This document shows positions 1 to 50,563 of a DNA stretch of 50,563 bases, piece after piece. A model generated the notes under the pieces. That model was not told the DNA's origin. It did no database searches and saw only the letters and a program-made list of their open reading frames with translations. The DNA lies in the NCBI RefSeq assembly GCF_902459655.1, contig NZ_CABPSB010000028.1, positions 1-50,563 on the forward strand. Reading direction: 5' to 3'. Every line of letters starts with the position of its first letter. The stretch's first letter is position 1. Origin of the DNA: Pandoraea anhela. Lineage in GTDB: Bacteria; Pseudomonadota; Gammaproteobacteria; Burkholderiales; Burkholderiaceae. A program made the position numbers and the translations under genes.

Positions 1-82
1 CGCTGTCGTTGCGAGAGACGAGATATTAGTGAAAACCCCGAACCTTGGCAAGCGCTTTGTGAAAATAATTTGAAAAGCTATG

Positions 83-110
83 AAAAAGCCCCGTCGCGAC
101 GGGGCTTTTT
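83..110. terminator. Bidirectional intrinsic terminator
   Basis: A perfect hairpin, AAAAAGCCCCGTC followed closely by its complement GACGGGGCTTTTT, has A and T runs on both sides, so it can stop transcription in either direction. It lies 42 bases beyond the stop codon of the minus-strand binding protein and would also end any plus-strand gene entering from the left. Bases 1-82 hold no recognisable gene. Confidence 0.9.
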
Positions 111-151
111 CATTTCACACGGCACCTGCCGGCGCCGTGTCGTGCCTGGCA

Positions 152-958
152 TCAGGACTTCTTCTTGCCGAAGTAACGCTCGTAGATCGCGTCATAGGTG
201 CCGTCCGCCTTCACCGCGTCGATGCCCTTGTTGATCTTGGCCAGCAGTTCGGCGTCACCCTTACGCACAGCGATGCCGTAATACTCCTTCGGGAAGTTGC
301 TGTCGGCGACCGTGCGAAGCTTGGCATTCGGATTATTCGCAATGAAATTCACCACGACACCGTTATCTGCGACCACCGCATCTACCCCCCCCGCCTCAAG
401 CTCCTTCATCGCGAGCGGCGTGCCTTCGAAGCGCTTGACCGACGGATTGTTCTTGCCCATCAGCTTCTGCACGACTTCATCGCCGGTCGTCGCCGTCTGT
501 ACGCCCACCTTCATCGACTTGAGGTCGTCAAACTTCTGCACCGTGGAATTCGCCGGCACGGCGATCAGCTGCGACGCTTCGAAGTACGGCGTCGAGAAAT
601 CCATCTGCTTGCTGCGCTCGTCCGTAATCGTGATCGCCGAGATGAGGATGTCGCGATCGCCCTGCACGAGCGAATTGAAAATGCCCTCGAACGGCGTATT
701 GATGAAACGGATGGAGATGCCCGCCTTATCGGCGACCGCTTTCATCACGTCGATATCGAAGCCGGCGATCTGACGATTATCGGTTTCGTATTCGAACGGC
801 GCATAGGCGGCGTCCGACCCGACGACGTACACAGGTTGCGAGCCATCAGGCCCCACAGACCGGCCCGCAGCCGATTCTTCCTTTTTCCCGCAGGCACTTA
901 ACAGCAGCCCGGAGGCCATCACCAAGGCCAGCGCAAATGCACGTCGTTTCATCGACAT
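152..958 (-). CDS. ABC transporter substrate-binding lipoprotein, amino-acid type
   Basis: Predicted periplasmic binding protein of the bacterial extracellular solute-binding family 3 (His/Arg/Gln-binding type), 268 residues. The start MSMKRR is chosen because AGGGACG lies just upstream and it gives a proper lipoprotein signal: basic n-region, hydrophobic core and lipobox LLSAC with the lipidated Cys at residue 23. The body shows family features: a ligand-binding start (YAPFEYETDNRQIAGFDIDV), then TITDERSKQMDFSTPY typical of polar amino-acid binders. No permease or ATPase gene lies beside it, so it is an orphan component here. It is followed by a strong terminator. The exact ligand cannot be read from sequence; arginine, glutamine or a related polar amino acid is likely from family resemblance. 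Confidence 0.9.
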   Translation of the reverse strand: MSMKRRAFALALVMASGLLLSACGKKEESAAGRSVGPDGSQPVYVVGSDAAYAPFEYETDNRQIAGFDIDVMKAVADKAGISIRFINTPFEGIFNSLVQGDRDILISAITITDERSKQMDFSTPYFEASQLIAVPANSTVQKFDDLKSMKVGVQTATTGDEVVQKLMGKNNPSVKRFEGTPLAMKELEAGGVDAVVADNGVVVNFIANNPNAKLRTVADSNFPKEYYGIAVRKGDAELLAKINKGIDAVKADGTYDAIYERYFGKKKS

Positions 959-997
959 CGTTTCGTCCCTTGCGTAAAAAACCGGCAGACTATCATA

Positions 998-1024
998 GGA
1001 CGGCCTCCTCGCAGCAGGCCGTCC
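998..1024. terminator. Hairpin between paaF-like gene and binding protein
   Basis: Perfect 9-bp stem GGACGGCCT / AGGCCGTCC with a 9-base loop, located between the stop of the enoyl-CoA hydratase gene (1042) and the start of the binding-protein gene (958). The T run (CGGTTTTTT) is on the plus-strand side, so for the minus-strand genes the U tract is weak. It may reduce read-through from the hydratase gene. Confidence 0.5.
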
Positions 1025-1041
1025 CGGTTTTTTCCAACAGA

Positions 1042-1818
1042 TCAACGATGTTTGAAAACCGGCTTGCGCTTCTCGACGAACGCCGCCATGCCTTCCTTCT
1101 GATCTTCCAAAGCGAACAGCGAATGGAACATGCGGCGCTCGAATTGCACGCCCTCGTCGAGCGTCGATTCGAAAGCGCGGTTGACGGACTCCTTCGCGGC
1201 CATGACAACCGGCAACGAGAATTCGCAGATGGTGTTAGCCGCGCCGATCGCTTCGTCGAGCAGTTTCTCGAACGGCACGATGCGCGACACCAGGCCTGCG
1301 CGCTCGGCTTCGGTGGCATCCATGAAGCGCGCCGTCAGGCACATATCCATCGCCTTGGCTTTCGACACTGCGCGCGTCAGGCGCTGCGTGCCGCCCGCCC
1401 CCGGAATCACACCGAGTTTGATCTCCGGCTGACCGAACTTCGCGTTGTCGGCCGCGATGATGAAGTCGCACATCATCGCCAGTTCGCATCCGCCCCCAAG
1501 GGCAAAACCCGACACAGCCGCGATCACCGGCTTGCGGATGCGGCGCACCGTCTCCCAGTTACGCGTGATGTAGTCGCCCTTGAAAACGTCGGCAAAGGTG
1601 TACTTCGACATCATGCCGATGTCTGCGCCCGCCGCGAACGCCTTCTCGCTCCCGGTGATCACCATGCAACCGATGGCTTCGTCCGCATCGAATGCGGTGA
1701 GCGCTGCGCCCAGTTCGTCCATCAGCGCGTCGTTCAGCGCATTGAGCGCTTTCGGACGATTCAGCGTGATCAGACCGACGCGGCCGCGCGTCTCCACCAG
1801 AATGTTCTCGTACGTCAT
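1042..1818 (-). CDS. paaF: Enoyl-CoA hydratase (PaaF-like)
   Basis: Crotonase-family hydratase of 258 residues, the usual family length. It hydrates a trans-2-enoyl-CoA; in the phenylacetate pathway PaaF acts on 2,3-dehydroadipyl-CoA. The oxyanion-hole segment is AAGADI near residues 62-67, and [11 protein letters not shown] and [15 protein letters not shown] carry the two catalytic glutamates expected of true hydratases at E112 and E132. An excellent ribosome site (GGAGGAGTAAAAGG) precedes the ATG. The gene is divergent from paaN-paaJ-paaG-paaI-paaK with about 570 bases between the two start codons, which supports the PaaF assignment. The same fold also serves fatty-acid oxidation, so the pathway role is inferred from context. 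Confidence 0.85.
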
Positions 1819-2229
1819 CCTTTTACTCCTCCAGTCAAAGTCTCGTCTTGTGGTTCGGGGGCAGGCGCACCTCCCGGCACGACAGCATCGTGCCCGGACG
1901 AGCGCCGGAAACGGTTAAGGCGATGGACACGCCATCGGTTCGCAACGGCGCGGCGGCGCACACGGCAGCCAGGGTAGACGGCTCGCCGGGCGTCGACTGT
2001 AGTGGTTAGGCATGATGCCATCGATCCCCAGGGCACGCACCTTCCGTTCCGCCACGCAGATCGACCACCGTAGCGCGCGTCGACACGGCAACACCACGCT
2101 GAATATTCTTATATAGAGGGACCCTCCAATCGGCCAGACCGGCCGCCAATCTCAAGTCCGTTCTCAAGCCAGTTCATCCGTCCGGGAAAACCCGGCGTCG
2201 TCGTGCGCCACGCCCGGAAGATTTGGTGC
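1819..2229. other. Divergent intergenic region, paaF-like / paaN
   Basis: About 410 bases with no convincing gene. It includes an AT-rich patch (TATTCTTATATAG near 2103-2117) that could serve as a -10 region and a small GC stem (CCGGG, AAAA, CCCGG at 2182-2195). The rest is GC-rich with no recognised feature. The regulatory site close to paaN is listed separately. Confidence 0.4.
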
Positions 2230-2260
2230 TATATTAACAAACCAACCGGTCGGTCAATTA
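2230..2260 (+). promoter_or_regulatory. paaN promoter -10 with TetR-type operator
   Basis: A -10-like TATATT at 2230-2235 is followed at 2241-2254 by the near-perfect palindrome ACCAACCGGTCGGT, with symmetric TAA/TTA flanks further out. Paired ACCGACC half-sites of this kind are typical TetR-family operators, and phenylacetate genes of beta-proteobacteria are commonly controlled by the TetR regulator PaaR with phenylacetyl-CoA as inducer. A repressor bound here would sit on the transcription start. No regulator gene is in the window, and I see no good -35 box. Confidence 0.65.
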
Positions 2261-2389
2261 ATGTCGACAAAACCTGATTGAGACGAACCGGTGCCGTCTC
2301 CTGCGTCTTGCCGCGCGAGCCACGAACTTGCCCGCAGGCACAGACAGCGAATCCGCCAGCCGCATCCCGATACGGACAGATCCACGACC

Positions 2390-4084
2390 ATGACTCATCC
2401 CCTCTTCGCCAAGCACCAAGAGACTCTCGAGCGCGCCCTTCAGGCCATCGCCACGCGTGGTTACTGGAGCCCGTTCACGGAAATGCCGAGCCCCCGTGCT
2501 TATGGCGAGACGGCTGCCGCCGACGGCGAAGCCGCTTTCCAACAGTATCTGAACGCCGCTTTCCCGCTGGAACAGCGCGGCAGCACGGGCAACGTCGGCC
2601 AGGAGGCGTCGCCGTTCGGCTTCGCGCTCGGCACGACGTACCCCGGTTTCGAAATCGACGCCCTGCTCGCCCGCGTGAGCGACGCCCACAAGTCGTGGCG
2701 CGCCGCGACCCCTGACGCCTGGGTCGGCGTCTCGCTCGAAATCCTCAAGCGTCTGAACGCGCGCAGCTTCGAGATGGCCAACGCCGTGATGCACACGACG
2801 GGGCAGGCATTCATGATGGCCTTCCAGGCAGGTGGCCCGCACGCCCAGGATCGCGGCCTCGAAGCCGTCGCCTATGCGTGGGACGAACTGCGCCGCATCC
2901 CCGCAAACGCCTACTGGGAAAAGCCGCAAGGCAAGAACCCGCCGCTGGCGATGGAAAAGCGTTACACCGTGGTGCCGCGCGGCGTGGCGCTGGTGCTCGG
3001 TTGCTGCACGTTCCCAACGTGGAACGGCTACCCCGGCCTGTTCGCCAGCCTTGCGACCGGCAACGCTGTCATCGTCAAGCCGCATCCGGGTGCGATCCTG
3101 CCGCTCGCCATTACCGTGAAGATCGCCCGTGAAGTGCTGAAGGAAGCCGGTTTCGATCCGGACGTCGTCACGCTCGCCGCCACCGATCCGAACGACGGCG
3201 CCATCGTTCAGCAACTGGCGACCCGTGGCGAAGTGCGCGTGATCGACTTCACCGGCAGCACCGCCAACGGCGACTGGCTCGAGACCAACGCCCGTCAGGC
3301 GCAGGTCTACACGGAGAAAGCCGGTGTGAACCAGATCGTGATCGACTCGACGGACGATCTCAAGGGCATGGCCCGCAACATCGGCTTCTCGCTCGCGCTG
3401 TATTCCGGCCAGATGTGTACGGCGCCCCAGAACATCTACATTCCGCGTGACGGCATTCGGACGCCGGACGGCGACGTGTCGTTCGACGAAGTCGTTGCGG
3501 CCATCGTAGGCAGTGTGCAAAAGACATGCAGCGACCCGGCCAAGGCCGTCGAACTGCTCGGCGCGATTCAGAACGAAGGCGTACTCGCCCGGATCGACGA
3601 AGCGCGCAAGGTCGGCCGCGTCGTACTCGACAGCCAGACGCTTCAGCACCCGGCGTTCGCCGAGGCTCGCGTGCGTACGCCGCTGATCGTTGCCCTGGAT
3701 GTCGCCGACAAAGCCACGTATACCCGCGAATGGTTCGGCCCGATCACGTTCGTGATCGCCGTCGACAGCAGCGCGCAAGCGTTCGCACTGGCCGGACGTA
3801 CCGCCGCCGAGCATGGCGCCCTCACGCTGTCGGCCTACACGACGTCCGCACAAGGCGAAGCACAAGCGCTCGACGCCGCCGTCGAAGGCCGTGTCGCGCT
3901 GTCGCTGAACCTGACGGGCGGCGTGTTCGTGAATCAGTCGGCGGCGTACTCGGACTACCACGGCACGGGCGGCAACCCGGCCGCGAACGCCAGTCTGGCC
4001 GACGCCGCATTCGTCGCGAACCGTTTCCGCGTAGTGCAAAGCCGTCATCACGTGCCGGCCAAGTCCGAAGCGGGCGCCGCCTGA
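2390..4084 (+). CDS. paaN: Phenylacetate degradation protein PaaN (ring-opening aldehyde dehydrogenase)
   Basis: 564-residue aldehyde dehydrogenase of the PaaN type, expected to oxidise the semialdehyde made on opening the oxepin-CoA ring to 3-oxo-5,6-dehydrosuberyl-CoA. Catalytic residues are visible: C343 in SGQMCTAP, the general base E309 in VYTEKAGVN, and the cofactor-site lysine K230 in VIVKPHPG. Length matches the shorter PaaN class, which lacks the C-terminal MaoC hydratase domain found in the roughly 680-residue PaaZ of E. coli, so ring hydrolysis must come from another protein. ATG at 2390 (MTHPLFAKHQ) is chosen by family N-terminus; its ribosome site is weak. First gene of the paa run, directly behind the operator. 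Confidence 0.92.
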   Translation: MTHPLFAKHQETLERALQAIATRGYWSPFTEMPSPRAYGETAAADGEAAFQQYLNAAFPLEQRGSTGNVGQEASPFGFALGTTYPGFEIDALLARVSDAHKSWRAATPDAWVGVSLEILKRLNARSFEMANAVMHTTGQAFMMAFQAGGPHAQDRGLEAVAYAWDELRRIPANAYWEKPQGKNPPLAMEKRYTVVPRGVALVLGCCTFPTWNGYPGLFASLATGNAVIVKPHPGAILPLAITVKIAREVLKEAGFDPDVVTLAATDPNDGAIVQQLATRGEVRVIDFTGSTANGDWLETNARQAQVYTEKAGVNQIVIDSTDDLKGMARNIGFSLALYSGQMCTAPQNIYIPRDGIRTPDGDVSFDEVVAAIVGSVQKTCSDPAKAVELLGAIQNEGVLARIDEARKVGRVVLDSQTLQHPAFAEARVRTPLIVALDVADKATYTREWFGPITFVIAVDSSAQAFALAGRTAAEHGALTLSAYTTSAQGEAQALDAAVEGRVALSLNLTGGVFVNQSAAYSDYHGTGGNPAANASLADAAFVANRFRVVQSRHHVPAKSEAGAA

Positions 4085-4271
4085 GTCCGACGTCAGATCC
4101 AACATCCAGATAGAGAGGACGGGAAACCCCTCACGCCAGCGCGACGGTAAGTCACTACTATAGTCACTCGCCGTCGCCGGTCGCTTCGCATCATCACGCT
4201 GCGGCCATCGTGCCGCCCGGCCACGCGACCGGCCTTCCCGCCCCAACGCCAAGACAGGAAAACGAAACACC
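4085..4271 (+). other. paaN-paaJ intergenic spacer
   Basis: 187 bases between two cotranscribed-looking genes. It contains a direct repeat AGTCACT (4150-4156 and 4162-4168) around a -10-like TATAGT (4159-4164), which might be an internal promoter. No matching -35 box is evident. Confidence 0.3.
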
Positions 4272-5474
4272 ATGACCGAAGCCTTCATCTGCGACGCGAT
4301 CCGCACGCCCATCGGCCGTTACGGCGGTGCACTGAAAGACGTTCGCGCCGACAACCTCGGGGCCGTTCCCCTCAAGGCGCTGATGGCGCGCAACCCGAAC
4401 GTCGACTGGACGCTGATCGACGATGTCATCTACGGTTGCGCCAATCAGGCAGGTGAAGACAACCGCAACGTGGCCCGCATGGCGTCGCTGCTCGCCGAGT
4501 TGCCGATCGACGTGCCGGGCGCCACCCTCAACCGCCTGTGCGGTTCGGGCATGGACGCCATCGGCACCGCCGCGCGCGCCATCAAGGCCGGCGAAGCGGG
4601 TCTGATGATCGCCGGCGGCGTGGAGTCGATGACGCGCGCACCGTTCGTGATGGGCAAGGCCGACAGCGCGTTCTCGCGACAGGCCGCGATCTTCGATACG
4701 ACCATCGGCTGGCGCTTCATCAACCCGCTGATGAAAGCCCAATACGGTGTGGACTCGATGCCGGAGACGGCCGAGAACGTGGCCGACGACTTCAAGATCA
4801 ACCGCGAAGACCAGGACCGCTTCGCGCTGCGCAGTCAGGAGAAGGCCGCACGCGCACAAGCCGACGGCACGCTCGCCCAGGAAATCACGCCCGTGTCCAT
4901 CGCCCAGAAGAAGGGAGATCCGGTCGTCGTGGAACATGACGAACACCCGCGCGCCACGAGCATGGAGGCACTCGGCAAGCTCAAGGGCGTGGTGCGCACG
5001 GACGGCACCGTCACCGCCGGCAACGCCTCGGGCGTGAACGACGGCGCGTGCGCCCTGCTGCTCGCGAGCGAAAGCGCCGCCCGGCTGCATGGCCTCACGC
5101 CGCGCGCGCGCGTGCTCGGCATGGCGACCGCAGGTGTCGCGCCGCGCATCATGGGCATCGGCCCGGCGCCGGCCACGGTCAAGCTCCTCAAGCAACTGAA
5201 CATGACGCTCGACCAGTTCGACGTGATCGAACTGAACGAGGCGTTCGCCAGCCAGGGGCTGGCGGTGCTGCGTCAACTCGGCCTCGCCGACGACGACGCC
5301 CGCGTGAATCCGAATGGTGGCGCGATTGCGTTGGGCCACCCGCTGGGCGCGTCGGGCGCGCGTCTGGTGACCACGGCGATGTATCAGTTGCACCGTACGG
5401 GCGGCCGCTTCGCGCTGTGCACGATGTGTATCGGCGTGGGTCAGGGCATCGCCATCGCCATCGAACGCGTCTGA
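4272..5474 (+). CDS. paaJ: 3-oxoadipyl-CoA/3-oxo-5,6-dehydrosuberyl-CoA thiolase
   Basis: 400-residue thiolase that cleaves 3-oxoadipyl-CoA to succinyl-CoA and acetyl-CoA and, in the phenylacetate pathway, also 3-oxo-5,6-dehydrosuberyl-CoA. The nucleophile is C90 in NRLCGSG, the acid/base pair is H356 in GGAIALGHPLGASG and C386 in CIGVGQG. A ribosome site AGGAAAA precedes the ATG. It follows paaN after 187 bases and is closely followed by paaG. PaaJ and PcaF are near-identical families; the surrounding paa genes favour PaaJ. Confidence 0.93.
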   Translation: MTEAFICDAIRTPIGRYGGALKDVRADNLGAVPLKALMARNPNVDWTLIDDVIYGCANQAGEDNRNVARMASLLAELPIDVPGATLNRLCGSGMDAIGTAARAIKAGEAGLMIAGGVESMTRAPFVMGKADSAFSRQAAIFDTTIGWRFINPLMKAQYGVDSMPETAENVADDFKINREDQDRFALRSQEKAARAQADGTLAQEITPVSIAQKKGDPVVVEHDEHPRATSMEALGKLKGVVRTDGTVTAGNASGVNDGACALLLASESAARLHGLTPRARVLGMATAGVAPRIMGIGPAPATVKLLKQLNMTLDQFDVIELNEAFASQGLAVLRQLGLADDDARVNPNGGAIALGHPLGASGARLVTTAMYQLHRTGGRFALCTMCIGVGQGIAIAIERV

Positions 5475-5502
5475 TCTCACGTCCCCCAGAGGAAACCCCG
5501 CC

Positions 5503-6291
5503 ATGACGACCACCGCCACGGTTCAACTCACGCACCAGGATAACGTCGCGACGATCACGCTCAACCGTCCCGAGAAGCTCAACAGCTTCACACGGCAGAT
5601 GCATGCGGAACTGCGTGACGCCCTCGATACCGCGCAGGCGCAAGGTGCCCGCGCCATTGTGCTCACCGGGGCCGGACGCGGCTTCTGCGCCGGTCAGGAC
5701 CTGGCGGACCTCGACTTTACCCCGGGCGCGTCCACCGATCTCGGCGCACTGATCGACGAGAACTTCAATCCGCTCGTCCGAAAGCTGCGCGCCCTGCCGA
5801 TGCCGGTGATCGCTGCCGTGAACGGCATCGCCGCCGGCGCGGGCGCGAATCTGGCGCTCGCCTGCGACATCGTGCTCGCAGGGGCGTGCGTCAACTTCAT
5901 TCAGGCATTTGTGAAGATCGGCCTCGTGCCCGACACCGGCGGCACGTGGTTCCTGCCGCAACGCATCGGCATGGCCCGCGCGATGGGCCTGGCGATGCTC
6001 GGCGACAAACTGTCGGCCGAGCAAGCGCAGCAGTGGGGCCTGATCTGGCGCTGTGTCGACGACGACGCCCTGCTGCCCGAAGCCCAAAAGCTCGCCGCGC
6101 AACTGGCCACGCAGCCGACGAAGGCGCTCGCGACCATCAAGCATGCGCTTTACGCGTCGACGACCAACACGCTCGATCAGCAGCTCGACCTCGAGCGCGA
6201 CGGACAACGCTCGCTGGGCGCGTCCTACGACTACGCGGAAGGCGTGAACGCGTTTTTCGAAAAGCGGGCGCCGAAGTTCGAAGGCCGCTGA
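5503..6291 (+). CDS. paaG: 1,2-epoxyphenylacetyl-CoA isomerase PaaG
   Basis: 262-residue crotonase-fold isomerase that converts ring-1,2-epoxyphenylacetyl-CoA to oxepin-CoA and can also move double bonds in later intermediates. The N-terminal CoA site is GRGFCAGQDL (59-68) and the catalytic acid typical of PaaG is D144 in GLVPDTGG, replacing the two glutamates of hydratases; this distinguishes it from the PaaF-like protein nearby. It starts 28 bases after paaJ with AGGAAA upstream. Confidence 0.93.
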   Translation: MTTTATVQLTHQDNVATITLNRPEKLNSFTRQMHAELRDALDTAQAQGARAIVLTGAGRGFCAGQDLADLDFTPGASTDLGALIDENFNPLVRKLRALPMPVIAAVNGIAAGAGANLALACDIVLAGACVNFIQAFVKIGLVPDTGGTWFLPQRIGMARAMGLAMLGDKLSAEQAQQWGLIWRCVDDDALLPEAQKLAAQLATQPTKALATIKHALYASTTNTLDQQLDLERDGQRSLGASYDYAEGVNAFFEKRAPKFEGR

Positions 6292-6298
6292 TCGGCAC

Positions 6299-6334
6299 AA
6301 GCAGTGCAAGCAGTGCAAGCAGTACAAGCAGCTA
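6299..6334. repeat. Four tandem 9-base repeats
   Basis: AAGCAGTGC, AAGCAGTGC, AAGCAGTAC and AAGCAGCTA follow each other without gaps immediately after the paaG stop codon, inside the 183-base paaG-paaI spacer. The frame stays open through them but the real paaI start is further downstream. Confidence 0.85.
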
Positions 6335-6474
6335 AAGCGGCACAAAGGACGTACACGACAGCAGGACCAGGGAAAAGCAAGACAACGCAGCGACGACGCA
6401 CATCAGATGCCAAAACCACGCGCTGCGCGAGAGACGCACAACATAACAAGACGAGAGACAACGAGGAGCCCCCG

Positions 6475-6933
6475 ATGAGCCAGACCTCCACCGCCGCCAA
6501 GGCCGTCAGCGAGATGACACCGGAAGAACTCGCCCATGCCACGGGCGCGGCCATGTACAGCACGGACCGCGCGAGTCAATGGCTGGGCATGGAGTTGCAG
6601 GAAGTGCGCCCCGGTTATGCCCGCATGACCATGCGCATCCGCGACGAATTCCTCAACGGTCACGCCATCTGTCACGGCGGCCTGATGTTCACGCTGGCGG
6701 ATTCGACCTTTGCGTTTGCCTGCAACAGCTACAACGTCGTCACCGTGGCCGCAGGGTGCAGCATCGAGTTCCTCAAACCCGTCTCGGGCGGCGACACGCT
6801 CACCGCAGAGGCGCAGGAGCAGGTGCGCTCGGGACGCCACGGCATCTACGACATCCGTTTGACGAACAATGCCGGTGAAGTCGTGGCGATGTTCCGCGGC
6901 AAATCCGCACAGATCAAGGGCACGGTCGTCTGA
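6475..6933 (+). CDS. paaI: Hydroxyphenylacetyl-CoA thioesterase PaaI
   Basis: 152-residue hotdog-fold thioesterase that hydrolyses hydroxyphenylacetyl-CoA and other dead-end CoA esters, freeing CoA when the ring-epoxide pathway stalls. The active-site segment NGHAICHGGLMFTLADS holds N61, the HGG at 67-69 and D76, matching the PaaI family. The start at 6475 (MSQTS) is chosen because GAGGAG lies 6 bases upstream; an open frame reaches back to 6304 but that part is low-complexity repeat sequence without family similarity. Confidence 0.93.
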   Translation: MSQTSTAAKAVSEMTPEELAHATGAAMYSTDRASQWLGMELQEVRPGYARMTMRIRDEFLNGHAICHGGLMFTLADSTFAFACNSYNVVTVAAGCSIEFLKPVSGGDTLTAEAQEQVRSGRHGIYDIRLTNNAGEVVAMFRGKSAQIKGTVV

Positions 6934-7019
6934 CGTGACCCGGCAATACGCGCGTCCGGGCACGGACATGCGAGACAGAAACGTAACAAGCGTAAGCAGC
7001 AAGCCCCAAGGAGACAGTC

Positions 7020-8315
7020 ATGACCACCGCCCTGCCGCTCGAGCCGATCGAGAAAGCGAGCCTCGACGAATTGCGCGCCCTTCAGCTCGACCGTCTGAAG
7101 ACGACGTTGCGGCATGCCTATGAGAATTCGCCGGTGTATCGCCGGAAGTTCGAAGAGGCCGGCGTCCATCCGGACGATCTGACCTCGCTGGCCGACCTGG
7201 CCCGGTTCCCGTTCACGACGAAGCAGGATCTGCGCGACAGTTATCCCTTCGGCATGTTCGCGGTACCGATGGAACAGGTCTCGCGCGTGCATGCGTCCTC
7301 GGGCACGACCGGCAAGCCGACGGTCGTGGGCTATACCGCCAACGACATCAGCACGTGGGCCGATCTGGTCGCCCGCTCGATTCGCGCCTCAGGTGCGCGC
7401 CGCGGCGACAAGGTGCACGTCAGCTACGGTTACGGTCTGTTCACGGGCGGGCTCGGCGCGCATTACGGTGCGGAGCGCGCGGGCCTCACGGTCATTCCTT
7501 TCGGCGGCGGTCAGACGGAAAAGCAGGTCCAGCTGATTCAGGACTTCAAGCCGGACATCATCATGGTGACGCCGAGCTATATGCTCGCGATTGCCGACGA
7601 GCTTGAGCGCCAGGGCGTCGTGGCCGCCGAATCGTCGCTGCGCATCGGCATCTTCGGCGCCGAACCGTGGACGAACGACATGCGTACGGCCATCGAGAAG
7701 CGCATGGGCATCGATGCCGTCGATATCTACGGTCTGTCGGAAGTGATGGGGCCGGGCGTGGCGTGCGAATGCGCCGAGACAAAGGACGGCCCGACCATCT
7801 GGGAAGATCACTTTTACCCCGAAATCATCGATCCGGAGACCGGCGAAGTGCTGCCCGACGGCGAATTCGGCGAACTGGTGTTCACCTCGCTCACGAAGGA
7901 AGCGCTGCCGATCATCCGCTATCGCACGCGAGACCTCACGCGTTTGCTGCCAGGCACCGCACGCACGATGCGTCGCATGGAGAAGATCACCGGCCGCTCG
8001 GACGACATGATGATCATTCGCGGCGTGAACGTCTTCCCGTCGCAGATCGAAGAACTGCTGCTGCGTCAGCCGGTGCTCTCCCCGCACTACCAGATCATTC
8101 TGGACAAGGAGGGCCCGATGGACACGATGGCGGTGGACGTCGAAGCCGCCGTCGGGTGCGACGACGCCGCCGCGCTGCAATCGGCCGGCAGCGAACTCAA
8201 GCGCGATATCAAGACACTCATCGGCGTGTCGTGCGCGGTACGCGTGAAACCGGTCGGCGGCATCGAGCGCTCGGTCGGCAAAGCGCGTCGCGTCGTGGAC
8301 AAGCGTCCGCGCTGA
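7020..8315 (+). CDS. paaK: Phenylacetate-CoA ligase PaaK
   Basis: 431-residue acyl-adenylate-forming ligase that activates phenylacetate with ATP and CoA, the entry step of the pathway. The phosphate-binding loop is ASSGTTGKPT near residues 92-101, the adenine-side motif is IYGLSEVMGPG, and RTRDLT plus GRSDDMMIIRGVNVFPSQIE mark the hinge and C-terminal domain. AAGGAG sits 5 bases before the ATG. Last gene of the paa run, 86 bases after paaI and closed by a strong terminator. Some Burkholderiaceae have two PaaK paralogues; only one lies here. Confidence 0.95.
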   Translation: MTTALPLEPIEKASLDELRALQLDRLKTTLRHAYENSPVYRRKFEEAGVHPDDLTSLADLARFPFTTKQDLRDSYPFGMFAVPMEQVSRVHASSGTTGKPTVVGYTANDISTWADLVARSIRASGARRGDKVHVSYGYGLFTGGLGAHYGAERAGLTVIPFGGGQTEKQVQLIQDFKPDIIMVTPSYMLAIADELERQGVVAAESSLRIGIFGAEPWTNDMRTAIEKRMGIDAVDIYGLSEVMGPGVACECAETKDGPTIWEDHFYPEIIDPETGEVLPDGEFGELVFTSLTKEALPIIRYRTRDLTRLLPGTARTMRRMEKITGRSDDMMIIRGVNVFPSQIEELLLRQPVLSPHYQIILDKEGPMDTMAVDVEAAVGCDDAAALQSAGSELKRDIKTLIGVSCAVRVKPVGGIERSVGKARRVVDKRPR

Positions 8316-8331
8316 GCGAGACCGACGTCGT

Positions 8332-8360
8332 AAAAAAGCCCGCGAATTCGCGGGCTTTTT
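8332..8360. terminator. Bidirectional terminator, paaK / SDR gene
   Basis: Hairpin AAAAAAGCCCGCGAA paired with TTCGCGGGCTTTTT, flanked by A and T runs. It ends the paa genes on the plus strand and the convergent SDR gene (stop at 8421) on the minus strand. Confidence 0.92.
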
Positions 8361-8420
8361 CTTTGCCGTTCGGCCGGATCGCGCCCTCCATACCCGCCTG
8401 CCGGCGCAACGTCGCCGATG

Positions 8421-9221
8421 TCAGAGGCTCGTACCGCCGTCGACCTTCATGTTCGCACCGGTGATGAACTTGGCCTCGGGTCCCGCGAGAAACGCGGCCA
8501 GCGACGCGACATCCTCCACCTCGCCATAGTGCCCGAGCGCAATGGATGCGCTGAGCCGCCCGGCCATCGGACCGTCTGCGGGATTCATGTCGGTGTCGAT
8601 TCGGCCGGGCTGAATGTTGTTGACGGTAATGCCGCGCTTGCCGAGGTCTCGCGCCAATGCGCGTGTCATGCTCGCCACAGCCCCCTTGGTCGTGGCATAC
8701 ACGCTCGCACCGGCAATCGGCACGTAGTCGCTGGTAATACTGCCGATATTGATCACGCGCCCGCCGTCAGGCATGAAGCGCAGCGATTCCTGGATCGCGA
8801 CGAACACGCCGGCCACATTGACGGCGAGCATGCGTTGCATCGTTTCGATCGGGAAATTGTCGATGGTGTCGACGTGCAATATGCCGGCGTTATTCACCAG
8901 AATGTCGATCTTGCCGAAGTGCTGCGCTGCGAGGCGAATCGCGCTTTGGATCGCCGGCATATCGGCGCCTTCCGCCTGCAACGCGAGCGCCTGGCCACCC
9001 TCTCGTTCGATGTCGGCGACCAGCGATGCCGCCTCTTGCGAAGACGTCACGTAAGTAATGCACACCGCTGCGCCCTCGCGCGCGAAACGCCGGGCGATGG
9101 ACGCACCGATACCTCGGCCGCCGCCGGTGATGAACGCCGTCTTGCCCGATAGCGAGGGGGGAGACACCGCGAGGGCATGAGCCTCGTGACGGGACACTTC
9201 GGGGAGATTTTGTTCTGACAT
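8421..9221 (-). CDS. SDR family NAD(P)-dependent oxidoreductase
   Basis: 266-residue classical short-chain dehydrogenase/reductase. The nucleotide-binding motif TGGGRGIG is at 32-39, NNAG at 110-113, and the catalytic S161, Y175 and K179 (YATTK) are all present. The C-terminal GANMKVDGG is typical of FabG-like enzymes. The first 24 residues are a loose extension; no clear ribosome site precedes the ATG, so a later start (for example a GTG near residue 19) is possible. It is the only gene of its strand here, so substrate and pathway are unknown. Confidence 0.85.
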   Translation of the reverse strand: MSEQNLPEVSRHEAHALAVSPPSLSGKTAFITGGGRGIGASIARRFAREGAAVCITYVTSSQEAASLVADIEREGGQALALQAEGADMPAIQSAIRLAAQHFGKIDILVNNAGILHVDTIDNFPIETMQRMLAVNVAGVFVAIQESLRFMPDGGRVINIGSITSDYVPIAGASVYATTKGAVASMTRALARDLGKRGITVNNIQPGRIDTDMNPADGPMAGRLSASIALGHYGEVEDVASLAAFLAGPEAKFITGANMKVDGGTSL

Positions 9222-9639
9222 TTGACGAAGCTTCGAGGAGGCGCGGAGGCGCGGACGACGGAATGAAATCGGGCAAGGGCGAGCGACAGTTCAAGCCAGG
9301 CTGGCCAGACGTCATCCCTCGTCCCGGATCCCGCTCTGCGCCGCGCTTGCTGCGGCCAATGTTGAATTGTTGTTTTTTTCCCGACGCCCGGGTAACGGCG
9401 ATGCGAACCTGTTGCCGCAAAAGCACAGGAAAGCGCGTCAAGCTTCATGCGCTGCCGCGCTTCGGGATGGCCCCCCCCATCCAAGACATCGCCGCTCTGG
9501 CCCGGCGGGTCGTGACTAAACCTCAACGCATCGGCCGCGACGCACACATCGATGTCGACAGACGAAACAAAAAAATTCACGTGAAGTTGCGCGCAATGCA
9601 ACCTTGAGGCAACTTGCCGTGCGCACGTGGCGCGCAAAA
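9222..9639. other. Intergenic region without recognised gene
   Basis: About 420 bases upstream of the SDR gene and downstream of mltA. It is mixed in composition with an AT-rich patch near 9359-9380 and a 7-bp inverted repeat, AAGTTGC (9584-9590) with GCAACTT (9609-9615). No coding sequence or RNA gene was recognised. Confidence 0.4.
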
Positions 9640-9678
9640 AAAAGCGCGGCCGCAGAGGGACACTGCGGCCGCGCTTTT
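9640..9678 (-). terminator. mltA terminator
   Basis: Perfect 16-bp stem: AAAAGCGCGGCCGCAG at 9640-9655 and its complement at 9663-9678, with a 7-base loop. Read on the minus strand the stem is followed by a run of eight T, a strong intrinsic terminator 35 bases after the mltA stop. Confidence 0.92.
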
Positions 9679-9712
9679 CATCAGGAATCAGGCGTCGGAG
9701 CGTCGCCGACGC

Positions 9713-10855
9713 TTACTGGTTAGGCAAAAACACCCACATCCGGCCGCTCTGGCGCATGCGTCCGGCAAGATCGCCGGCGTCGTCGCCCAACCCCCAGAAG
9801 AAGTCGGCCCGCACGCCGCCCTTGATCGCACTGCCAGTGTCCTGCGCGAACATCAGACGGTTGATCGGCGCATTGGCCTGGGGTCCGAAAGGCGGACGCG
9901 TCGTCGACAGGAACACCGGGCTGCCCAACGGAATCGAGGTCGGATCCACGGCAATCGAGCGCTCCGCTGTGAGCGGCACGCCCAATGCGCCGATAGGTCC
10001 TTCGATGCCGCCCACGCCGTGATTCGGCATCTCGCGGAAGAAAACGAAACGCGGGTTCACGTCGAGCAGCGCATCGACGCGAGACGGGTTGGCCCTTGCC
10101 CACGCACGAATGCCTTGCATCGTCGCCTGTGCCGCCGTGATCTCACCGCGGTCGATCAGCCAGCGGCCAATCGACTTGTACGGCTGATCGTTGTTGCCCG
10201 CGTAGCCCACCCGCATGACGGTGCCGTCGTCGAGCAACACCTGTCCCGAGCCCTGCACTTGAAGGAAAAACGCCTCGATGGGGTCGTCCACATAGACCAG
10301 TTCGTAGCCGCGCAGCATGCCGCTGCGCATCAGTTCGGCGCGCGCCGGCAACGAGCCGGCGTTGCGGCCGGCGGGCCATTTGTAGAGCGGCGTCTGGTAG
10401 ACCCCGCTTCGCACGCGCGAGCCATGCAGCAGCGGTTCGTAGTAACCGGTGATGAGGCCGGTCTGCGTGCCGTCGGAGTTCGCGATACGGAACGGCGTAA
10501 AGTACTGTTCGAAGAACTGACGAACGGAGGCGGCATCGAGGTCGTCGAGCTGTTCCGACGCGCGACAGGCGGGCTGCCACTTGGTCTGACGGCCCAGCTT
10601 CACGCAGGTTTGCGCAAGCGCCAGACGTGCGCCGATCAGGGAGTCGTCCTGCCAGCCGTCAACGTCGGCCCACGAGACGGCCTGCATGCGCCCCGTGCCC
10701 GACGGGGGGGTTGCCACATTCGAAGGCGGAACACCTGGACGCGGCGGGGTCGACGGAGGCACACTCGAACAACCATAGAGCAATACGGCAAACGCGGCGA
10801 GCGCCAGGCCCCGGCCGGCTCGCCACCGCCCGAACACATTCAGGAAGAGCGTCAT
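9713..10855 (-). CDS. mltA: Membrane-bound lytic murein transglycosylase A
   Basis: 380-residue outer-membrane lipoprotein that cleaves the MurNAc-GlcNAc bond of peptidoglycan to 1,6-anhydro products. The start at 10855 gives a good lipoprotein signal with lipobox LLYGC. The MltA domain is seen in GLITGYYEPLLHGSRV and QVQGSGQV, and the C-terminal 3D domain in AQDTGSAIKG...ADFFWG with conserved aspartates D339 and D351; by comparison with E. coli MltA the latter is the likely catalytic acid. The minus-strand upstream sequence lacks a Shine-Dalgarno site, so an in-frame upstream ATG (MTIAATI, about 31 codons earlier) is an alternative. The start codon overlaps the ATG of a plus-strand small ORF. 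Confidence 0.92.
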   Translation of the reverse strand: MTLFLNVFGRWRAGRGLALAAFAVLLYGCSSVPPSTPPRPGVPPSNVATPPSGTGRMQAVSWADVDGWQDDSLIGARLALAQTCVKLGRQTKWQPACRASEQLDDLDAASVRQFFEQYFTPFRIANSDGTQTGLITGYYEPLLHGSRVRSGVYQTPLYKWPAGRNAGSLPARAELMRSGMLRGYELVYVDDPIEAFFLQVQGSGQVLLDDGTVMRVGYAGNNDQPYKSIGRWLIDRGEITAAQATMQGIRAWARANPSRVDALLDVNPRFVFFREMPNHGVGGIEGPIGALGVPLTAERSIAVDPTSIPLGSPVFLSTTRPPFGPQANAPINRLMFAQDTGSAIKGGVRADFFWGLGDDAGDLAGRMRQSGRMWVFLPNQ

Positions 10856-11090
10856 GAGTAATCTGTTCGATGAATATCCGGCGTTGCTGGTCTTGCCGGA
10901 GGTGTTGCTGGCGATCGTGATCGTCGCCGCTATCGTCATTCTGCGACGCAAGCCGTCGCCAAGGCGCCGTGTCCGCCAAACGCGCGCAATCCGCCCGATG
11001 CCGAGCGATACCGTCGATCCGATCGACCCCTCCGGCACACCGTCCGACGATCCGCTCAAACGGGAAGACTGGTCGGACGACCGGCGCTGA
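10854..11090 (+). CDS. Small single-pass membrane protein, hypothetical
   Basis: 78-residue ORF, not recognised. Residues 12-30 (LVLPEVLLAIVIVAAIVIL) form one strong transmembrane helix, followed by a very basic patch (RRKPSPRRRVRQTR) and an acidic Asp/Pro-rich tail, so N-out/C-in topology is likely by the positive-inside rule. AGGAAGAG lies 4 bases before the ATG, a better site than the divergent mltA start has. Third positions are GC-rich as in real genes here. Its ATG shares two bases with the mltA start codon on the opposite strand and it converges on apaG. It could still be a chance frame over the mltA promoter region. Confidence 0.5.
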   Translation: MSNLFDEYPALLVLPEVLLAIVIVAAIVILRRKPSPRRRVRQTRAIRPMPSDTVDPIDPSGTPSDDPLKREDWSDDRR

Positions 11091-11118
11091 CGTTCCGGCG
11101 TTGCGCGCATGCCCCGGC

Positions 11119-11493
11119 TCAATGCAGCGTGCGCGGCATGGTGAGCGCGAACTCGGCAATCGGCACTTCGAAACGCGTGCCGTCTTCCGCCACGCAAAAA
11201 TACTCGCCGCGCATGGTGCCGACAGGCGTGCCGACCATCGCCCAGCTCGTGTACTCGAACTGCTCGCCGGGCTGAAGGAACGGTTGATGACCGACGACAC
11301 CCAGCCCGTTCACTTCCTGCACCTTGTTGTCGCCGTCGGTAATCACCCAGTGACGCGAAATCAACTGCGCCGGCACCTCGCCACTATTGCGGATCGTGAT
11401 CGTGTAGGCGAAAGCAAACTGCCGCCGGTCCGGCTCCGACTGTTCCGGCAGGTACTGCGGGCGCACGGTCACGGTAAATTCGTACTGGCTCAT
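11119..11493 (-). CDS. apaG: ApaG domain protein
   Basis: 124 residues, exactly the usual ApaG length. The family signature is clear: MSQYEFTVTVRPQYLPEQS at the start, FAYTITIRNSGEVPAQLISRHWVITDG, then VVGHQPFLQPGEQFEYTSW and GTMRGEYFCV. ApaG has a fibronectin-III-like beta fold; its biochemical role is unsettled (linked to Co2+ resistance and nucleotide metabolism in enterobacteria). The start is set by the family N-terminus with AGGAAC upstream; the open frame extends further but is not conserved-looking. It lies upstream of mltA on the same strand, as is common in Burkholderiales. Confidence 0.95.
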   Translation of the reverse strand: MSQYEFTVTVRPQYLPEQSEPDRRQFAFAYTITIRNSGEVPAQLISRHWVITDGDNKVQEVNGLGVVGHQPFLQPGEQFEYTSWAMVGTPVGTMRGEYFCVAEDGTRFEVPIAEFALTMPRTLH

Positions 11494-11840
11494 CGGATGT
11501 TCCTGTTGCGCATGCTGGCTCTCTGATGTCGTTCTGGTCTGATAATGGGTTGGCTTTTCGTCCGATGCTGACGGGACGACGGCGCGCTCCGGCATGGTGA
11601 CAGGCGTTAAACACAAGCGTTGTCCCGTTTTGCAAGGCATTCTGCGGCAAGTTGCGGCGGGTCGCAACCGGCAAACACCCCGGCAATCGCGACCGTAAGG
11701 CCCCCCGCCCCGACACCTGCGGCGGCCCGACGCGCGGGATTGCCGAAAGGTTTCCCGTCGCGGCAATCCGACACACTGCGGGCAGGTGTCATGTGAAAGC
11801 TTTAAAATAACGCTTTTGACGCCTTCCCCCCTGCCCCGCC
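11494..11840. other. Divergent intergenic region apaG / rpe
   Basis: 347 bases between the apaG and rpe start codons with no gene recognised. TTTAAAAT near 11801-11808 could act as a -10 region for rpe, without an evident -35 box. It presumably holds both promoters. Confidence 0.4.
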
Positions 11841-12521
11841 ATGACGCAATTCTGTATCGCCCCCAGTATCCTGTCCGCCGACTTTGCCCGGCTGGGCGAA
11901 GAAGTCCGTAACGTCGTGGCGGCAGGCGCCGACTGGATTCACTTCGACGTGATGGACAATCATTACGTTCCCAACCTGACGATCGGCCCGATGGTCTGCG
12001 AGGCGATCCGCCCGCATGTGGACGTGCCCATCGACGTGCACCTGATGGTGCGTCCGGTCGATCGGATCGTGCCGGACTTCGCCAAGGCCGGCGCGAACCT
12101 CATCACCTTCCACCCGGAAGCCTCGGAACACGTGGACCGTACGCTGGGCCTGATTCGTGACAGCGGCTGCAAGGCCGGCCTCGTCTTCAACCCGGGCACC
12201 CCGCTGCATTACCTCGATCACGTGATGGATCGCCTCGACATGGTGCTGATCATGTCGGTCAACCCGGGCTTCGGCGGCCAATCGTTCATTTCGGAAGCCC
12301 TCAACAAGCTGCGCGCCGTGCGCGCCCGTATCGACGCCTACACCGCCGAGACCGGCCGTGAGATCCGTCTGGAAATCGACGGCGGCGTGAAGGTCGACAA
12401 CATCGCGGAAATCGCCGCAGCCGGCGCCGACACGTTCGTGGCCGGTTCGGCCATCTTCGGCAAACCCGACTACAAGGCGGTCATCGATCAGATGCGCGCC
12501 CAACTCGCGAGCGTCGCATGA
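11841..12521 (+). CDS. rpe: Ribulose-phosphate 3-epimerase
   Basis: 226-residue TIM-barrel enzyme interconverting ribulose 5-phosphate and xylulose 5-phosphate in the pentose phosphate and Calvin pathways. Metal ligands and catalytic residues are visible: H34 and D36 in [18 protein letters not shown]67 in VHLMV, and D180 in [16 protein letters not shown] (138-147) is the phosphate-binding loop. The stop overlaps the gph start as ATGA, so the two are translationally coupled. Confidence 0.97.
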
Positions 12522-13234
12522 TCCAGAATCCCCACCTCCGGCTCGACGGCATTCGCGCCGTACTGATCGACCTCGACGGCACGCTCGTCGACACGGCAGG
12601 CGACTTCGGCGTGGCGCTCAACGCCATGCTGGCCGACCTCGGCGCCGAGCCGGTGCCGGTCGAGCGCCTGATGACGTTCGTGGGCAAAGGCACTGCCAAT
12701 CTGGTGCGCAAGACGCTGGCCGAGCGCTTCCCCGAGGGTGAAATCGACGCCCTGTTCGCGCGCGCACAGGCCAGGTATGAAGCCGTCTACACGTCGATCA
12801 ACGGCGAGAACACGGTGCTCTACCCGGAAGTCCGCGAGGGGCTGGCGGCCTTGCGCGAAGCGGGCCTGCCGCTCGCTTGCATCACCAACAAGCAGCATCG
12901 CTTCGCGGTGGCATTGCTCGAACACTACGGCCTCACGGATCGGTTCGACCTCGTGTACGGCGGCGACTCATGGCCCAAACGCAAGCCGGACCCGATGCCG
13001 CTCGTCAAAGCCTGCGAAGCGTTCGGCGTGACGCCGGCGCTAGCCGTCCTCATCGGCGATTCGGGTAACGACGCGCAGGCCGCACGCGCCGCAGGCTGCC
13101 GGTCGCTCACGGTGCCGTACGGCTACAACCATGGCGAATCTATACAAACGATCGACACGGATGGTATAGTCGGCTCAATTCTGGGCGCTGCCCGGGCGAT
13201 TCTGCCCAAGGCGACGTCCGCTCTGGCGAGTTGA
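12518..13234 (+). CDS. gph: Phosphoglycolate phosphatase
   Basis: 238-residue HAD-superfamily phosphatase removing phosphate from 2-phosphoglycolate. Motif I is [11 protein letters not shown] with nucleophile D18 and acid D20, motif II is CITNK, motif III lies at KRKPDP and motif IV is IGDSGND. It overlaps rpe by four bases. The 3' end of the gene contains a candidate promoter for the trp leader that follows. Order rpe-gph-trpE is common in beta-proteobacteria. Confidence 0.94.
13141..13170 (+). promoter_or_regulatory. Candidate trpE promoter inside gph
   Basis: TATACA at 13141-13146 and TATAGT at 13165-13170 are separated by 18 bases, giving a plausible sigma-70 promoter about 125 bases before the Trp leader peptide. 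The -35 box matches the consensus at four of six positions. No Trp-repressor operator was recognised. Confidence 0.35.
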
Positions 13235-13277
13235 ATTCGCCGTCTTCCACACTGCATTCAAGCGCAATGTTCCTGAA

Positions 13278-13400
13278 CAAGAAACGGAGTCTTAGCGTGA
13301 TCGACCGGGGGGCCTGGCCCTGGCGACGCTGGTCCTGCTGAACCCTTCCCAAAGGGGTGGCCGGGACCGCTGAAGTTCGTCTTCAGCAACCCGTTTCTTG
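13278..13400 (+). promoter_or_regulatory. trpE leader: alternative hairpins and long-range pairing
   Basis: GCTGAAG (13369-13375) and CTTCAGC (13381-13387) form a perfect 7-bp hairpin with loop TTCGT. A second GCTGAA at 13337-13342, covering the leader-peptide stop codon, can pair with the same TTCAGC, so the two structures exclude each other. CAAGAAACGG (13278-13287) is perfectly complementary to CCGTTTCTTG (13391-13400), closing the whole leader and covering part of its ribosome site. GGTCC (13331) and GGACC (13364) can also pair. There is no long U run after the hairpin, so control may act on translation as well as termination. Confidence 0.65.
13297..13341 (+). CDS. trpL: trp operon leader peptide upstream of trpE
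   Basis: 14-codon reading frame GTG...TGA translating to MIDRGAWPWRRWSC (GTG start), with three tryptophan codons among residues 7-12. CGGAG at 13285-13289 sits 7 bases before the GTG. It lies between gph and trpE and is followed by mutually exclusive hairpins, as expected for ribosome-mediated attenuation: slow translation at the Trp codons when charged tRNA-Trp is scarce would change the downstream RNA fold. Recognised from its Trp content and position, not from similarity to a known sequence. Confidence 0.75.
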   Translation: MIDRGAWPWRRWSC

Positions 13401-13622
13401 CATCGTTGTTGTTCCCAAGAAGTCATCTATCGGCGTGCCGCCACCGCGGCGCGCGGATTCGTCGAGACGCATCGTCGCCGTCGCCTTCGGGCGCGCGCGC
13501 TCGTGGCGGCCAGACGTGGGTCAGCACATCCACCCCCGACATGACTCAGGTATTCTCAACGCCAATCCACGCCGATTCTGCGGGACCGCCCGCCGGCAAC
13601 CCACTTGCAGGCAGAGTGCAAC
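13401..13622 (+). other. Untranslated stretch between trp leader and trpE
   Basis: About 220 bases after the leader hairpins and before trpE. No gene or clear regulatory motif was seen. A weak GGCAGAG ribosome site precedes the trpE start. Confidence 0.4.
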
Positions 13623-15128
13623 ATGACCGAACTCGAATTCAAATCGCTGGCCAATCAAGGCTTTAACCGCATTCCGCTGATCGCAGAAGCCTTTGCCGAT
13701 CTCGATACCCCGCTCTCGCTCTATCTGAAGCTGGCGCTGGGCGACCGCCGCGGGGCCAACACCTTCCTGCTCGAATCCGTGGTCGGCGGCGAACGCTTCG
13801 GCCGCTACTCGTTCATCGGCCTGTCCGCGCACACGCTGCTGCGCAGTTTCGGCCCGAAGACCGAAGTCGTGCGCGACGGCACGGTCGTCGAGACCCACGA
13901 GGGCGATCCGCTCGAATTCATCACCCAGTTTCAGGCTCGCTTCAAAGTCGCACTGCGCCCGGGCATGCCGCGCTTTTGCGGCGGCCTCGCCGGCTACTTC
14001 GGTTACGACGCCGTGCGCTACATCGAGAAGAAGCTCGCGCACACCACGCCGCGCGACGATCTGCACCTGCCGGACATCCAGTTGCTGCTCACGGAAGAAC
14101 TCGCCGTGATCGACAACCTGACCGGCAAGCTCTATCTCATCATCTACGCCGACCCCACGCAGCCGGAAGCCTATTCGAAGGCACGCCTGCGCCTGCGTGA
14201 ACTGCGTGCCCGCCTGAAGGCGCCGGTGGACGCGCCCGTCACCTCCGGCAGCGTGCGCACCGAGACCTTCCGCGAATTCGCCAAGCCGGACTATCTGGCT
14301 GCCGTCGCGAAAGCCAAGGAAGCCATTGCGGCCGGCGAACTGATGCAGGTGCAAGTCGGCCAGCGTCTCATCAAGCCGTATCGCGACGCCCCACTCTCGC
14401 TCTACCGGGCGCTGCGCTCGCTCAATCCGTCGCCGTACATGTACTTCTACAACTTCGGCGATTTTCAGGTCGTGGGGGCGTCGCCCGAGATCCTCGTGCG
14501 GCAGGAACGTCGTCAGACGCCGGACGGCGAGCAGGAAATCGTGACGATTCGCCCGCTGGCAGGCACGCGTCCGCGAGGCGCTACCCCGGAGCGCGATGCG
14601 GAGCTGGCGAAGGAATTGCTTGGCGATCCGAAGGAAATCGCCGAACACGTGATGCTGATCGATCTGGCGCGCAACGACGTGGGTCGCATCGCGCAGACCG
14701 GCACCGTCGAAGTCACCGACAAGATGGTCATCGAGAAGTACTCGCACGTGCAACACATCGTAAGTTCGGTCGAAGGACGTCTGCAACCCGGCCTGTCGAA
14801 CATCGACGTGCTGCGCGCCACCTTCCCGGCCGGCACGCTCACCGGCGCACCGAAGGTCCGCGCCATGGAACTCATCGACCAGCTCGAACCGGTCAAGCGC
14901 GGCCTGTACGGCGGCGCAGTCGGTTATCTGTCGTTCGGCGGTGAAATGGACGTGGCCATCGCGATTCGCACCGGTGTCGTCAAAGACGGCAACCTCTACG
15001 TTCAGGCCGCTGCCGGCATCGTTGCCGACTCCGTGCCCGAATCCGAATGGCAAGAGACGGAAAACAAGGCCCGCGCCGTGCTGCGCGCCGCCGAGCAGGT
15101 ACAGGACGGACTCGACGCCGAGTATTGA
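13623..15128 (+). CDS. trpE: Anthranilate synthase component I
   Basis: 501-residue large subunit of anthranilate synthase, converting chorismate and ammonia (delivered by TrpG) to anthranilate. The tryptophan feedback-site motif LLES is at 49-52. Chorismate-binding core motifs are present: GELMQVQVGQR, SPSPYMYF-like NPSPYMYFYN, IRPLAGTRPRG, DLARNDVGR, and the C-terminal TLTGAPKVRAMELID and GAVGYLSFGGEMD. ATG at 13623 is preferred over a TTG six codons earlier. trpG is not next to it: a terminator follows and trpGDC lies about 15.9 kb downstream. Confidence 0.97.
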   Translation: MTELEFKSLANQGFNRIPLIAEAFADLDTPLSLYLKLALGDRRGANTFLLESVVGGERFGRYSFIGLSAHTLLRSFGPKTEVVRDGTVVETHEGDPLEFITQFQARFKVALRPGMPRFCGGLAGYFGYDAVRYIEKKLAHTTPRDDLHLPDIQLLLTEELAVIDNLTGKLYLIIYADPTQPEAYSKARLRLRELRARLKAPVDAPVTSGSVRTETFREFAKPDYLAAVAKAKEAIAAGELMQVQVGQRLIKPYRDAPLSLYRALRSLNPSPYMYFYNFGDFQVVGASPEILVRQERRQTPDGEQEIVTIRPLAGTRPRGATPERDAELAKELLGDPKEIAEHVMLIDLARNDVGRIAQTGTVEVTDKMVIEKYSHVQHIVSSVEGRLQPGLSNIDVLRATFPAGTLTGAPKVRAMELIDQLEPVKRGLYGGAVGYLSFGGEMDVAIAIRTGVVKDGNLYVQAAAGIVADSVPESEWQETENKARAVLRAAEQVQDGLDAEY

Positions 15129-15262
15129 TCGCCGAGTACCGATCCGCAAGGCGCGTCTGTCGCCTCACCGACGACCGACGCGCCGCCGCACCAATGTAAT
15201 GCATGTTGCAGCTTGGAACGCTACGCCCTCCCCGCTAAGGCATGCCGTCGTGCCACATCGCG

Positions 15263-15302
15263 AAAGGCCTCGAATCGATGCACCAGTCGATTCGGGGCCT
15301 TT
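15263..15302 (+). terminator. Terminator after trpE
   Basis: A 16-bp stem, AAAGGCCTCGAATCGA (15263-15278) with its near-perfect complement at 15287-15302 (one T-G wobble), encloses an 8-base loop and is followed by TGTTGATTT. It closes the trpE transcript before the efflux operon, so trpE and trpG should not share a message. Confidence 0.88.
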
Positions 15303-15404
15303 GTTGATTTAGCACAACCGTTCGCTTTTTTCGACCACTCCGGTATACGCCGATTGACGTCACTCAAGATATAGTTAGGTGTCCGTCGGGAGGTCGAAGC
15401 TTCT

Positions 15405-16991
15405 ATGGCGAAACCATGCAATCCACGTATGCGTTCCGGTATCGCGAATATCCTTGCGATACCTCTAACACCGATTCGGCCCATCACAACCATAGCGGCT
15501 GTGCTGGTCGTGACCGGACTTGGCGGCTGCATATCGATGGCGCCGTCTTACGAGCGCCCTGCCGCCCCCGTGGCCAACGTGTGGTCACCGGATGTGAGCA
15601 CGTTACCGGCCACCGCTGCCGCGCAACCGGCTTCCGCGCTCGATTGGCGCGAGTATTTCGCCGATCCGCAACTACGCAGCCTTATCGAAACCGCGCTCGC
15701 CAATAACCGCGATCTGCGCGTTGCCCTGGCCCGCGTAGAACAGTCGCGAGCGGTGTATGGCATTCAGCGCGCCGATCTGTTTCCTGCGGTGGGTGTCGGG
15801 GCGAGCGGAACACGGCAGCGTCTGCCGGGCGATCTGAGCCTCACCGGCAACCCCTACATCAGCAGCCAGTATCAGGTGGGGCTCGGCCTGTCCACCTGGG
15901 AACTCGACTTCTGGGGGCGCATCCGCAATCTGAAGGATGCCGCACTCGACGATTATCTGGCGTCCGATGCATCTCGCCGCGCACTCGAACTGAGCCTGAT
16001 CTCGCAAGTCGCGCAAACATGGCTGAGCCTGCGCGAATACGACGAGCGCATTGCGTTGGCGCAACAGACCGTCGACAGCCGCGCCGAGTCGCTACGGATT
16101 TTCACGCGACGCGAGCAAGTCGGCTCGACATCCAAACTCGACCTCACCGAAGTCACCACGCTCTGGCAACAGGCACGCGCGCTCGTCACGCAACTCGAAC
16201 AACAGCGCGCCACCCAGGCCCACGCCTTGCAGGTGCTCGTGGGCGTGCCCATCGACACCTCCCCGCAGGCGCTCGACCGCATGGCCGACGATGCGAGCCT
16301 GATGCGCGATCTCGACCCCGGCCTGCCATCGTCGCTGCTGGAAGACCGCCCCGACATCATCGCGGCCGAGTATCAACTGCGCGCGGCGCACGCGAACATC
16401 GGCGCGGCGCGTGCGGCGTTCTTCCCGCAGATCACGCTGACAGGCTCCGTCGGCACCGCGAGCAGCGCGCTCGATGGTCTGTTCAAGGCAGGCAGCGCCG
16501 CGTGGACGTTCACCCCGAGCATCAGTATTCCGATCTTTCAGGGCGGACGTCTCGTGAACAACCTCGACCTGGCCGAGGCGCGTCGTATCGAGTCGGTCGC
16601 GAACTACGAGAAAACGATTCAGAGCGCATTTCGCGATGTCGCGGACGCCCTGAGCGCACGCCGCTGGCTGGCCGATCAGGTCACGATTCTGCAAGCGACG
16701 CAAGACGCACAAGCCGAGCGCGCACGCCTTGCGAAACTGCGGTACGACCACGGTGCGGCCGCTTTCCTCGAGGTGCTCGACGCGCAGCGCGACCTCCTCG
16801 CCATCGAACAACAAACGGTCCAGACGCGCCGCGCATTGCTGTCCGCACGCGTGGCGCTTTACACGGCGCTGGGCGGCGGCAGCCGCCTCATGCCCGCCGC
16901 CGACGCGCCGGCCGGCCCGTTCGCGCGCACGCCACGCGTCGTCGAACCGACGCCGCCGGCATCTCCCGCCTCGGCCCAGACCGTCCAATAA
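15405..16991 (+). CDS. Outer membrane efflux lipoprotein, NodT/OprM family
   Basis: 528-residue TolC-like outer-membrane channel of the RND/ABC efflux outer-membrane factor family. The signal ends in lipobox VTGLGGC with lipidated C42; an internal ATG at codon 9 is an alternative start. Two repeated OEP domains follow: the first runs roughly through SADLAD-like [33 protein letters not shown] and the second through [46 protein letters not shown] lies about 10 bases before the chosen ATG. It heads a four-gene run with an adaptor and two ABC components, implying a complete tripartite exporter. Confidence 0.92.
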
Positions 16992-17010
16992 ATTCAAAAG
17001 GTCAACGAAC

Positions 17011-18084
17011 ATGACGCTCCCTAAAGCGAAGCAACTCGTGCCGGCCCTGATCGTGCTCGCGGTGATCGGGCTGGGTTGGTACGCATGGAAGACGTACAGC
17101 AACACCGGCCCCGGCGACGGTTTCGCCAGCGGCAACGGGCGTATCGAGGCGACCGAAGTCGATATCGCGACCAAGATGGCCGGACGTGTCGACGCCATCT
17201 ACGTGCGCGAAGGCGACTTCGTGAAGGCCGGTCAGGTGCTCGCCAAGATGCAGATCGACACCCTAACGGCACAACGCGACGAAGCGCGGGCCCAATATCA
17301 GCAGGCCGTGACCAACGTCGCCGCAATTCAGGCGCAGGCCGCCGCGCGGCTGTCGGACAAGGCGACTGCCGAGGCAAACGTCGCCGCGCGCGAAGCCGAA
17401 CTCGACGCCGCCCAGCGGCGTCTGTCACGCTCGGAAACGCTCTCGAAGGAAGGCGCCTCGTCGGTGCAGGAACTGGACGACGACCGCGCCCGCGTGCGCA
17501 GCACACGGGCCGCCGTCACCGCCGCCCGCGCGCAGGTCGCGGCGGCCCAGTCGGCCGTGGAAGCGGCGAACGCGCAAGTCACCGGCTCGAAGTCGACGGT
17601 CGAAGCCGCACAGGCGACCATCGCGCGTATCGAAGCCGACATCGCCGACAGCGAACTGAAAGCCCCGCGCGACGGCCGAGTGCAGTATCGCGTCGCGCAA
17701 CCGGGCGAAGTGCTGGCAGCCGGTGGCAAGGTGCTCAACCTCGTCGACCTGTCGGACGTGTACATGACGTTCTTCCTGCCCGAAGCCGTTGCGGGACGCC
17801 TCGCCATGGGCGCCGAGGCCCGCATCGTGCTCGACGCCGCGCCGCAGTTCGTCATCCCGGCGAGCATCTCGTTCGTCTCCAGCACCGCGCAGTTCACGCC
17901 GAAGACCGTGGAGACGGAGAGCGAGCGTCAGAAGCTGATGTTCCGCGTGCGCGCACAGATCGCGCCGGAATTGCTGCAACAGCATCTGAAGCTCGTGAAG
18001 ACCGGTCTGCCCGGCGTGGCGTGGGTGAAGACCGACAGCAAGGCCGAATGGCCGGCCCAGTTGCAGACGAAGCTCCCGCAGTGA
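17011..18084 (+). CDS. HlyD-family periplasmic adaptor protein (YhiI-like)
   Basis: 357-residue membrane-fusion protein linking an inner-membrane ABC exporter to the outer-membrane channel. It has one N-terminal membrane helix (about residues 9-25), lipoyl half-motifs at [34 protein letters not shown] and [26 protein letters not shown], and between them a long Ala-rich coiled coil rich in Arg and Glu. The start at 17011 follows AAAAGG and begins 19 bases after the outer-membrane gene. The next gene begins 10 bases after its stop. YhiI of E. coli, encoded next to rbbA, is the closest family member known to me. Confidence 0.9.
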
Positions 18085-18094
18085 GCCGCGCATC

Positions 18095-20875
18095 ATGACG
18101 GCGACTCCGGCCCCTCCCGATCACCGTGCCCCGCCCCCCGGGCATGGCGTGCCGCCTGTCGTTCATGTGGTCGACGTCACACTGACGTACGGTCGCAAGA
18201 CAGTGGCGCTCGACAACGTGGCGATCGACATTCCGGCGAACCGCATGGTCGGGCTGATCGGGCCGGACGGTGTCGGCAAATCGACGCTGCTTTCGCTGAT
18301 CGCCGGTGCCCGTGCGGTGCAGACGGGCGTGGTCGAAGCGCTGGGCGGCGACATGGCGAGCAAGGCGCACCGCGACCTCGTTTGCCCGCGCATCGCTTAC
18401 ATGCCGCAAGGGTTGGGCAAGAACCTCTATCCCACGCTCTCCGTCGAGGAGAATCTGCAATTCTTCGCGCGACTGTTCGGTCACGACGCCGCCGAGCGTC
18501 GCCGTCGCATCGACGATCTCACGCGCAGCACCGGCCTGCATCCGTTCCTGGACCGCCCGGCCGGCAAGCTCTCGGGCGGCATGAAGCAGAAGCTCGGCCT
18601 GTGCTGCGCGCTGATTCACGATCCGGACCTCCTGATTCTCGACGAGCCGACCACCGGCGTGGACCCGCTCGCCCGCGCGCAATTCTGGGATCTGATCGCG
18701 CGCATCCGGCGCGAGCGTCCGGCCATGAGCGTGATCGTCGCCACGGCGTATATGGACGAAGCGCAGCGCTTCGACTGGCTCGTCGCCATGGACGCCGGCA
18801 AGGTGCTCGCCACCGGCACACCGGCCGAACTGCTCGCGCGTACGCATCGCGATAACCTCGAAGCAGCCTTTATCGATCTGCTGCCGGAGGAAAAGAAGCG
18901 TGGCTACGAGCCGGTCGTGATCCCGCCGTTGCATATCGACGAACACACGGAGATCGCCATCGAAGCCAAGGGGCTGACAATGCGCTTCGGCGATTTCGTC
19001 GCGGTCGATCACGTGGATTTCCGCATTCGTCGCGGCGAAATCTTCGGCTTCCTCGGCTCGAACGGCTGCGGCAAGTCCACCACGATGAAGATGCTCACGG
19101 GCTTGCTTCAGGCAAGCGAGGGACAGGCGTGGCTGTTCGGTCACGAAGTCGACCCGAAGGACATCGACACCCGACGCCGCGTGGGCTACATGTCGCAGGC
19201 GTTCTCGCTCTACACCGAACTGACGGTGCACCAGAACCTCGTGTTGCACGCGCGCCTGTTCCATGTGCCGGAAGTGGAAGTCGATGCCCGCGTCGCGGAA
19301 ATGGTGCAGCGTTTCGATCTTGCCGAGGTCATCGACGCCCTGCCCGACAGCATTCCGCTCGGCATGCGTCAGCGCCTCTCGCTGGCGGTGGCGATGGTCC
19401 ACAAGCCCGAGTTGCTGATTCTCGACGAGCCGACATCGGGCGTCGATCCGGTGGCGCGCGACAACTTCTGGCGCCTGCTGGTCGAACTCTCGCGCCGCGA
19501 CCGCGTGACGATCTTCATCTCCACGCACTTCATGAACGAGGCCGACCGCTGCGACCGCATCTCGCTGATGCACGCCGGGCGCGTACTCGTCTCCGATCCG
19601 CCCGCGAAGATCACCCGGGACAAAGGGGCAGACACGCTCGAGCAGGCGTTCATCGAATACCTCGTGGAAGCGGGTGGCGGCACGCCCGAAGCCCCGGAGA
19701 CGCCCAAGTCGGACACCCCGCCCGTCGAGGCCGCCCATGCGACGCACAGGGGCTTCTCGCTGAGCCGCATGATCAGCTACCTCTGGCGCGAGACGCTGGA
19801 GTTGCAGCGCGACCCGGTGCGCGCCACGCTCGCACTCGTCGGCTCGCTCGTGCTCATGCTCGTGATGGGCTACGGCATCAGCATGGACGTCGAAGACCTG
19901 CGCTACGCCGTACTCGATCGCGACCAGACGACCCTGAGCCAGAACTATGCGCTCAACATCGCCGGCTCGCGCTATTTCATCGAGCAGGCGCCGATCACCG
20001 ACTACGACGACATGGACCGTCGGCTACGCGCCGGCGAACTGGCGCTGGCCATCGAGATTCCGCCGGGCTTCGCGCGCGACGTCGCACGTGGCAAGGCCGT
20101 GCAGATCGGCGCCTGGATCGACGGCGCGATGCCGATGCGCGCGGAAACCGTGCAAGGCTACGTGCAGGGCATGCATCAGAACTGGCTTGCGGATCAGTCG
20201 TTGCGCCGGCTCGGCGTGAAGCCCACGGCGTCGCTCGATATCGAGACGCGCTACCGCTACAACCCCGACGTGAAGAGTCTGCCCTCCATGGTGCCGGCCG
20301 TGATCCCGCTGCTCCTGCTGATGCTGCCCGCCATGCTCACCGCGCTGTCGGTCGTGCGCGAGAAGGAGTTGGGGTCGATCCTGAACCTGTACGTCACGCC
20401 GGTCACGCGCACGGAATTCCTGATCGGCAAGCAGATTCCGTACGTGGCGCTCGCCATGCTCAACTTCCTGCTCATGGCGCTGATCGCCGTGACGCTCTTC
20501 GGCGTGCCTATCAAGGGAAGTTTTCTGACGCTCATCACCGCCGTGTTCATTTTCAACGTGGTCGCCACGGGCATCGGCCTGCTCGCGTCCACCTTTACCC
20601 GCAGCCAGATCGCGGCCCTGTTCTTCACGATGATCGGCACGATGATTCCGGTGATCCAGTTCTCCGGGATGATCACGCCGGTGCCGTCGATGGAAGGCTC
20701 GGGCCGGTTCATCGGCGAGATCTATCCGGCGACTTACATGCTGATCATCAGCCGGGGCGTGTTCAACAAGGCGCTCGGCTTCGGTGATCTCGGCAACGCC
20801 TTCTGGCCGATGCTCGTCGCCGTGCCCGTGATTCTGGGCACCACGATCCTGCTGCTCAAGAAACAGGACAAGTGA
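18095..20875 (+). CDS. rbbA: RbbA-like ABC transporter: two ATPase domains fused to a permease
   Basis: 926-residue fusion. The first ATPase has Walker [10 protein letters not shown] at 56-64, signature [11 protein letters not shown] and Walker [14 protein letters not shown]. The second has Walker [11 protein letters not shown], a changed signature ([12 protein letters not shown]) and Walker [14 protein letters not shown]. The C-terminal third is an ABC-2 permease with one early helix, a large extracytoplasmic loop and five later helices. This is the architecture of E. coli RbbA/YhiH, reported as ribosome-associated but encoded with exporter parts. Here the neighbours make a role in drug or solute export likely. 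Its stop overlaps the next start. Confidence 0.92.
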
Positions 20876-22089
20876 TGGTCAGCCCGAGCACACCGAACGC
20901 CTCTGCCCCGACGGCGCCCACCTCACCCGCAAGCGCCGCGCCGCCGCACCGCCGGCATCCGTGGCTGCGCCACCTCGCGAACATCTACCGGCTCGGTGTG
21001 AAGGAGCTTTGGAGCCTCGCGCGCGACCCGATGATGCTCGTACTCATCATCTACACATTCACGGCTTCGGTGTACTCGGCCGCGACCGCACAACCCGATA
21101 CGCTGCATCTGGCGCCCATCGCCATCGTGGACGAAGACGCCTCGCCGCTCTCGCAACGCATCGTCTCGGCGTTCTATCCGCCGCAATTCAGCATGCCGCA
21201 GATGATCACGGCGGACGCCGTTGACCGGGGAATGGACGAAGGGGCGTACACCTTCGCACTGAACATTCCGCCGAACTTCCAGCGCGACATACTGGCCGGC
21301 CGCGCGGCCGAAGTGCAGCTCAACGTGGACGCCACGCGCATGAGTCAGGCGTTCTCCGGCAGCGGCTACGTGCAGCAGATCGTGTCGGCGGAAGTGCGCG
21401 AATTCCTCCAGCGATACCGGGCAACGGCCGAGCTTCCCGTCGATCTCGCACTGCGTGTGCGCTTCAACCCGACGCTGGAGCGCGCGTGGTTCGGCTCGCT
21501 CATGCAGATCATCAACAACATCACCATGCTGTCGATCATCCTCACGGGCGCGGCGCTCATCCGCGAGCGAGAGCACGGCACCATCGAGCACTTGCTCGTC
21601 ATGCCGGTGACACCGTCCGAGATCATGCTGGCGAAAGTCTGGTCGATGGGACTGGTGGTGCTGATCGCGGCCGCCATGTCGCTGTGGCTGATCGTGAGCG
21701 GCGCGCTGCACGTGCCGATCGGCGGCTCGGTGGCGCTGTTCCTGCTCGGTGCGACGTTGCATTTGTTTGCGACCACCTCGATGGGGATCTTCCTCGCGAC
21801 GCTCGCGCGCTCGATGCCGCAGTTCGGCATGCTGCTGATTCTGGTGCTACTGCCGCTGCAAATGCTCTCGGGCGGGAACACGCCGCGCGAGAGCATGCCG
21901 AAGCTGGTGCAGGACGTCATGCTCGCCGCGCCCACGACACACTTCGTCGAACTGGGTCAGGCAATTCTGTTTCGTGGCGCCGGGATCGGCGTCGTGTGGG
22001 TGCAGTTCGTGGCGCTCGCCGCCATCGGTGCGGTGTTCTTCGCCGTTTCGCTGCGGCGTTTTCGACGCACGCTCAGTTCGATGGCGTAG
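20875..22089 (+). CDS. ABC-2 type permease (YhhJ-like)
   Basis: 404-residue inner-membrane permease. One helix lies near residues 45-70 (DPMMLVLIIYTFTASVYSA), then a roughly 150-residue periplasmic domain, then five helices including ITMLSIILTGAALIREREHGTIEHLLVMPVTP, the typical ABC-2 motif. The ATG at 20875 shares one base with the stop of the RbbA-like gene (TGATG), so they are probably coupled. It supplies the second membrane half of the exporter, as YhhJ does beside RbbA in E. coli. Confidence 0.9.
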   Translation: MVSPSTPNASAPTAPTSPASAAPPHRRHPWLRHLANIYRLGVKELWSLARDPMMLVLIIYTFTASVYSAATAQPDTLHLAPIAIVDEDASPLSQRIVSAFYPPQFSMPQMITADAVDRGMDEGAYTFALNIPPNFQRDILAGRAAEVQLNVDATRMSQAFSGSGYVQQIVSAEVREFLQRYRATAELPVDLALRVRFNPTLERAWFGSLMQIINNITMLSIILTGAALIREREHGTIEHLLVMPVTPSEIMLAKVWSMGLVVLIAAAMSLWLIVSGALHVPIGGSVALFLLGATLHLFATTSMGIFLATLARSMPQFGMLLILVLLPLQMLSGGNTPRESMPKLVQDVMLAAPTTHFVELGQAILFRGAGIGVVWVQFVALAAIGAVFFAVSLRRFRRTLSSMA

Positions 22090-22191
22090 CGTCTGTCGCG
22101 CCCGGTGGATTGGCCGGTCTACGGCCCAAACGCCGCCCCTGGTGCGGCGCCTGCGATGTTTTGCAACGCGTACGACGCTTGCGACATTTCC

Positions 22192-22218
22192 GTCGTTCAC
22201 GTCATTCACGTCATTCGC
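22192..22218. repeat. Three tandem 9-base repeats
   Basis: GTCGTTCAC, GTCATTCAC and GTCATTCGC occur in a row in the 200-base gap between the permease gene and the DUF3141 gene. No function is evident. Confidence 0.75.
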
Positions 22219-22289
22219 GCCCGGCATGCCAGTCACGCCGTGCCGGGCGTTCGCCAACGCTGTCATGCCGGATCTGAGAGGTCATTACC

Positions 22290-24710
22290 ATGCCTGCCAA
22301 ATCGTCCGCCGCACTCGAACGCAACGCTTCCCGACGCGCGAGCGCGTCCACGCCAGCCGCCCCCGCCGGCAACGCACCGTGGCTCGCCGCCAATCCGTGG
22401 CTGGCCAACCTGCCATGGATGGCGGCCGCCGCCGAATACGCCGTCGACGCGTGGCAGCGCAGCGTGCTGTTCGCCGATGTCATGCGTCAGCGCGGCAATC
22501 AGTATCAGGCGCATCTGGCCGAGTCCGCGCCGAACGTGCTGGACTTCGCCTCGGAAGTGATCCTCGACGGACACGAACTGCAGCGCCCCTGCAACTACAG
22601 CCTGATGCGCATTCTGCCGCTCGAGGACACGCCGACGCAGCCCAACGCACGGCCGTTCGTCGTCGTCGACCCCCGCGCCGGACACGGCCCGGGCATCGGG
22701 GGCTTCAAGCCCGACAGCGAAATCGGCGCGGCGCTGCGTGCCGGACATCCCTGCTATTTCGTCGGCTTCCTGCCCGATCCGGTGCCGGGACAGACGGTGG
22801 AAGACGTCATGCGCGCGGAAGCGGCCTTTCTCGAGAAGGTGATTTCGCTGCACCCGGAAAGCGCAGGCAAACCGGCCGTCATCGGCAACTGTCAGGCCGG
22901 GTGGCAGATCCTGATGACGGCAGCGATGCGTCCGGAGCTGTTCGGACCGATCATCGTCGCCGGCGCGCCGCTGTCCTATTGGGCAGGCTGGCGCGGGCGC
23001 AACCCCATGCGTTACTCGGGTGGACTGCTCGGCGGCAGTTGGTTGACGGCGCTCACGAGCGACCTCGGCGACGGCCGGTTCGACGGCGCGTGGCTGGTCG
23101 AGAACTTCGAAAACCTCGATCCGGCGAACACGTTGTGGCGCAAGAAATACCACCTGTACGCCAACGTCGACACCGAGGCGCCGCGCTATCTCGGTTTCGA
23201 GAAATACTGGGGCGGACATGTTTTCCTGAATGCGCAGGAGATGCAGTACATCGTCGACAACCTCTTCGTGGGCAACCGGCTCACGAGCGCGGAGCTCATT
23301 ACGAGCGACGGCATTCGCCTCGACCTGCGCAACATCCGCTCGCCCATCGTCGTGTTCTGCTCGTACGGCGACAACATCACGCCGCCACCACAGGCGCTCG
23401 GCTTCATCACCGACATGTACCGCGACGACGCCGAGGTGCTCAGTCACGATCAGACCATCGTGTACGCCACGCACGACAGCATCGGCCACCTCGGCATCTT
23501 CGTCTCGGGCAGCACAGGCCGTAAGGAACATCGCAAGTTCGTCAACAACATCGATCTGATCGACGTGCTGCCCGCCGGGATCTATCAGGCGCAGATCGCC
23601 GACAAGACCGACGACACGCTGCACGGTGAACTGGCGGACGGCGATTACGTGATGTCGATTCAGCGACGCAGTGTGGAGGACGTGCGCGCCATCGTGCAGC
23701 CGGATACCGAGAGCGACCGGCGTTTCGCGGCGGTCGCCCATCTGTCGGACATTCACCTCGGCCTGTATCGCAGCCTCGTGCAGCCCTGGGTGCGCGCGGC
23801 AGTGACGCCGACGTCCGCCTACTGGATGCGTCTGCTCCATCCGTTGCGCGTGAGCTACGAGCTGTGGTCGGATCGCAATCCGTTCGCCGTGCCGTTCGCG
23901 CAAAAGGCGGAGCGCGTGCGGTCGTCGCGTCATCCGGTGTCTGCCGACAACCCGTTCCTCGCGCTGGAGACGGCCGTCTCGACGGCCATCGAACAGTCGC
24001 TGAATTTCTATCGCGACGTGCGCGACGACGGTTATGAGAAGGCGTTCGAGCTGATTTACGGTCAGCCGTGGGTGCAGGCGCTGGCGGGACTGCACGGCAG
24101 CGACGGCGCGGCGGTGCGCGTGCACCCGGGCACGTCGCCGGAGCACGTGGCGTTCGTGAAGGAGGCGCTGGCGCGCCGGCGTCACGAATTGCATGAGGGC
24201 GGCGTGCTCGAAGCGGGGATTCGCGCGCTGTTGTGGGTGCATCGCCTGCATGGCGAAGCGGACGAGCGTCAGTTCAATCTCGCGCGCTCGCTGCCGCGCG
24301 GCGACGCCGAGATTTCCATCGAGCGGTTCCGCGAAATCATCCGGCGTCAGGCCGGGTTGCTGCGCATGGCGCCCGATGCCGCGATGGCGGCGATTCCCGA
24401 CATGTTGGCCCAGGCGTCGCCCGAGCCTATCCGTCTGGTGGCGAAGGCTGTCAGAGAGTTGAGCTTCGCCGTGCCGTTGCAGGACGGCGAGCAAAACGAC
24501 CTGGAACGCGTGCTCAGCGTGTTCGAACACGCGGCGCAGAAGCGGCAAGCCGAAGCCGGCGGCGGCGCGAAACCGCGTGCGCGCCCGACACGTGCTGCCG
24601 CGAGCCGCAAGGCTGCAACACCCGAAACACCCGCCGCCCCGACGCGCAAGCGTGCAGCGGCGGCGAAAAGGGCAGGCGTCGCAGCGGGGAAAGGGATGAA
24701 GGCGGGATGA
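22290..24710 (+). CDS. DUF3141 protein, PHA-synthase-like alpha/beta hydrolase
   Basis: 806-residue member of the DUF3141 family. The alpha/beta-hydrolase core resembles PhaC polyhydroxyalkanoate synthase: the nucleophile elbow is VIGNCQAGW with C201, and the remaining triad residues are likely D361 in CSYGDNITPP and H400 in DSIGHLGIFVSG. Polymerase activity is not established for this family. From about residue 745 the protein ends in an Ala/Arg/Lys/Pro tail (RAAASRKAATPETPAAPTRKR) like histone H1 or PhaF tails, which may bind DNA or a granule surface. GAGAGG precedes the ATG. It follows the efflux operon by 200 bases. The stop codon lies in an 11-base tandem repeat. Confidence 0.85.
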   Translation: MPAKSSAALERNASRRASASTPAAPAGNAPWLAANPWLANLPWMAAAAEYAVDAWQRSVLFADVMRQRGNQYQAHLAESAPNVLDFASEVILDGHELQRPCNYSLMRILPLEDTPTQPNARPFVVVDPRAGHGPGIGGFKPDSEIGAALRAGHPCYFVGFLPDPVPGQTVEDVMRAEAAFLEKVISLHPESAGKPAVIGNCQAGWQILMTAAMRPELFGPIIVAGAPLSYWAGWRGRNPMRYSGGLLGGSWLTALTSDLGDGRFDGAWLVENFENLDPANTLWRKKYHLYANVDTEAPRYLGFEKYWGGHVFLNAQEMQYIVDNLFVGNRLTSAELITSDGIRLDLRNIRSPIVVFCSYGDNITPPPQALGFITDMYRDDAEVLSHDQTIVYATHDSIGHLGIFVSGSTGRKEHRKFVNNIDLIDVLPAGIYQAQIADKTDDTLHGELADGDYVMSIQRRSVEDVRAIVQPDTESDRRFAAVAHLSDIHLGLYRSLVQPWVRAAVTPTSAYWMRLLHPLRVSYELWSDRNPFAVPFAQKAERVRSSRHPVSADNPFLALETAVSTAIEQSLNFYRDVRDDGYEKAFELIYGQPWVQALAGLHGSDGAAVRVHPGTSPEHVAFVKEALARRRHELHEGGVLEAGIRALLWVHRLHGEADERQFNLARSLPRGDAEISIERFREIIRRQAGLLRMAPDAAMAAIPDMLAQASPEPIRLVAKAVRELSFAVPLQDGEQNDLERVLSVFEHAAQKRQAEAGGGAKPRARPTRAAASRKAATPETPAAPTRKRAAAAKRAGVAAGKGMKAG

Positions 24711-24725
24711 AGGCGGGATGAAAGC
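24693..24725. repeat. Three tandem 11-base repeats over a stop codon
   Basis: GGGATGAAGGC, GGGATGAAGGC and GGGATGAAAGC run across the end of the DUF3141 gene; its TGA (24708-24710) lies in the second copy. Because 11 is not a multiple of three, gain or loss of a copy changes the reading frame at the C-terminus. Confidence 0.85.
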
Positions 24726-24772
24726 CATCAAATCGACGAAGACAAAGACGAAGGAGACGACCTGAGGGCGAT

Positions 24773-24800
24773 GCGGCGCTGACGCGCGGTTCGGCGCCGC
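24773..24800. terminator. GC-rich hairpin in convergent gap
   Basis: GCGGCGC (24773-24779) pairs with GCGCCGC (24794-24800) across a 14-base loop, between the convergent DUF3141 and histidine kinase genes. There is no U run, so termination is only suggested by position. Confidence 0.35.
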
Positions 24801-24807
24801 CATCGTG

Positions 24808-26169
24808 CTATCCATTGCCGCTGACGGCGCCAGCGCCTGCGGCAACACCGGCAGGCACATACAACCGCGCCAGCAAACCGCCGCCCTCGCGCGGCGCGAA
24901 CTCCAACTGCGCATCGAACCGTCTCGCGATCGCCTGCACGATGGAAATTCCCAGACCCGCGCCCTCACCCTGCTGGCGTCGCTGATCGCCGCGCCAGAAT
25001 CGTTGTCCGAGTCTCGCCGTTTGCTCGGGCGCCAGCCCCGGCCCCCGATCGCCCACTTCGATGCAGTAGCGACGATTTGTCTCATCGGCGTGCACAGTCA
25101 GCGTGATCTCGCTGTCGGCGGGGGAGTATCGCATCGCATTGTCGACGATGTTCCTCACCGCCGTGCCGAGCATCGAGCGCGGCAACACCGAGCCGCTGTC
25201 CACACCCGCCATCCGGAAGACGAACCGGTCCGTGTCGCCCCATTCGCTCAGCACGTCGTCGATCACACTGCCGACCGACTCGCATTTGTCCTGTGCATGC
25301 ACCGGCGCTTCGGCCTGCGCCAGCGTCATCAGTTGATCGAGCGTGTGCCGCAAACGCCTCACCCCCGCGCCGGCCTGCTGCAACGCAAGCTTCGACGCGC
25401 GCCCATCGGTCATCTCCGCTACCTGCAAATGCGTATCGATGGCGGTGAGCGGCGTGCGCAGTTCGTGGGCCGCACCGTCGGTGAACGCCCGCTGGCCCGC
25501 CAGCGTCGTCGCCAGACGCTCCAGCCATGCGTTCAGTGCGCCGACAACCGGCTGCAACTCGGTCGGCGCGCGGCCGATATCGACGGGTGTCGTATCGTCG
25601 GTCCTTTTGCGACGCAGCGCGGCGCGCAAGCGCTCCAACGGCTGAAGTCCGCGTCCGATGCCGATCCACAGCGCGAGCAGGCCACCCACCACCGCAATCA
25701 GGAACGGCACGCCCGCCGCGCGCAGCATGTCGCGCGTGAGCACCGCGCGCCGGTCCACGCGGTCGGCTGTCATCACCTGATAGCCGCCTGCGTCCTGCAA
25801 CACATAAATGCGCCAGCGCCGGCCGTCGATCTCGCGCGTGCTGAAGCCGGTTGGCAACGCGAGCGACGACGATTGCGGCCCACCATCGGTATGCGCGAGC
25901 ACCGCGCCCTGCAACGAGCGGATCTCGCAGGCGATGCCGTCGCTCGCCCCCGTGCGGATCACGTCCCCCCAATCCCGCGTCTCCGTGTGAGGCGAGAACG
26001 CCGCGCGCGCCATCAACCCGGAGACCATCGTCGCCGACATTGCGAGACGTTCGTCGAGCGCATCGTCCAGGCTTGCGCGAACCCCGCGCATCATCCAGCC
26101 CGCCGCCGCCATCCACAACACGATCAGCGCCACGCCGGCAATCAGCACCGCCCGCAGTCGAAGACTCAT
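24808..26169 (-). CDS. Two-component sensor histidine kinase
   Basis: 453-residue inner-membrane sensor kinase resembling the QseC/PmrB group. Two membrane helices (about 7-29 and 152-172) enclose a periplasmic sensor of about 120 residues without a recognised ligand motif. A short HAMP-like linker leads to the H-box GAAHELRTPLTAI with phospho-acceptor H235; the ATPase core shows NIVDNAMRYSP, GDRGPGLAPEQ and GAGLGISIVQ. The ATG at 26169 overlaps the response-regulator stop as ATGA, so it is the second gene of a coupled pair. An in-frame Met four codons earlier is a less likely start. Signal unknown. Confidence 0.92.
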   Translation of the reverse strand: MSLRLRAVLIAGVALIVLWMAAAGWMMRGVRASLDDALDERLAMSATMVSGLMARAAFSPHTETRDWGDVIRTGASDGIACEIRSLQGAVLAHTDGGPQSSSLALPTGFSTREIDGRRWRIYVLQDAGGYQVMTADRVDRRAVLTRDMLRAAGVPFLIAVVGGLLALWIGIGRGLQPLERLRAALRRKRTDDTTPVDIGRAPTELQPVVGALNAWLERLATTLAGQRAFTDGAAHELRTPLTAIDTHLQVAEMTDGRASKLALQQAGAGVRRLRHTLDQLMTLAQAEAPVHAQDKCESVGSVIDDVLSEWGDTDRFVFRMAGVDSGSVLPRSMLGTAVRNIVDNAMRYSPADSEITLTVHADETNRRYCIEVGDRGPGLAPEQTARLGQRFWRGDQRRQQGEGAGLGISIVQAIARRFDAQLEFAPREGGGLLARLYVPAGVAAGAGAVSGNG

Positions 26170-26831
26170 GACAAGCTCCATCCCAACCGGTAGCCGAGGC
26201 CACGTGCAGTTTGAATGGCGTCGCCCCCCAGCTTGCGACGCACGTTGTGAATATGCACGTTCAGCACATTGCTGTTGACGCGCTCGGTCATGCCATACAG
26301 GCGTACGTGCAGCATGTCGGGCGACAGCCAGCGCCCCCGGCTGCTCGCGAGATAGGCGAGCAGGTCGACTTCGCGGCGGGAGAGTTCGACGGGCGCGCCG
26401 TCGAGCCATGCAAGGCCGCTCGCCGGGTCGAGACGCAACGGCCCGGCTTCGATGACCTGCGCCGCACGGCCGTTCGTGCGCCGCACCAGCGCATGCAATC
26501 GCGCCGCCAGCTCGCGCAGGTCGAACGGCTTGACCATGTAATCGTCGGCGCCCGCATTAAGGCCCGCGATGCGATGCTCGATACCGTCGCGCGCAGTGAG
26601 GATCAGCACGGGCACGTCCGGCTCGACCGCGCGCACGCTGGCAATGATGTCCAGACCGTCGCCATCGGGCAAACCGAGATCGAGCACGAGCGCGTCGAAC
26701 GTGTTTTCCGCGTGTGCGGCAATCGCCGCTTCACCGCAGGCGCTCGCTTCGACGTGAATTCCCAAAGTCGAGAGCCCCGCGACGATGCCGCTCGCAATCA
26801 GAGGATCGTCCTCTACCAGCAGTACTCGCAT
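26166..26831 (-). CDS. OmpR/PhoB-family response regulator
   Basis: 221-residue transcriptional regulator. The receiver domain (1-115) has the acidic pair in VEDDP, phospho-acceptor D51 in VLDLGLPDGDG, T in LTARD and K in MVKPFD. The C-terminal winged helix includes LSRREVDLLAYL and SNVLNVHIHNVRRKLG. MRVLLVED at 26831 is chosen because AAGAGGCG lies upstream; the open frame extends 12 codons further without support. It is first in the pair with the kinase and divergent from dsbD, so the dsbD-tlpA-dsbG genes are a plausible target. Confidence 0.93.
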   Translation of the reverse strand: MRVLLVEDDPLIASGIVAGLSTLGIHVEASACGEAAIAAHAENTFDALVLDLGLPDGDGLDIIASVRAVEPDVPVLILTARDGIEHRIAGLNAGADDYMVKPFDLRELAARLHALVRRTNGRAAQVIEAGPLRLDPASGLAWLDGAPVELSRREVDLLAYLASSRGRWLSPDMLHVRLYGMTERVNSNVLNVHIHNVRRKLGGDAIQTARGLGYRLGWSLS

Positions 26832-26989
26832 TGATGCACGCCTCTTGTCGACTGTTGTACGCACCATGACATGTTACGTATTTCGTGAATTCGGGTGATA
26901 CGCCGTTGCTCGCCCGGTCGCGCGTTAACTCTCAATTAATCGTCCTCGGCCACGCTCTGTCTCGCTTCGACTGATTCAGGGAGGACAGA
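26832..26989. promoter_or_regulatory. Divergent promoter region, response regulator / dsbD
   Basis: 158 bases, AT-richer than the flanks (for example TTACGTATTTCGTGAATTCG near 26874 and TTAACTCTCAATTAAT near 26925-26940). It must carry both promoters. Direct repeats suited to an OmpR-family regulator were not confidently identified. AGGGAGGA at 26978-26985 is the dsbD ribosome site. Confidence 0.45.
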
Positions 26990-28933
26990 TTGGTACGTCG
27001 AATCGTTTTCATCTTTGTGATTTTGCTTGGCGCGTTTGGTGCGCTTCGCGTCACCCCGGCCCTCGCCGCGCTGCCGTGGCAATCCGGCACGCAGGTGCTC
27101 GAAGCGTCTCAGGTGCTGCGTCTGGAGCCCCCTCGCCATGAGGACGGCGGCATCACCATCGGCAGCAAGATTGCTAAGGACCACTATGTTTATCGCCACT
27201 CGCTGCGCGTGGAAGACGATGCAGGCAATCCGGTCGCGGTGACGTTGTCCGACGGCACGCGCCATTCCGACGAATTCTTCGGCGAATCGGAGATCTACTA
27301 TGACGTCGATCTGCTGCTGAAGTTGCCGGCGCTCAAGTCGAAGTACGCCGTGCTTCACTGGCAGGGCTGCGCGCAGGCAGGCATTTGTTATCCGCCGCAG
27401 ACCATCAGGATTACGCTGCCCGACACCGCCTCTGCGGCCACGTCGGACGAGCCCGCGCCGGCATCCGCCGCCCCGCTCCCGGAGACACCCGAGGCCGATG
27501 CCCCGGCTGCTGCGGCCACGGCGCAGAACGATGCTGCCGGCGAAACGCCGCTGGCGGCCGATCAGGAGACGGCCAGAAAGCTCGCCACGCTCGATCCCAT
27601 CACGGCCAAGTTGCTGTTCTTCGGGCTTGGGCTCATGCTGACTTTCACGCCCTGCGTGCTGCCGATGATTCCGATCGTCTCGACGATGATCGTGGGCAAT
27701 CGCCCGTCGCCGATGCGGGCGCTGGGCCTGTCGTCGGCTTACGTTCTGACGATGGCGCTCACCTATGCGAGCGTGGGCGTGGCTGCCGCGCTCGCGGGCG
27801 CGAATCTGCAAGCCACGCTGCAAGCGCCGTGGCTGCTGAGCGCGTTCGCCGCGTTGTTTCTGGTACTTGCGGCGTCGTTGTTCGGGCTGTTCGAGATTCG
27901 CTTGCCGTCGTTCATCGTGAATCGGCTGGATGCTGCCGGACGTCAACGCACCGGCGGCAGTGTGTTCGGCGCCGCCGCGCTGGGCTTTCTGTCCGCGTTG
28001 CTCGTCGGCCCCTGCATGACCGCACCGCTCGCGGGCGCCCTGCTCTACATCAGCCAGACCGGCAATGCGTGGATGGGCGGTGGCGCGCTCTTCGCGATGG
28101 GCCTCGGCATGGGGACACCGCTGCTCGCGATTGCGCTGTTCGGGGCGCGCATTCTGCCGCGTCCGGGAGCGTGGATGGTGCGTGTGCGTATCGCGTTCGC
28201 CTACGTCATGGTCGGTATGGCCGTGATGATGCTGAGCCGCTTCCTGCCGGGGCACGTCAGCCTCGCGATGTGGGGCGCCCTCGGCCTCGGACTGGCCGTT
28301 GGCGTCGCCGGCTGGGCATGGGCGATTCGCGGCAAAACGGCCGGCTGGGCGCTGGTTTTCCTGGCGACGCTGACCGGCCTGTGGTCGGTCATGCTCCTCG
28401 TGGGGGCGGCGGCCGGCAGCGACTCGCTGATGCGGCCGTTGGCCCAGGCGAATATCGGCAACGGCGGGGGCCGAGGCGGGCCCGAAGCGGCCGGGGAACG
28501 AAAGACGGGACCGGTCGATTACGTGAGCGTCAAATCGGCGCAGGATGTGGACGCGCGCATCGCACAGGCCGCCGCCAAAGGGCAATGGACGCTCATCGAC
28601 TTCTATGCCGACTGGTGCGTGAGTTGCCATGTCATCGAGCGCAACGTGTTCGCCAATCCGGCCGTCGCCGCGCGCCTCGCGCAAATGCAGGTGCTGCGAC
28701 CGGACGTCACGAAAAACGACCCCGTCGACCAGGCACTGATGAAGCGGTGGGGCGTGATGGGGCCGCCCACGCTCATTCTCGTCGACGCCACGGGCAAGGA
28801 GGTTCGCGAGCACCGCATGGTCGGCGAGATGAGCGTGGCGGCGTTCCTCGGTCGTCTCGATGCGGCGCACATGGCGCACAGGGCGCGGCAGTCCCCGGAG
28901 ACACCCGAGGCGCAGGAGGCGCAGACGTCATGA
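26990..28933 (+). CDS. dsbD: Thiol:disulfide interchange protein DsbD
   Basis: 647-residue inner-membrane protein carrying electrons from cytoplasmic thioredoxin to periplasmic DsbC/DsbG and TlpA-like proteins. After a signal peptide (about 1-26) the alpha domain has C127 and C133 in GCAQAGICYPP; an Ala/Pro linker leads to eight membrane helices with the redox pair C222 (FTPCVLPMIP) and C342 (LVGPCMTAPL); the C-terminal thioredoxin domain has C543-V-S-C546 in YADWCVSC. All six cysteines are present. Translation most likely begins at TTG (26990), 5 bases after GGAGG, the only start giving a full signal peptide. It overlaps the tlpA-like gene as ATGA. Confidence 0.94.
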   Translation: MVRRIVFIFVILLGAFGALRVTPALAALPWQSGTQVLEASQVLRLEPPRHEDGGITIGSKIAKDHYVYRHSLRVEDDAGNPVAVTLSDGTRHSDEFFGESEIYYDVDLLLKLPALKSKYAVLHWQGCAQAGICYPPQTIRITLPDTASAATSDEPAPASAAPLPETPEADAPAAAATAQNDAAGETPLAADQETARKLATLDPITAKLLFFGLGLMLTFTPCVLPMIPIVSTMIVGNRPSPMRALGLSSAYVLTMALTYASVGVAAALAGANLQATLQAPWLLSAFAALFLVLAASLFGLFEIRLPSFIVNRLDAAGRQRTGGSVFGAAALGFLSALLVGPCMTAPLAGALLYISQTGNAWMGGGALFAMGLGMGTPLLAIALFGARILPRPGAWMVRVRIAFAYVMVGMAVMMLSRFLPGHVSLAMWGALGLGLAVGVAGWAWAIRGKTAGWALVFLATLTGLWSVMLLVGAAAGSDSLMRPLAQANIGNGGGRGGPEAAGERKTGPVDYVSVKSAQDVDARIAQAAAKGQWTLIDFYADWCVSCHVIERNVFANPAVAARLAQMQVLRPDVTKNDPVDQALMKRWGVMGPPTLILVDATGKEVREHRMVGEMSVAAFLGRLDAAHMAHRARQSPETPEAQEAQTS

Positions 28934-29745
28934 TCGGACTCGGCCCTTTCCCGATGAAAACGGCCGCCCTCGTGTCGGCGGCGGTGCTCGCGTGGATCGT
29001 TGCACGCTATGTGCTGCGCAGCGCGGACGCCGCATCGCGTCGCGCCGCCGCGAGCGTGCTGTTCGACGCGCTGGCGCTTGGGCTGCTCACCGCGCGTGTC
29101 GTCTACGTGCTGCGCTGGTGGCCCGACTACGCAGCGGCACCGGCGTCGATCATCGCCATCGGCGACGGTGGCTTCGACGTGTGGGCCGGCATTCTCGCTG
29201 CGCTGGCTTGGGCCTACTGGCGTACGCGCCAAAGGCCGGCGCAACGACGCCCGATGTTCGCCGGCATGGCCGTCGGACTGGCGATCTGGGGCGTGATGCA
29301 GGTCGGTCTGACCTTCATGCTTCGCGAGGCGCCGCCCTTGCCCACGCTCACCCTCACGGACATCGCCGGTCGGCCGGTGCCGCTGGAGCGGTATCGCGGC
29401 AAGCCCATCGTGATGAATCTGTGGGCGAGCTGGTGCCCGCCCTGCCGTCGTGAAATGCCCGTGCTGGCGCAAGCGCAGGCGGACTATCCGGAGGTACGGT
29501 TCCTGATGATCAACCAGGGCGAGGCGGCCCCCACGGTCGAGACGTTCGTGAAGTCGCAGGGACTGGCGTTCGATCACCTGCTGCTCGATCCCGAGTCGCA
29601 GACCATGCGCGCCGCCGAGACGCGCGCCCTGCCCACCACGTTGTACTTCGATACCAACGGCCGTCTGGTCGATGCCCATCTGGGCGAGCTGACCGCTGCG
29701 CGTCTGCGTGACACGCTGCACGGCCGACTCAAGCAAACCCCTTGA
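28930..29745 (+). CDS. TlpA-like thioredoxin fused to an Lgt-like membrane domain
   Basis: 271-residue inner-membrane protein. The N-terminal 130 residues carry several membrane helices; the stretch GLLTARVVYVLRWWPDYAAAPASIIAIGDGGFDVWAGIL resembles the early part of prolipoprotein diacylglyceryl transferase (Lgt), without its later catalytic parts. The C-terminal half is a TlpA/ResA thioredoxin with WASWCPPC, redox cysteines C169 and C172, and cis-Pro in ALPTT. It probably acts as a periplasmic thiol reductant fed by DsbD, with which it overlaps by four bases. dsbG follows after 47 bases. Lgt activity is not expected. Confidence 0.88.
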   Translation: MIGLGPFPMKTAALVSAAVLAWIVARYVLRSADAASRRAAASVLFDALALGLLTARVVYVLRWWPDYAAAPASIIAIGDGGFDVWAGILAALAWAYWRTRQRPAQRRPMFAGMAVGLAIWGVMQVGLTFMLREAPPLPTLTLTDIAGRPVPLERYRGKPIVMNLWASWCPPCRREMPVLAQAQADYPEVRFLMINQGEAAPTVETFVKSQGLAFDHLLLDPESQTMRAAETRALPTTLYFDTNGRLVDAHLGELTAARLRDTLHGRLKQTP

Positions 29746-29792
29746 CCCGCCCCGCCACCTCTTAGGCATCTTCCCTCTCCAAGGAGTCATTC

Positions 29793-30620
29793 ATGTCGGT
29801 TCGCAAGCGTCTCGCTTTCATCCTCGGCCCAATCACCGCACTCGCCCTCTCGACACCCGGCGTCGCAGCCGATGCAGCCCCCCCGGCATCCGCGGCAGCG
29901 CCCGGCGCCCCCGCCGCGGCGTCATCGCCGAAGCCCGCTATCCTGCAAGCACTGGCGCGCGAAGGCGTCACAGGGTTACAACCGTTCGACACGGGGACCC
30001 GGGACCTGAGCGGCTTCGCAGGACTTGCCGGCCAGCAGCCCGTGGCCGTCTATGTGCTGCCCGACGGCAACGGCATCGTCGGCACCCGCATCGGTGCGGA
30101 CGGCAAGCCGCTGGATGTCGAGCGCGTAACTCATCTGATCGAGAAGCCGCTGGGCGACGCGATCTGGTCGAAACTCTCGGCTTCCACCTGGGTGCTGGAC
30201 GGCAAGCAGGACGCGCCGCGCATCGTCTATACCTTCAGCGACCCGAACTGCCCGTACTGCAATCGCTTCTGGGAATCGGCACGCCCGTGGGTCGATGCCG
30301 GCAAGGTCCAGTTGCGGCACGTGCTCGTGGGGGTGATCAAGGCCGACAGCGTGACGAAGGCGGCCGCCATTCTCGGCGCCTCGAACCCGTCTGCCGCGCT
30401 CTTGCAGAACGAGCAGAAGTTCAAGCAAGGCGGCATCAAGCCGGCTCGCAGCGTGACGAAAGCCATCGCGCAGAAGCTCCAGACCAACCAGATGCTCATG
30501 GCCGAACTCGGCTTCCGGGGCACCCCGGGCATCATCTATCGCAACGACAAGGGCATTGTGGAGCGCGCCAACGGCATGCCGCCGCCGGATGCGCTCACGA
30601 CCATTCTCGGCGCGCGCTAA
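29793..30620 (+). CDS. dsbG: Thiol:disulfide interchange protein DsbG
   Basis: 275-residue periplasmic DsbC/DsbG-family protein. A signal peptide (about 1-25) and an Ala/Pro stretch precede a small dimerisation region; the thioredoxin-fold domain has C153-P-Y-C156 in SDPNCPYCNRFW and the cis-Pro loop GTPGII. DsbG keeps single protein cysteines reduced, drawing electrons from DsbD, which is encoded two genes upstream. AAGGAG sits just before the ATG. A separate DsbC-type protein is encoded at 42870-43631. Confidence 0.9.
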   Translation: MSVRKRLAFILGPITALALSTPGVAADAAPPASAAAPGAPAAASSPKPAILQALAREGVTGLQPFDTGTRDLSGFAGLAGQQPVAVYVLPDGNGIVGTRIGADGKPLDVERVTHLIEKPLGDAIWSKLSASTWVLDGKQDAPRIVYTFSDPNCPYCNRFWESARPWVDAGKVQLRHVLVGVIKADSVTKAAAILGASNPSAALLQNEQKFKQGGIKPARSVTKAIAQKLQTNQMLMAELGFRGTPGIIYRNDKGIVERANGMPPPDALTTILGAR

Positions 30621-30643
30621 GCGCGACACACGCCAGGGGGGGT

Positions 30644-30669
30644 CCGGGCGGCCCCGTGGGGTCGCCCGG
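30644..30669 (+). terminator. GC-rich hairpin after dsbG
   Basis: CCGGGCG (30644-30650) and CGCCCGG (30663-30669) pair around GC-rich inner sequence 24 bases after the dsbG stop. No U tract follows, so it is only a candidate terminator or transcript end stabiliser. Confidence 0.4.
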
Positions 30670-30816
30670 CGGCCATCCGCCCCCAGCCTGCGTTGCAGAA
30701 TCGTCGACTGGCCGACACGGCAACGCGCAAATTATTGCGAGAAACGGGCGGATGACGCGCAAAATACGCCGAATGACCGCTTTTTGCGACACGCGTCCAC
30801 GACCCGGCGCAGATGC

Positions 30817-30825
30817 TGCTACAAT
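30817..30825 (+). promoter_or_regulatory. Extended -10 promoter of trpGDC
   Basis: TGCTACAAT is an extended -10 element (TGn then TACAAT at 30820-30825). No good -35 box sits 17 bases upstream, as is usual for extended -10 promoters. The start of transcription would fall at about 30832-30835, on or next to the ATG of the leader peptide, which would make that message nearly leaderless. Confidence 0.55.
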
Positions 30826-30834
30826 CGCCTCACT

Positions 30835-30903
30835 ATGAAGTCGCATCAGTCTTCCTCCCTCCTCTGGTCGCCCCTGACCGCTGCCCTGCGCTGGTGGCGG
30901 TAA
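30835..30903 (+). CDS. Trp-rich leader peptide upstream of trpG
   Basis: 22-codon frame from ATG to TAA with tryptophan at residue 11 and a tandem pair at 20-21 (it ends LRWWR). GTGGCGG (30894-30900), overlapping the two TGG codons, pairs perfectly with CCGCCAC (30905-30911) around the TAAC loop containing the stop codon. A ribosome stalled at the Trp pair would melt this stem, as in attenuation. There is no ribosome site, fitting a leaderless message. Recognised only from Trp content and position before trpG; chance is not excluded. Confidence 0.6.
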   Translation: MKSHQSSSLLWSPLTAALRWWR

Positions 30904-30979
30904 CCCGCCACGTCTATCTCATCCCCATAGCGCCCTCCCCCGCGGACCGCGAAGTCAATGTGGGGGCACGCTCAGGGGA
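30894..30979 (+). promoter_or_regulatory. trpG leader RNA structures
   Basis: The 7-bp stem at 30894-30911 overlaps the tandem Trp codons. Downstream, TCCCC (30922-30926), GCG (30930-30932) and CCCCC (30937-30941) can pair with GGGGG (30962-30966), CGC (30969-30971) and GGGGA (30975-30979) to form a long imperfect stem between the leader peptide and trpG. No U run follows. It may be an attenuator or a structure limiting access to trpG. Confidence 0.5.
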
Positions 30980-31035
30980 CACTCGCAAATTCCACGCGTT
31001 CGACAACCTTTGTCACCAGACGAACAGAGACCATC

Positions 31036-31623
31036 ATGCTGCTGATGATCGACAACTACGACTCGTTTACCTACAACATCGTCCAGTACTTCGGTGAACT
31101 GGGCGAAGACGTCCGGGTCTTCCGCAACGACGAAATCACGCTCGACGCGATTGCCGCGTTAGCCCCCGAGCGTATCTGCCTCTCGCCCGGCCCAAGCTGC
31201 CCGGCCAACGCCGGCATTACCCTGGACGTGCTCAGGCGCTTTGCCGGCGAGATCCCGATTCTGGGCGTGTGCCTCGGCCATCAGGCCATCGGCGAAGCCT
31301 TCGGTGGGAACGTGGTTCGCGCTCAACAGATCATGCACGGCAAAGTGAGCGAGATCGAAACCACGCAACAGGGCGTGTTCGCGAATCTGCCCAAGCGCTT
31401 TACCGTCACGCGTTATCACTCGCTCGCCATCGAGCGCGCGTCGCTGCCCGAATGCCTCGAAGTCACCGCCTGGACGGACGACGGCGAGATCATGGGCGTG
31501 CGGCACAAGACGCTCGACGTCGAAGGCGTGCAATTCCACCCCGAGTCGATTCTGTCGGAGCATGGCCACGCCGTGCTGCGCAACTTCCTGCAAGCGGCGC
31601 CGCGCACCGCCATCGCCGCCTGA
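31036..31623 (+). CDS. trpG: Anthranilate synthase component II (glutamine amidotransferase)
   Basis: 195-residue class-I glutamine amidotransferase that hydrolyses glutamine and passes ammonia to TrpE. The triad is visible: C79 in GVCLGHQ, H168 and E170 in VQFHPES. The N-terminal [19 protein letters not shown] is characteristic; the start at 31036 follows from it, although its ribosome site is weak. In PabA-type proteins the same fold serves folate synthesis, but trpD and trpC directly downstream fix the role. Its partner trpE is about 15.9 kb upstream. Confidence 0.96.
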
Positions 31624-31678
31624 TGGCGTCCGTCGATATCACGGAACCAGCCCACACCGACAGAGGAGAAGACGACCA

Positions 31679-32707
31679 ATGATTACCCCGCAAGAAGCGC
31701 TTCAGCGCACGATCGAACACCGCGAAATTTTCCACGACGAGATGCTGCATCTGATGCGTCTCATCATGAAAGGCGAGATTTCGCCGGTCATGTCGGCCGC
31801 CATCATCACCGGCCTGCGTGTGAAGAAGGAAACCATCGGCGAGATCGCCGCCGCCGCGCAGGTCATGCGCGAGTTCGCGAATCATGTCGACGCGCCGTCC
31901 GATGAGCATTTCGTCGACATCGTGGGCACTGGCGGCGATGTGTCGCATACGTTCAACATCTCTACGGCGTCGATGTTCGTGGCGGCCGGCGCGGGCGCAA
32001 AGGTCGCCAAGCACGGCAACCGTGGCGTGAGTTCGAAGTCGGGCAGCGCAGATGTGCTCGAAGCCCTCGGCGTGAACATCATGCTCAGCCCCGAGCAGGT
32101 GGCCGAGTGCCTCGGCGCCGTGGGCATCGGCTTCATGTTTGCACCGAACCATCACCCGGCGATGAAGAACGTGGCGGCCATCCGCAAGGAGATGGGCGTG
32201 CGCACGATCTTCAACATTCTCGGCCCGCTCACGAACCCGGCCGGCGCGCCGAATCAGTTGATGGGCGTGTTCCACCCGGATCTGGTGGGGATTCAGGTGC
32301 GCGTGATGGAGCGCCTCGGGGCAGAACACGTGCTCGTGGTCTACGGCAAGGACGGCATGGACGAGGTCTCGCTCGGCGCCGCTACGCTCGTGGGCGAACT
32401 CAAGGACGGCAAGGTCACCGAGTACGAAATTCACCCGGAAGACTTCGGCTTGCAGATGGTGAGCAACCGCAGCCTGAAGGTCGGCAGCGCCGAGGAATCG
32501 AAGACGATGCTGATCGAAGCGCTCGACAACACGGTGGGCGTCGCCCGCGAGATCGTGACGCTCAACGCCGGCACCGCGCTGTATGCGGCCAACCGCGCCG
32601 CGTCGATCGGCGACGGGATCGAGATGGCGCGCGAGTCCATCGCCAGCGGCGCAGCGCGCGACAAACTCCACGAATTCGTCACATTCACGCAGCGCTTCAA
32701 GGCCTAA
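31679..32707 (+). CDS. trpD: Anthranilate phosphoribosyltransferase
   Basis: 342-residue enzyme joining anthranilate to phosphoribosyl pyrophosphate. The PRPP-binding signature GTGGD is at 83-87, followed by FNISTAS and [21 protein letters not shown] (111-131), which bind both substrates; NILGPLTNP and DEVSLG complete the family pattern. GAGGAG lies upstream of the chosen ATG. It starts 55 bases after trpG and is followed by trpC. Confidence 0.97.
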
Positions 32708-32835
32708 GTTTTCGCATCGGAGCAACGCCGCAGCGCCTTATGCGGCATCATCGCGAAAGACCTCGAAGCCATCACGATAACAACGGACCTGTCGGCCACG
32801 ACGTCCGTCACTTGCAGCTGCACCGGAATATCGAT

Positions 32836-33648
32836 ATGTCTACCGTTCTCGACAAGATCCTGGCCGTGAAGGCCGAAGAAGTCGCAGCCGCCAAGCGCGT
32901 GCGCGACCTCGCGAGCCTGCGCCGCGACGCCGAAGCGACCGTTGGCGACAGCGCGCTGCGCACGCGCGACTTCGTGGGCGCATTGCGCACGAAGATCGAC
33001 GCGGGCCTGCCCGGCGTGATCGCCGAAATCAAGAAGGCCAGCCCGTCGAAGGGCGTGATTCGCGAGCACTTCGTGCCGCCGCAGATCGCCGAGTCGTATC
33101 AGCAAGGGGGCGCGGCATGCCTGTCGGTGCTGACCGACGTGCAGTTCTTTCAGGGCTCGCCCGCGTATCTGAAGGCGGCGCGCGCGGCGTGCGATCTGCC
33201 GGTGCTGCGCAAGGACTTCATGATCGATGCCTATCAGGTCTACGAAGCCCGCGACATGGGCGCCGACTGCATTCTGCTGATCGCCGCTGCCATGAGCTTG
33301 CCGCAAATGCGCGATCTCGAAGCGCTCGCGCACGAGCTTGGCATGGCGGTGCTCGTCGAAGTGCACGACGGCAAGGAACTGGATGCCGGTCTGGCGCTGC
33401 GCACGCCGCTGCTGGGTATCAACAACCGCAACCTGCACACCTTCGAAGTCTCGCTCGACGCGACGCTCGGCCTGCTCAAGCACATCCCGCAGGATCGTCT
33501 GGTCGTGACGGAGTCGGGTATCCTGTCGCGTGACGACGTGGTGCGCATGCGCGCGGCCAACGTCAATGCCTTTCTCGTCGGCGAAGCCTTCATGCGTGCG
33601 CCCGAGCCGGGCGATGCGCTCGCCACGCTGTTCGACATGCCCCGCTGA
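32836..33648 (+). CDS. trpC: Indole-3-glycerol phosphate synthase
   Basis: 270-residue TIM-barrel enzyme closing the indole ring from CdRP. Catalytic residues are in the strand-1 motif [13 protein letters not shown] (E64, K66) and in [23 protein letters not shown] and VVTESGI complete the phosphate and substrate sites. This is the monofunctional form, without a fused TrpF domain. It begins 128 bases after trpD; the gap contains a small stem, GCCGCA with TGCGGC, at 32727-32746. Confidence 0.97.
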
Positions 33649-33696
33649 TTCGTCTCGCAACGCATCACACCGGCCTTTGCCCAGCGAACGATGGCG

Positions 33697-33718
33697 CGGT
33701 GTCCTGCGCAGGACACCG
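33697..33718. repeat. Perfect 22-base palindrome after trpC
   Basis: CGGTGTCCTGC is followed directly by its exact complement GCAGGACACCG. It lies 48 bases after the trpC stop and 80 before the next gene. It could fold as a transcript-end hairpin, though without a U run, or be a protein-binding dyad. Confidence 0.75.
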
Positions 33719-33798
33719 TCCGGGATCGGGAGACGCGTCGCACCGGCACGGGTTGCGACGCGGACTTGCCCGGCGGTCCCCTTCACAGGAGCGGCCCC

Positions 33799-34494
33799 AT
33801 GGCCATCGAACGCGAACTCAAACTTGCCCTTCCCGGCGACCTCCCCGCCTCGCGCGCCGACGCGCTGATTTCCCATCTCGACCATTTGCCCGGCGCGCAA
33901 GCCCGCGGCGAGCGTCATCTCATCAATCGCTATTTCGATACGCCGGACCTGGCGCTTGCCCGCGCCAAAGCGGCGTTACGCCTGCGTTATGTCGCCCGCG
34001 AAGGCCACCCCGGCCAATGGCTGCAAACGCTCAAATCGGTCGGCGAAGCGCGCAACGGGCTGCATGTGCGGCACGAGTGGGAACAGGCGGTGCAGGGCGA
34101 AGCGCTCGAACTCGCGCCGCTGATCACTGCCTGCGAGATACCGGCGACGGCAGCGTTGCTGCGGGATGAAGGGGCGAAAGTCGTCGCGCAATTCGAGACG
34201 AATTTCTTGCGACGCCTGTGGCGCTACGTCGCGGGCGACGGCACCGCCGTGGAGATCGCCTTCGATCGGGGTGACGTGGCGGTGCAGGCAGACGGCGTGC
34301 GTCACACGGAGCCGCTGATCGAGGTGGAACTGGAACTGCTCGACGCCCCGGACGACGATCTCGGCGCTCAGGCAGAGCGCATCCTCAACGCGCTGGCGCA
34401 GGATCTGCGCGCAGTGCTGCCCGAACTGCACAGCGACGACGTCAGCAAGGCGCAGCGCGGCTATCGTCTGCGACAGAAGGTGCTGGGCGGCTAA
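33799..34494 (+). CDS. CYTH domain protein, inorganic triphosphatase-like (YgiF N-terminal type)
   Basis: 231 residues covering one CYTH (triphosphate tunnel) domain. The ExExK signature is E4-R-E6-L-K8 at the start, and charged strand motifs follow (RHLINRYFDTPD, AALRLRYV, QTLKS, AVEIAFDRGDV, IEVELELL), matching enzymes that bind and hydrolyse inorganic triphosphate with a divalent metal. E. coli YgiF carries an extra CHAD domain that is absent here. AGGAG at 33787-33791 supports the start. It follows trpC after 150 bases with a palindrome between, so it may be a separate transcript. Confidence 0.87.
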   Translation: MAIERELKLALPGDLPASRADALISHLDHLPGAQARGERHLINRYFDTPDLALARAKAALRLRYVAREGHPGQWLQTLKSVGEARNGLHVRHEWEQAVQGEALELAPLITACEIPATAALLRDEGAKVVAQFETNFLRRLWRYVAGDGTAVEIAFDRGDVAVQADGVRHTEPLIEVELELLDAPDDDLGAQAERILNALAQDLRAVLPELHSDDVSKAQRGYRLRQKVLGG

Positions 34495-34610
34495 GCGGTC
34501 TCTCAGATCGGGCCAAACTGTTTGCCCACATTTTTTCCCACATATTTCGCTGACGTATCGCGCGCACGTCGCCGACGTCACACACCCGCACATCCAAGAA
34601 GACTCGAAGC

Positions 34611-35495
34611 ATGGCATCACGCTCACGCAAGGCACTGCAATCCGCTTCCGCCCCGCCCTCTCACGAGGCCCGGCAGCGGTCGTTGTTCGATCCTGTCGAT
34701 GCGCCGGCACCGGTTGCCGCCACGGACCCCGTAAGCGCCCCCGAGGCGGCGACCGACGGTCACGACGTTGCCGGCCCGCTCAAGGGCCGCGTCGAGGATC
34801 AATTCGACGCGTTGCCTGACGCATGGAAGGCGCTGGTCGCGCCGTTCGTGCACAGCGACGCGTATGCCCCGCTGTGTCGGTACGTCGACGCCGAAGTCGA
34901 GGCGGGCAAGACGGTCTATCCGGCGGACATTTTCCACGCGCTGCGCATGACGTCTCCGACCGGCGTCAAAGTCGTCATCCTCGGACAGGACCCCTATCAC
35001 GGCGACGACCACGGCATCGCGCAGGCGCACGGCATGGCGTTCTCGGTACAGCGAGGCGTGCGTGTGCCGCCGTCGCTGCGCAACATCTACAAGGAAATCG
35101 AACGGGATCTCGGCATCGCCCCGCCGTCGCACGGCAATCTCGACGCCTGGGCGAAACAGGGCGTGCTGCTGCTGAACACGACGCTGACGGTAGAGGCGGG
35201 CAATGCGGCGAGCCATGCAAAGCCGTTCAGAAAAGGCGGATGGCAAGCCTGTACGGACACACTGCTCACGGGGCTCGCCGCCCAGCACGGGCCGCTGGTG
35301 TTCATGCTGTGGGGCAGCCATGCGCAGGCAAAGGCGCCATGGCTGGCGGGCCAAGGCCACCTGTTGCTGGAAGCGCCTCACCCCTCGCCTTTGTCCGCCC
35401 ATCGCGGCTTCCTCGGTTGCGGCCACTTCAGCGCCGCCAATGCCTTTCTGAAGTCACACGGCAAGCCGCCGATCGACTGGCATTTGCCGGCGTAA
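34611..35495 (+). CDS. ung: Uracil-DNA glycosylase
   Basis: 294-residue family-1 uracil-DNA glycosylase that removes uracil from DNA in base-excision repair. The water-activating loop is ILGQDPYHG with D127, the uracil-binding segment is LLLNTTLTVE, and the leucine loop is APHPSPLSAHRGFLG. The enzyme core starts near residue 60; the first 55 or so residues are an extra Ala/Pro-rich segment containing RQRSLFDP, which resembles a sliding-clamp binding motif. The extension is long compared with the usual length of about 230 residues, and the ATG choice depends on accepting it. Confidence 0.95.
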   Translation: MASRSRKALQSASAPPSHEARQRSLFDPVDAPAPVAATDPVSAPEAATDGHDVAGPLKGRVEDQFDALPDAWKALVAPFVHSDAYAPLCRYVDAEVEAGKTVYPADIFHALRMTSPTGVKVVILGQDPYHGDDHGIAQAHGMAFSVQRGVRVPPSLRNIYKEIERDLGIAPPSHGNLDAWAKQGVLLLNTTLTVEAGNAASHAKPFRKGGWQACTDTLLTGLAAQHGPLVFMLWGSHAQAKAPWLAGQGHLLLEAPHPSPLSAHRGFLGCGHFSAANAFLKSHGKPPIDWHLPA

Positions 35496-35748
35496 TCCAT
35501 GCGTTGTCGTAGCCGCAACATCGAAGACGGCGCGACATGGGAGGTGATCGATCGGCGGCGGTCGTTCACCGAAGCCTGATTTCAAACATCCGCTTCACCT
35601 CCCCCGCGTCATTGTCTGCCCCCTATATGCGTGCCATCATGGCGCCGCGCCACCGAACGGACGCCATTCGAGTGTCCACACCGCGCATCAAAACAATTAG
35701 AAGACGTTCGTCATCACGCAGTTTTGCCTATTCGTACGGGGGTTCGAG
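35496..35748. other. Gap between ung and lipoprotein gene
   Basis: 253 bases with no gene recognised. AT content rises toward the right end (CATCAAAACAATTAGAAG near 35686-35703), where a promoter for the following two-gene unit may lie. GGGGG at about 35738 is the likely ribosome site of the lipoprotein gene. Confidence 0.35.
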
Positions 35749-36891
35749 ATGGCAAATCGGGGAGTCGCTGTCACCGCGTGGGCTGCCGCCGCGCGGTCGT
35801 TCGTTGTCGTCGTGGCCATCGCCGCACTGGCGGGATGCTCGGCCATTCAGTTCCGCAGTAAAGACACGCTGCAAAGCGCTGCCGATGGCTTCGACGCGGC
35901 GGTGAAAGCGTCGGCGGGCGCCTTCGACACGGAGCTGAAATCGCGCCCTCGCGTGCGACGCATCGAGGCCGTCGAGTATTACGTGCAGACACGTCGGGTC
36001 AAGGCGGGCGAAGTTCGCGTCTTCGACATCGACGCCGACGACCCGCTCGGCTCCTTCTCCCGCTTCGTTTGTGCTGGCACCGACGACTTCGTCCGGGAAC
36101 GGGCTGCCATGGCGTTCGACACGGCCTATTCCAGCGGCCTGAAGCAGGTACTCGCCGAGGGCGACGATTCCATCGGTGGTCAATGGGCGAGGTTCCAGGC
36201 GCTTCGCAAGCCGATCAAGGTCCCCGGGCTACCCGACGGCACGATTCCAAAAAATGCCGTGAAGGCATGTGCCGACGACCTGGAGCAGCGACTGCTTGCC
36301 TGGGATAAGGGGCGTGCGTCGACAGAAGTGTCGTCCGAAGCGATTACCGCCGTGATACCGGAAGCTGTCGCTGCCTACAAGGCGCTTGCCGCGCTCTTTC
36401 AGACCGGGCTGAGCGCCTACAACGACATGGCGGCGAAAGAACGCTTCGGTAAGTATGTGCGGGAGTTCCATGACAAGTTCGAGGTCGTGATGAACAACGA
36501 CTTCACGGAGTCGACCGTCGCCAGCGCCTGGAATCGGCGTCAGATCGCTTCGCTGCAACGTCCGCTCGCGACGTTCCGCAAACTGCTTCTCACACCGGCC
36601 GGTATCACAGTGGCGGATGACGACATCCGCATTCGGGAACTTGGCATGTTGGCGAACGAACAACTCGCCGAATACGACGCTTTGCATGCCAGCCCCTCGC
36701 CTGTGGAATTGCGCACGAAGCTCGTCGAAGCCGAGGCGCAATTGTTCACGCTCGTCAACGACAAGCACGTTTCGATCGCTGACCTCGTGGAATTCTTCAA
36801 GGAACTCAAGGACGACTTCGACAAGGCCAAGACGCAGTATGCCGCCGCCGATGCAGCGGTACGCGCCGTTCCGGAGGCTTGGAAACCATGA
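35749..36891 (+). CDS. Lipoprotein of unknown function
   Basis: 380 residues, not recognised. A clear lipoprotein signal ends in lipobox IAALAGC with lipidated C30. The mature part is mostly predicted helical and charged, with stretches such as DKFEVVMNNDF and LVEFFKELKDDFDKAKTQYAAAD that look like coiled-coil or helical-bundle segments. There is no catalytic motif. Base composition is slightly less GC-rich than the neighbouring housekeeping genes. It overlaps the next gene, a lipoprotein protease, as ATGA, so the two are translationally coupled and probably act together at a membrane. Confidence 0.82.
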   Translation: MANRGVAVTAWAAAARSFVVVVAIAALAGCSAIQFRSKDTLQSAADGFDAAVKASAGAFDTELKSRPRVRRIEAVEYYVQTRRVKAGEVRVFDIDADDPLGSFSRFVCAGTDDFVRERAAMAFDTAYSSGLKQVLAEGDDSIGGQWARFQALRKPIKVPGLPDGTIPKNAVKACADDLEQRLLAWDKGRASTEVSSEAITAVIPEAVAAYKALAALFQTGLSAYNDMAAKERFGKYVREFHDKFEVVMNNDFTESTVASAWNRRQIASLQRPLATFRKLLLTPAGITVADDDIRIRELGMLANEQLAEYDALHASPSPVELRTKLVEAEAQLFTLVNDKHVSIADLVEFFKELKDDFDKAKTQYAAADAAVRAVPEAWKP

Positions 36892-38105
36892 GACGCCCCT
36901 CCTTTTTGATCGTGATGGGCACTCTCATGGCGGGCTGCGCCTCTCACGCTACGGCACAATCCCAAGCCGTGAGTGTTGCCACTCCCGTCGTCACTCAGGC
37001 GTTGCAGGAAGCGACCTCGCTTAACGTTAGAGCACAGTTGATAAAGCAGGATCAGGCGCTGCAAAAAGAGGAAGCCGCGTGGAAGAAGAACGTCCAGTCG
37101 TCGGCCGTCACCGCGAAGGTTCAGGACATCGGTGAGGCCCGAGAGAACATTGCCGCAGCCACACGTGCCCTGCAAGGGGATACGCCGACATCGCTCTCTG
37201 AATTGAAGAAGACGGCGGAAACGATCCGTGCCGTGACGCGCCCCGTGTACGGGTTATGCTCCGGCGCACCGTGGGCGGACGACAAGATGATGGCCTGGAA
37301 CAGTTGGCGCGACTACATCAGCGACGTGGCGTCCCCTCTCGTCACGGTCGCCCGCAGTGTGGGCGTAATCTTCCAGTATTACCAACCAAGCGCCAACGCC
37401 AAACCGGAATACATGAGCGTTGGTGCGACCGCCTTCGTCGTGGGCAAATCGCACATTCTGACGAATCGACACGTGCTGAAAAAGTACGCGTACATCGACA
37501 GTCAGGGGAAGTGGCGTCTGTATGACAAGCAGTTGCTTCTCGTATCGTTTCCGCTGGAGTATTCGAGCTGCGCGGCTCGCACGCCGCCACGAGATGTGCG
37601 CATCGTGGCCATCGAAGCCGTCGGTGAAGACGGGGAAAACAACGATTACGCCATTCTGCGCACTGAAGACAACGCGCTGCCGCCCGCAGCGCCGATGGCG
37701 CCCAAGTTCAATCTGACAGAAGGCTCTCGTGTGGCCGTGATCGGCTACCCGGCGCGCCCCGTGAGTTGCTCCGGCGCTGAAGCCGGCGAGGACTGCACTT
37801 ATCTGTCGGAAAAGCAGATCGACACCATGTTCAAGCTTCCGGACAGTCAGGTTCCCTTCCCCGCCGAACGCATTGCACCGGGTATGCTGCTGGTCAATCC
37901 CAGCCTTGATCCGCAGCAATTCTCGTACGACGCGTCGACATGGGGAGGCAATTCAGGCTCGCCTATCGTACGGCTGTCGGACGGCATGATCGTCGGGTTG
38001 CATTACGGCGGTGTTGGCGGCGATACGGAAAAAGCGACATACAACAACGCCATCAAAATCGACCGCATCCTCAAGGCACTCGCCGACGCTGGCGTCACGC
38101 AGTGA
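36888..38105 (+). CDS. Trypsin-like serine protease lipoprotein
   Basis: 405 residues. The ATG at 36888 (10 bases after CCGGAGG) gives a short lipoprotein signal with lipobox LMAGC and lipidated C17. A helical region of about 130 residues precedes a chymotrypsin-fold domain with a full predicted triad: H195 in ILTNRHVL, D253 in ENNDYAIL and S356 in WGGNSGSP. VIGYPARP is also typical of trypsin-like bacterial proteases. Several cysteines (in SSCAAR, VSCSGA and EDCTY) may form disulfides. There is no PDZ domain, unlike HtrA/DegP. It is coupled to the upstream lipoprotein, a likely partner or substrate. Confidence 0.85.
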   Translation: MRRPSFLIVMGTLMAGCASHATAQSQAVSVATPVVTQALQEATSLNVRAQLIKQDQALQKEEAAWKKNVQSSAVTAKVQDIGEARENIAAATRALQGDTPTSLSELKKTAETIRAVTRPVYGLCSGAPWADDKMMAWNSWRDYISDVASPLVTVARSVGVIFQYYQPSANAKPEYMSVGATAFVVGKSHILTNRHVLKKYAYIDSQGKWRLYDKQLLLVSFPLEYSSCAARTPPRDVRIVAIEAVGEDGENNDYAILRTEDNALPPAAPMAPKFNLTEGSRVAVIGYPARPVSCSGAEAGEDCTYLSEKQIDTMFKLPDSQVPFPAERIAPGMLLVNPSLDPQQFSYDASTWGGNSGSPIVRLSDGMIVGLHYGGVGGDTEKATYNNAIKIDRILKALADAGVTQ

Positions 38106-38204
38106 TATCGCCGCCGTGACGACACGGTGCCGGCACACGATAGCGATGCGTTTCTCAACGCCTTTCGTCGTCGGTCGGACGTATTGCCAGGGATGATGAT
38201 GGGG

Positions 38205-39131
38205 TTATCCGTGTTGCTCGCACACCGGCCCCAACACCCCCATCGCCCCTTGCTGATAGCGACGCGTCAAAGCGACGAGATCCCCCTCGTCGCGCGCGGC
38301 GAAGTTGCCGCGATAGACCACGGGTTCGCCCAGCGGCTCACCGCCGGCGAGCATCAGCCGCGCACCGTTGCGTCCAGCCAGTTGCCAGACACCCGGCGGT
38401 AACGACAACGCTTCAGCGCCCCCACCCTCCGCGCGCATCGCATGACCGGCGACCGCCGCTTCGCCCTGTGCGATCAAGGCCACCCACCGGCGGCCGTCGC
38501 AAGGAATCTCGAGCGTGCGCAGCGCGTCCGCGTGCCAGTCCAGTTGCAGCAATGTGGTGCGCGCGCCTTGATCGGTGCCCTCACGATCCCCATGCGCCGT
38601 TTCACGATCGCCCCAACGCCCGCAAACCAGCGTCAATGCAACGTCGCCCTCGCGCCACCGTGGCATCGCATCCGCCGGCACGACCGTCTGTGACGGCGCA
38701 CCATGCGAATGACGCCCGGCACGATTGACGATCAATCGCACTCCCCGCACCGACGCGCTCGCACTTTCGGGCGCTTCTTCGTGCACCGTACCGCAGTTAG
38801 TTTCGAGCCAGAGCAGATCGCCGGGATGCAGCAGGTCGTCGCCACCATGGGCATGACGGCAGCGCAACGCGGCCGTAGCGTCGGCAAAAAGATAGGTCGC
38901 CACCACACACCCGGCATGCGGATGCGGCGGAATACACGCGCCCTGGCGACGGAAGACATCGAGCGAGAGGAACGGATCCGTGTGCTCGACCTGATCGAAA
39001 ACCCCCGCTCCCGCCGCGGCCGCACAACGACCGGGACGAGAGACGGGAAGCACGCGCGGCATGGCGCTCGCGTCGGCATGGGCAGCCGGACGTCGGGTCG
39101 GACGCGGGTGCCGCGGCGTCGGATCGGCCAT
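38205..39131 (-). CDS. Pirin family protein
   Basis: 308-residue bicupin related to pirin and YhhW quercetinase. The metal-site motifs are in the N-terminal cupin: H70-P-H72 in IPPHPHAGCVVATY and H117-x-E119 in GTVHEEAPE, matching the three-His, one-Glu iron site of pirins in spacing. The first 45 residues are Arg/Pro-rich and poorly conserved-looking, so a later start (Met24) is possible. It lies 36 bases downstream of the azoreductase gene on the same strand, a pairing that suggests a shared role in quinone or aromatic redox metabolism. It converges on the protease gene. Confidence 0.83.
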   Translation of the reverse strand: MADPTPRHPRPTRRPAAHADASAMPRVLPVSRPGRCAAAAGAGVFDQVEHTDPFLSLDVFRRQGACIPPHPHAGCVVATYLFADATAALRCRHAHGGDDLLHPGDLLWLETNCGTVHEEAPESASASVRGVRLIVNRAGRHSHGAPSQTVVPADAMPRWREGDVALTLVCGRWGDRETAHGDREGTDQGARTTLLQLDWHADALRTLEIPCDGRRWVALIAQGEAAVAGHAMRAEGGGAEALSLPPGVWQLAGRNGARLMLAGGEPLGEPVVYRGNFAARDEGDLVALTRRYQQGAMGVLGPVCEQHG

Positions 39132-39167
39132 GAGAGGACCTGCGCGTGCGGGAGACAGCGACGACGA

Positions 39168-39767
39168 TTACAGGGCGGCGATCGCTTCGCGAGCCCCTGC
39201 GAAGGCGGCGGCAGCCGATTCCGGGCCGCGCGACAGGCCTTCGGCGAAGATGAACGTCACGTCCGTCATGCCGAGGAAACCCAGAATCGTCTTGATGTAC
39301 GGGGTCTGGCTGTCGGCAGGCGTGTCCTTGTAGTTGCCGCCGCGCGCGAATGCCACGATCACCTTCTTGCCCTGGATCAGGCCTTCCACGCTGCCGTCTT
39401 CACGGTAGCGGAAGGTCACGCGGGCACGGGCGATCCAGTCGAAGTACGACTTCAACTGCGTGGGCACCTGGAAGTTGTAAAGCGGCACGCCGAACACGAC
39501 GTAGTCGGCTGCCTGAATTTCGGCAATCAGTTCGTCGCTGCGGGCGATGATGGCCTTATGCGCATCCGAGCGCTGCTCTTCCGGCGTGAAGAACGCGCCG
39601 ATCACGGCTTCGTCGAGGTGCGGCACGCCGTCGGCCAGCAGATCGCGCACGACGACCTTGGCGCCGGGGTGCTTGGCGACCAGTTGTGCAACGGATTCGT
39701 TGGCGAGCGTGGTCGAATTGGCGCCTTGCGAACGGGCGGCGGAGTTGATTTGCAGAATCGTGGTCAT
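39168..39767 (-). CDS. azoR: FMN-dependent NADH-azoreductase
   Basis: 199-residue flavodoxin-like quinone/azo reductase using FMN and [23 protein letters not shown] is the FMN-phosphate loop, [22 protein letters not shown] the flavin-ring and dimer segment, and FARGGNY the second flavin loop, all typical of AzoR. TGGAG lies about 9 bases before the ATG. It is divergent from a LysR-type regulator, the usual arrangement for a regulated azoreductase, and is followed by the pirin gene. Confidence 0.94.
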
Positions 39768-39917
39768 TTCACTGGCTCCAGAGCCGGGGGTGTTCCCGAA
39801 AGTTCGAAAAATCCGTGCGCGCCAGGCCCCCGTTCGGGGGTGCCGTGAATCACGCGGCGGCTTGAGATGAATTCTAGTTACCCCGAAAAATGAAACAAGC
39901 CGGTAAAATCGAATTGT

Positions 39918-39937
39918 TTGTTCCTATTTTGGAACAA
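39918..39937. promoter_or_regulatory. Inverted-repeat operator between azoR and lysR-type gene
   Basis: TTGTTCC and GGAACAA form a perfect inverted repeat around the six bases TATTTT, in the 223-base divergent region. AT-rich dyads in this position are typical of LysR-type regulator binding sites, so the regulator encoded at 39991 is the probable ligand. Confidence 0.7.
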
Positions 39938-39990
39938 TGCCCGGCAAATGAAATTTCGATGAATGACCGCGTCACCAAGGAGCGCGCGCG

Positions 39991-40929
39991 ATGATTGACG
40001 ATCTGAATGACATGCTGATCTTCGCGGAAGTCGTGCGCTCGGGCAGCATCACGAGGGCGGGCGAGCGGCTCGATTTACCCAAGGCGACGGTGAGTCGCCG
40101 CCTCTCGCGGCTGGAGTCGCGCCTCGGCACGAAACTGCTTCACAAGACGACGCGCCGGCTGGAGCTCACGGAAGTCGGCGAAGCCTATTACGAGCGCTGC
40201 CTGCCGATTCTGGAGGAGGTGGAAGAGACGCGGGACTTCGCCTCGCAAATGTCGAGCAAGCCGCGCGGGCGCCTGCGCATCACCGCACCCGCCGACTTCG
40301 CTGCCCAGTGGCTGGCCGTGCCGCTTGCGACCTTCTGCACCGCCTTTCCTGAAATCACCGTGGACGTGGACCTGAGTTCGCGCCATGTCGACCTGATTGC
40401 CGAGCGGGTGGATGTCGCCATTCGCGCCGGCCAGCTCTCCGACTCTACGCTCGTGGCGCGTCCGCTGCTGCGGCTCACGCGCAGCCTCTATGCAAGCCCG
40501 CTTTATCTGAGCGGCACGGGCCTGCCCGGCACGCCGGACGAACTGGCGGGCCACCGCTTCGTCATCCTGCAAGGGGCCCGACGGCTGTTCAACACCGACA
40601 CGCTGCACAAGGGCCGCCAGCGCATGGACATCACCATGCACGGCGCGATTCAGGTCAACAGCATGGGGATGGTCAAGGAGATGGCGCTGGCGGGCAGCGG
40701 CATCGCGGCGCTCACGGACATTCTGGCCGAGGACGCATTGCGCTCCGGTCGTCTGGTGAAAGTGCTCCCGGACTGGTCGCTGCCGGAGAGCCCGGTGCAT
40801 CTGGTCACGCCGTCGCGGCGCTTTCTGCCGCGCAAGACCCAGGCCTTCATCGAGCATATGCTCGCCGTGGCGCGGACTTGCCCGGAAGACAATCGCGACC
40901 CATCGGTGCCGGGGCCGGCGCAGGCTTGA
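39991..40929 (+). CDS. LysR-family transcriptional regulator
   Basis: 312 residues. The N-terminal winged helix (about 1-62) reads MLIFAEVVRSGSITRAGERLDLPKATVSRRLSRLESRLGTKLLHKTTRRLELTEVG, the LysR signature, followed by a linker helix and the effector-binding domain beginning RGRLRITAPADFAAQWL. AAGGAG precedes the ATG. It is divergent from azoR and likely controls azoR, the pirin gene and itself. The effector is unknown; quinones or aromatic electrophiles fit the target genes. Confidence 0.93.
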   Translation: MIDDLNDMLIFAEVVRSGSITRAGERLDLPKATVSRRLSRLESRLGTKLLHKTTRRLELTEVGEAYYERCLPILEEVEETRDFASQMSSKPRGRLRITAPADFAAQWLAVPLATFCTAFPEITVDVDLSSRHVDLIAERVDVAIRAGQLSDSTLVARPLLRLTRSLYASPLYLSGTGLPGTPDELAGHRFVILQGARRLFNTDTLHKGRQRMDITMHGAIQVNSMGMVKEMALAGSGIAALTDILAEDALRSGRLVKVLPDWSLPESPVHLVTPSRRFLPRKTQAFIEHMLAVARTCPEDNRDPSVPGPAQA

Positions 40930-40931
40930 AA

Positions 40932-40956
40932 CCTCGCGCTCAGAACACGCGCGAGG
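40932..40956. terminator. Convergent terminator, lysR-type gene / M61 peptidase
   Basis: CCTCGCGC (40932-40939) pairs perfectly with GCGCGAGG (40949-40956) over a 9-base loop, in the 65-base gap between two convergent genes. Only short T runs flank it. Confidence 0.6.
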
Positions 40957-40994
40957 CAAGCCTTCGAATCAGACGTTCATCGTGACGGCAAGCC

Positions 40995-42809
40995 TCAGGC
41001 CGTCAGCCATTTCTCGCGACGCTGCGCGGCGGCGCGATCGCGTGTCTCGGTAAGGCGATACTGCGTAATCTCCGGCGCGTCGAGCGTGAGCGAGATCTCG
41101 CGCAACTCGTCGCGACGAAAAGCGTGCACCGTCACCCGGTCCCCCGGACGATAACGTTCGAGCAGCTTGTCGAGGTTGCCCGACGTCACCCGTAAACCGT
41201 CGATGGCCACGAGCGAATCGCCCGCCGACAGGCCGGCCGCTTGTGCCGCGCCCCCGTCGAGCACTTGCGCGAGCGTAACGTCGTCGCCTCGCTTGCCCGT
41301 CTTGACGCCCAGCGCCGGGCGTGCGTTCTCGGGCGTTACCGCCTCCAGCGTCAGACCGACGCGTTCGAGCACCGCCGCCAGCGGCAGATCGCGCGTGCCG
41401 TGAATCGCCGTGGCGAAGTATTCCGACAGATCCAGCCCGGTGACTTCCTCGAAGAACGGCTGCACGGCATCTTCCGCAATGCCCACCGGTGAGCCGCGAT
41501 AAAAATCGCGGCCATAGCGTTGCCAAAGCGCGCGCATCACATCGTCGAGCGACTTCTGGCCGCGTGTCTGCGAGCGGATCGTCAGGTCCAGCATGAGCGC
41601 GACGAGCGAACCCTTGGTGTAATAACTGACGATGGCGTTCGGCGCGTTTTCGTCCTGGCGGTAGTATTTCGTCCACGCATCGAACGAGCTTTCGGCCACC
41701 GTCTGCTTGAGGCGTCCACTGCCGCGCAACACGCTCGCCACCGTCTTGGCGACGAGGTCGTAGTAGGCCGCCGGTGCAATCACGCCGCTGCGCACGAGCA
41801 TCAGATCGTCGTAATACGACGTGAAGCCCTCGAACAGCCACAACAGGCGCGTGTAATTCTCCTGATCGAGCGAGTACGGCGCGAACACCGCCGGTTTGAT
41901 GCGCTTGACGTTCCACGTGTGGAAGTACTCGTGGCTCACCAGACCGAGGAAACCGCGATAGGCGTCGCTCATGCGCGCCTGCCCCTGCACGGGTAAATCG
42001 TTGCGGCTGGCGAGCAGCGCGGTCGACGCGCGATGCTCCAGGCCGCCGTAACCGTCGCCGACGGTCATGAGCAGGAAGACGTAACGCGACATCGGCACGC
42101 GCGAGCGCGAACTTGCGCCCGGCTCGAACAGGCGGATCTGCGCCTCGCAGATCTTTTTCATGTCGCGCAGCAACCGATCCAGATCGAGGTTCGGCACCGG
42201 TCCCGTGATGGCGACCTCATGCGTCACGCCGCACGCCTTGAAGGTGCCGTGCACGAACGTTCCCATTTCGACCGGCGAATCGATCAGCTCGTCGTAATCG
42301 ACCGCCAGATAGCGCCCGAAATCGAGCGCCGCCGTGCCCTCGGCAGGTGCCAGCGCAGTCGCCACGCGCCATGCCTTGAATGCAGCGCCGCGCGGACGCA
42401 GGATATCGACCTCGCAAGGCGCGTGTGCCTGCCCTTCCACACGCAGGAACACGCTGGTGCCGTTGAAGAAGCCGTGCGTGTCGTCCAGATGCGCGGCGCG
42501 AACGGACAGGTCCCAGGCGTAGACCTCGTAGGTCACGATCAGGGTGCCCTTGCAGGGCGCGGCCTGCCAGGTGTGTTTGTCGAGCTTGTCGAGCGCGATC
42601 TTGCGGCCACGGCACGTTGCGCCGATCGTCACGATATGGCGGGCGAACTCGCGCACCATGTAACTGCCCGGGATCCATGCCGGCAGCGTGAAGCGCTGGC
42701 CTTCGGGGGCAGGGTTCGAGACCGTGACGGTCACTTCGAACAGATGGGCGGCGGGCGATTTCGGAACGATCGCATACCGGACGGCGGGTTGAGCGGACGG
42801 GGCTGTCAT
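40995..42809 (-). CDS. M61 family glycyl aminopeptidase with PDZ domain
   Basis: 604-residue metallopeptidase. The N-terminal beta domain begins near residue 10 (FTLPAWIPGSYMVREFARH, typical of M61), the gluzincin core has GYGGLEHR (254-260) and the zinc site H293-E-Y-F-H297 with third ligand E327 in LFEGFTSYYDD, and a PDZ domain occupies about 495-585 (PALGVKTGKRGDDVTLAQVLDGGAAQAAGLSAGDSLVAIDG). Family members remove N-terminal glycine or alanine. No signal peptide is evident, so it is predicted cytoplasmic. Last of three minus-strand genes with the UbiH-like and DsbC genes, 60 bases after dsbC. Confidence 0.93.
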   Translation of the reverse strand: MTAPSAQPAVRYAIVPKSPAAHLFEVTVTVSNPAPEGQRFTLPAWIPGSYMVREFARHIVTIGATCRGRKIALDKLDKHTWQAAPCKGTLIVTYEVYAWDLSVRAAHLDDTHGFFNGTSVFLRVEGQAHAPCEVDILRPRGAAFKAWRVATALAPAEGTAALDFGRYLAVDYDELIDSPVEMGTFVHGTFKACGVTHEVAITGPVPNLDLDRLLRDMKKICEAQIRLFEPGASSRSRVPMSRYVFLLMTVGDGYGGLEHRASTALLASRNDLPVQGQARMSDAYRGFLGLVSHEYFHTWNVKRIKPAVFAPYSLDQENYTRLLWLFEGFTSYYDDLMLVRSGVIAPAAYYDLVAKTVASVLRGSGRLKQTVAESSFDAWTKYYRQDENAPNAIVSYYTKGSLVALMLDLTIRSQTRGQKSLDDVMRALWQRYGRDFYRGSPVGIAEDAVQPFFEEVTGLDLSEYFATAIHGTRDLPLAAVLERVGLTLEAVTPENARPALGVKTGKRGDDVTLAQVLDGGAAQAAGLSAGDSLVAIDGLRVTSGNLDKLLERYRPGDRVTVHAFRRDELREISLTLDAPEITQYRLTETRDRAAAQRREKWLTA

Positions 42810-42869
42810 GAGGTGGCGGCGTCTTGATGGGGGAAAGGTCGGGCAGTCGGCCCGACCCGGGTCCGGTGA

Positions 42870-43631
42870 TTACTTGACGGCGGCGAGCGCCTTTTCCAGA
42901 TCCGCGGCGGGCACGGCGCCCGGCAGGCGACGGCCGTCGGACAGAATGATCGTCGGCGTGCCCGTGATGTTGAGTTCGTGACCCAGCGCGAAGTTATCCT
43001 TGACCGGCTTGTCGTCGCACTTGGCCGTCGGGACCGGCGGCGCCTTCTTGTCCAGCATCCAGTCGTGCCATGCCTTGAGGCGGTCCGGCGCGCACCAGAC
43101 CGCTTTCGACTTGGCGTCCGAATCCGGGCCAAGCACCGGGTAGAGGAAGGTGTAGACGGTGACGTTGTCGATCGAATTTTTGAGCGTTGCTTCGAACGCC
43201 TTGCAGTACGGGCAATTCGGGTCCGAGAAGACGGCGATCTTGCGGCTGCCGTTGCCCTTCACGTACTTGAAAGCACGCTCGAACGGCAGCTTGCTGAAGT
43301 CGACCTTGTTGAGTTCCGACTGACGCGCTTCCGTCAGGTTCTGGCGCGTTTTCGTATCGATCAGATTACCGCCGAGGATCACGTATTGCGCCTTCTCGTC
43401 GGCATACATGATCTCGCCGCCGACGGACACTTCGAACAGGCCCGGGATCGGTGTGCGCGCCACCGATTTGACCGGGGCGTCGTCGCCGAGCGTTTTCTGC
43501 ACGGCCGCCTTCACGTCGTTGAGCTTGGCGTCGGGCTTGTTTTGCGCGACGGCAGGCGTCGTGAAAGTCGCTGCGCAAACGGCGGCGAGGGCCAGCCCGG
43601 CAAATGCCGCGGCGCGATAACGTTGCAACAT
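42870..43631 (-). CDS. dsbC: Disulfide isomerase DsbC
   Basis: 253-residue periplasmic thiol:disulfide isomerase. Signal peptide about 1-29 (ending PAVAQ), then an N-terminal dimerisation domain (IPGLFEVSVGGEIMYADEKAQYVILGG), then the thioredoxin domain with C140-P-Y-C143 in SDPNCPYCKAFE and the cis-Pro loop GTPTII. An additional Cys pair (VWCAPDR and TAKCDD) matches the structural disulfide of DsbC. MLQRYRAAAF at 43631 is chosen because GGAGATA lies upstream. DsbD, encoded at 26990, would keep it reduced. Confidence 0.94.
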   Translation of the reverse strand: MLQRYRAAAFAGLALAAVCAATFTTPAVAQNKPDAKLNDVKAAVQKTLGDDAPVKSVARTPIPGLFEVSVGGEIMYADEKAQYVILGGNLIDTKTRQNLTEARQSELNKVDFSKLPFERAFKYVKGNGSRKIAVFSDPNCPYCKAFEATLKNSIDNVTVYTFLYPVLGPDSDAKSKAVWCAPDRLKAWHDWMLDKKAPPVPTAKCDDKPVKDNFALGHELNITGTPTIILSDGRRLPGAVPAADLEKALAAVK

Positions 43632-43674
43632 CGAATATCTCCAGAAGTGTGTCGATCGAGAGGCGCGGCCGACG

Positions 43675-43694
43675 CTTCCGGTCATCACCGGAAG
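43675..43694. other. Hairpin between ubiH-like gene and dsbC
   Basis: CTTCCGGT and ACCGGAAG form a perfect 8-bp stem with a CATC loop in the 87-base gap between two genes of the same strand. It may reduce downstream expression or mark RNA processing. No U run follows. Confidence 0.55.
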
Positions 43695-43718
43695 TGCCGG
43701 CGCTCACGCCCGAAGGGG

Positions 43719-44894
43719 TCAGCCCAGGGCGCGGCCGATCAGGAATTTCTTGACGAAGGGCAGCATGTTCACGCTGTCGAGCCCCGCGTTGCGTACGAAC
43801 TTCGCGAGCGGGCTGCTCGTCGCGAACAGCTTGTGCAGGCCGTCGGTCGTGAACGCCATGCTGCCGATATCTTCCTTGCGAGCCCGTTCATAACGACGCA
43901 GCACCGCCGCATCGCCACAATCGCGGAACGATTCGCGCGCGGCGAGCGCGTCGCCGAGCGCCGCCACATCGCGCAGACCGAGATTCATGCCTTGCCCGGC
44001 GAGCGGGTGCACGACGTGCGCCGCATCGCCGACCAGCGCCACGCGCTGCGCGATCAGCCGTTTGGCCTGCGCGAGCACAAGCGGAAATCCCTGAGCGCGC
44101 GCTGAGACCGGCGTGAGGCCGCCGAGTTCACTGTGGGAGAAGGTGCCGACGCGTTCGGCCAGCACTTTGGGCTCAAGCGCCAGCAGATGCTTCGCATGAT
44201 CGTCGGCAGCGGACCAGACCAGCGACACGTGCTGATCGGGCAGCGGCAGGAGCGCGATGATCTCGCCGTCATGGAACCATTGGAACGCGGTATCGCGATG
44301 AGGACGTTCCGCACGGAAGTTGCAGACCACACCGAGTTGTTCGTAGGGACGCACCGAGCCGTCCAGTCCCGCGGTGCTGCGTACCCACGAGCGCGCGCCG
44401 TCCGCGCCGACCACGAGCGAGGTGCGCAGCGTCTTGCCGTCCGACAGACGGACCGACGCGGCGGCGGCGTCGACTTCGAGCGCCTCGGCGCGGGCGTCGA
44501 GCCATTGGACTTGCGGGGAAAACCGCAGCGCCGCGTCCAGTGCGCGCTCCAGGTTCGACGACTCCGCAATCCACGCGAGTTGCGGCACTGCGGCCTGATA
44601 CGCGGAGAAATGAAGGCTGCCGCGCTCGTCGCCGAACACTTCCATGTCGTAGACGGGATTCACGCGTGCAGGATCGACAGCCTGCCAGACGCGCATGCGT
44701 TCGAAGAGCGCTTGCGAGCTCGACGACAGGGAATAGATACGGGCGTCCCACCGGTCCCCTGCGCTCGGCGCGGGCGCGGCCGGCTGCGCGAGCAAGGCGA
44801 CGGACAGGCGAGCCTGTGAAAGGTGCAAGGCGGCGGCCTTTCCGACCAGACCGCCACCGACGACGACAATGTCGTGGGTCAGATTTTGGGACAT
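43719..44894 (-). CDS. UbiH/UbiF/VisC-family FAD-dependent hydroxylase
   Basis: 391-residue flavoprotein monooxygenase of the family that hydroxylates the ubiquinone ring. FAD motifs are VVVGGGLVG (10-18), VVGADGARSWVR and VALVGDAAHVVHPLAGQGMNLGLRD, with the last of these typical of UbiH/UbiF/UbiI. Which ring position it attacks cannot be read from sequence. The ATG at 44894 is set by the FAD motif; no good ribosome site precedes it. First of three genes with dsbC and the M61 peptidase, and divergent from the kelch gene. Confidence 0.9.
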   Translation of the reverse strand: MSQNLTHDIVVVGGGLVGKAAALHLSQARLSVALLAQPAAPAPSAGDRWDARIYSLSSSSQALFERMRVWQAVDPARVNPVYDMEVFGDERGSLHFSAYQAAVPQLAWIAESSNLERALDAALRFSPQVQWLDARAEALEVDAAAASVRLSDGKTLRTSLVVGADGARSWVRSTAGLDGSVRPYEQLGVVCNFRAERPHRDTAFQWFHDGEIIALLPLPDQHVSLVWSAADDHAKHLLALEPKVLAERVGTFSHSELGGLTPVSARAQGFPLVLAQAKRLIAQRVALVGDAAHVVHPLAGQGMNLGLRDVAALGDALAARESFRDCGDAAVLRRYERARKEDIGSMAFTTDGLHKLFATSSPLAKFVRNAGLDSVNMLPFVKKFLIGRALG

Positions 44895-45040
44895 GCAAGG
44901 CAATCGGCGGCGACAAAGCGCGCACGATCCGTGTTCAGGTCGAGGAGCCGTATTGTCGCATGCGGCGTGACACCGGGGGCAGGCCCCGCCCGGCGCAACT
45001 GTCAAGGATGACAGTTGCTGCCCGCCGCCCCGGCGCCTAA

Positions 45041-45067
45041 GGTGAGGAGGGTGAGAAGGGTAAAAAG
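45041..45067. repeat. Three degenerate tandem 9-base repeats
   Basis: GGTGAGGAG, GGTGAGAAG and GGTAAAAAG follow one another in the divergent region between the ubiH-like and kelch genes. The purine-rich run could affect local DNA structure; no function is known. Confidence 0.65.
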
Positions 45068-45133
45068 CGTGGGAAACCTCGAAAAACGTAGCGAGAAACC
45101 CCGCGAACGGCGCATCGTACGAGGGCTGACACC

Positions 45134-46246
45134 ATGATTCCGCCAACATCCGCCAAAGCCGTTGTCGAAACCGGGCCGATGCGCCACGCGCGCGCCGGCC
45201 ACACCGCCATTCGCACGCAGGATGGCGGCGTCATGGTCACGGGCGGCGCCGACGGCGTGCTCGCCTGGGACCCGGTGCACGGGAGCCGCCAAGGATCGGT
45301 CAACGCCACGCTGAATTCGGCTGAGCGTTACGACCCGACATCCGGGACATGGGCACTATTGGCGCCGATGCGCACGGCGCGCAGCGGTCACGGCATGGCC
45401 GTGCTCCCGTCCGGCGAGTCGATCGCCATCGGGGGCGACGATGGCACGGGCGCGTCTCAACGCAGTGTGGAGCGCTACGACCCGGCCTCCGACACGTGGA
45501 CTGCCGCCGGGTCCATGACAGACCCACGCTTTTCGTTCGGCACCGTGACGCTCGGCAACGGCGACGTATTCGTATGCGGCGGCAACCATCTCCGGGATGG
45601 TCAGGGACACGTGCTCGACGGCGCGGAGCGCTACGATGCGGGCGACGGCCTCTGGCATCGCGCAGCGCCGATGCGCCATGCGCGCATGAACCACACGGCT
45701 ACGCTGCTGCTCTCGGGCATGGTGCTGGTGGTCGGCGGCTATCGGGGCACGGATGCCGTTGCGACAGCCACCGTCGAAATCTACGATCCGGTGCGCGATA
45801 CGTGGCGCGATGCGCTCTCGCTTCCGCGAGGCCGCATGCAACATACGGCAACACGGCTGCGCTCCGGCAAGGTGCTGATCACCGGTGGCGCGTTCGCACC
45901 GTTCGACCCCGGCATCGCGTCGTCGATCGTCTACGATCCTGCTACCGACCGTTGGGAGCCGGCGGTCGAAATGGCGTATGGCCGCGTGGCCCATTCCACG
46001 TCCCTCCTCGTCTCCGGGCGGGTGCTGGTTGCCGGCAACGCCTCGATCGGCGACCCCGTTCCCGCACGCACCACCGAAATTTACGACCCGGACACCGGCC
46101 GGTGGGAAATCGGCGTCGACCTGCCTGAGCCCCGCTTCACCCACTCGGCCACGCTTCTCGACGACGGCGATCTTCTCCTCGCAGGCGGACGGTTGCCGGT
46201 GAGCCACCCGGTCGCCCTTTGCACGGCGGCCTTGTATCGCGAGTGA
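45134..46246 (+). CDS. Kelch-repeat beta-propeller protein
   Basis: 370 residues composed of seven kelch repeats and little else, so a closed seven-bladed propeller is expected. Each unit has the pattern PM..AR..H.A..L.SG.VLV.GG; examples are APMRTARSGHGMAVLPSGESIAIGG, APMRHARMNHTATLLLSGMVLVVGG and VEMAYGRVAHSTSLLVSG. YDP before the blade Trp recurs (ERYDPTSGTW, EIYDPDTGRW). No signal peptide or enzyme motif is visible. GAGGG lies 8 bases before the ATG. Function is unknown; such propellers often bind proteins or sugars. Confidence 0.88.
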   Translation: MIPPTSAKAVVETGPMRHARAGHTAIRTQDGGVMVTGGADGVLAWDPVHGSRQGSVNATLNSAERYDPTSGTWALLAPMRTARSGHGMAVLPSGESIAIGGDDGTGASQRSVERYDPASDTWTAAGSMTDPRFSFGTVTLGNGDVFVCGGNHLRDGQGHVLDGAERYDAGDGLWHRAAPMRHARMNHTATLLLSGMVLVVGGYRGTDAVATATVEIYDPVRDTWRDALSLPRGRMQHTATRLRSGKVLITGGAFAPFDPGIASSIVYDPATDRWEPAVEMAYGRVAHSTSLLVSGRVLVAGNASIGDPVPARTTEIYDPDTGRWEIGVDLPEPRFTHSATLLDDGDLLLAGGRLPVSHPVALCTAALYRE

Positions 46247-46371
46247 CGGCGTGCTCGAACGCGGGGCGTCGTTCGGGAAGTGACATTAGGGCGTTGCTAT
46301 ACTGCAAAACGATGCGCGGCGGCGTCGTTCGTCTGCGCCGGTCCGGTCAATTTTCCTGCGGAGCCAACGTC

Positions 46372-47241
46372 GTGCGCCTCGACAACGAACAAGACAGTCA
46401 GAATGTGGAGGACCGCCGGGGAAGCGGTTTCGGCGGACGCACGACCATCGGCATCGGTACGATCGTCGTGGCACTCGCCGCCTCGTATTTCTTCGGGATC
46501 GACCCGCGCGTGGTCATTCAGGGCTCACAGATGATTCAGGGGCAGACCCAGTCACAGGCCCCGTCCAACCCGAATGCCACGCCGGCCAACGATCCGAAAA
46601 CGGTCTTTACCCGCAAGGTCCTCGGCAACATCGAGCGCACCTGGGCAACGGTGTTCCCGCAACAGATCAGTCGTCAATATGTCGCGCCGAAGCTGGTGCT
46701 GTTCTCGGGCGCGACGCCTACGGCCTGCGGCACCGGTCAGACGGCGATGGGGCCGTTCTATTGTCCGGGCGACAGCAAGGTGTATATCGACCTCCAGTTC
46801 TACGACGAACTGCGTCAACGCTTCGGCGCCGGCGGCGACTTCGCGCAGGCCTATGTGATTGCGCACGAAGTGGGCCATCACATCCAGAATCTGCTCGGGA
46901 TTTCCGAGAAGTTCGACGAAATGCGACGTCGCGTGAGCGAAGCACAGGCCAATGCGCTATCGGTGCGGCTGGAGTTGCAGGCCGACTGCTTCGCGGGCGT
47001 CTGGGCGAGCAACGCGGCCAGGGCCAACGATCAGTTGCTGGAGCCGGGAGACATCGAGCAGGGCCTGCGGGCGGCGGCGGCCATTGGCGACGACCGTTTG
47101 CAGCAGCAGTCGCAGGGTCGCGTGGTGCCGGAGTCGTTCACGCACGGCACGAGCGCCCAGCGGGTGCACTGGCTGCGGCAGGGGCTGCAAACGGGCGACA
47201 TGCGCAGATGTGACACCTTCTCGGCGAAGCAATTGAGCTGA
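46372..47241 (+). CDS. Neutral zinc metallopeptidase, YpfJ/KPN_02809 family
   Basis: 289-residue membrane-anchored predicted metalloprotease. The family N-terminus RLDNEQDSQNVEDRRG begins at a GTG (46372) with CGGAG 8 bases upstream, so GTG is preferred over upstream ATGs. One membrane helix at about 25-42 leads to an extracytoplasmic domain with the zinc motif H165-E-V-G-H169 (YVIAHEVGHHIQNLLG) and the downstream LQADCFAGVWA, whose acidic residue is the likely third ligand. Substrate unknown. It follows the kelch gene by 125 bases on the same strand. Confidence 0.92.
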   Translation: MRLDNEQDSQNVEDRRGSGFGGRTTIGIGTIVVALAASYFFGIDPRVVIQGSQMIQGQTQSQAPSNPNATPANDPKTVFTRKVLGNIERTWATVFPQQISRQYVAPKLVLFSGATPTACGTGQTAMGPFYCPGDSKVYIDLQFYDELRQRFGAGGDFAQAYVIAHEVGHHIQNLLGISEKFDEMRRRVSEAQANALSVRLELQADCFAGVWASNAARANDQLLEPGDIEQGLRAAAAIGDDRLQQQSQGRVVPESFTHGTSAQRVHWLRQGLQTGDMRRCDTFSAKQLS

Positions 47242-47374
47242 CGTGCCCGGGCGGGGCTGACGGCGAGCGCCGACGGCGCGGATGGCTGTCGGGGGGAGGC
47301 CGTCCTGTCCGGACGGGGCGGGGGGCGGGCGCCGCGGGGCTGACCGATAAAGGCGCTGTTGGAGGTAGAACGGG

Positions 47375-47380
47375 TACAAT
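47375..47380 (+). promoter_or_regulatory. Candidate -10 box of ychF
   Basis: TACAAT lies 93 bases before the ychF start in the 231-base gap after the metallopeptidase gene. The -35 region is not clear. The rest of the gap is GC-rich without recognised features. Confidence 0.45.
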
Positions 47381-47472
47381 AGCGGACTTTCCGCGACGCA
47401 ATCACTAGCCCGCTCAAGGGTGCCCACGGTGCATTTGTCGGCGCGCATTTATCGGACCAGACAGGATTTAGC

Positions 47473-48570
47473 ATGAGCCTCAAATGCGGCATCGTCGGTT
47501 TGCCCAACGTCGGCAAGTCGACCCTTTTCAACGCGCTGACCAAAGCGGGCATTGCTGCCGAAAACTATCCGTTCTGCACCATCGAGCCGAACGTCGGCGT
47601 GGTGGAAGTGCCGGACCCGCGTCTGGCCAAGCTGGCCGAGATCGTCAAGCCGGAGCGCATCATGCCGGCGACGGTCGAGTTCGTGGACATTGCCGGCCTG
47701 GTGGCTGGCGCATCGAAGGGTGAAGGGCTGGGCAACCAGTTCCTCGCCAACATCCGCGAAACGGACGCCATCACGCACGTTGTGCGCTGCTTCGAAGACG
47801 AGAACGTCATCCACGTGGCCGGCAAGGTGAACCCGATTTCGGACATCGAGGTCATCAATACCGAACTGGCGCTGGCCGATCTGGGCACCGTCGAAAAGGC
47901 GCTGCAACGCTATTCGAAGGCGGCGAAGTCGGGCAACGACAAGGAAGCGGCGAAACTGGTGGCGGTGCTGGAGAAGGTGGTGCCGGTGCTGAACGAAGCC
48001 CGCCCGGTGCGCTCGCTCAAGCTGTCGGACGATGAATTGGCGCTGATCAAGCCGTTCTGCCTGATCACGGCCAAGCCGACGATGTATGTCGCGAACGTGA
48101 AGGACGACGGTTTCGAGCACAATCCGCATCTGGACGCCGTGCGCAAGTACGCCGAAGCCGAAAACGCACCGGTCGTTGCCGTTTGCGCTGCGATCGAGGC
48201 GGAGATTGCGGACATGGAAGATGCCGACAAGGCGGAATTCCTGGCCGACATGGGCATGGAAGAGCCGGGGCTCGACCGCGTGATCCGCGCGGGTTTCAAG
48301 TTGCTGGGCTTGCAGACGTACTTCACCGCAGGCGTGAAGGAAGTGCGCGCGTGGACGATCCACGTGGGCGACACCGCCCCGCAGGCGGCCGGCGTGATCC
48401 ACACCGACTTCGAGCGCGGTTTCATCCGCGCGCAGACCATCGCGTTCGACGATTACCTCCAGTACAAGGGCGAGCAAGGCGCGAAGGAAGCGGGCAAGAT
48501 GCGCGCCGAAGGCAAGGAATACGTGGTGCAGGACGGCGACGTGATGAACTTCCTGTTCACCCGCACATAG
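47473..48570 (+). CDS. ychF: Redox-regulated ATPase YchF
   Basis: 365-residue Obg-family P-loop protein (also called EngD or OLA1) that prefers ATP, associates with ribosomes and represses antioxidant responses. Walker A is GLPNVGKS at 9-16, switch II is [20 protein letters not shown], and the base-specificity region reads YVANVKDDG instead of the GTPase NKxD motif. The C-terminal TGS domain ends [36 protein letters not shown]. Full length and highly conserved in appearance. It is the last housekeeping gene before the variable right end. Confidence 0.97.
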
Positions 48571-49199
48571 AGCGGTATAGACATCCCCCCCAGAATATCG
48601 GGAGGTATGGACATCCGACACGGATAATGAAGCCTCCCCTGTCCTGTCATGCCGCGTTGCGGTTTGATAGGCCCTCGTGTTGGTTGGGTTTATCCAAATT
48701 GCATACCTTCCGCGACCAGATTCAACGCCACATTGCCCGGCACGTGGCTCTACCGCGTAAAACTAAAAAACGAATAACGCGGCAACACTGACGCATCCAA
48801 CCCGAGTGCGCGCAAATTCGGAACCGCAGACGGACGAAGGCCGATTTCCTGACACTGAGGGCACTGAAATCGGTCGCATAACCAAGGGCAACGCAGGTCA
48901 ACGGGGTTAGCCCCCTAGCATAACGGGCAAAAAAATGCCTATGACCGGACTAAGAGCCTTTTATGCAGCAGATATCTGCCTGTAGTTGCTGCTGGATTTT
49001 TGAGCGTCACAGGTCACTATTGTGTCGACTAGGGCACCAGTCGATTGCAATGACTGAGCGATATTTGAAGTATCGCTCCCGGATGACAATGGTCCGTGCC
49101 GCCCAAGACGGCTAGGAGTCAGCGCTTCGAGATGTCGCGTTGCAGGCGTGCACTCACACATGCGCGGGCATGGATAGTCACCCGTCATAACCCGCCGAG
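48571..49199. other. Gene-poor junction region
   Basis: About 630 bases without a supported gene, beginning at the ychF stop. It contains a 13-base imperfect direct repeat, GGTATAGACATCC (48574-48586) and GGTATGGACATCC (48604-48616), a small A-loop hairpin GGCA/TGCC at 48926-48939, and a hairpin GCAGCA/TGCTGC at 48965-48992 followed by TGGATTTTT that could act as a plus-strand terminator. Base composition falls below that of the preceding genes, so a boundary with acquired DNA is likely here. Confidence 0.45.
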
Positions 49200-50474
49200 T
49201 CAGTTCTGCCGCAGCATCGTGTTTCCGGTGCCTGTTGTTTTGGGCTTGGCGTAAAACTTCACGAGAAATGCCGCGGGGATAGGTGCGATGTTCTGGGCTT
49301 GCCCGAATGTGAGCAAGTGTCGCCAAATCGCGGCCCTATGAAATCCACCTAATGGAAATGAGGCCTGTATTCGTGCCACCACATCGCCTGGCATGGCAGC
49401 TAACTGTGCGTTTGTTGTCTCTCTCGCACGGTCTAACCGCCCTGCTAGTTCCAGCACGCTAACGGAAGCAAAATTCTCACGCGTGGCCGAAATGATGTCT
49501 CGCATAACGGCTCGCAACGACTCGGACTTACCAGTCTCCCTGGCCTCAAAAAGCAGTTCTGCGCTCACGTCCACGGGGAGTTCGATGGCCTGGCATGCTC
49601 GTATGATTTGGCGAAGGTCAGTAGCTGTCTGCCCTAGGTGCTCAGTTGCGTGTCTATGAGCGTGCTGCCAGAGCGAGTGGTAGTCCGTGAACAGTACCGA
49701 GCCCGTTAGCGCCGCGAAGAACATCCCCGATTCAAGCGCAAATCCCTTTTGTACAAGGAAGCTTCCACGCTTGTTATCCGCGCAGGGCACCAGCACGGCG
49801 TATGGGTCGTCGGCAATCATTTCCTTCGCAGCAGTGACCAGCGCTTCGATTTCTTCTCGGGACGCTCCGCGCTGCTCGGCTCTGAAATGAGCCGCCAATG
49901 CTCCTTCGGGCATTCGATTTAATGCGACCAAGGTCTTGTATTTCATCGACCACATTCGGCGGAGGTCTTCTCGGGCAACGACCTCATCAGGTCCCTTAGT
50001 CCGCTCCTCCGCAGCTTTCATCGAGGCCCGTGCGAATTCCACGTCGTAGTCACCAATGTCCGGGACCACATGGACGATGCCGTGAGCGATAAAGGGCCAA
50101 AGCGCGAGCATTAGCAGAACATTCTCAACCGTATTGACTTTGTGTGAGTCCGGCGATTTGGTCGGACTGAATTCGGGTTGAAGAATTGCAGGATTCTGGA
50201 AGGGATTCGCTATAACAATTTCGTCGAAGAAGCCCAGCATGCCTACGACCGTACTATTCGCCGACCGCGCTTCGAGTGCCCCCATGTAGACGGCCCGAAA
50301 TGTGTCCGAACGAGGCCGGGGTAACAATTCTGACAAATTGGTATCAATCGGCCATAAGTCGGCTACGACCTGGTGGATTTGTTGGACCTGCTCGTCGCTA
50401 ATGGTCGCTCGCACGTCGTCCCACGTCTTGTCAGCATCGAGTTCCAAGATGTGTTCCATTGCCCGGCAGAACAT
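49200..50474 (-). CDS. Unrecognised protein in lower-GC segment
   Basis: 424 residues from ATG 50474; not recognised. It appears soluble and mixed helical, without signal peptide. Features seen: an acidic start (MEHILELDADKTWDDVRATISDEQV), a hydrophobic stretch VENVLLMLALWPFIAHGIVHVVPDIGDYDVEF, and a His-rich DYHSLWQHAHRHATEHLG segment. Third codon positions are less GC-biased than in the neighbours, which suggests transfer. Upstream the frame stays open past 50488, where an insertion sequence appears to begin, so the true start may have been displaced and the protein may be 5'-truncated. TTG 50477 and ATG 50459 are alternative starts. Confidence 0.65.
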   Translation of the reverse strand: MFCRAMEHILELDADKTWDDVRATISDEQVQQIHQVVADLWPIDTNLSELLPRPRSDTFRAVYMGALEARSANSTVVGMLGFFDEIVIANPFQNPAILQPEFSPTKSPDSHKVNTVENVLLMLALWPFIAHGIVHVVPDIGDYDVEFARASMKAAEERTKGPDEVVAREDLRRMWSMKYKTLVALNRMPEGALAAHFRAEQRGASREEIEALVTAAKEMIADDPYAVLVPCADNKRGSFLVQKGFALESGMFFAALTGSVLFTDYHSLWQHAHRHATEHLGQTATDLRQIIRACQAIELPVDVSAELLFEARETGKSESLRAVMRDIISATRENFASVSVLELAGRLDRARETTNAQLAAMPGDVVARIQASFPLGGFHRAAIWRHLLTFGQAQNIAPIPAAFLVKFYAKPKTTGTGNTMLRQN

Positions 50475-50487
50475 CAAATTCCGCTCA

Positions 50488-50563
50488 TGTATTGACCCAG
50501 TGAAAACCTGCTCAAGTCATAATCGAGGAAAAGACGATGAGCAAGGCGATGGAAGAAGACATC
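50488..50563 (+). mobile_element. Left end of a probable IS3-family insertion sequence (cut by window edge)
   Basis: The sequence from TGTATTGACCCAGTGAAAA onward looks like a terminal inverted repeat starting with TG, followed 49 bases later by the start of a transposase-like OrfA. The right end lies outside the window, so neither the second repeat nor a target duplication can be checked. It starts 14 bases from the ATG of the divergent hypothetical gene. Confidence 0.5.
50537..50563 (+). CDS. Start of probable IS3-type transposase OrfA (partial)
   Basis: Nine codons are visible, MSKAMEEDI, with GAGGAAA at 50525-50531 as a good ribosome site; the gene runs off the right edge. The N-terminus matches my recollection of OrfA proteins (helix-turn-helix) of IS3-like elements in Burkholderiales. 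That is recognition from a very short stretch, so identity is tentative. Confidence 0.5.

Follow-up and report, generated by a model that had tools for sequence, protein, structure and literature searches.

How the parts of a split operon are kept in step is an old question, and it is raised by the tryptophan biosynthetic genes of Pandoraea anhela. In the stretch of DNA analyzed here (50,563 nt, hereafter the window), trpE (13623-15128) lies on the same strand as trpG (31036-31623, + strand) and 15.9 kb upstream of it, trpG being the first gene of a presumed controlled operon trpG-trpD-trpC. The interval between dsbG and trpG contains, in this order, the sequence TGCTACAAT, a short Trp-bearing open reading frame (ORF), a perfect 7-bp stem and a longer imperfect stem. 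A first-pass annotation of this interval had proposed a possibly leaderless Trp leader peptide, which together with an unlike leader before trpE would keep the two separated parts of the pathway in step.

A conserved leader ORF behind a presumed promoter of its own

The ORF at 30835-30903 (+ strand), located just before trpG, is translated to MKSHQSSSLLWSPLTAALRWWR followed by a stop codon, and its 22 codons include Trp at position 11 (30865-30867) and a Trp pair at positions 20-21 (30892-30897), precisely as annotated in the first pass. It is thus a short ORF with clustered Trp codons preceding a Trp biosynthetic gene on the same strand, this being the arrangement by which leaders of Trp genes are recognized. 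ORFs of 8 to 60 codons that start with ATG and contain adjacent Trp codons (WW) number three on both strands of the window, the trpG leader included, which corresponds to an expectation of approximately 0.006 per 200 nt; because of this low expectation and the intactness of the frame in 26/26 genomes, the ORF is considered to be more than a chance occurrence.

Among 32 Pandoraea genomes placed, window included, the leader is intact in 26, replaced by an unrelated leader in one (G004), and absent from five (G003, G015, G024, G025 and G029), in which trpE lies 9 to 89 nt from trpG with no room for, or sign of, a leader. The frame is free of indels in every one of the 26 genomes that possess the corresponding DNA, and both the Trp pair and the additional Trp codon at position 11 are invariant among them, in line with the expected conservation of the WW codons; a broken frame within conserved DNA, named by the first-pass annotation as one of two observations that would refute its reading, was encountered in none of these 26. 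The longest invariant run of the leader across the 26 genomes amounts to 32 nt and encompasses the Trp pair, the stop codon and the stem, the longest such runs in trpE and trpG being 17 and 26 nt, respectively. Invariant columns of the ORF are distributed evenly over codon positions 1, 2 and 3 (18, 19 and 19 of 23), with amino acid changes mostly confined to codons 4-8, while in the 26 leader-bearing genomes fourfold sites are invariant at 12/82 positions of trpG and 32/256 of trpE. Because all codon positions are equally invariant, as opposed to the few invariant fourfold sites in trpG and trpE, a constraint at the RNA level on top of that on the peptide is indicated, and the block extending from the promoter to the second stem is, judged by its alignment, under constraint at the RNA level at least. 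Conservation alone does not prove translation, since third codon positions have no surplus of substitutions. A pattern search of 398 genomes across the family, with two mismatches allowed, lacked the stringency to be informative; among the matches listed, those with zero mismatches were all from Pandoraea.

The presumed trpG promoter consists of the extended -10 element TGCTACAAT (30817-30825, + strand), which is separated from the leader ATG by 9 nt in the window, confirming that the ORF lies directly behind it. The sequence CTGCTACAATC is invariant in 26/26 genomes as compared to 8 of the 29 columns directly upstream, and the spacing between the element and the ATG is 9-10 nt in all 26 Pandoraea leaders; a transcription start 7 nt past the hexamer would leave a 5’ leader of approximately 3 nt. 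The promoter-leader block is located downstream of dsbG in 15/26 genomes and of other DNA in 11/26, and because these 11 lack dsbG just upstream, the block is tied to trpG rather than to dsbG. Two unrelated trpG leaders, those of G004 and of a Rhodocyclaceae genome (L147), likewise carry TG-n-TAGAAT 6-7 nt ahead of their ATG. A comparable -10 hexamer was retrieved for 4/26 WW leaders of the Verticiella/Cupriavidus gilardii class discussed below (shuffled mean 0.9, maximum 5) and, by the same test, for none of the six trpE leaders listed. The idea that a leaderless start is general to trpG leaders was therefore dropped on account of the 4/26, and the earlier suggestion of a possibly leaderless message is supported by the spacing seen in the 26 Pandoraea leaders, G004 and L147.

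A second leader ORF, MFLNKKRSLSVIDRGAWPWRRWSC followed by a stop codon (13267-13341, + strand), precedes trpE. It is a Trp leader peptide of the same pathway and cell, belonging to the Burkholderiaceae type MFLN.KR...WPWRRW, and differs from the trpG leader in that its sequence is unrelated, with no evident likeness between the two; this, together with a promoter conserved in 26/26, supports the notion of a trpG leader that is unrelated to the one before trpE. The trpE leader is present in four of the five genomes without a trpG leader as well as in outgroups, G003 having a different Trp-bearing ORF at that position, and it is considered to be the older of the two because it also occurs where trpE and trpG are joined and in the outgroups. 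Within 13267-13420, the trpE leader ORF is followed by a GCTGAAG..CTTCAGC hairpin, for which paired changes among relatives were noted by eye, and an internal segment, CAAGAAACGG, is complementary to the downstream CCGTTTCTTG.

Leader RNA structures and their possible mode of action

The Trp pair, the Arg codon and the stop codon of the trpG leader are covered by a hairpin (30894-30911) with the arms GTGGCGG (30894-30900) and CCGCCAC (30905-30911) and a TAAC loop containing the stop codon, which is the perfect 7-bp stem noted in the first pass and which lies within the 32-nt invariant run. The longer imperfect stem said to follow it is also present: helix A (30923-30978), a fold prediction in which CCCCATAGCGCCCTCCCCC (30923-30941) pairs with GGGGGCACGCTCAGGGG (30962-30978). 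An ORF segment, CCCCTGACCGCTGCCC (30871-30886), is predicted to pair alternatively with 30964-30978 (helix B), helices A and B being mutually exclusive in the predicted folding. Folded in full, the leader does only modestly better than shuffled sequences (z -2.2; 3/200 shuffles equally good), and a mean column identity of 94% across the 26 sequences leaves little room for covariation. At gathering scores, Rfam covariance models matched nothing in the window; 30700-31100 gave no match up to an E value of 5, and nine related loci also remained without one.

The leader is furthermore C-rich and G-poor (30842-30941, + strand), making it a rut-like candidate for Rho loading; such a loading stretch is necessary, and not sufficient, for a Rho-dependent attenuator. 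Its excess of C over G is reached by 0.019% of 100-nt positions on both window strands, and by 0.29% and 0.064% of window positions when 78 nt and 50 nt are considered. Per 78 nt, this excess is at least 0.24 in each of the 26 leaders, whereas three genomes with joined trpE and trpG have values of 0.10-0.13 upstream of trpG.

Considering these features together, the leader is interpreted as a ribosome-mediated, Trp codon-dependent attenuator of trpGDC that is transcribed from a separate promoter and has a near-leaderless start, a reading to which we assign a probability of about 0.8, and which would very probably raise trpGDC expression when tryptophan is scarce. We infer the transcription start, leader translation, ribosome stalling and the Rho step from sequence. 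The extended -10 promoter would start the RNA at, or a few nucleotides from, the leader ATG, and a ribosome would then translate the 22 codons. When tryptophan is short, the ribosome would stall at W11 or at W20/W21, thereby blocking the hairpin and helix B; the G-rich strand at 30962-30978 would then be free to form helix A, which would hide the C-rich 30923-30941, and polymerase would enter trpG. When tryptophan is plentiful, the ribosome would reach the stop codon and depart, so that the hairpin and helix B could form while the C-rich stretch is open, upon which transcription would be stopped before trpG by Rho or by some other step of pausing or termination. The Rho-dependent output is proposed as a guess, to which we give somewhat less than an even chance. 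The attenuator reading is supported by G004 because its replaced upstream DNA again contains an extended -10 element, an ORF ending in W-R-stop and a hairpin.

In order to compare states of the leader in a folding model, the ribosome footprint was masked on each of the 26 sequences and helix probabilities were computed. With a ribosome masking the ORF, helix A has a probability of approximately 0.7 and helix B of near 0; with no ribosome, the corresponding values are 0.44 and 0.30. Stalling at W11, W20 and W21 (helix A 0.71, 0.69) does not differ from a ribosome at the stop codon (0.69). The model thus separates a ribosome that is present from one that has gone, not a stalled from a finishing one, and because the stall and stop states are alike, a classical switch is not reproduced.

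Intrinsic attenuation is the usual mechanism of Trp leaders, and the strong G+C-rich stem behind the ORF would suit it, with helix A or a later hairpin terminating in the absence of a U-tract and with CCGCCAC or segments of the ORF acting as antiterminator. However, a U-run after helix A is missing from all 26 sequences, and the pairing of CCGCCAC, the 3’ arm of the hairpin, with the G-rich strand, which by eye had seemed a feasible classical antiterminator and was rejected, has a probability of 0.00 in the model. Terminator-like sites in 30000-31800 numbered zero (1.3 in shuffles) in a scan that has no positive control here and was equally blank on the trpE leader and on that of G004. On this evidence intrinsic attenuation is unlikely, at perhaps one chance in four. 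Somewhat less probable still is a translational output, in which the ORF around W11 (CUCUGGUC) would pair over a long range with the trpG ribosome-binding site (approximately 31025-31032). Such pairing turns up in predicted folds, and 25-26 of 26 leaders of the Verticiella family keep UCC paired with GGA at the Shine-Dalgarno sequence, but in Pandoraea the mean pairing of the site is nearly the same across states (0.53-0.58). That the ORF is untranslated, the Trp codons being a by-product of the GGUGGCGG stem within a conserved promoter and structured RNA, would agree with the equal conservation of codon positions and the invariant stem, but is very improbable given that G004, L147, C. gilardii and the Verticiella family have Trp-rich leaders of other sequence before trpG, and that the stem does not include the Trp codon at position 11, which is likewise invariant.

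The coupling proposed for the Pandoraea attenuator has precedents. In TnaC, a ribosome within a short ORF affects Rho-dependent termination. For toiL of topAI, the abstract of PMC12121999 describes an upstream ORF acting via RNA structure and Rho-dependent termination. In these systems, as in the present proposal, a ribosome in a short ORF alters RNA folding and hence Rho termination, whereas their signals are others and the Rho step at trpG is a proposal. An RNA beginning at the ATG of a Trp leader peptide is described in PMC7298713 for Sinorhizobium meliloti trpL (rnTrpL), which in contrast acts on trpE(G), is unrelated in sequence and, according to that paper, includes a transcription terminator.

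Separation of trpE from trpG within Pandoraea

In 23 of the 26 leader genomes, trpE and trpG are located on one contig at a distance of 6 to 16 kb; in G017 they lie on different contigs, the leader being present, and G013 and G016 have kept the leader yet carry trpE approximately 370 nt upstream. The interval between the two genes (15129-30620 in the window) varies from 6 to 28 kb among the 24 genomes in which they are apart on one contig, as if the junction were an insertion hot spot.

Trees were derived from trpE+trpG, from rpoBC with trpE+trpG (29 genomes) and from rpoBC alone. The leader clade is monophyletic with a support of 100 in the first two of these, and the five leader-less genomes with joined trpE and trpG are early-branching in Pandoraea, the basal order being unevenly supported. 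G013 and G016 are nested among split genomes as sister to the split G005, a grouping with a support of 94 (rpoBC with trpE+trpG), 82 (rpoBC alone) and 48 (trpE+trpG). This placement favours, and does not settle, a later loss of the insert in G013 and G016 over a leader that arose before the split. Their trpE at approximately 370 nt weakens the notion of a leader arising strictly after the split.

In G004, where trpE is 28 kb from trpG, homology to its relative G028 ends approximately 10 nt before trpG, trpG itself being 95.9% identical. The DNA upstream contains TGATAGAAT 6 nt ahead of an ATG, followed by the ORF MRNSTRFPSVLLFFGWR with its stop codon, a hairpin over the end of this ORF, and further C-rich and G-rich stems. 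This leader ends in GWR-stop, and because it has a single Trp codon it constitutes weaker evidence of a sensor.

Leaders before trpG in other lineages and their meaning

In the comparison across lineages, a trpG locus counted as split if the preceding 600 nt contained no detected trpE, and a WW leader was defined as an ORF of 7-40 codons starting with ATG or GTG within these 600 nt and having WW in its last eight codons. In the genus of C. gilardii, WW leaders are present at 3/3 split and 0/36 joined loci (39/39 matches examined), and in the family of Verticiella sediminum at 24/26 split and 0/48 joined loci (75/76 matches examined, with one stretch too short to score). Split loci from further genera within the order and the family yielded 1/14. 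Among 80 named loci, WW leaders were found at 5/24 split and 1/55 joined loci, one being too short; the five split loci are two from Pandoraea, C. gilardii, Verticiella and L147, and the joined one, L107, has a GTG frame between its trpE and trpG that is taken for chance. These are raw counts that ignore kinship, from locus sets that overlap slightly (L090 with L162, L116 with L192, and Pandoraea), and L225 and L281 are apparently one genome. Three groups accordingly show a strong link between WW leader and split, which elsewhere is weak or lacking. The proposed parallel evolution of attenuation with the split is therefore upheld in part: the 24/26 versus 0/48 and 3/3 versus 0/36 speak for it, whereas G013, G016 and the lack of WW at most other split loci speak against a strict rule.

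Non-adjacent Trp codons, missed by the WW rule, occur in the leader of L101, MAHYSQAIDLRWRRWR followed by a stop codon. Short Trp-bearing ORFs, each ending in a stop codon, were also observed before trpG at the split loci L230 (G050), L229 (G049) and L224 (G037), namely MKKYQFKMVVNWW, MTFNTLKPDWRWRRA and MPAPLGSLWRW.

The trpG leader RNA of the Verticiella family is well conserved, with a hairpin at WWR(F/S/L)x-stop (L192-L194, L196, L203, L209 and others), and is shared by the C. gilardii loci L090 and L162 and by L163 and L164. The G-C core pairs of a helix formed by GCCGCCGU..CCGG and CCGGCACGGCGGC are kept in 26/26 leaders of this class, and its features suggest translational control. Five loci of the class (L192, L203, L090, L209 and L263) matched no Rfam model up to an E value of 1. 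The TrpG protein of C. gilardii is 86.0-89.8% identical to that of 27 congeners versus 69.4-77.0% to those of the Verticiella-family loci compared, while its leader is 78-80% alike to Verticiella-family leaders over 142 nt and its DNA likeness to two congeners begins at trpG. The leader thus seems to have been imported by a transfer that did not include its gene. Since the older type of trpE leader is retained as well, C. gilardii too has two unlike leaders.

Separate attenuation of trpE and trpGDC is, by the title of a study on Pseudomonas putida (Olekhnovich and Gussin 2001, cited in PMC8297930), known from another lineage in which the two are apart; the likeness concerns that title, not leader sequence. 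Premature 3’ ends at the trpGDC leader of P. aeruginosa are mentioned in a passage of PMC8297930. The earlier proposal of two unlike attenuators for a split pathway is hence borne out as to the unlikeness of the leaders and is not new as an idea. No paper on Pandoraea Trp leader peptides was found among open-licence papers, and none of those retrieved on trpG, trpGDC, or trp attenuation in Bordetella/Ralstonia and Betaproteobacteria was recognized, from titles and the starts of abstracts, as describing this leader. What is new is the lineage, a sequence class with no Rfam match and the comparative pattern, separate attenuation and a leaderless trpL being already known.

Switches of this known kind thus seem to have arisen on more than one occasion at loci in which trpG parted from trpE. 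More tentatively, and with the odds against it, trpG of Burkholderiales, once parted, may be under strong selection for its own Trp leader, acquired via three routes: a new rise in Pandoraea (near-leaderless, U-tract-free and Rho-coupled), replacement in G004 and import in C. gilardii, the leader being a mobile, repeatedly evolved regulatory module by which a broken operon is mended. Should its output be Rho-dependent, the Pandoraea leader would represent an attenuator of Trp biosynthesis that lacks a classical terminator. As a derived leader, it can be placed on the tree, being absent from the five early-branching genomes with joined trpE and trpG, present in 26 and swapped in one, and Pandoraea, the Verticiella family and C. 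gilardii offer natural replicates in which the gain of attenuation may be set against the loss of co-transcription.
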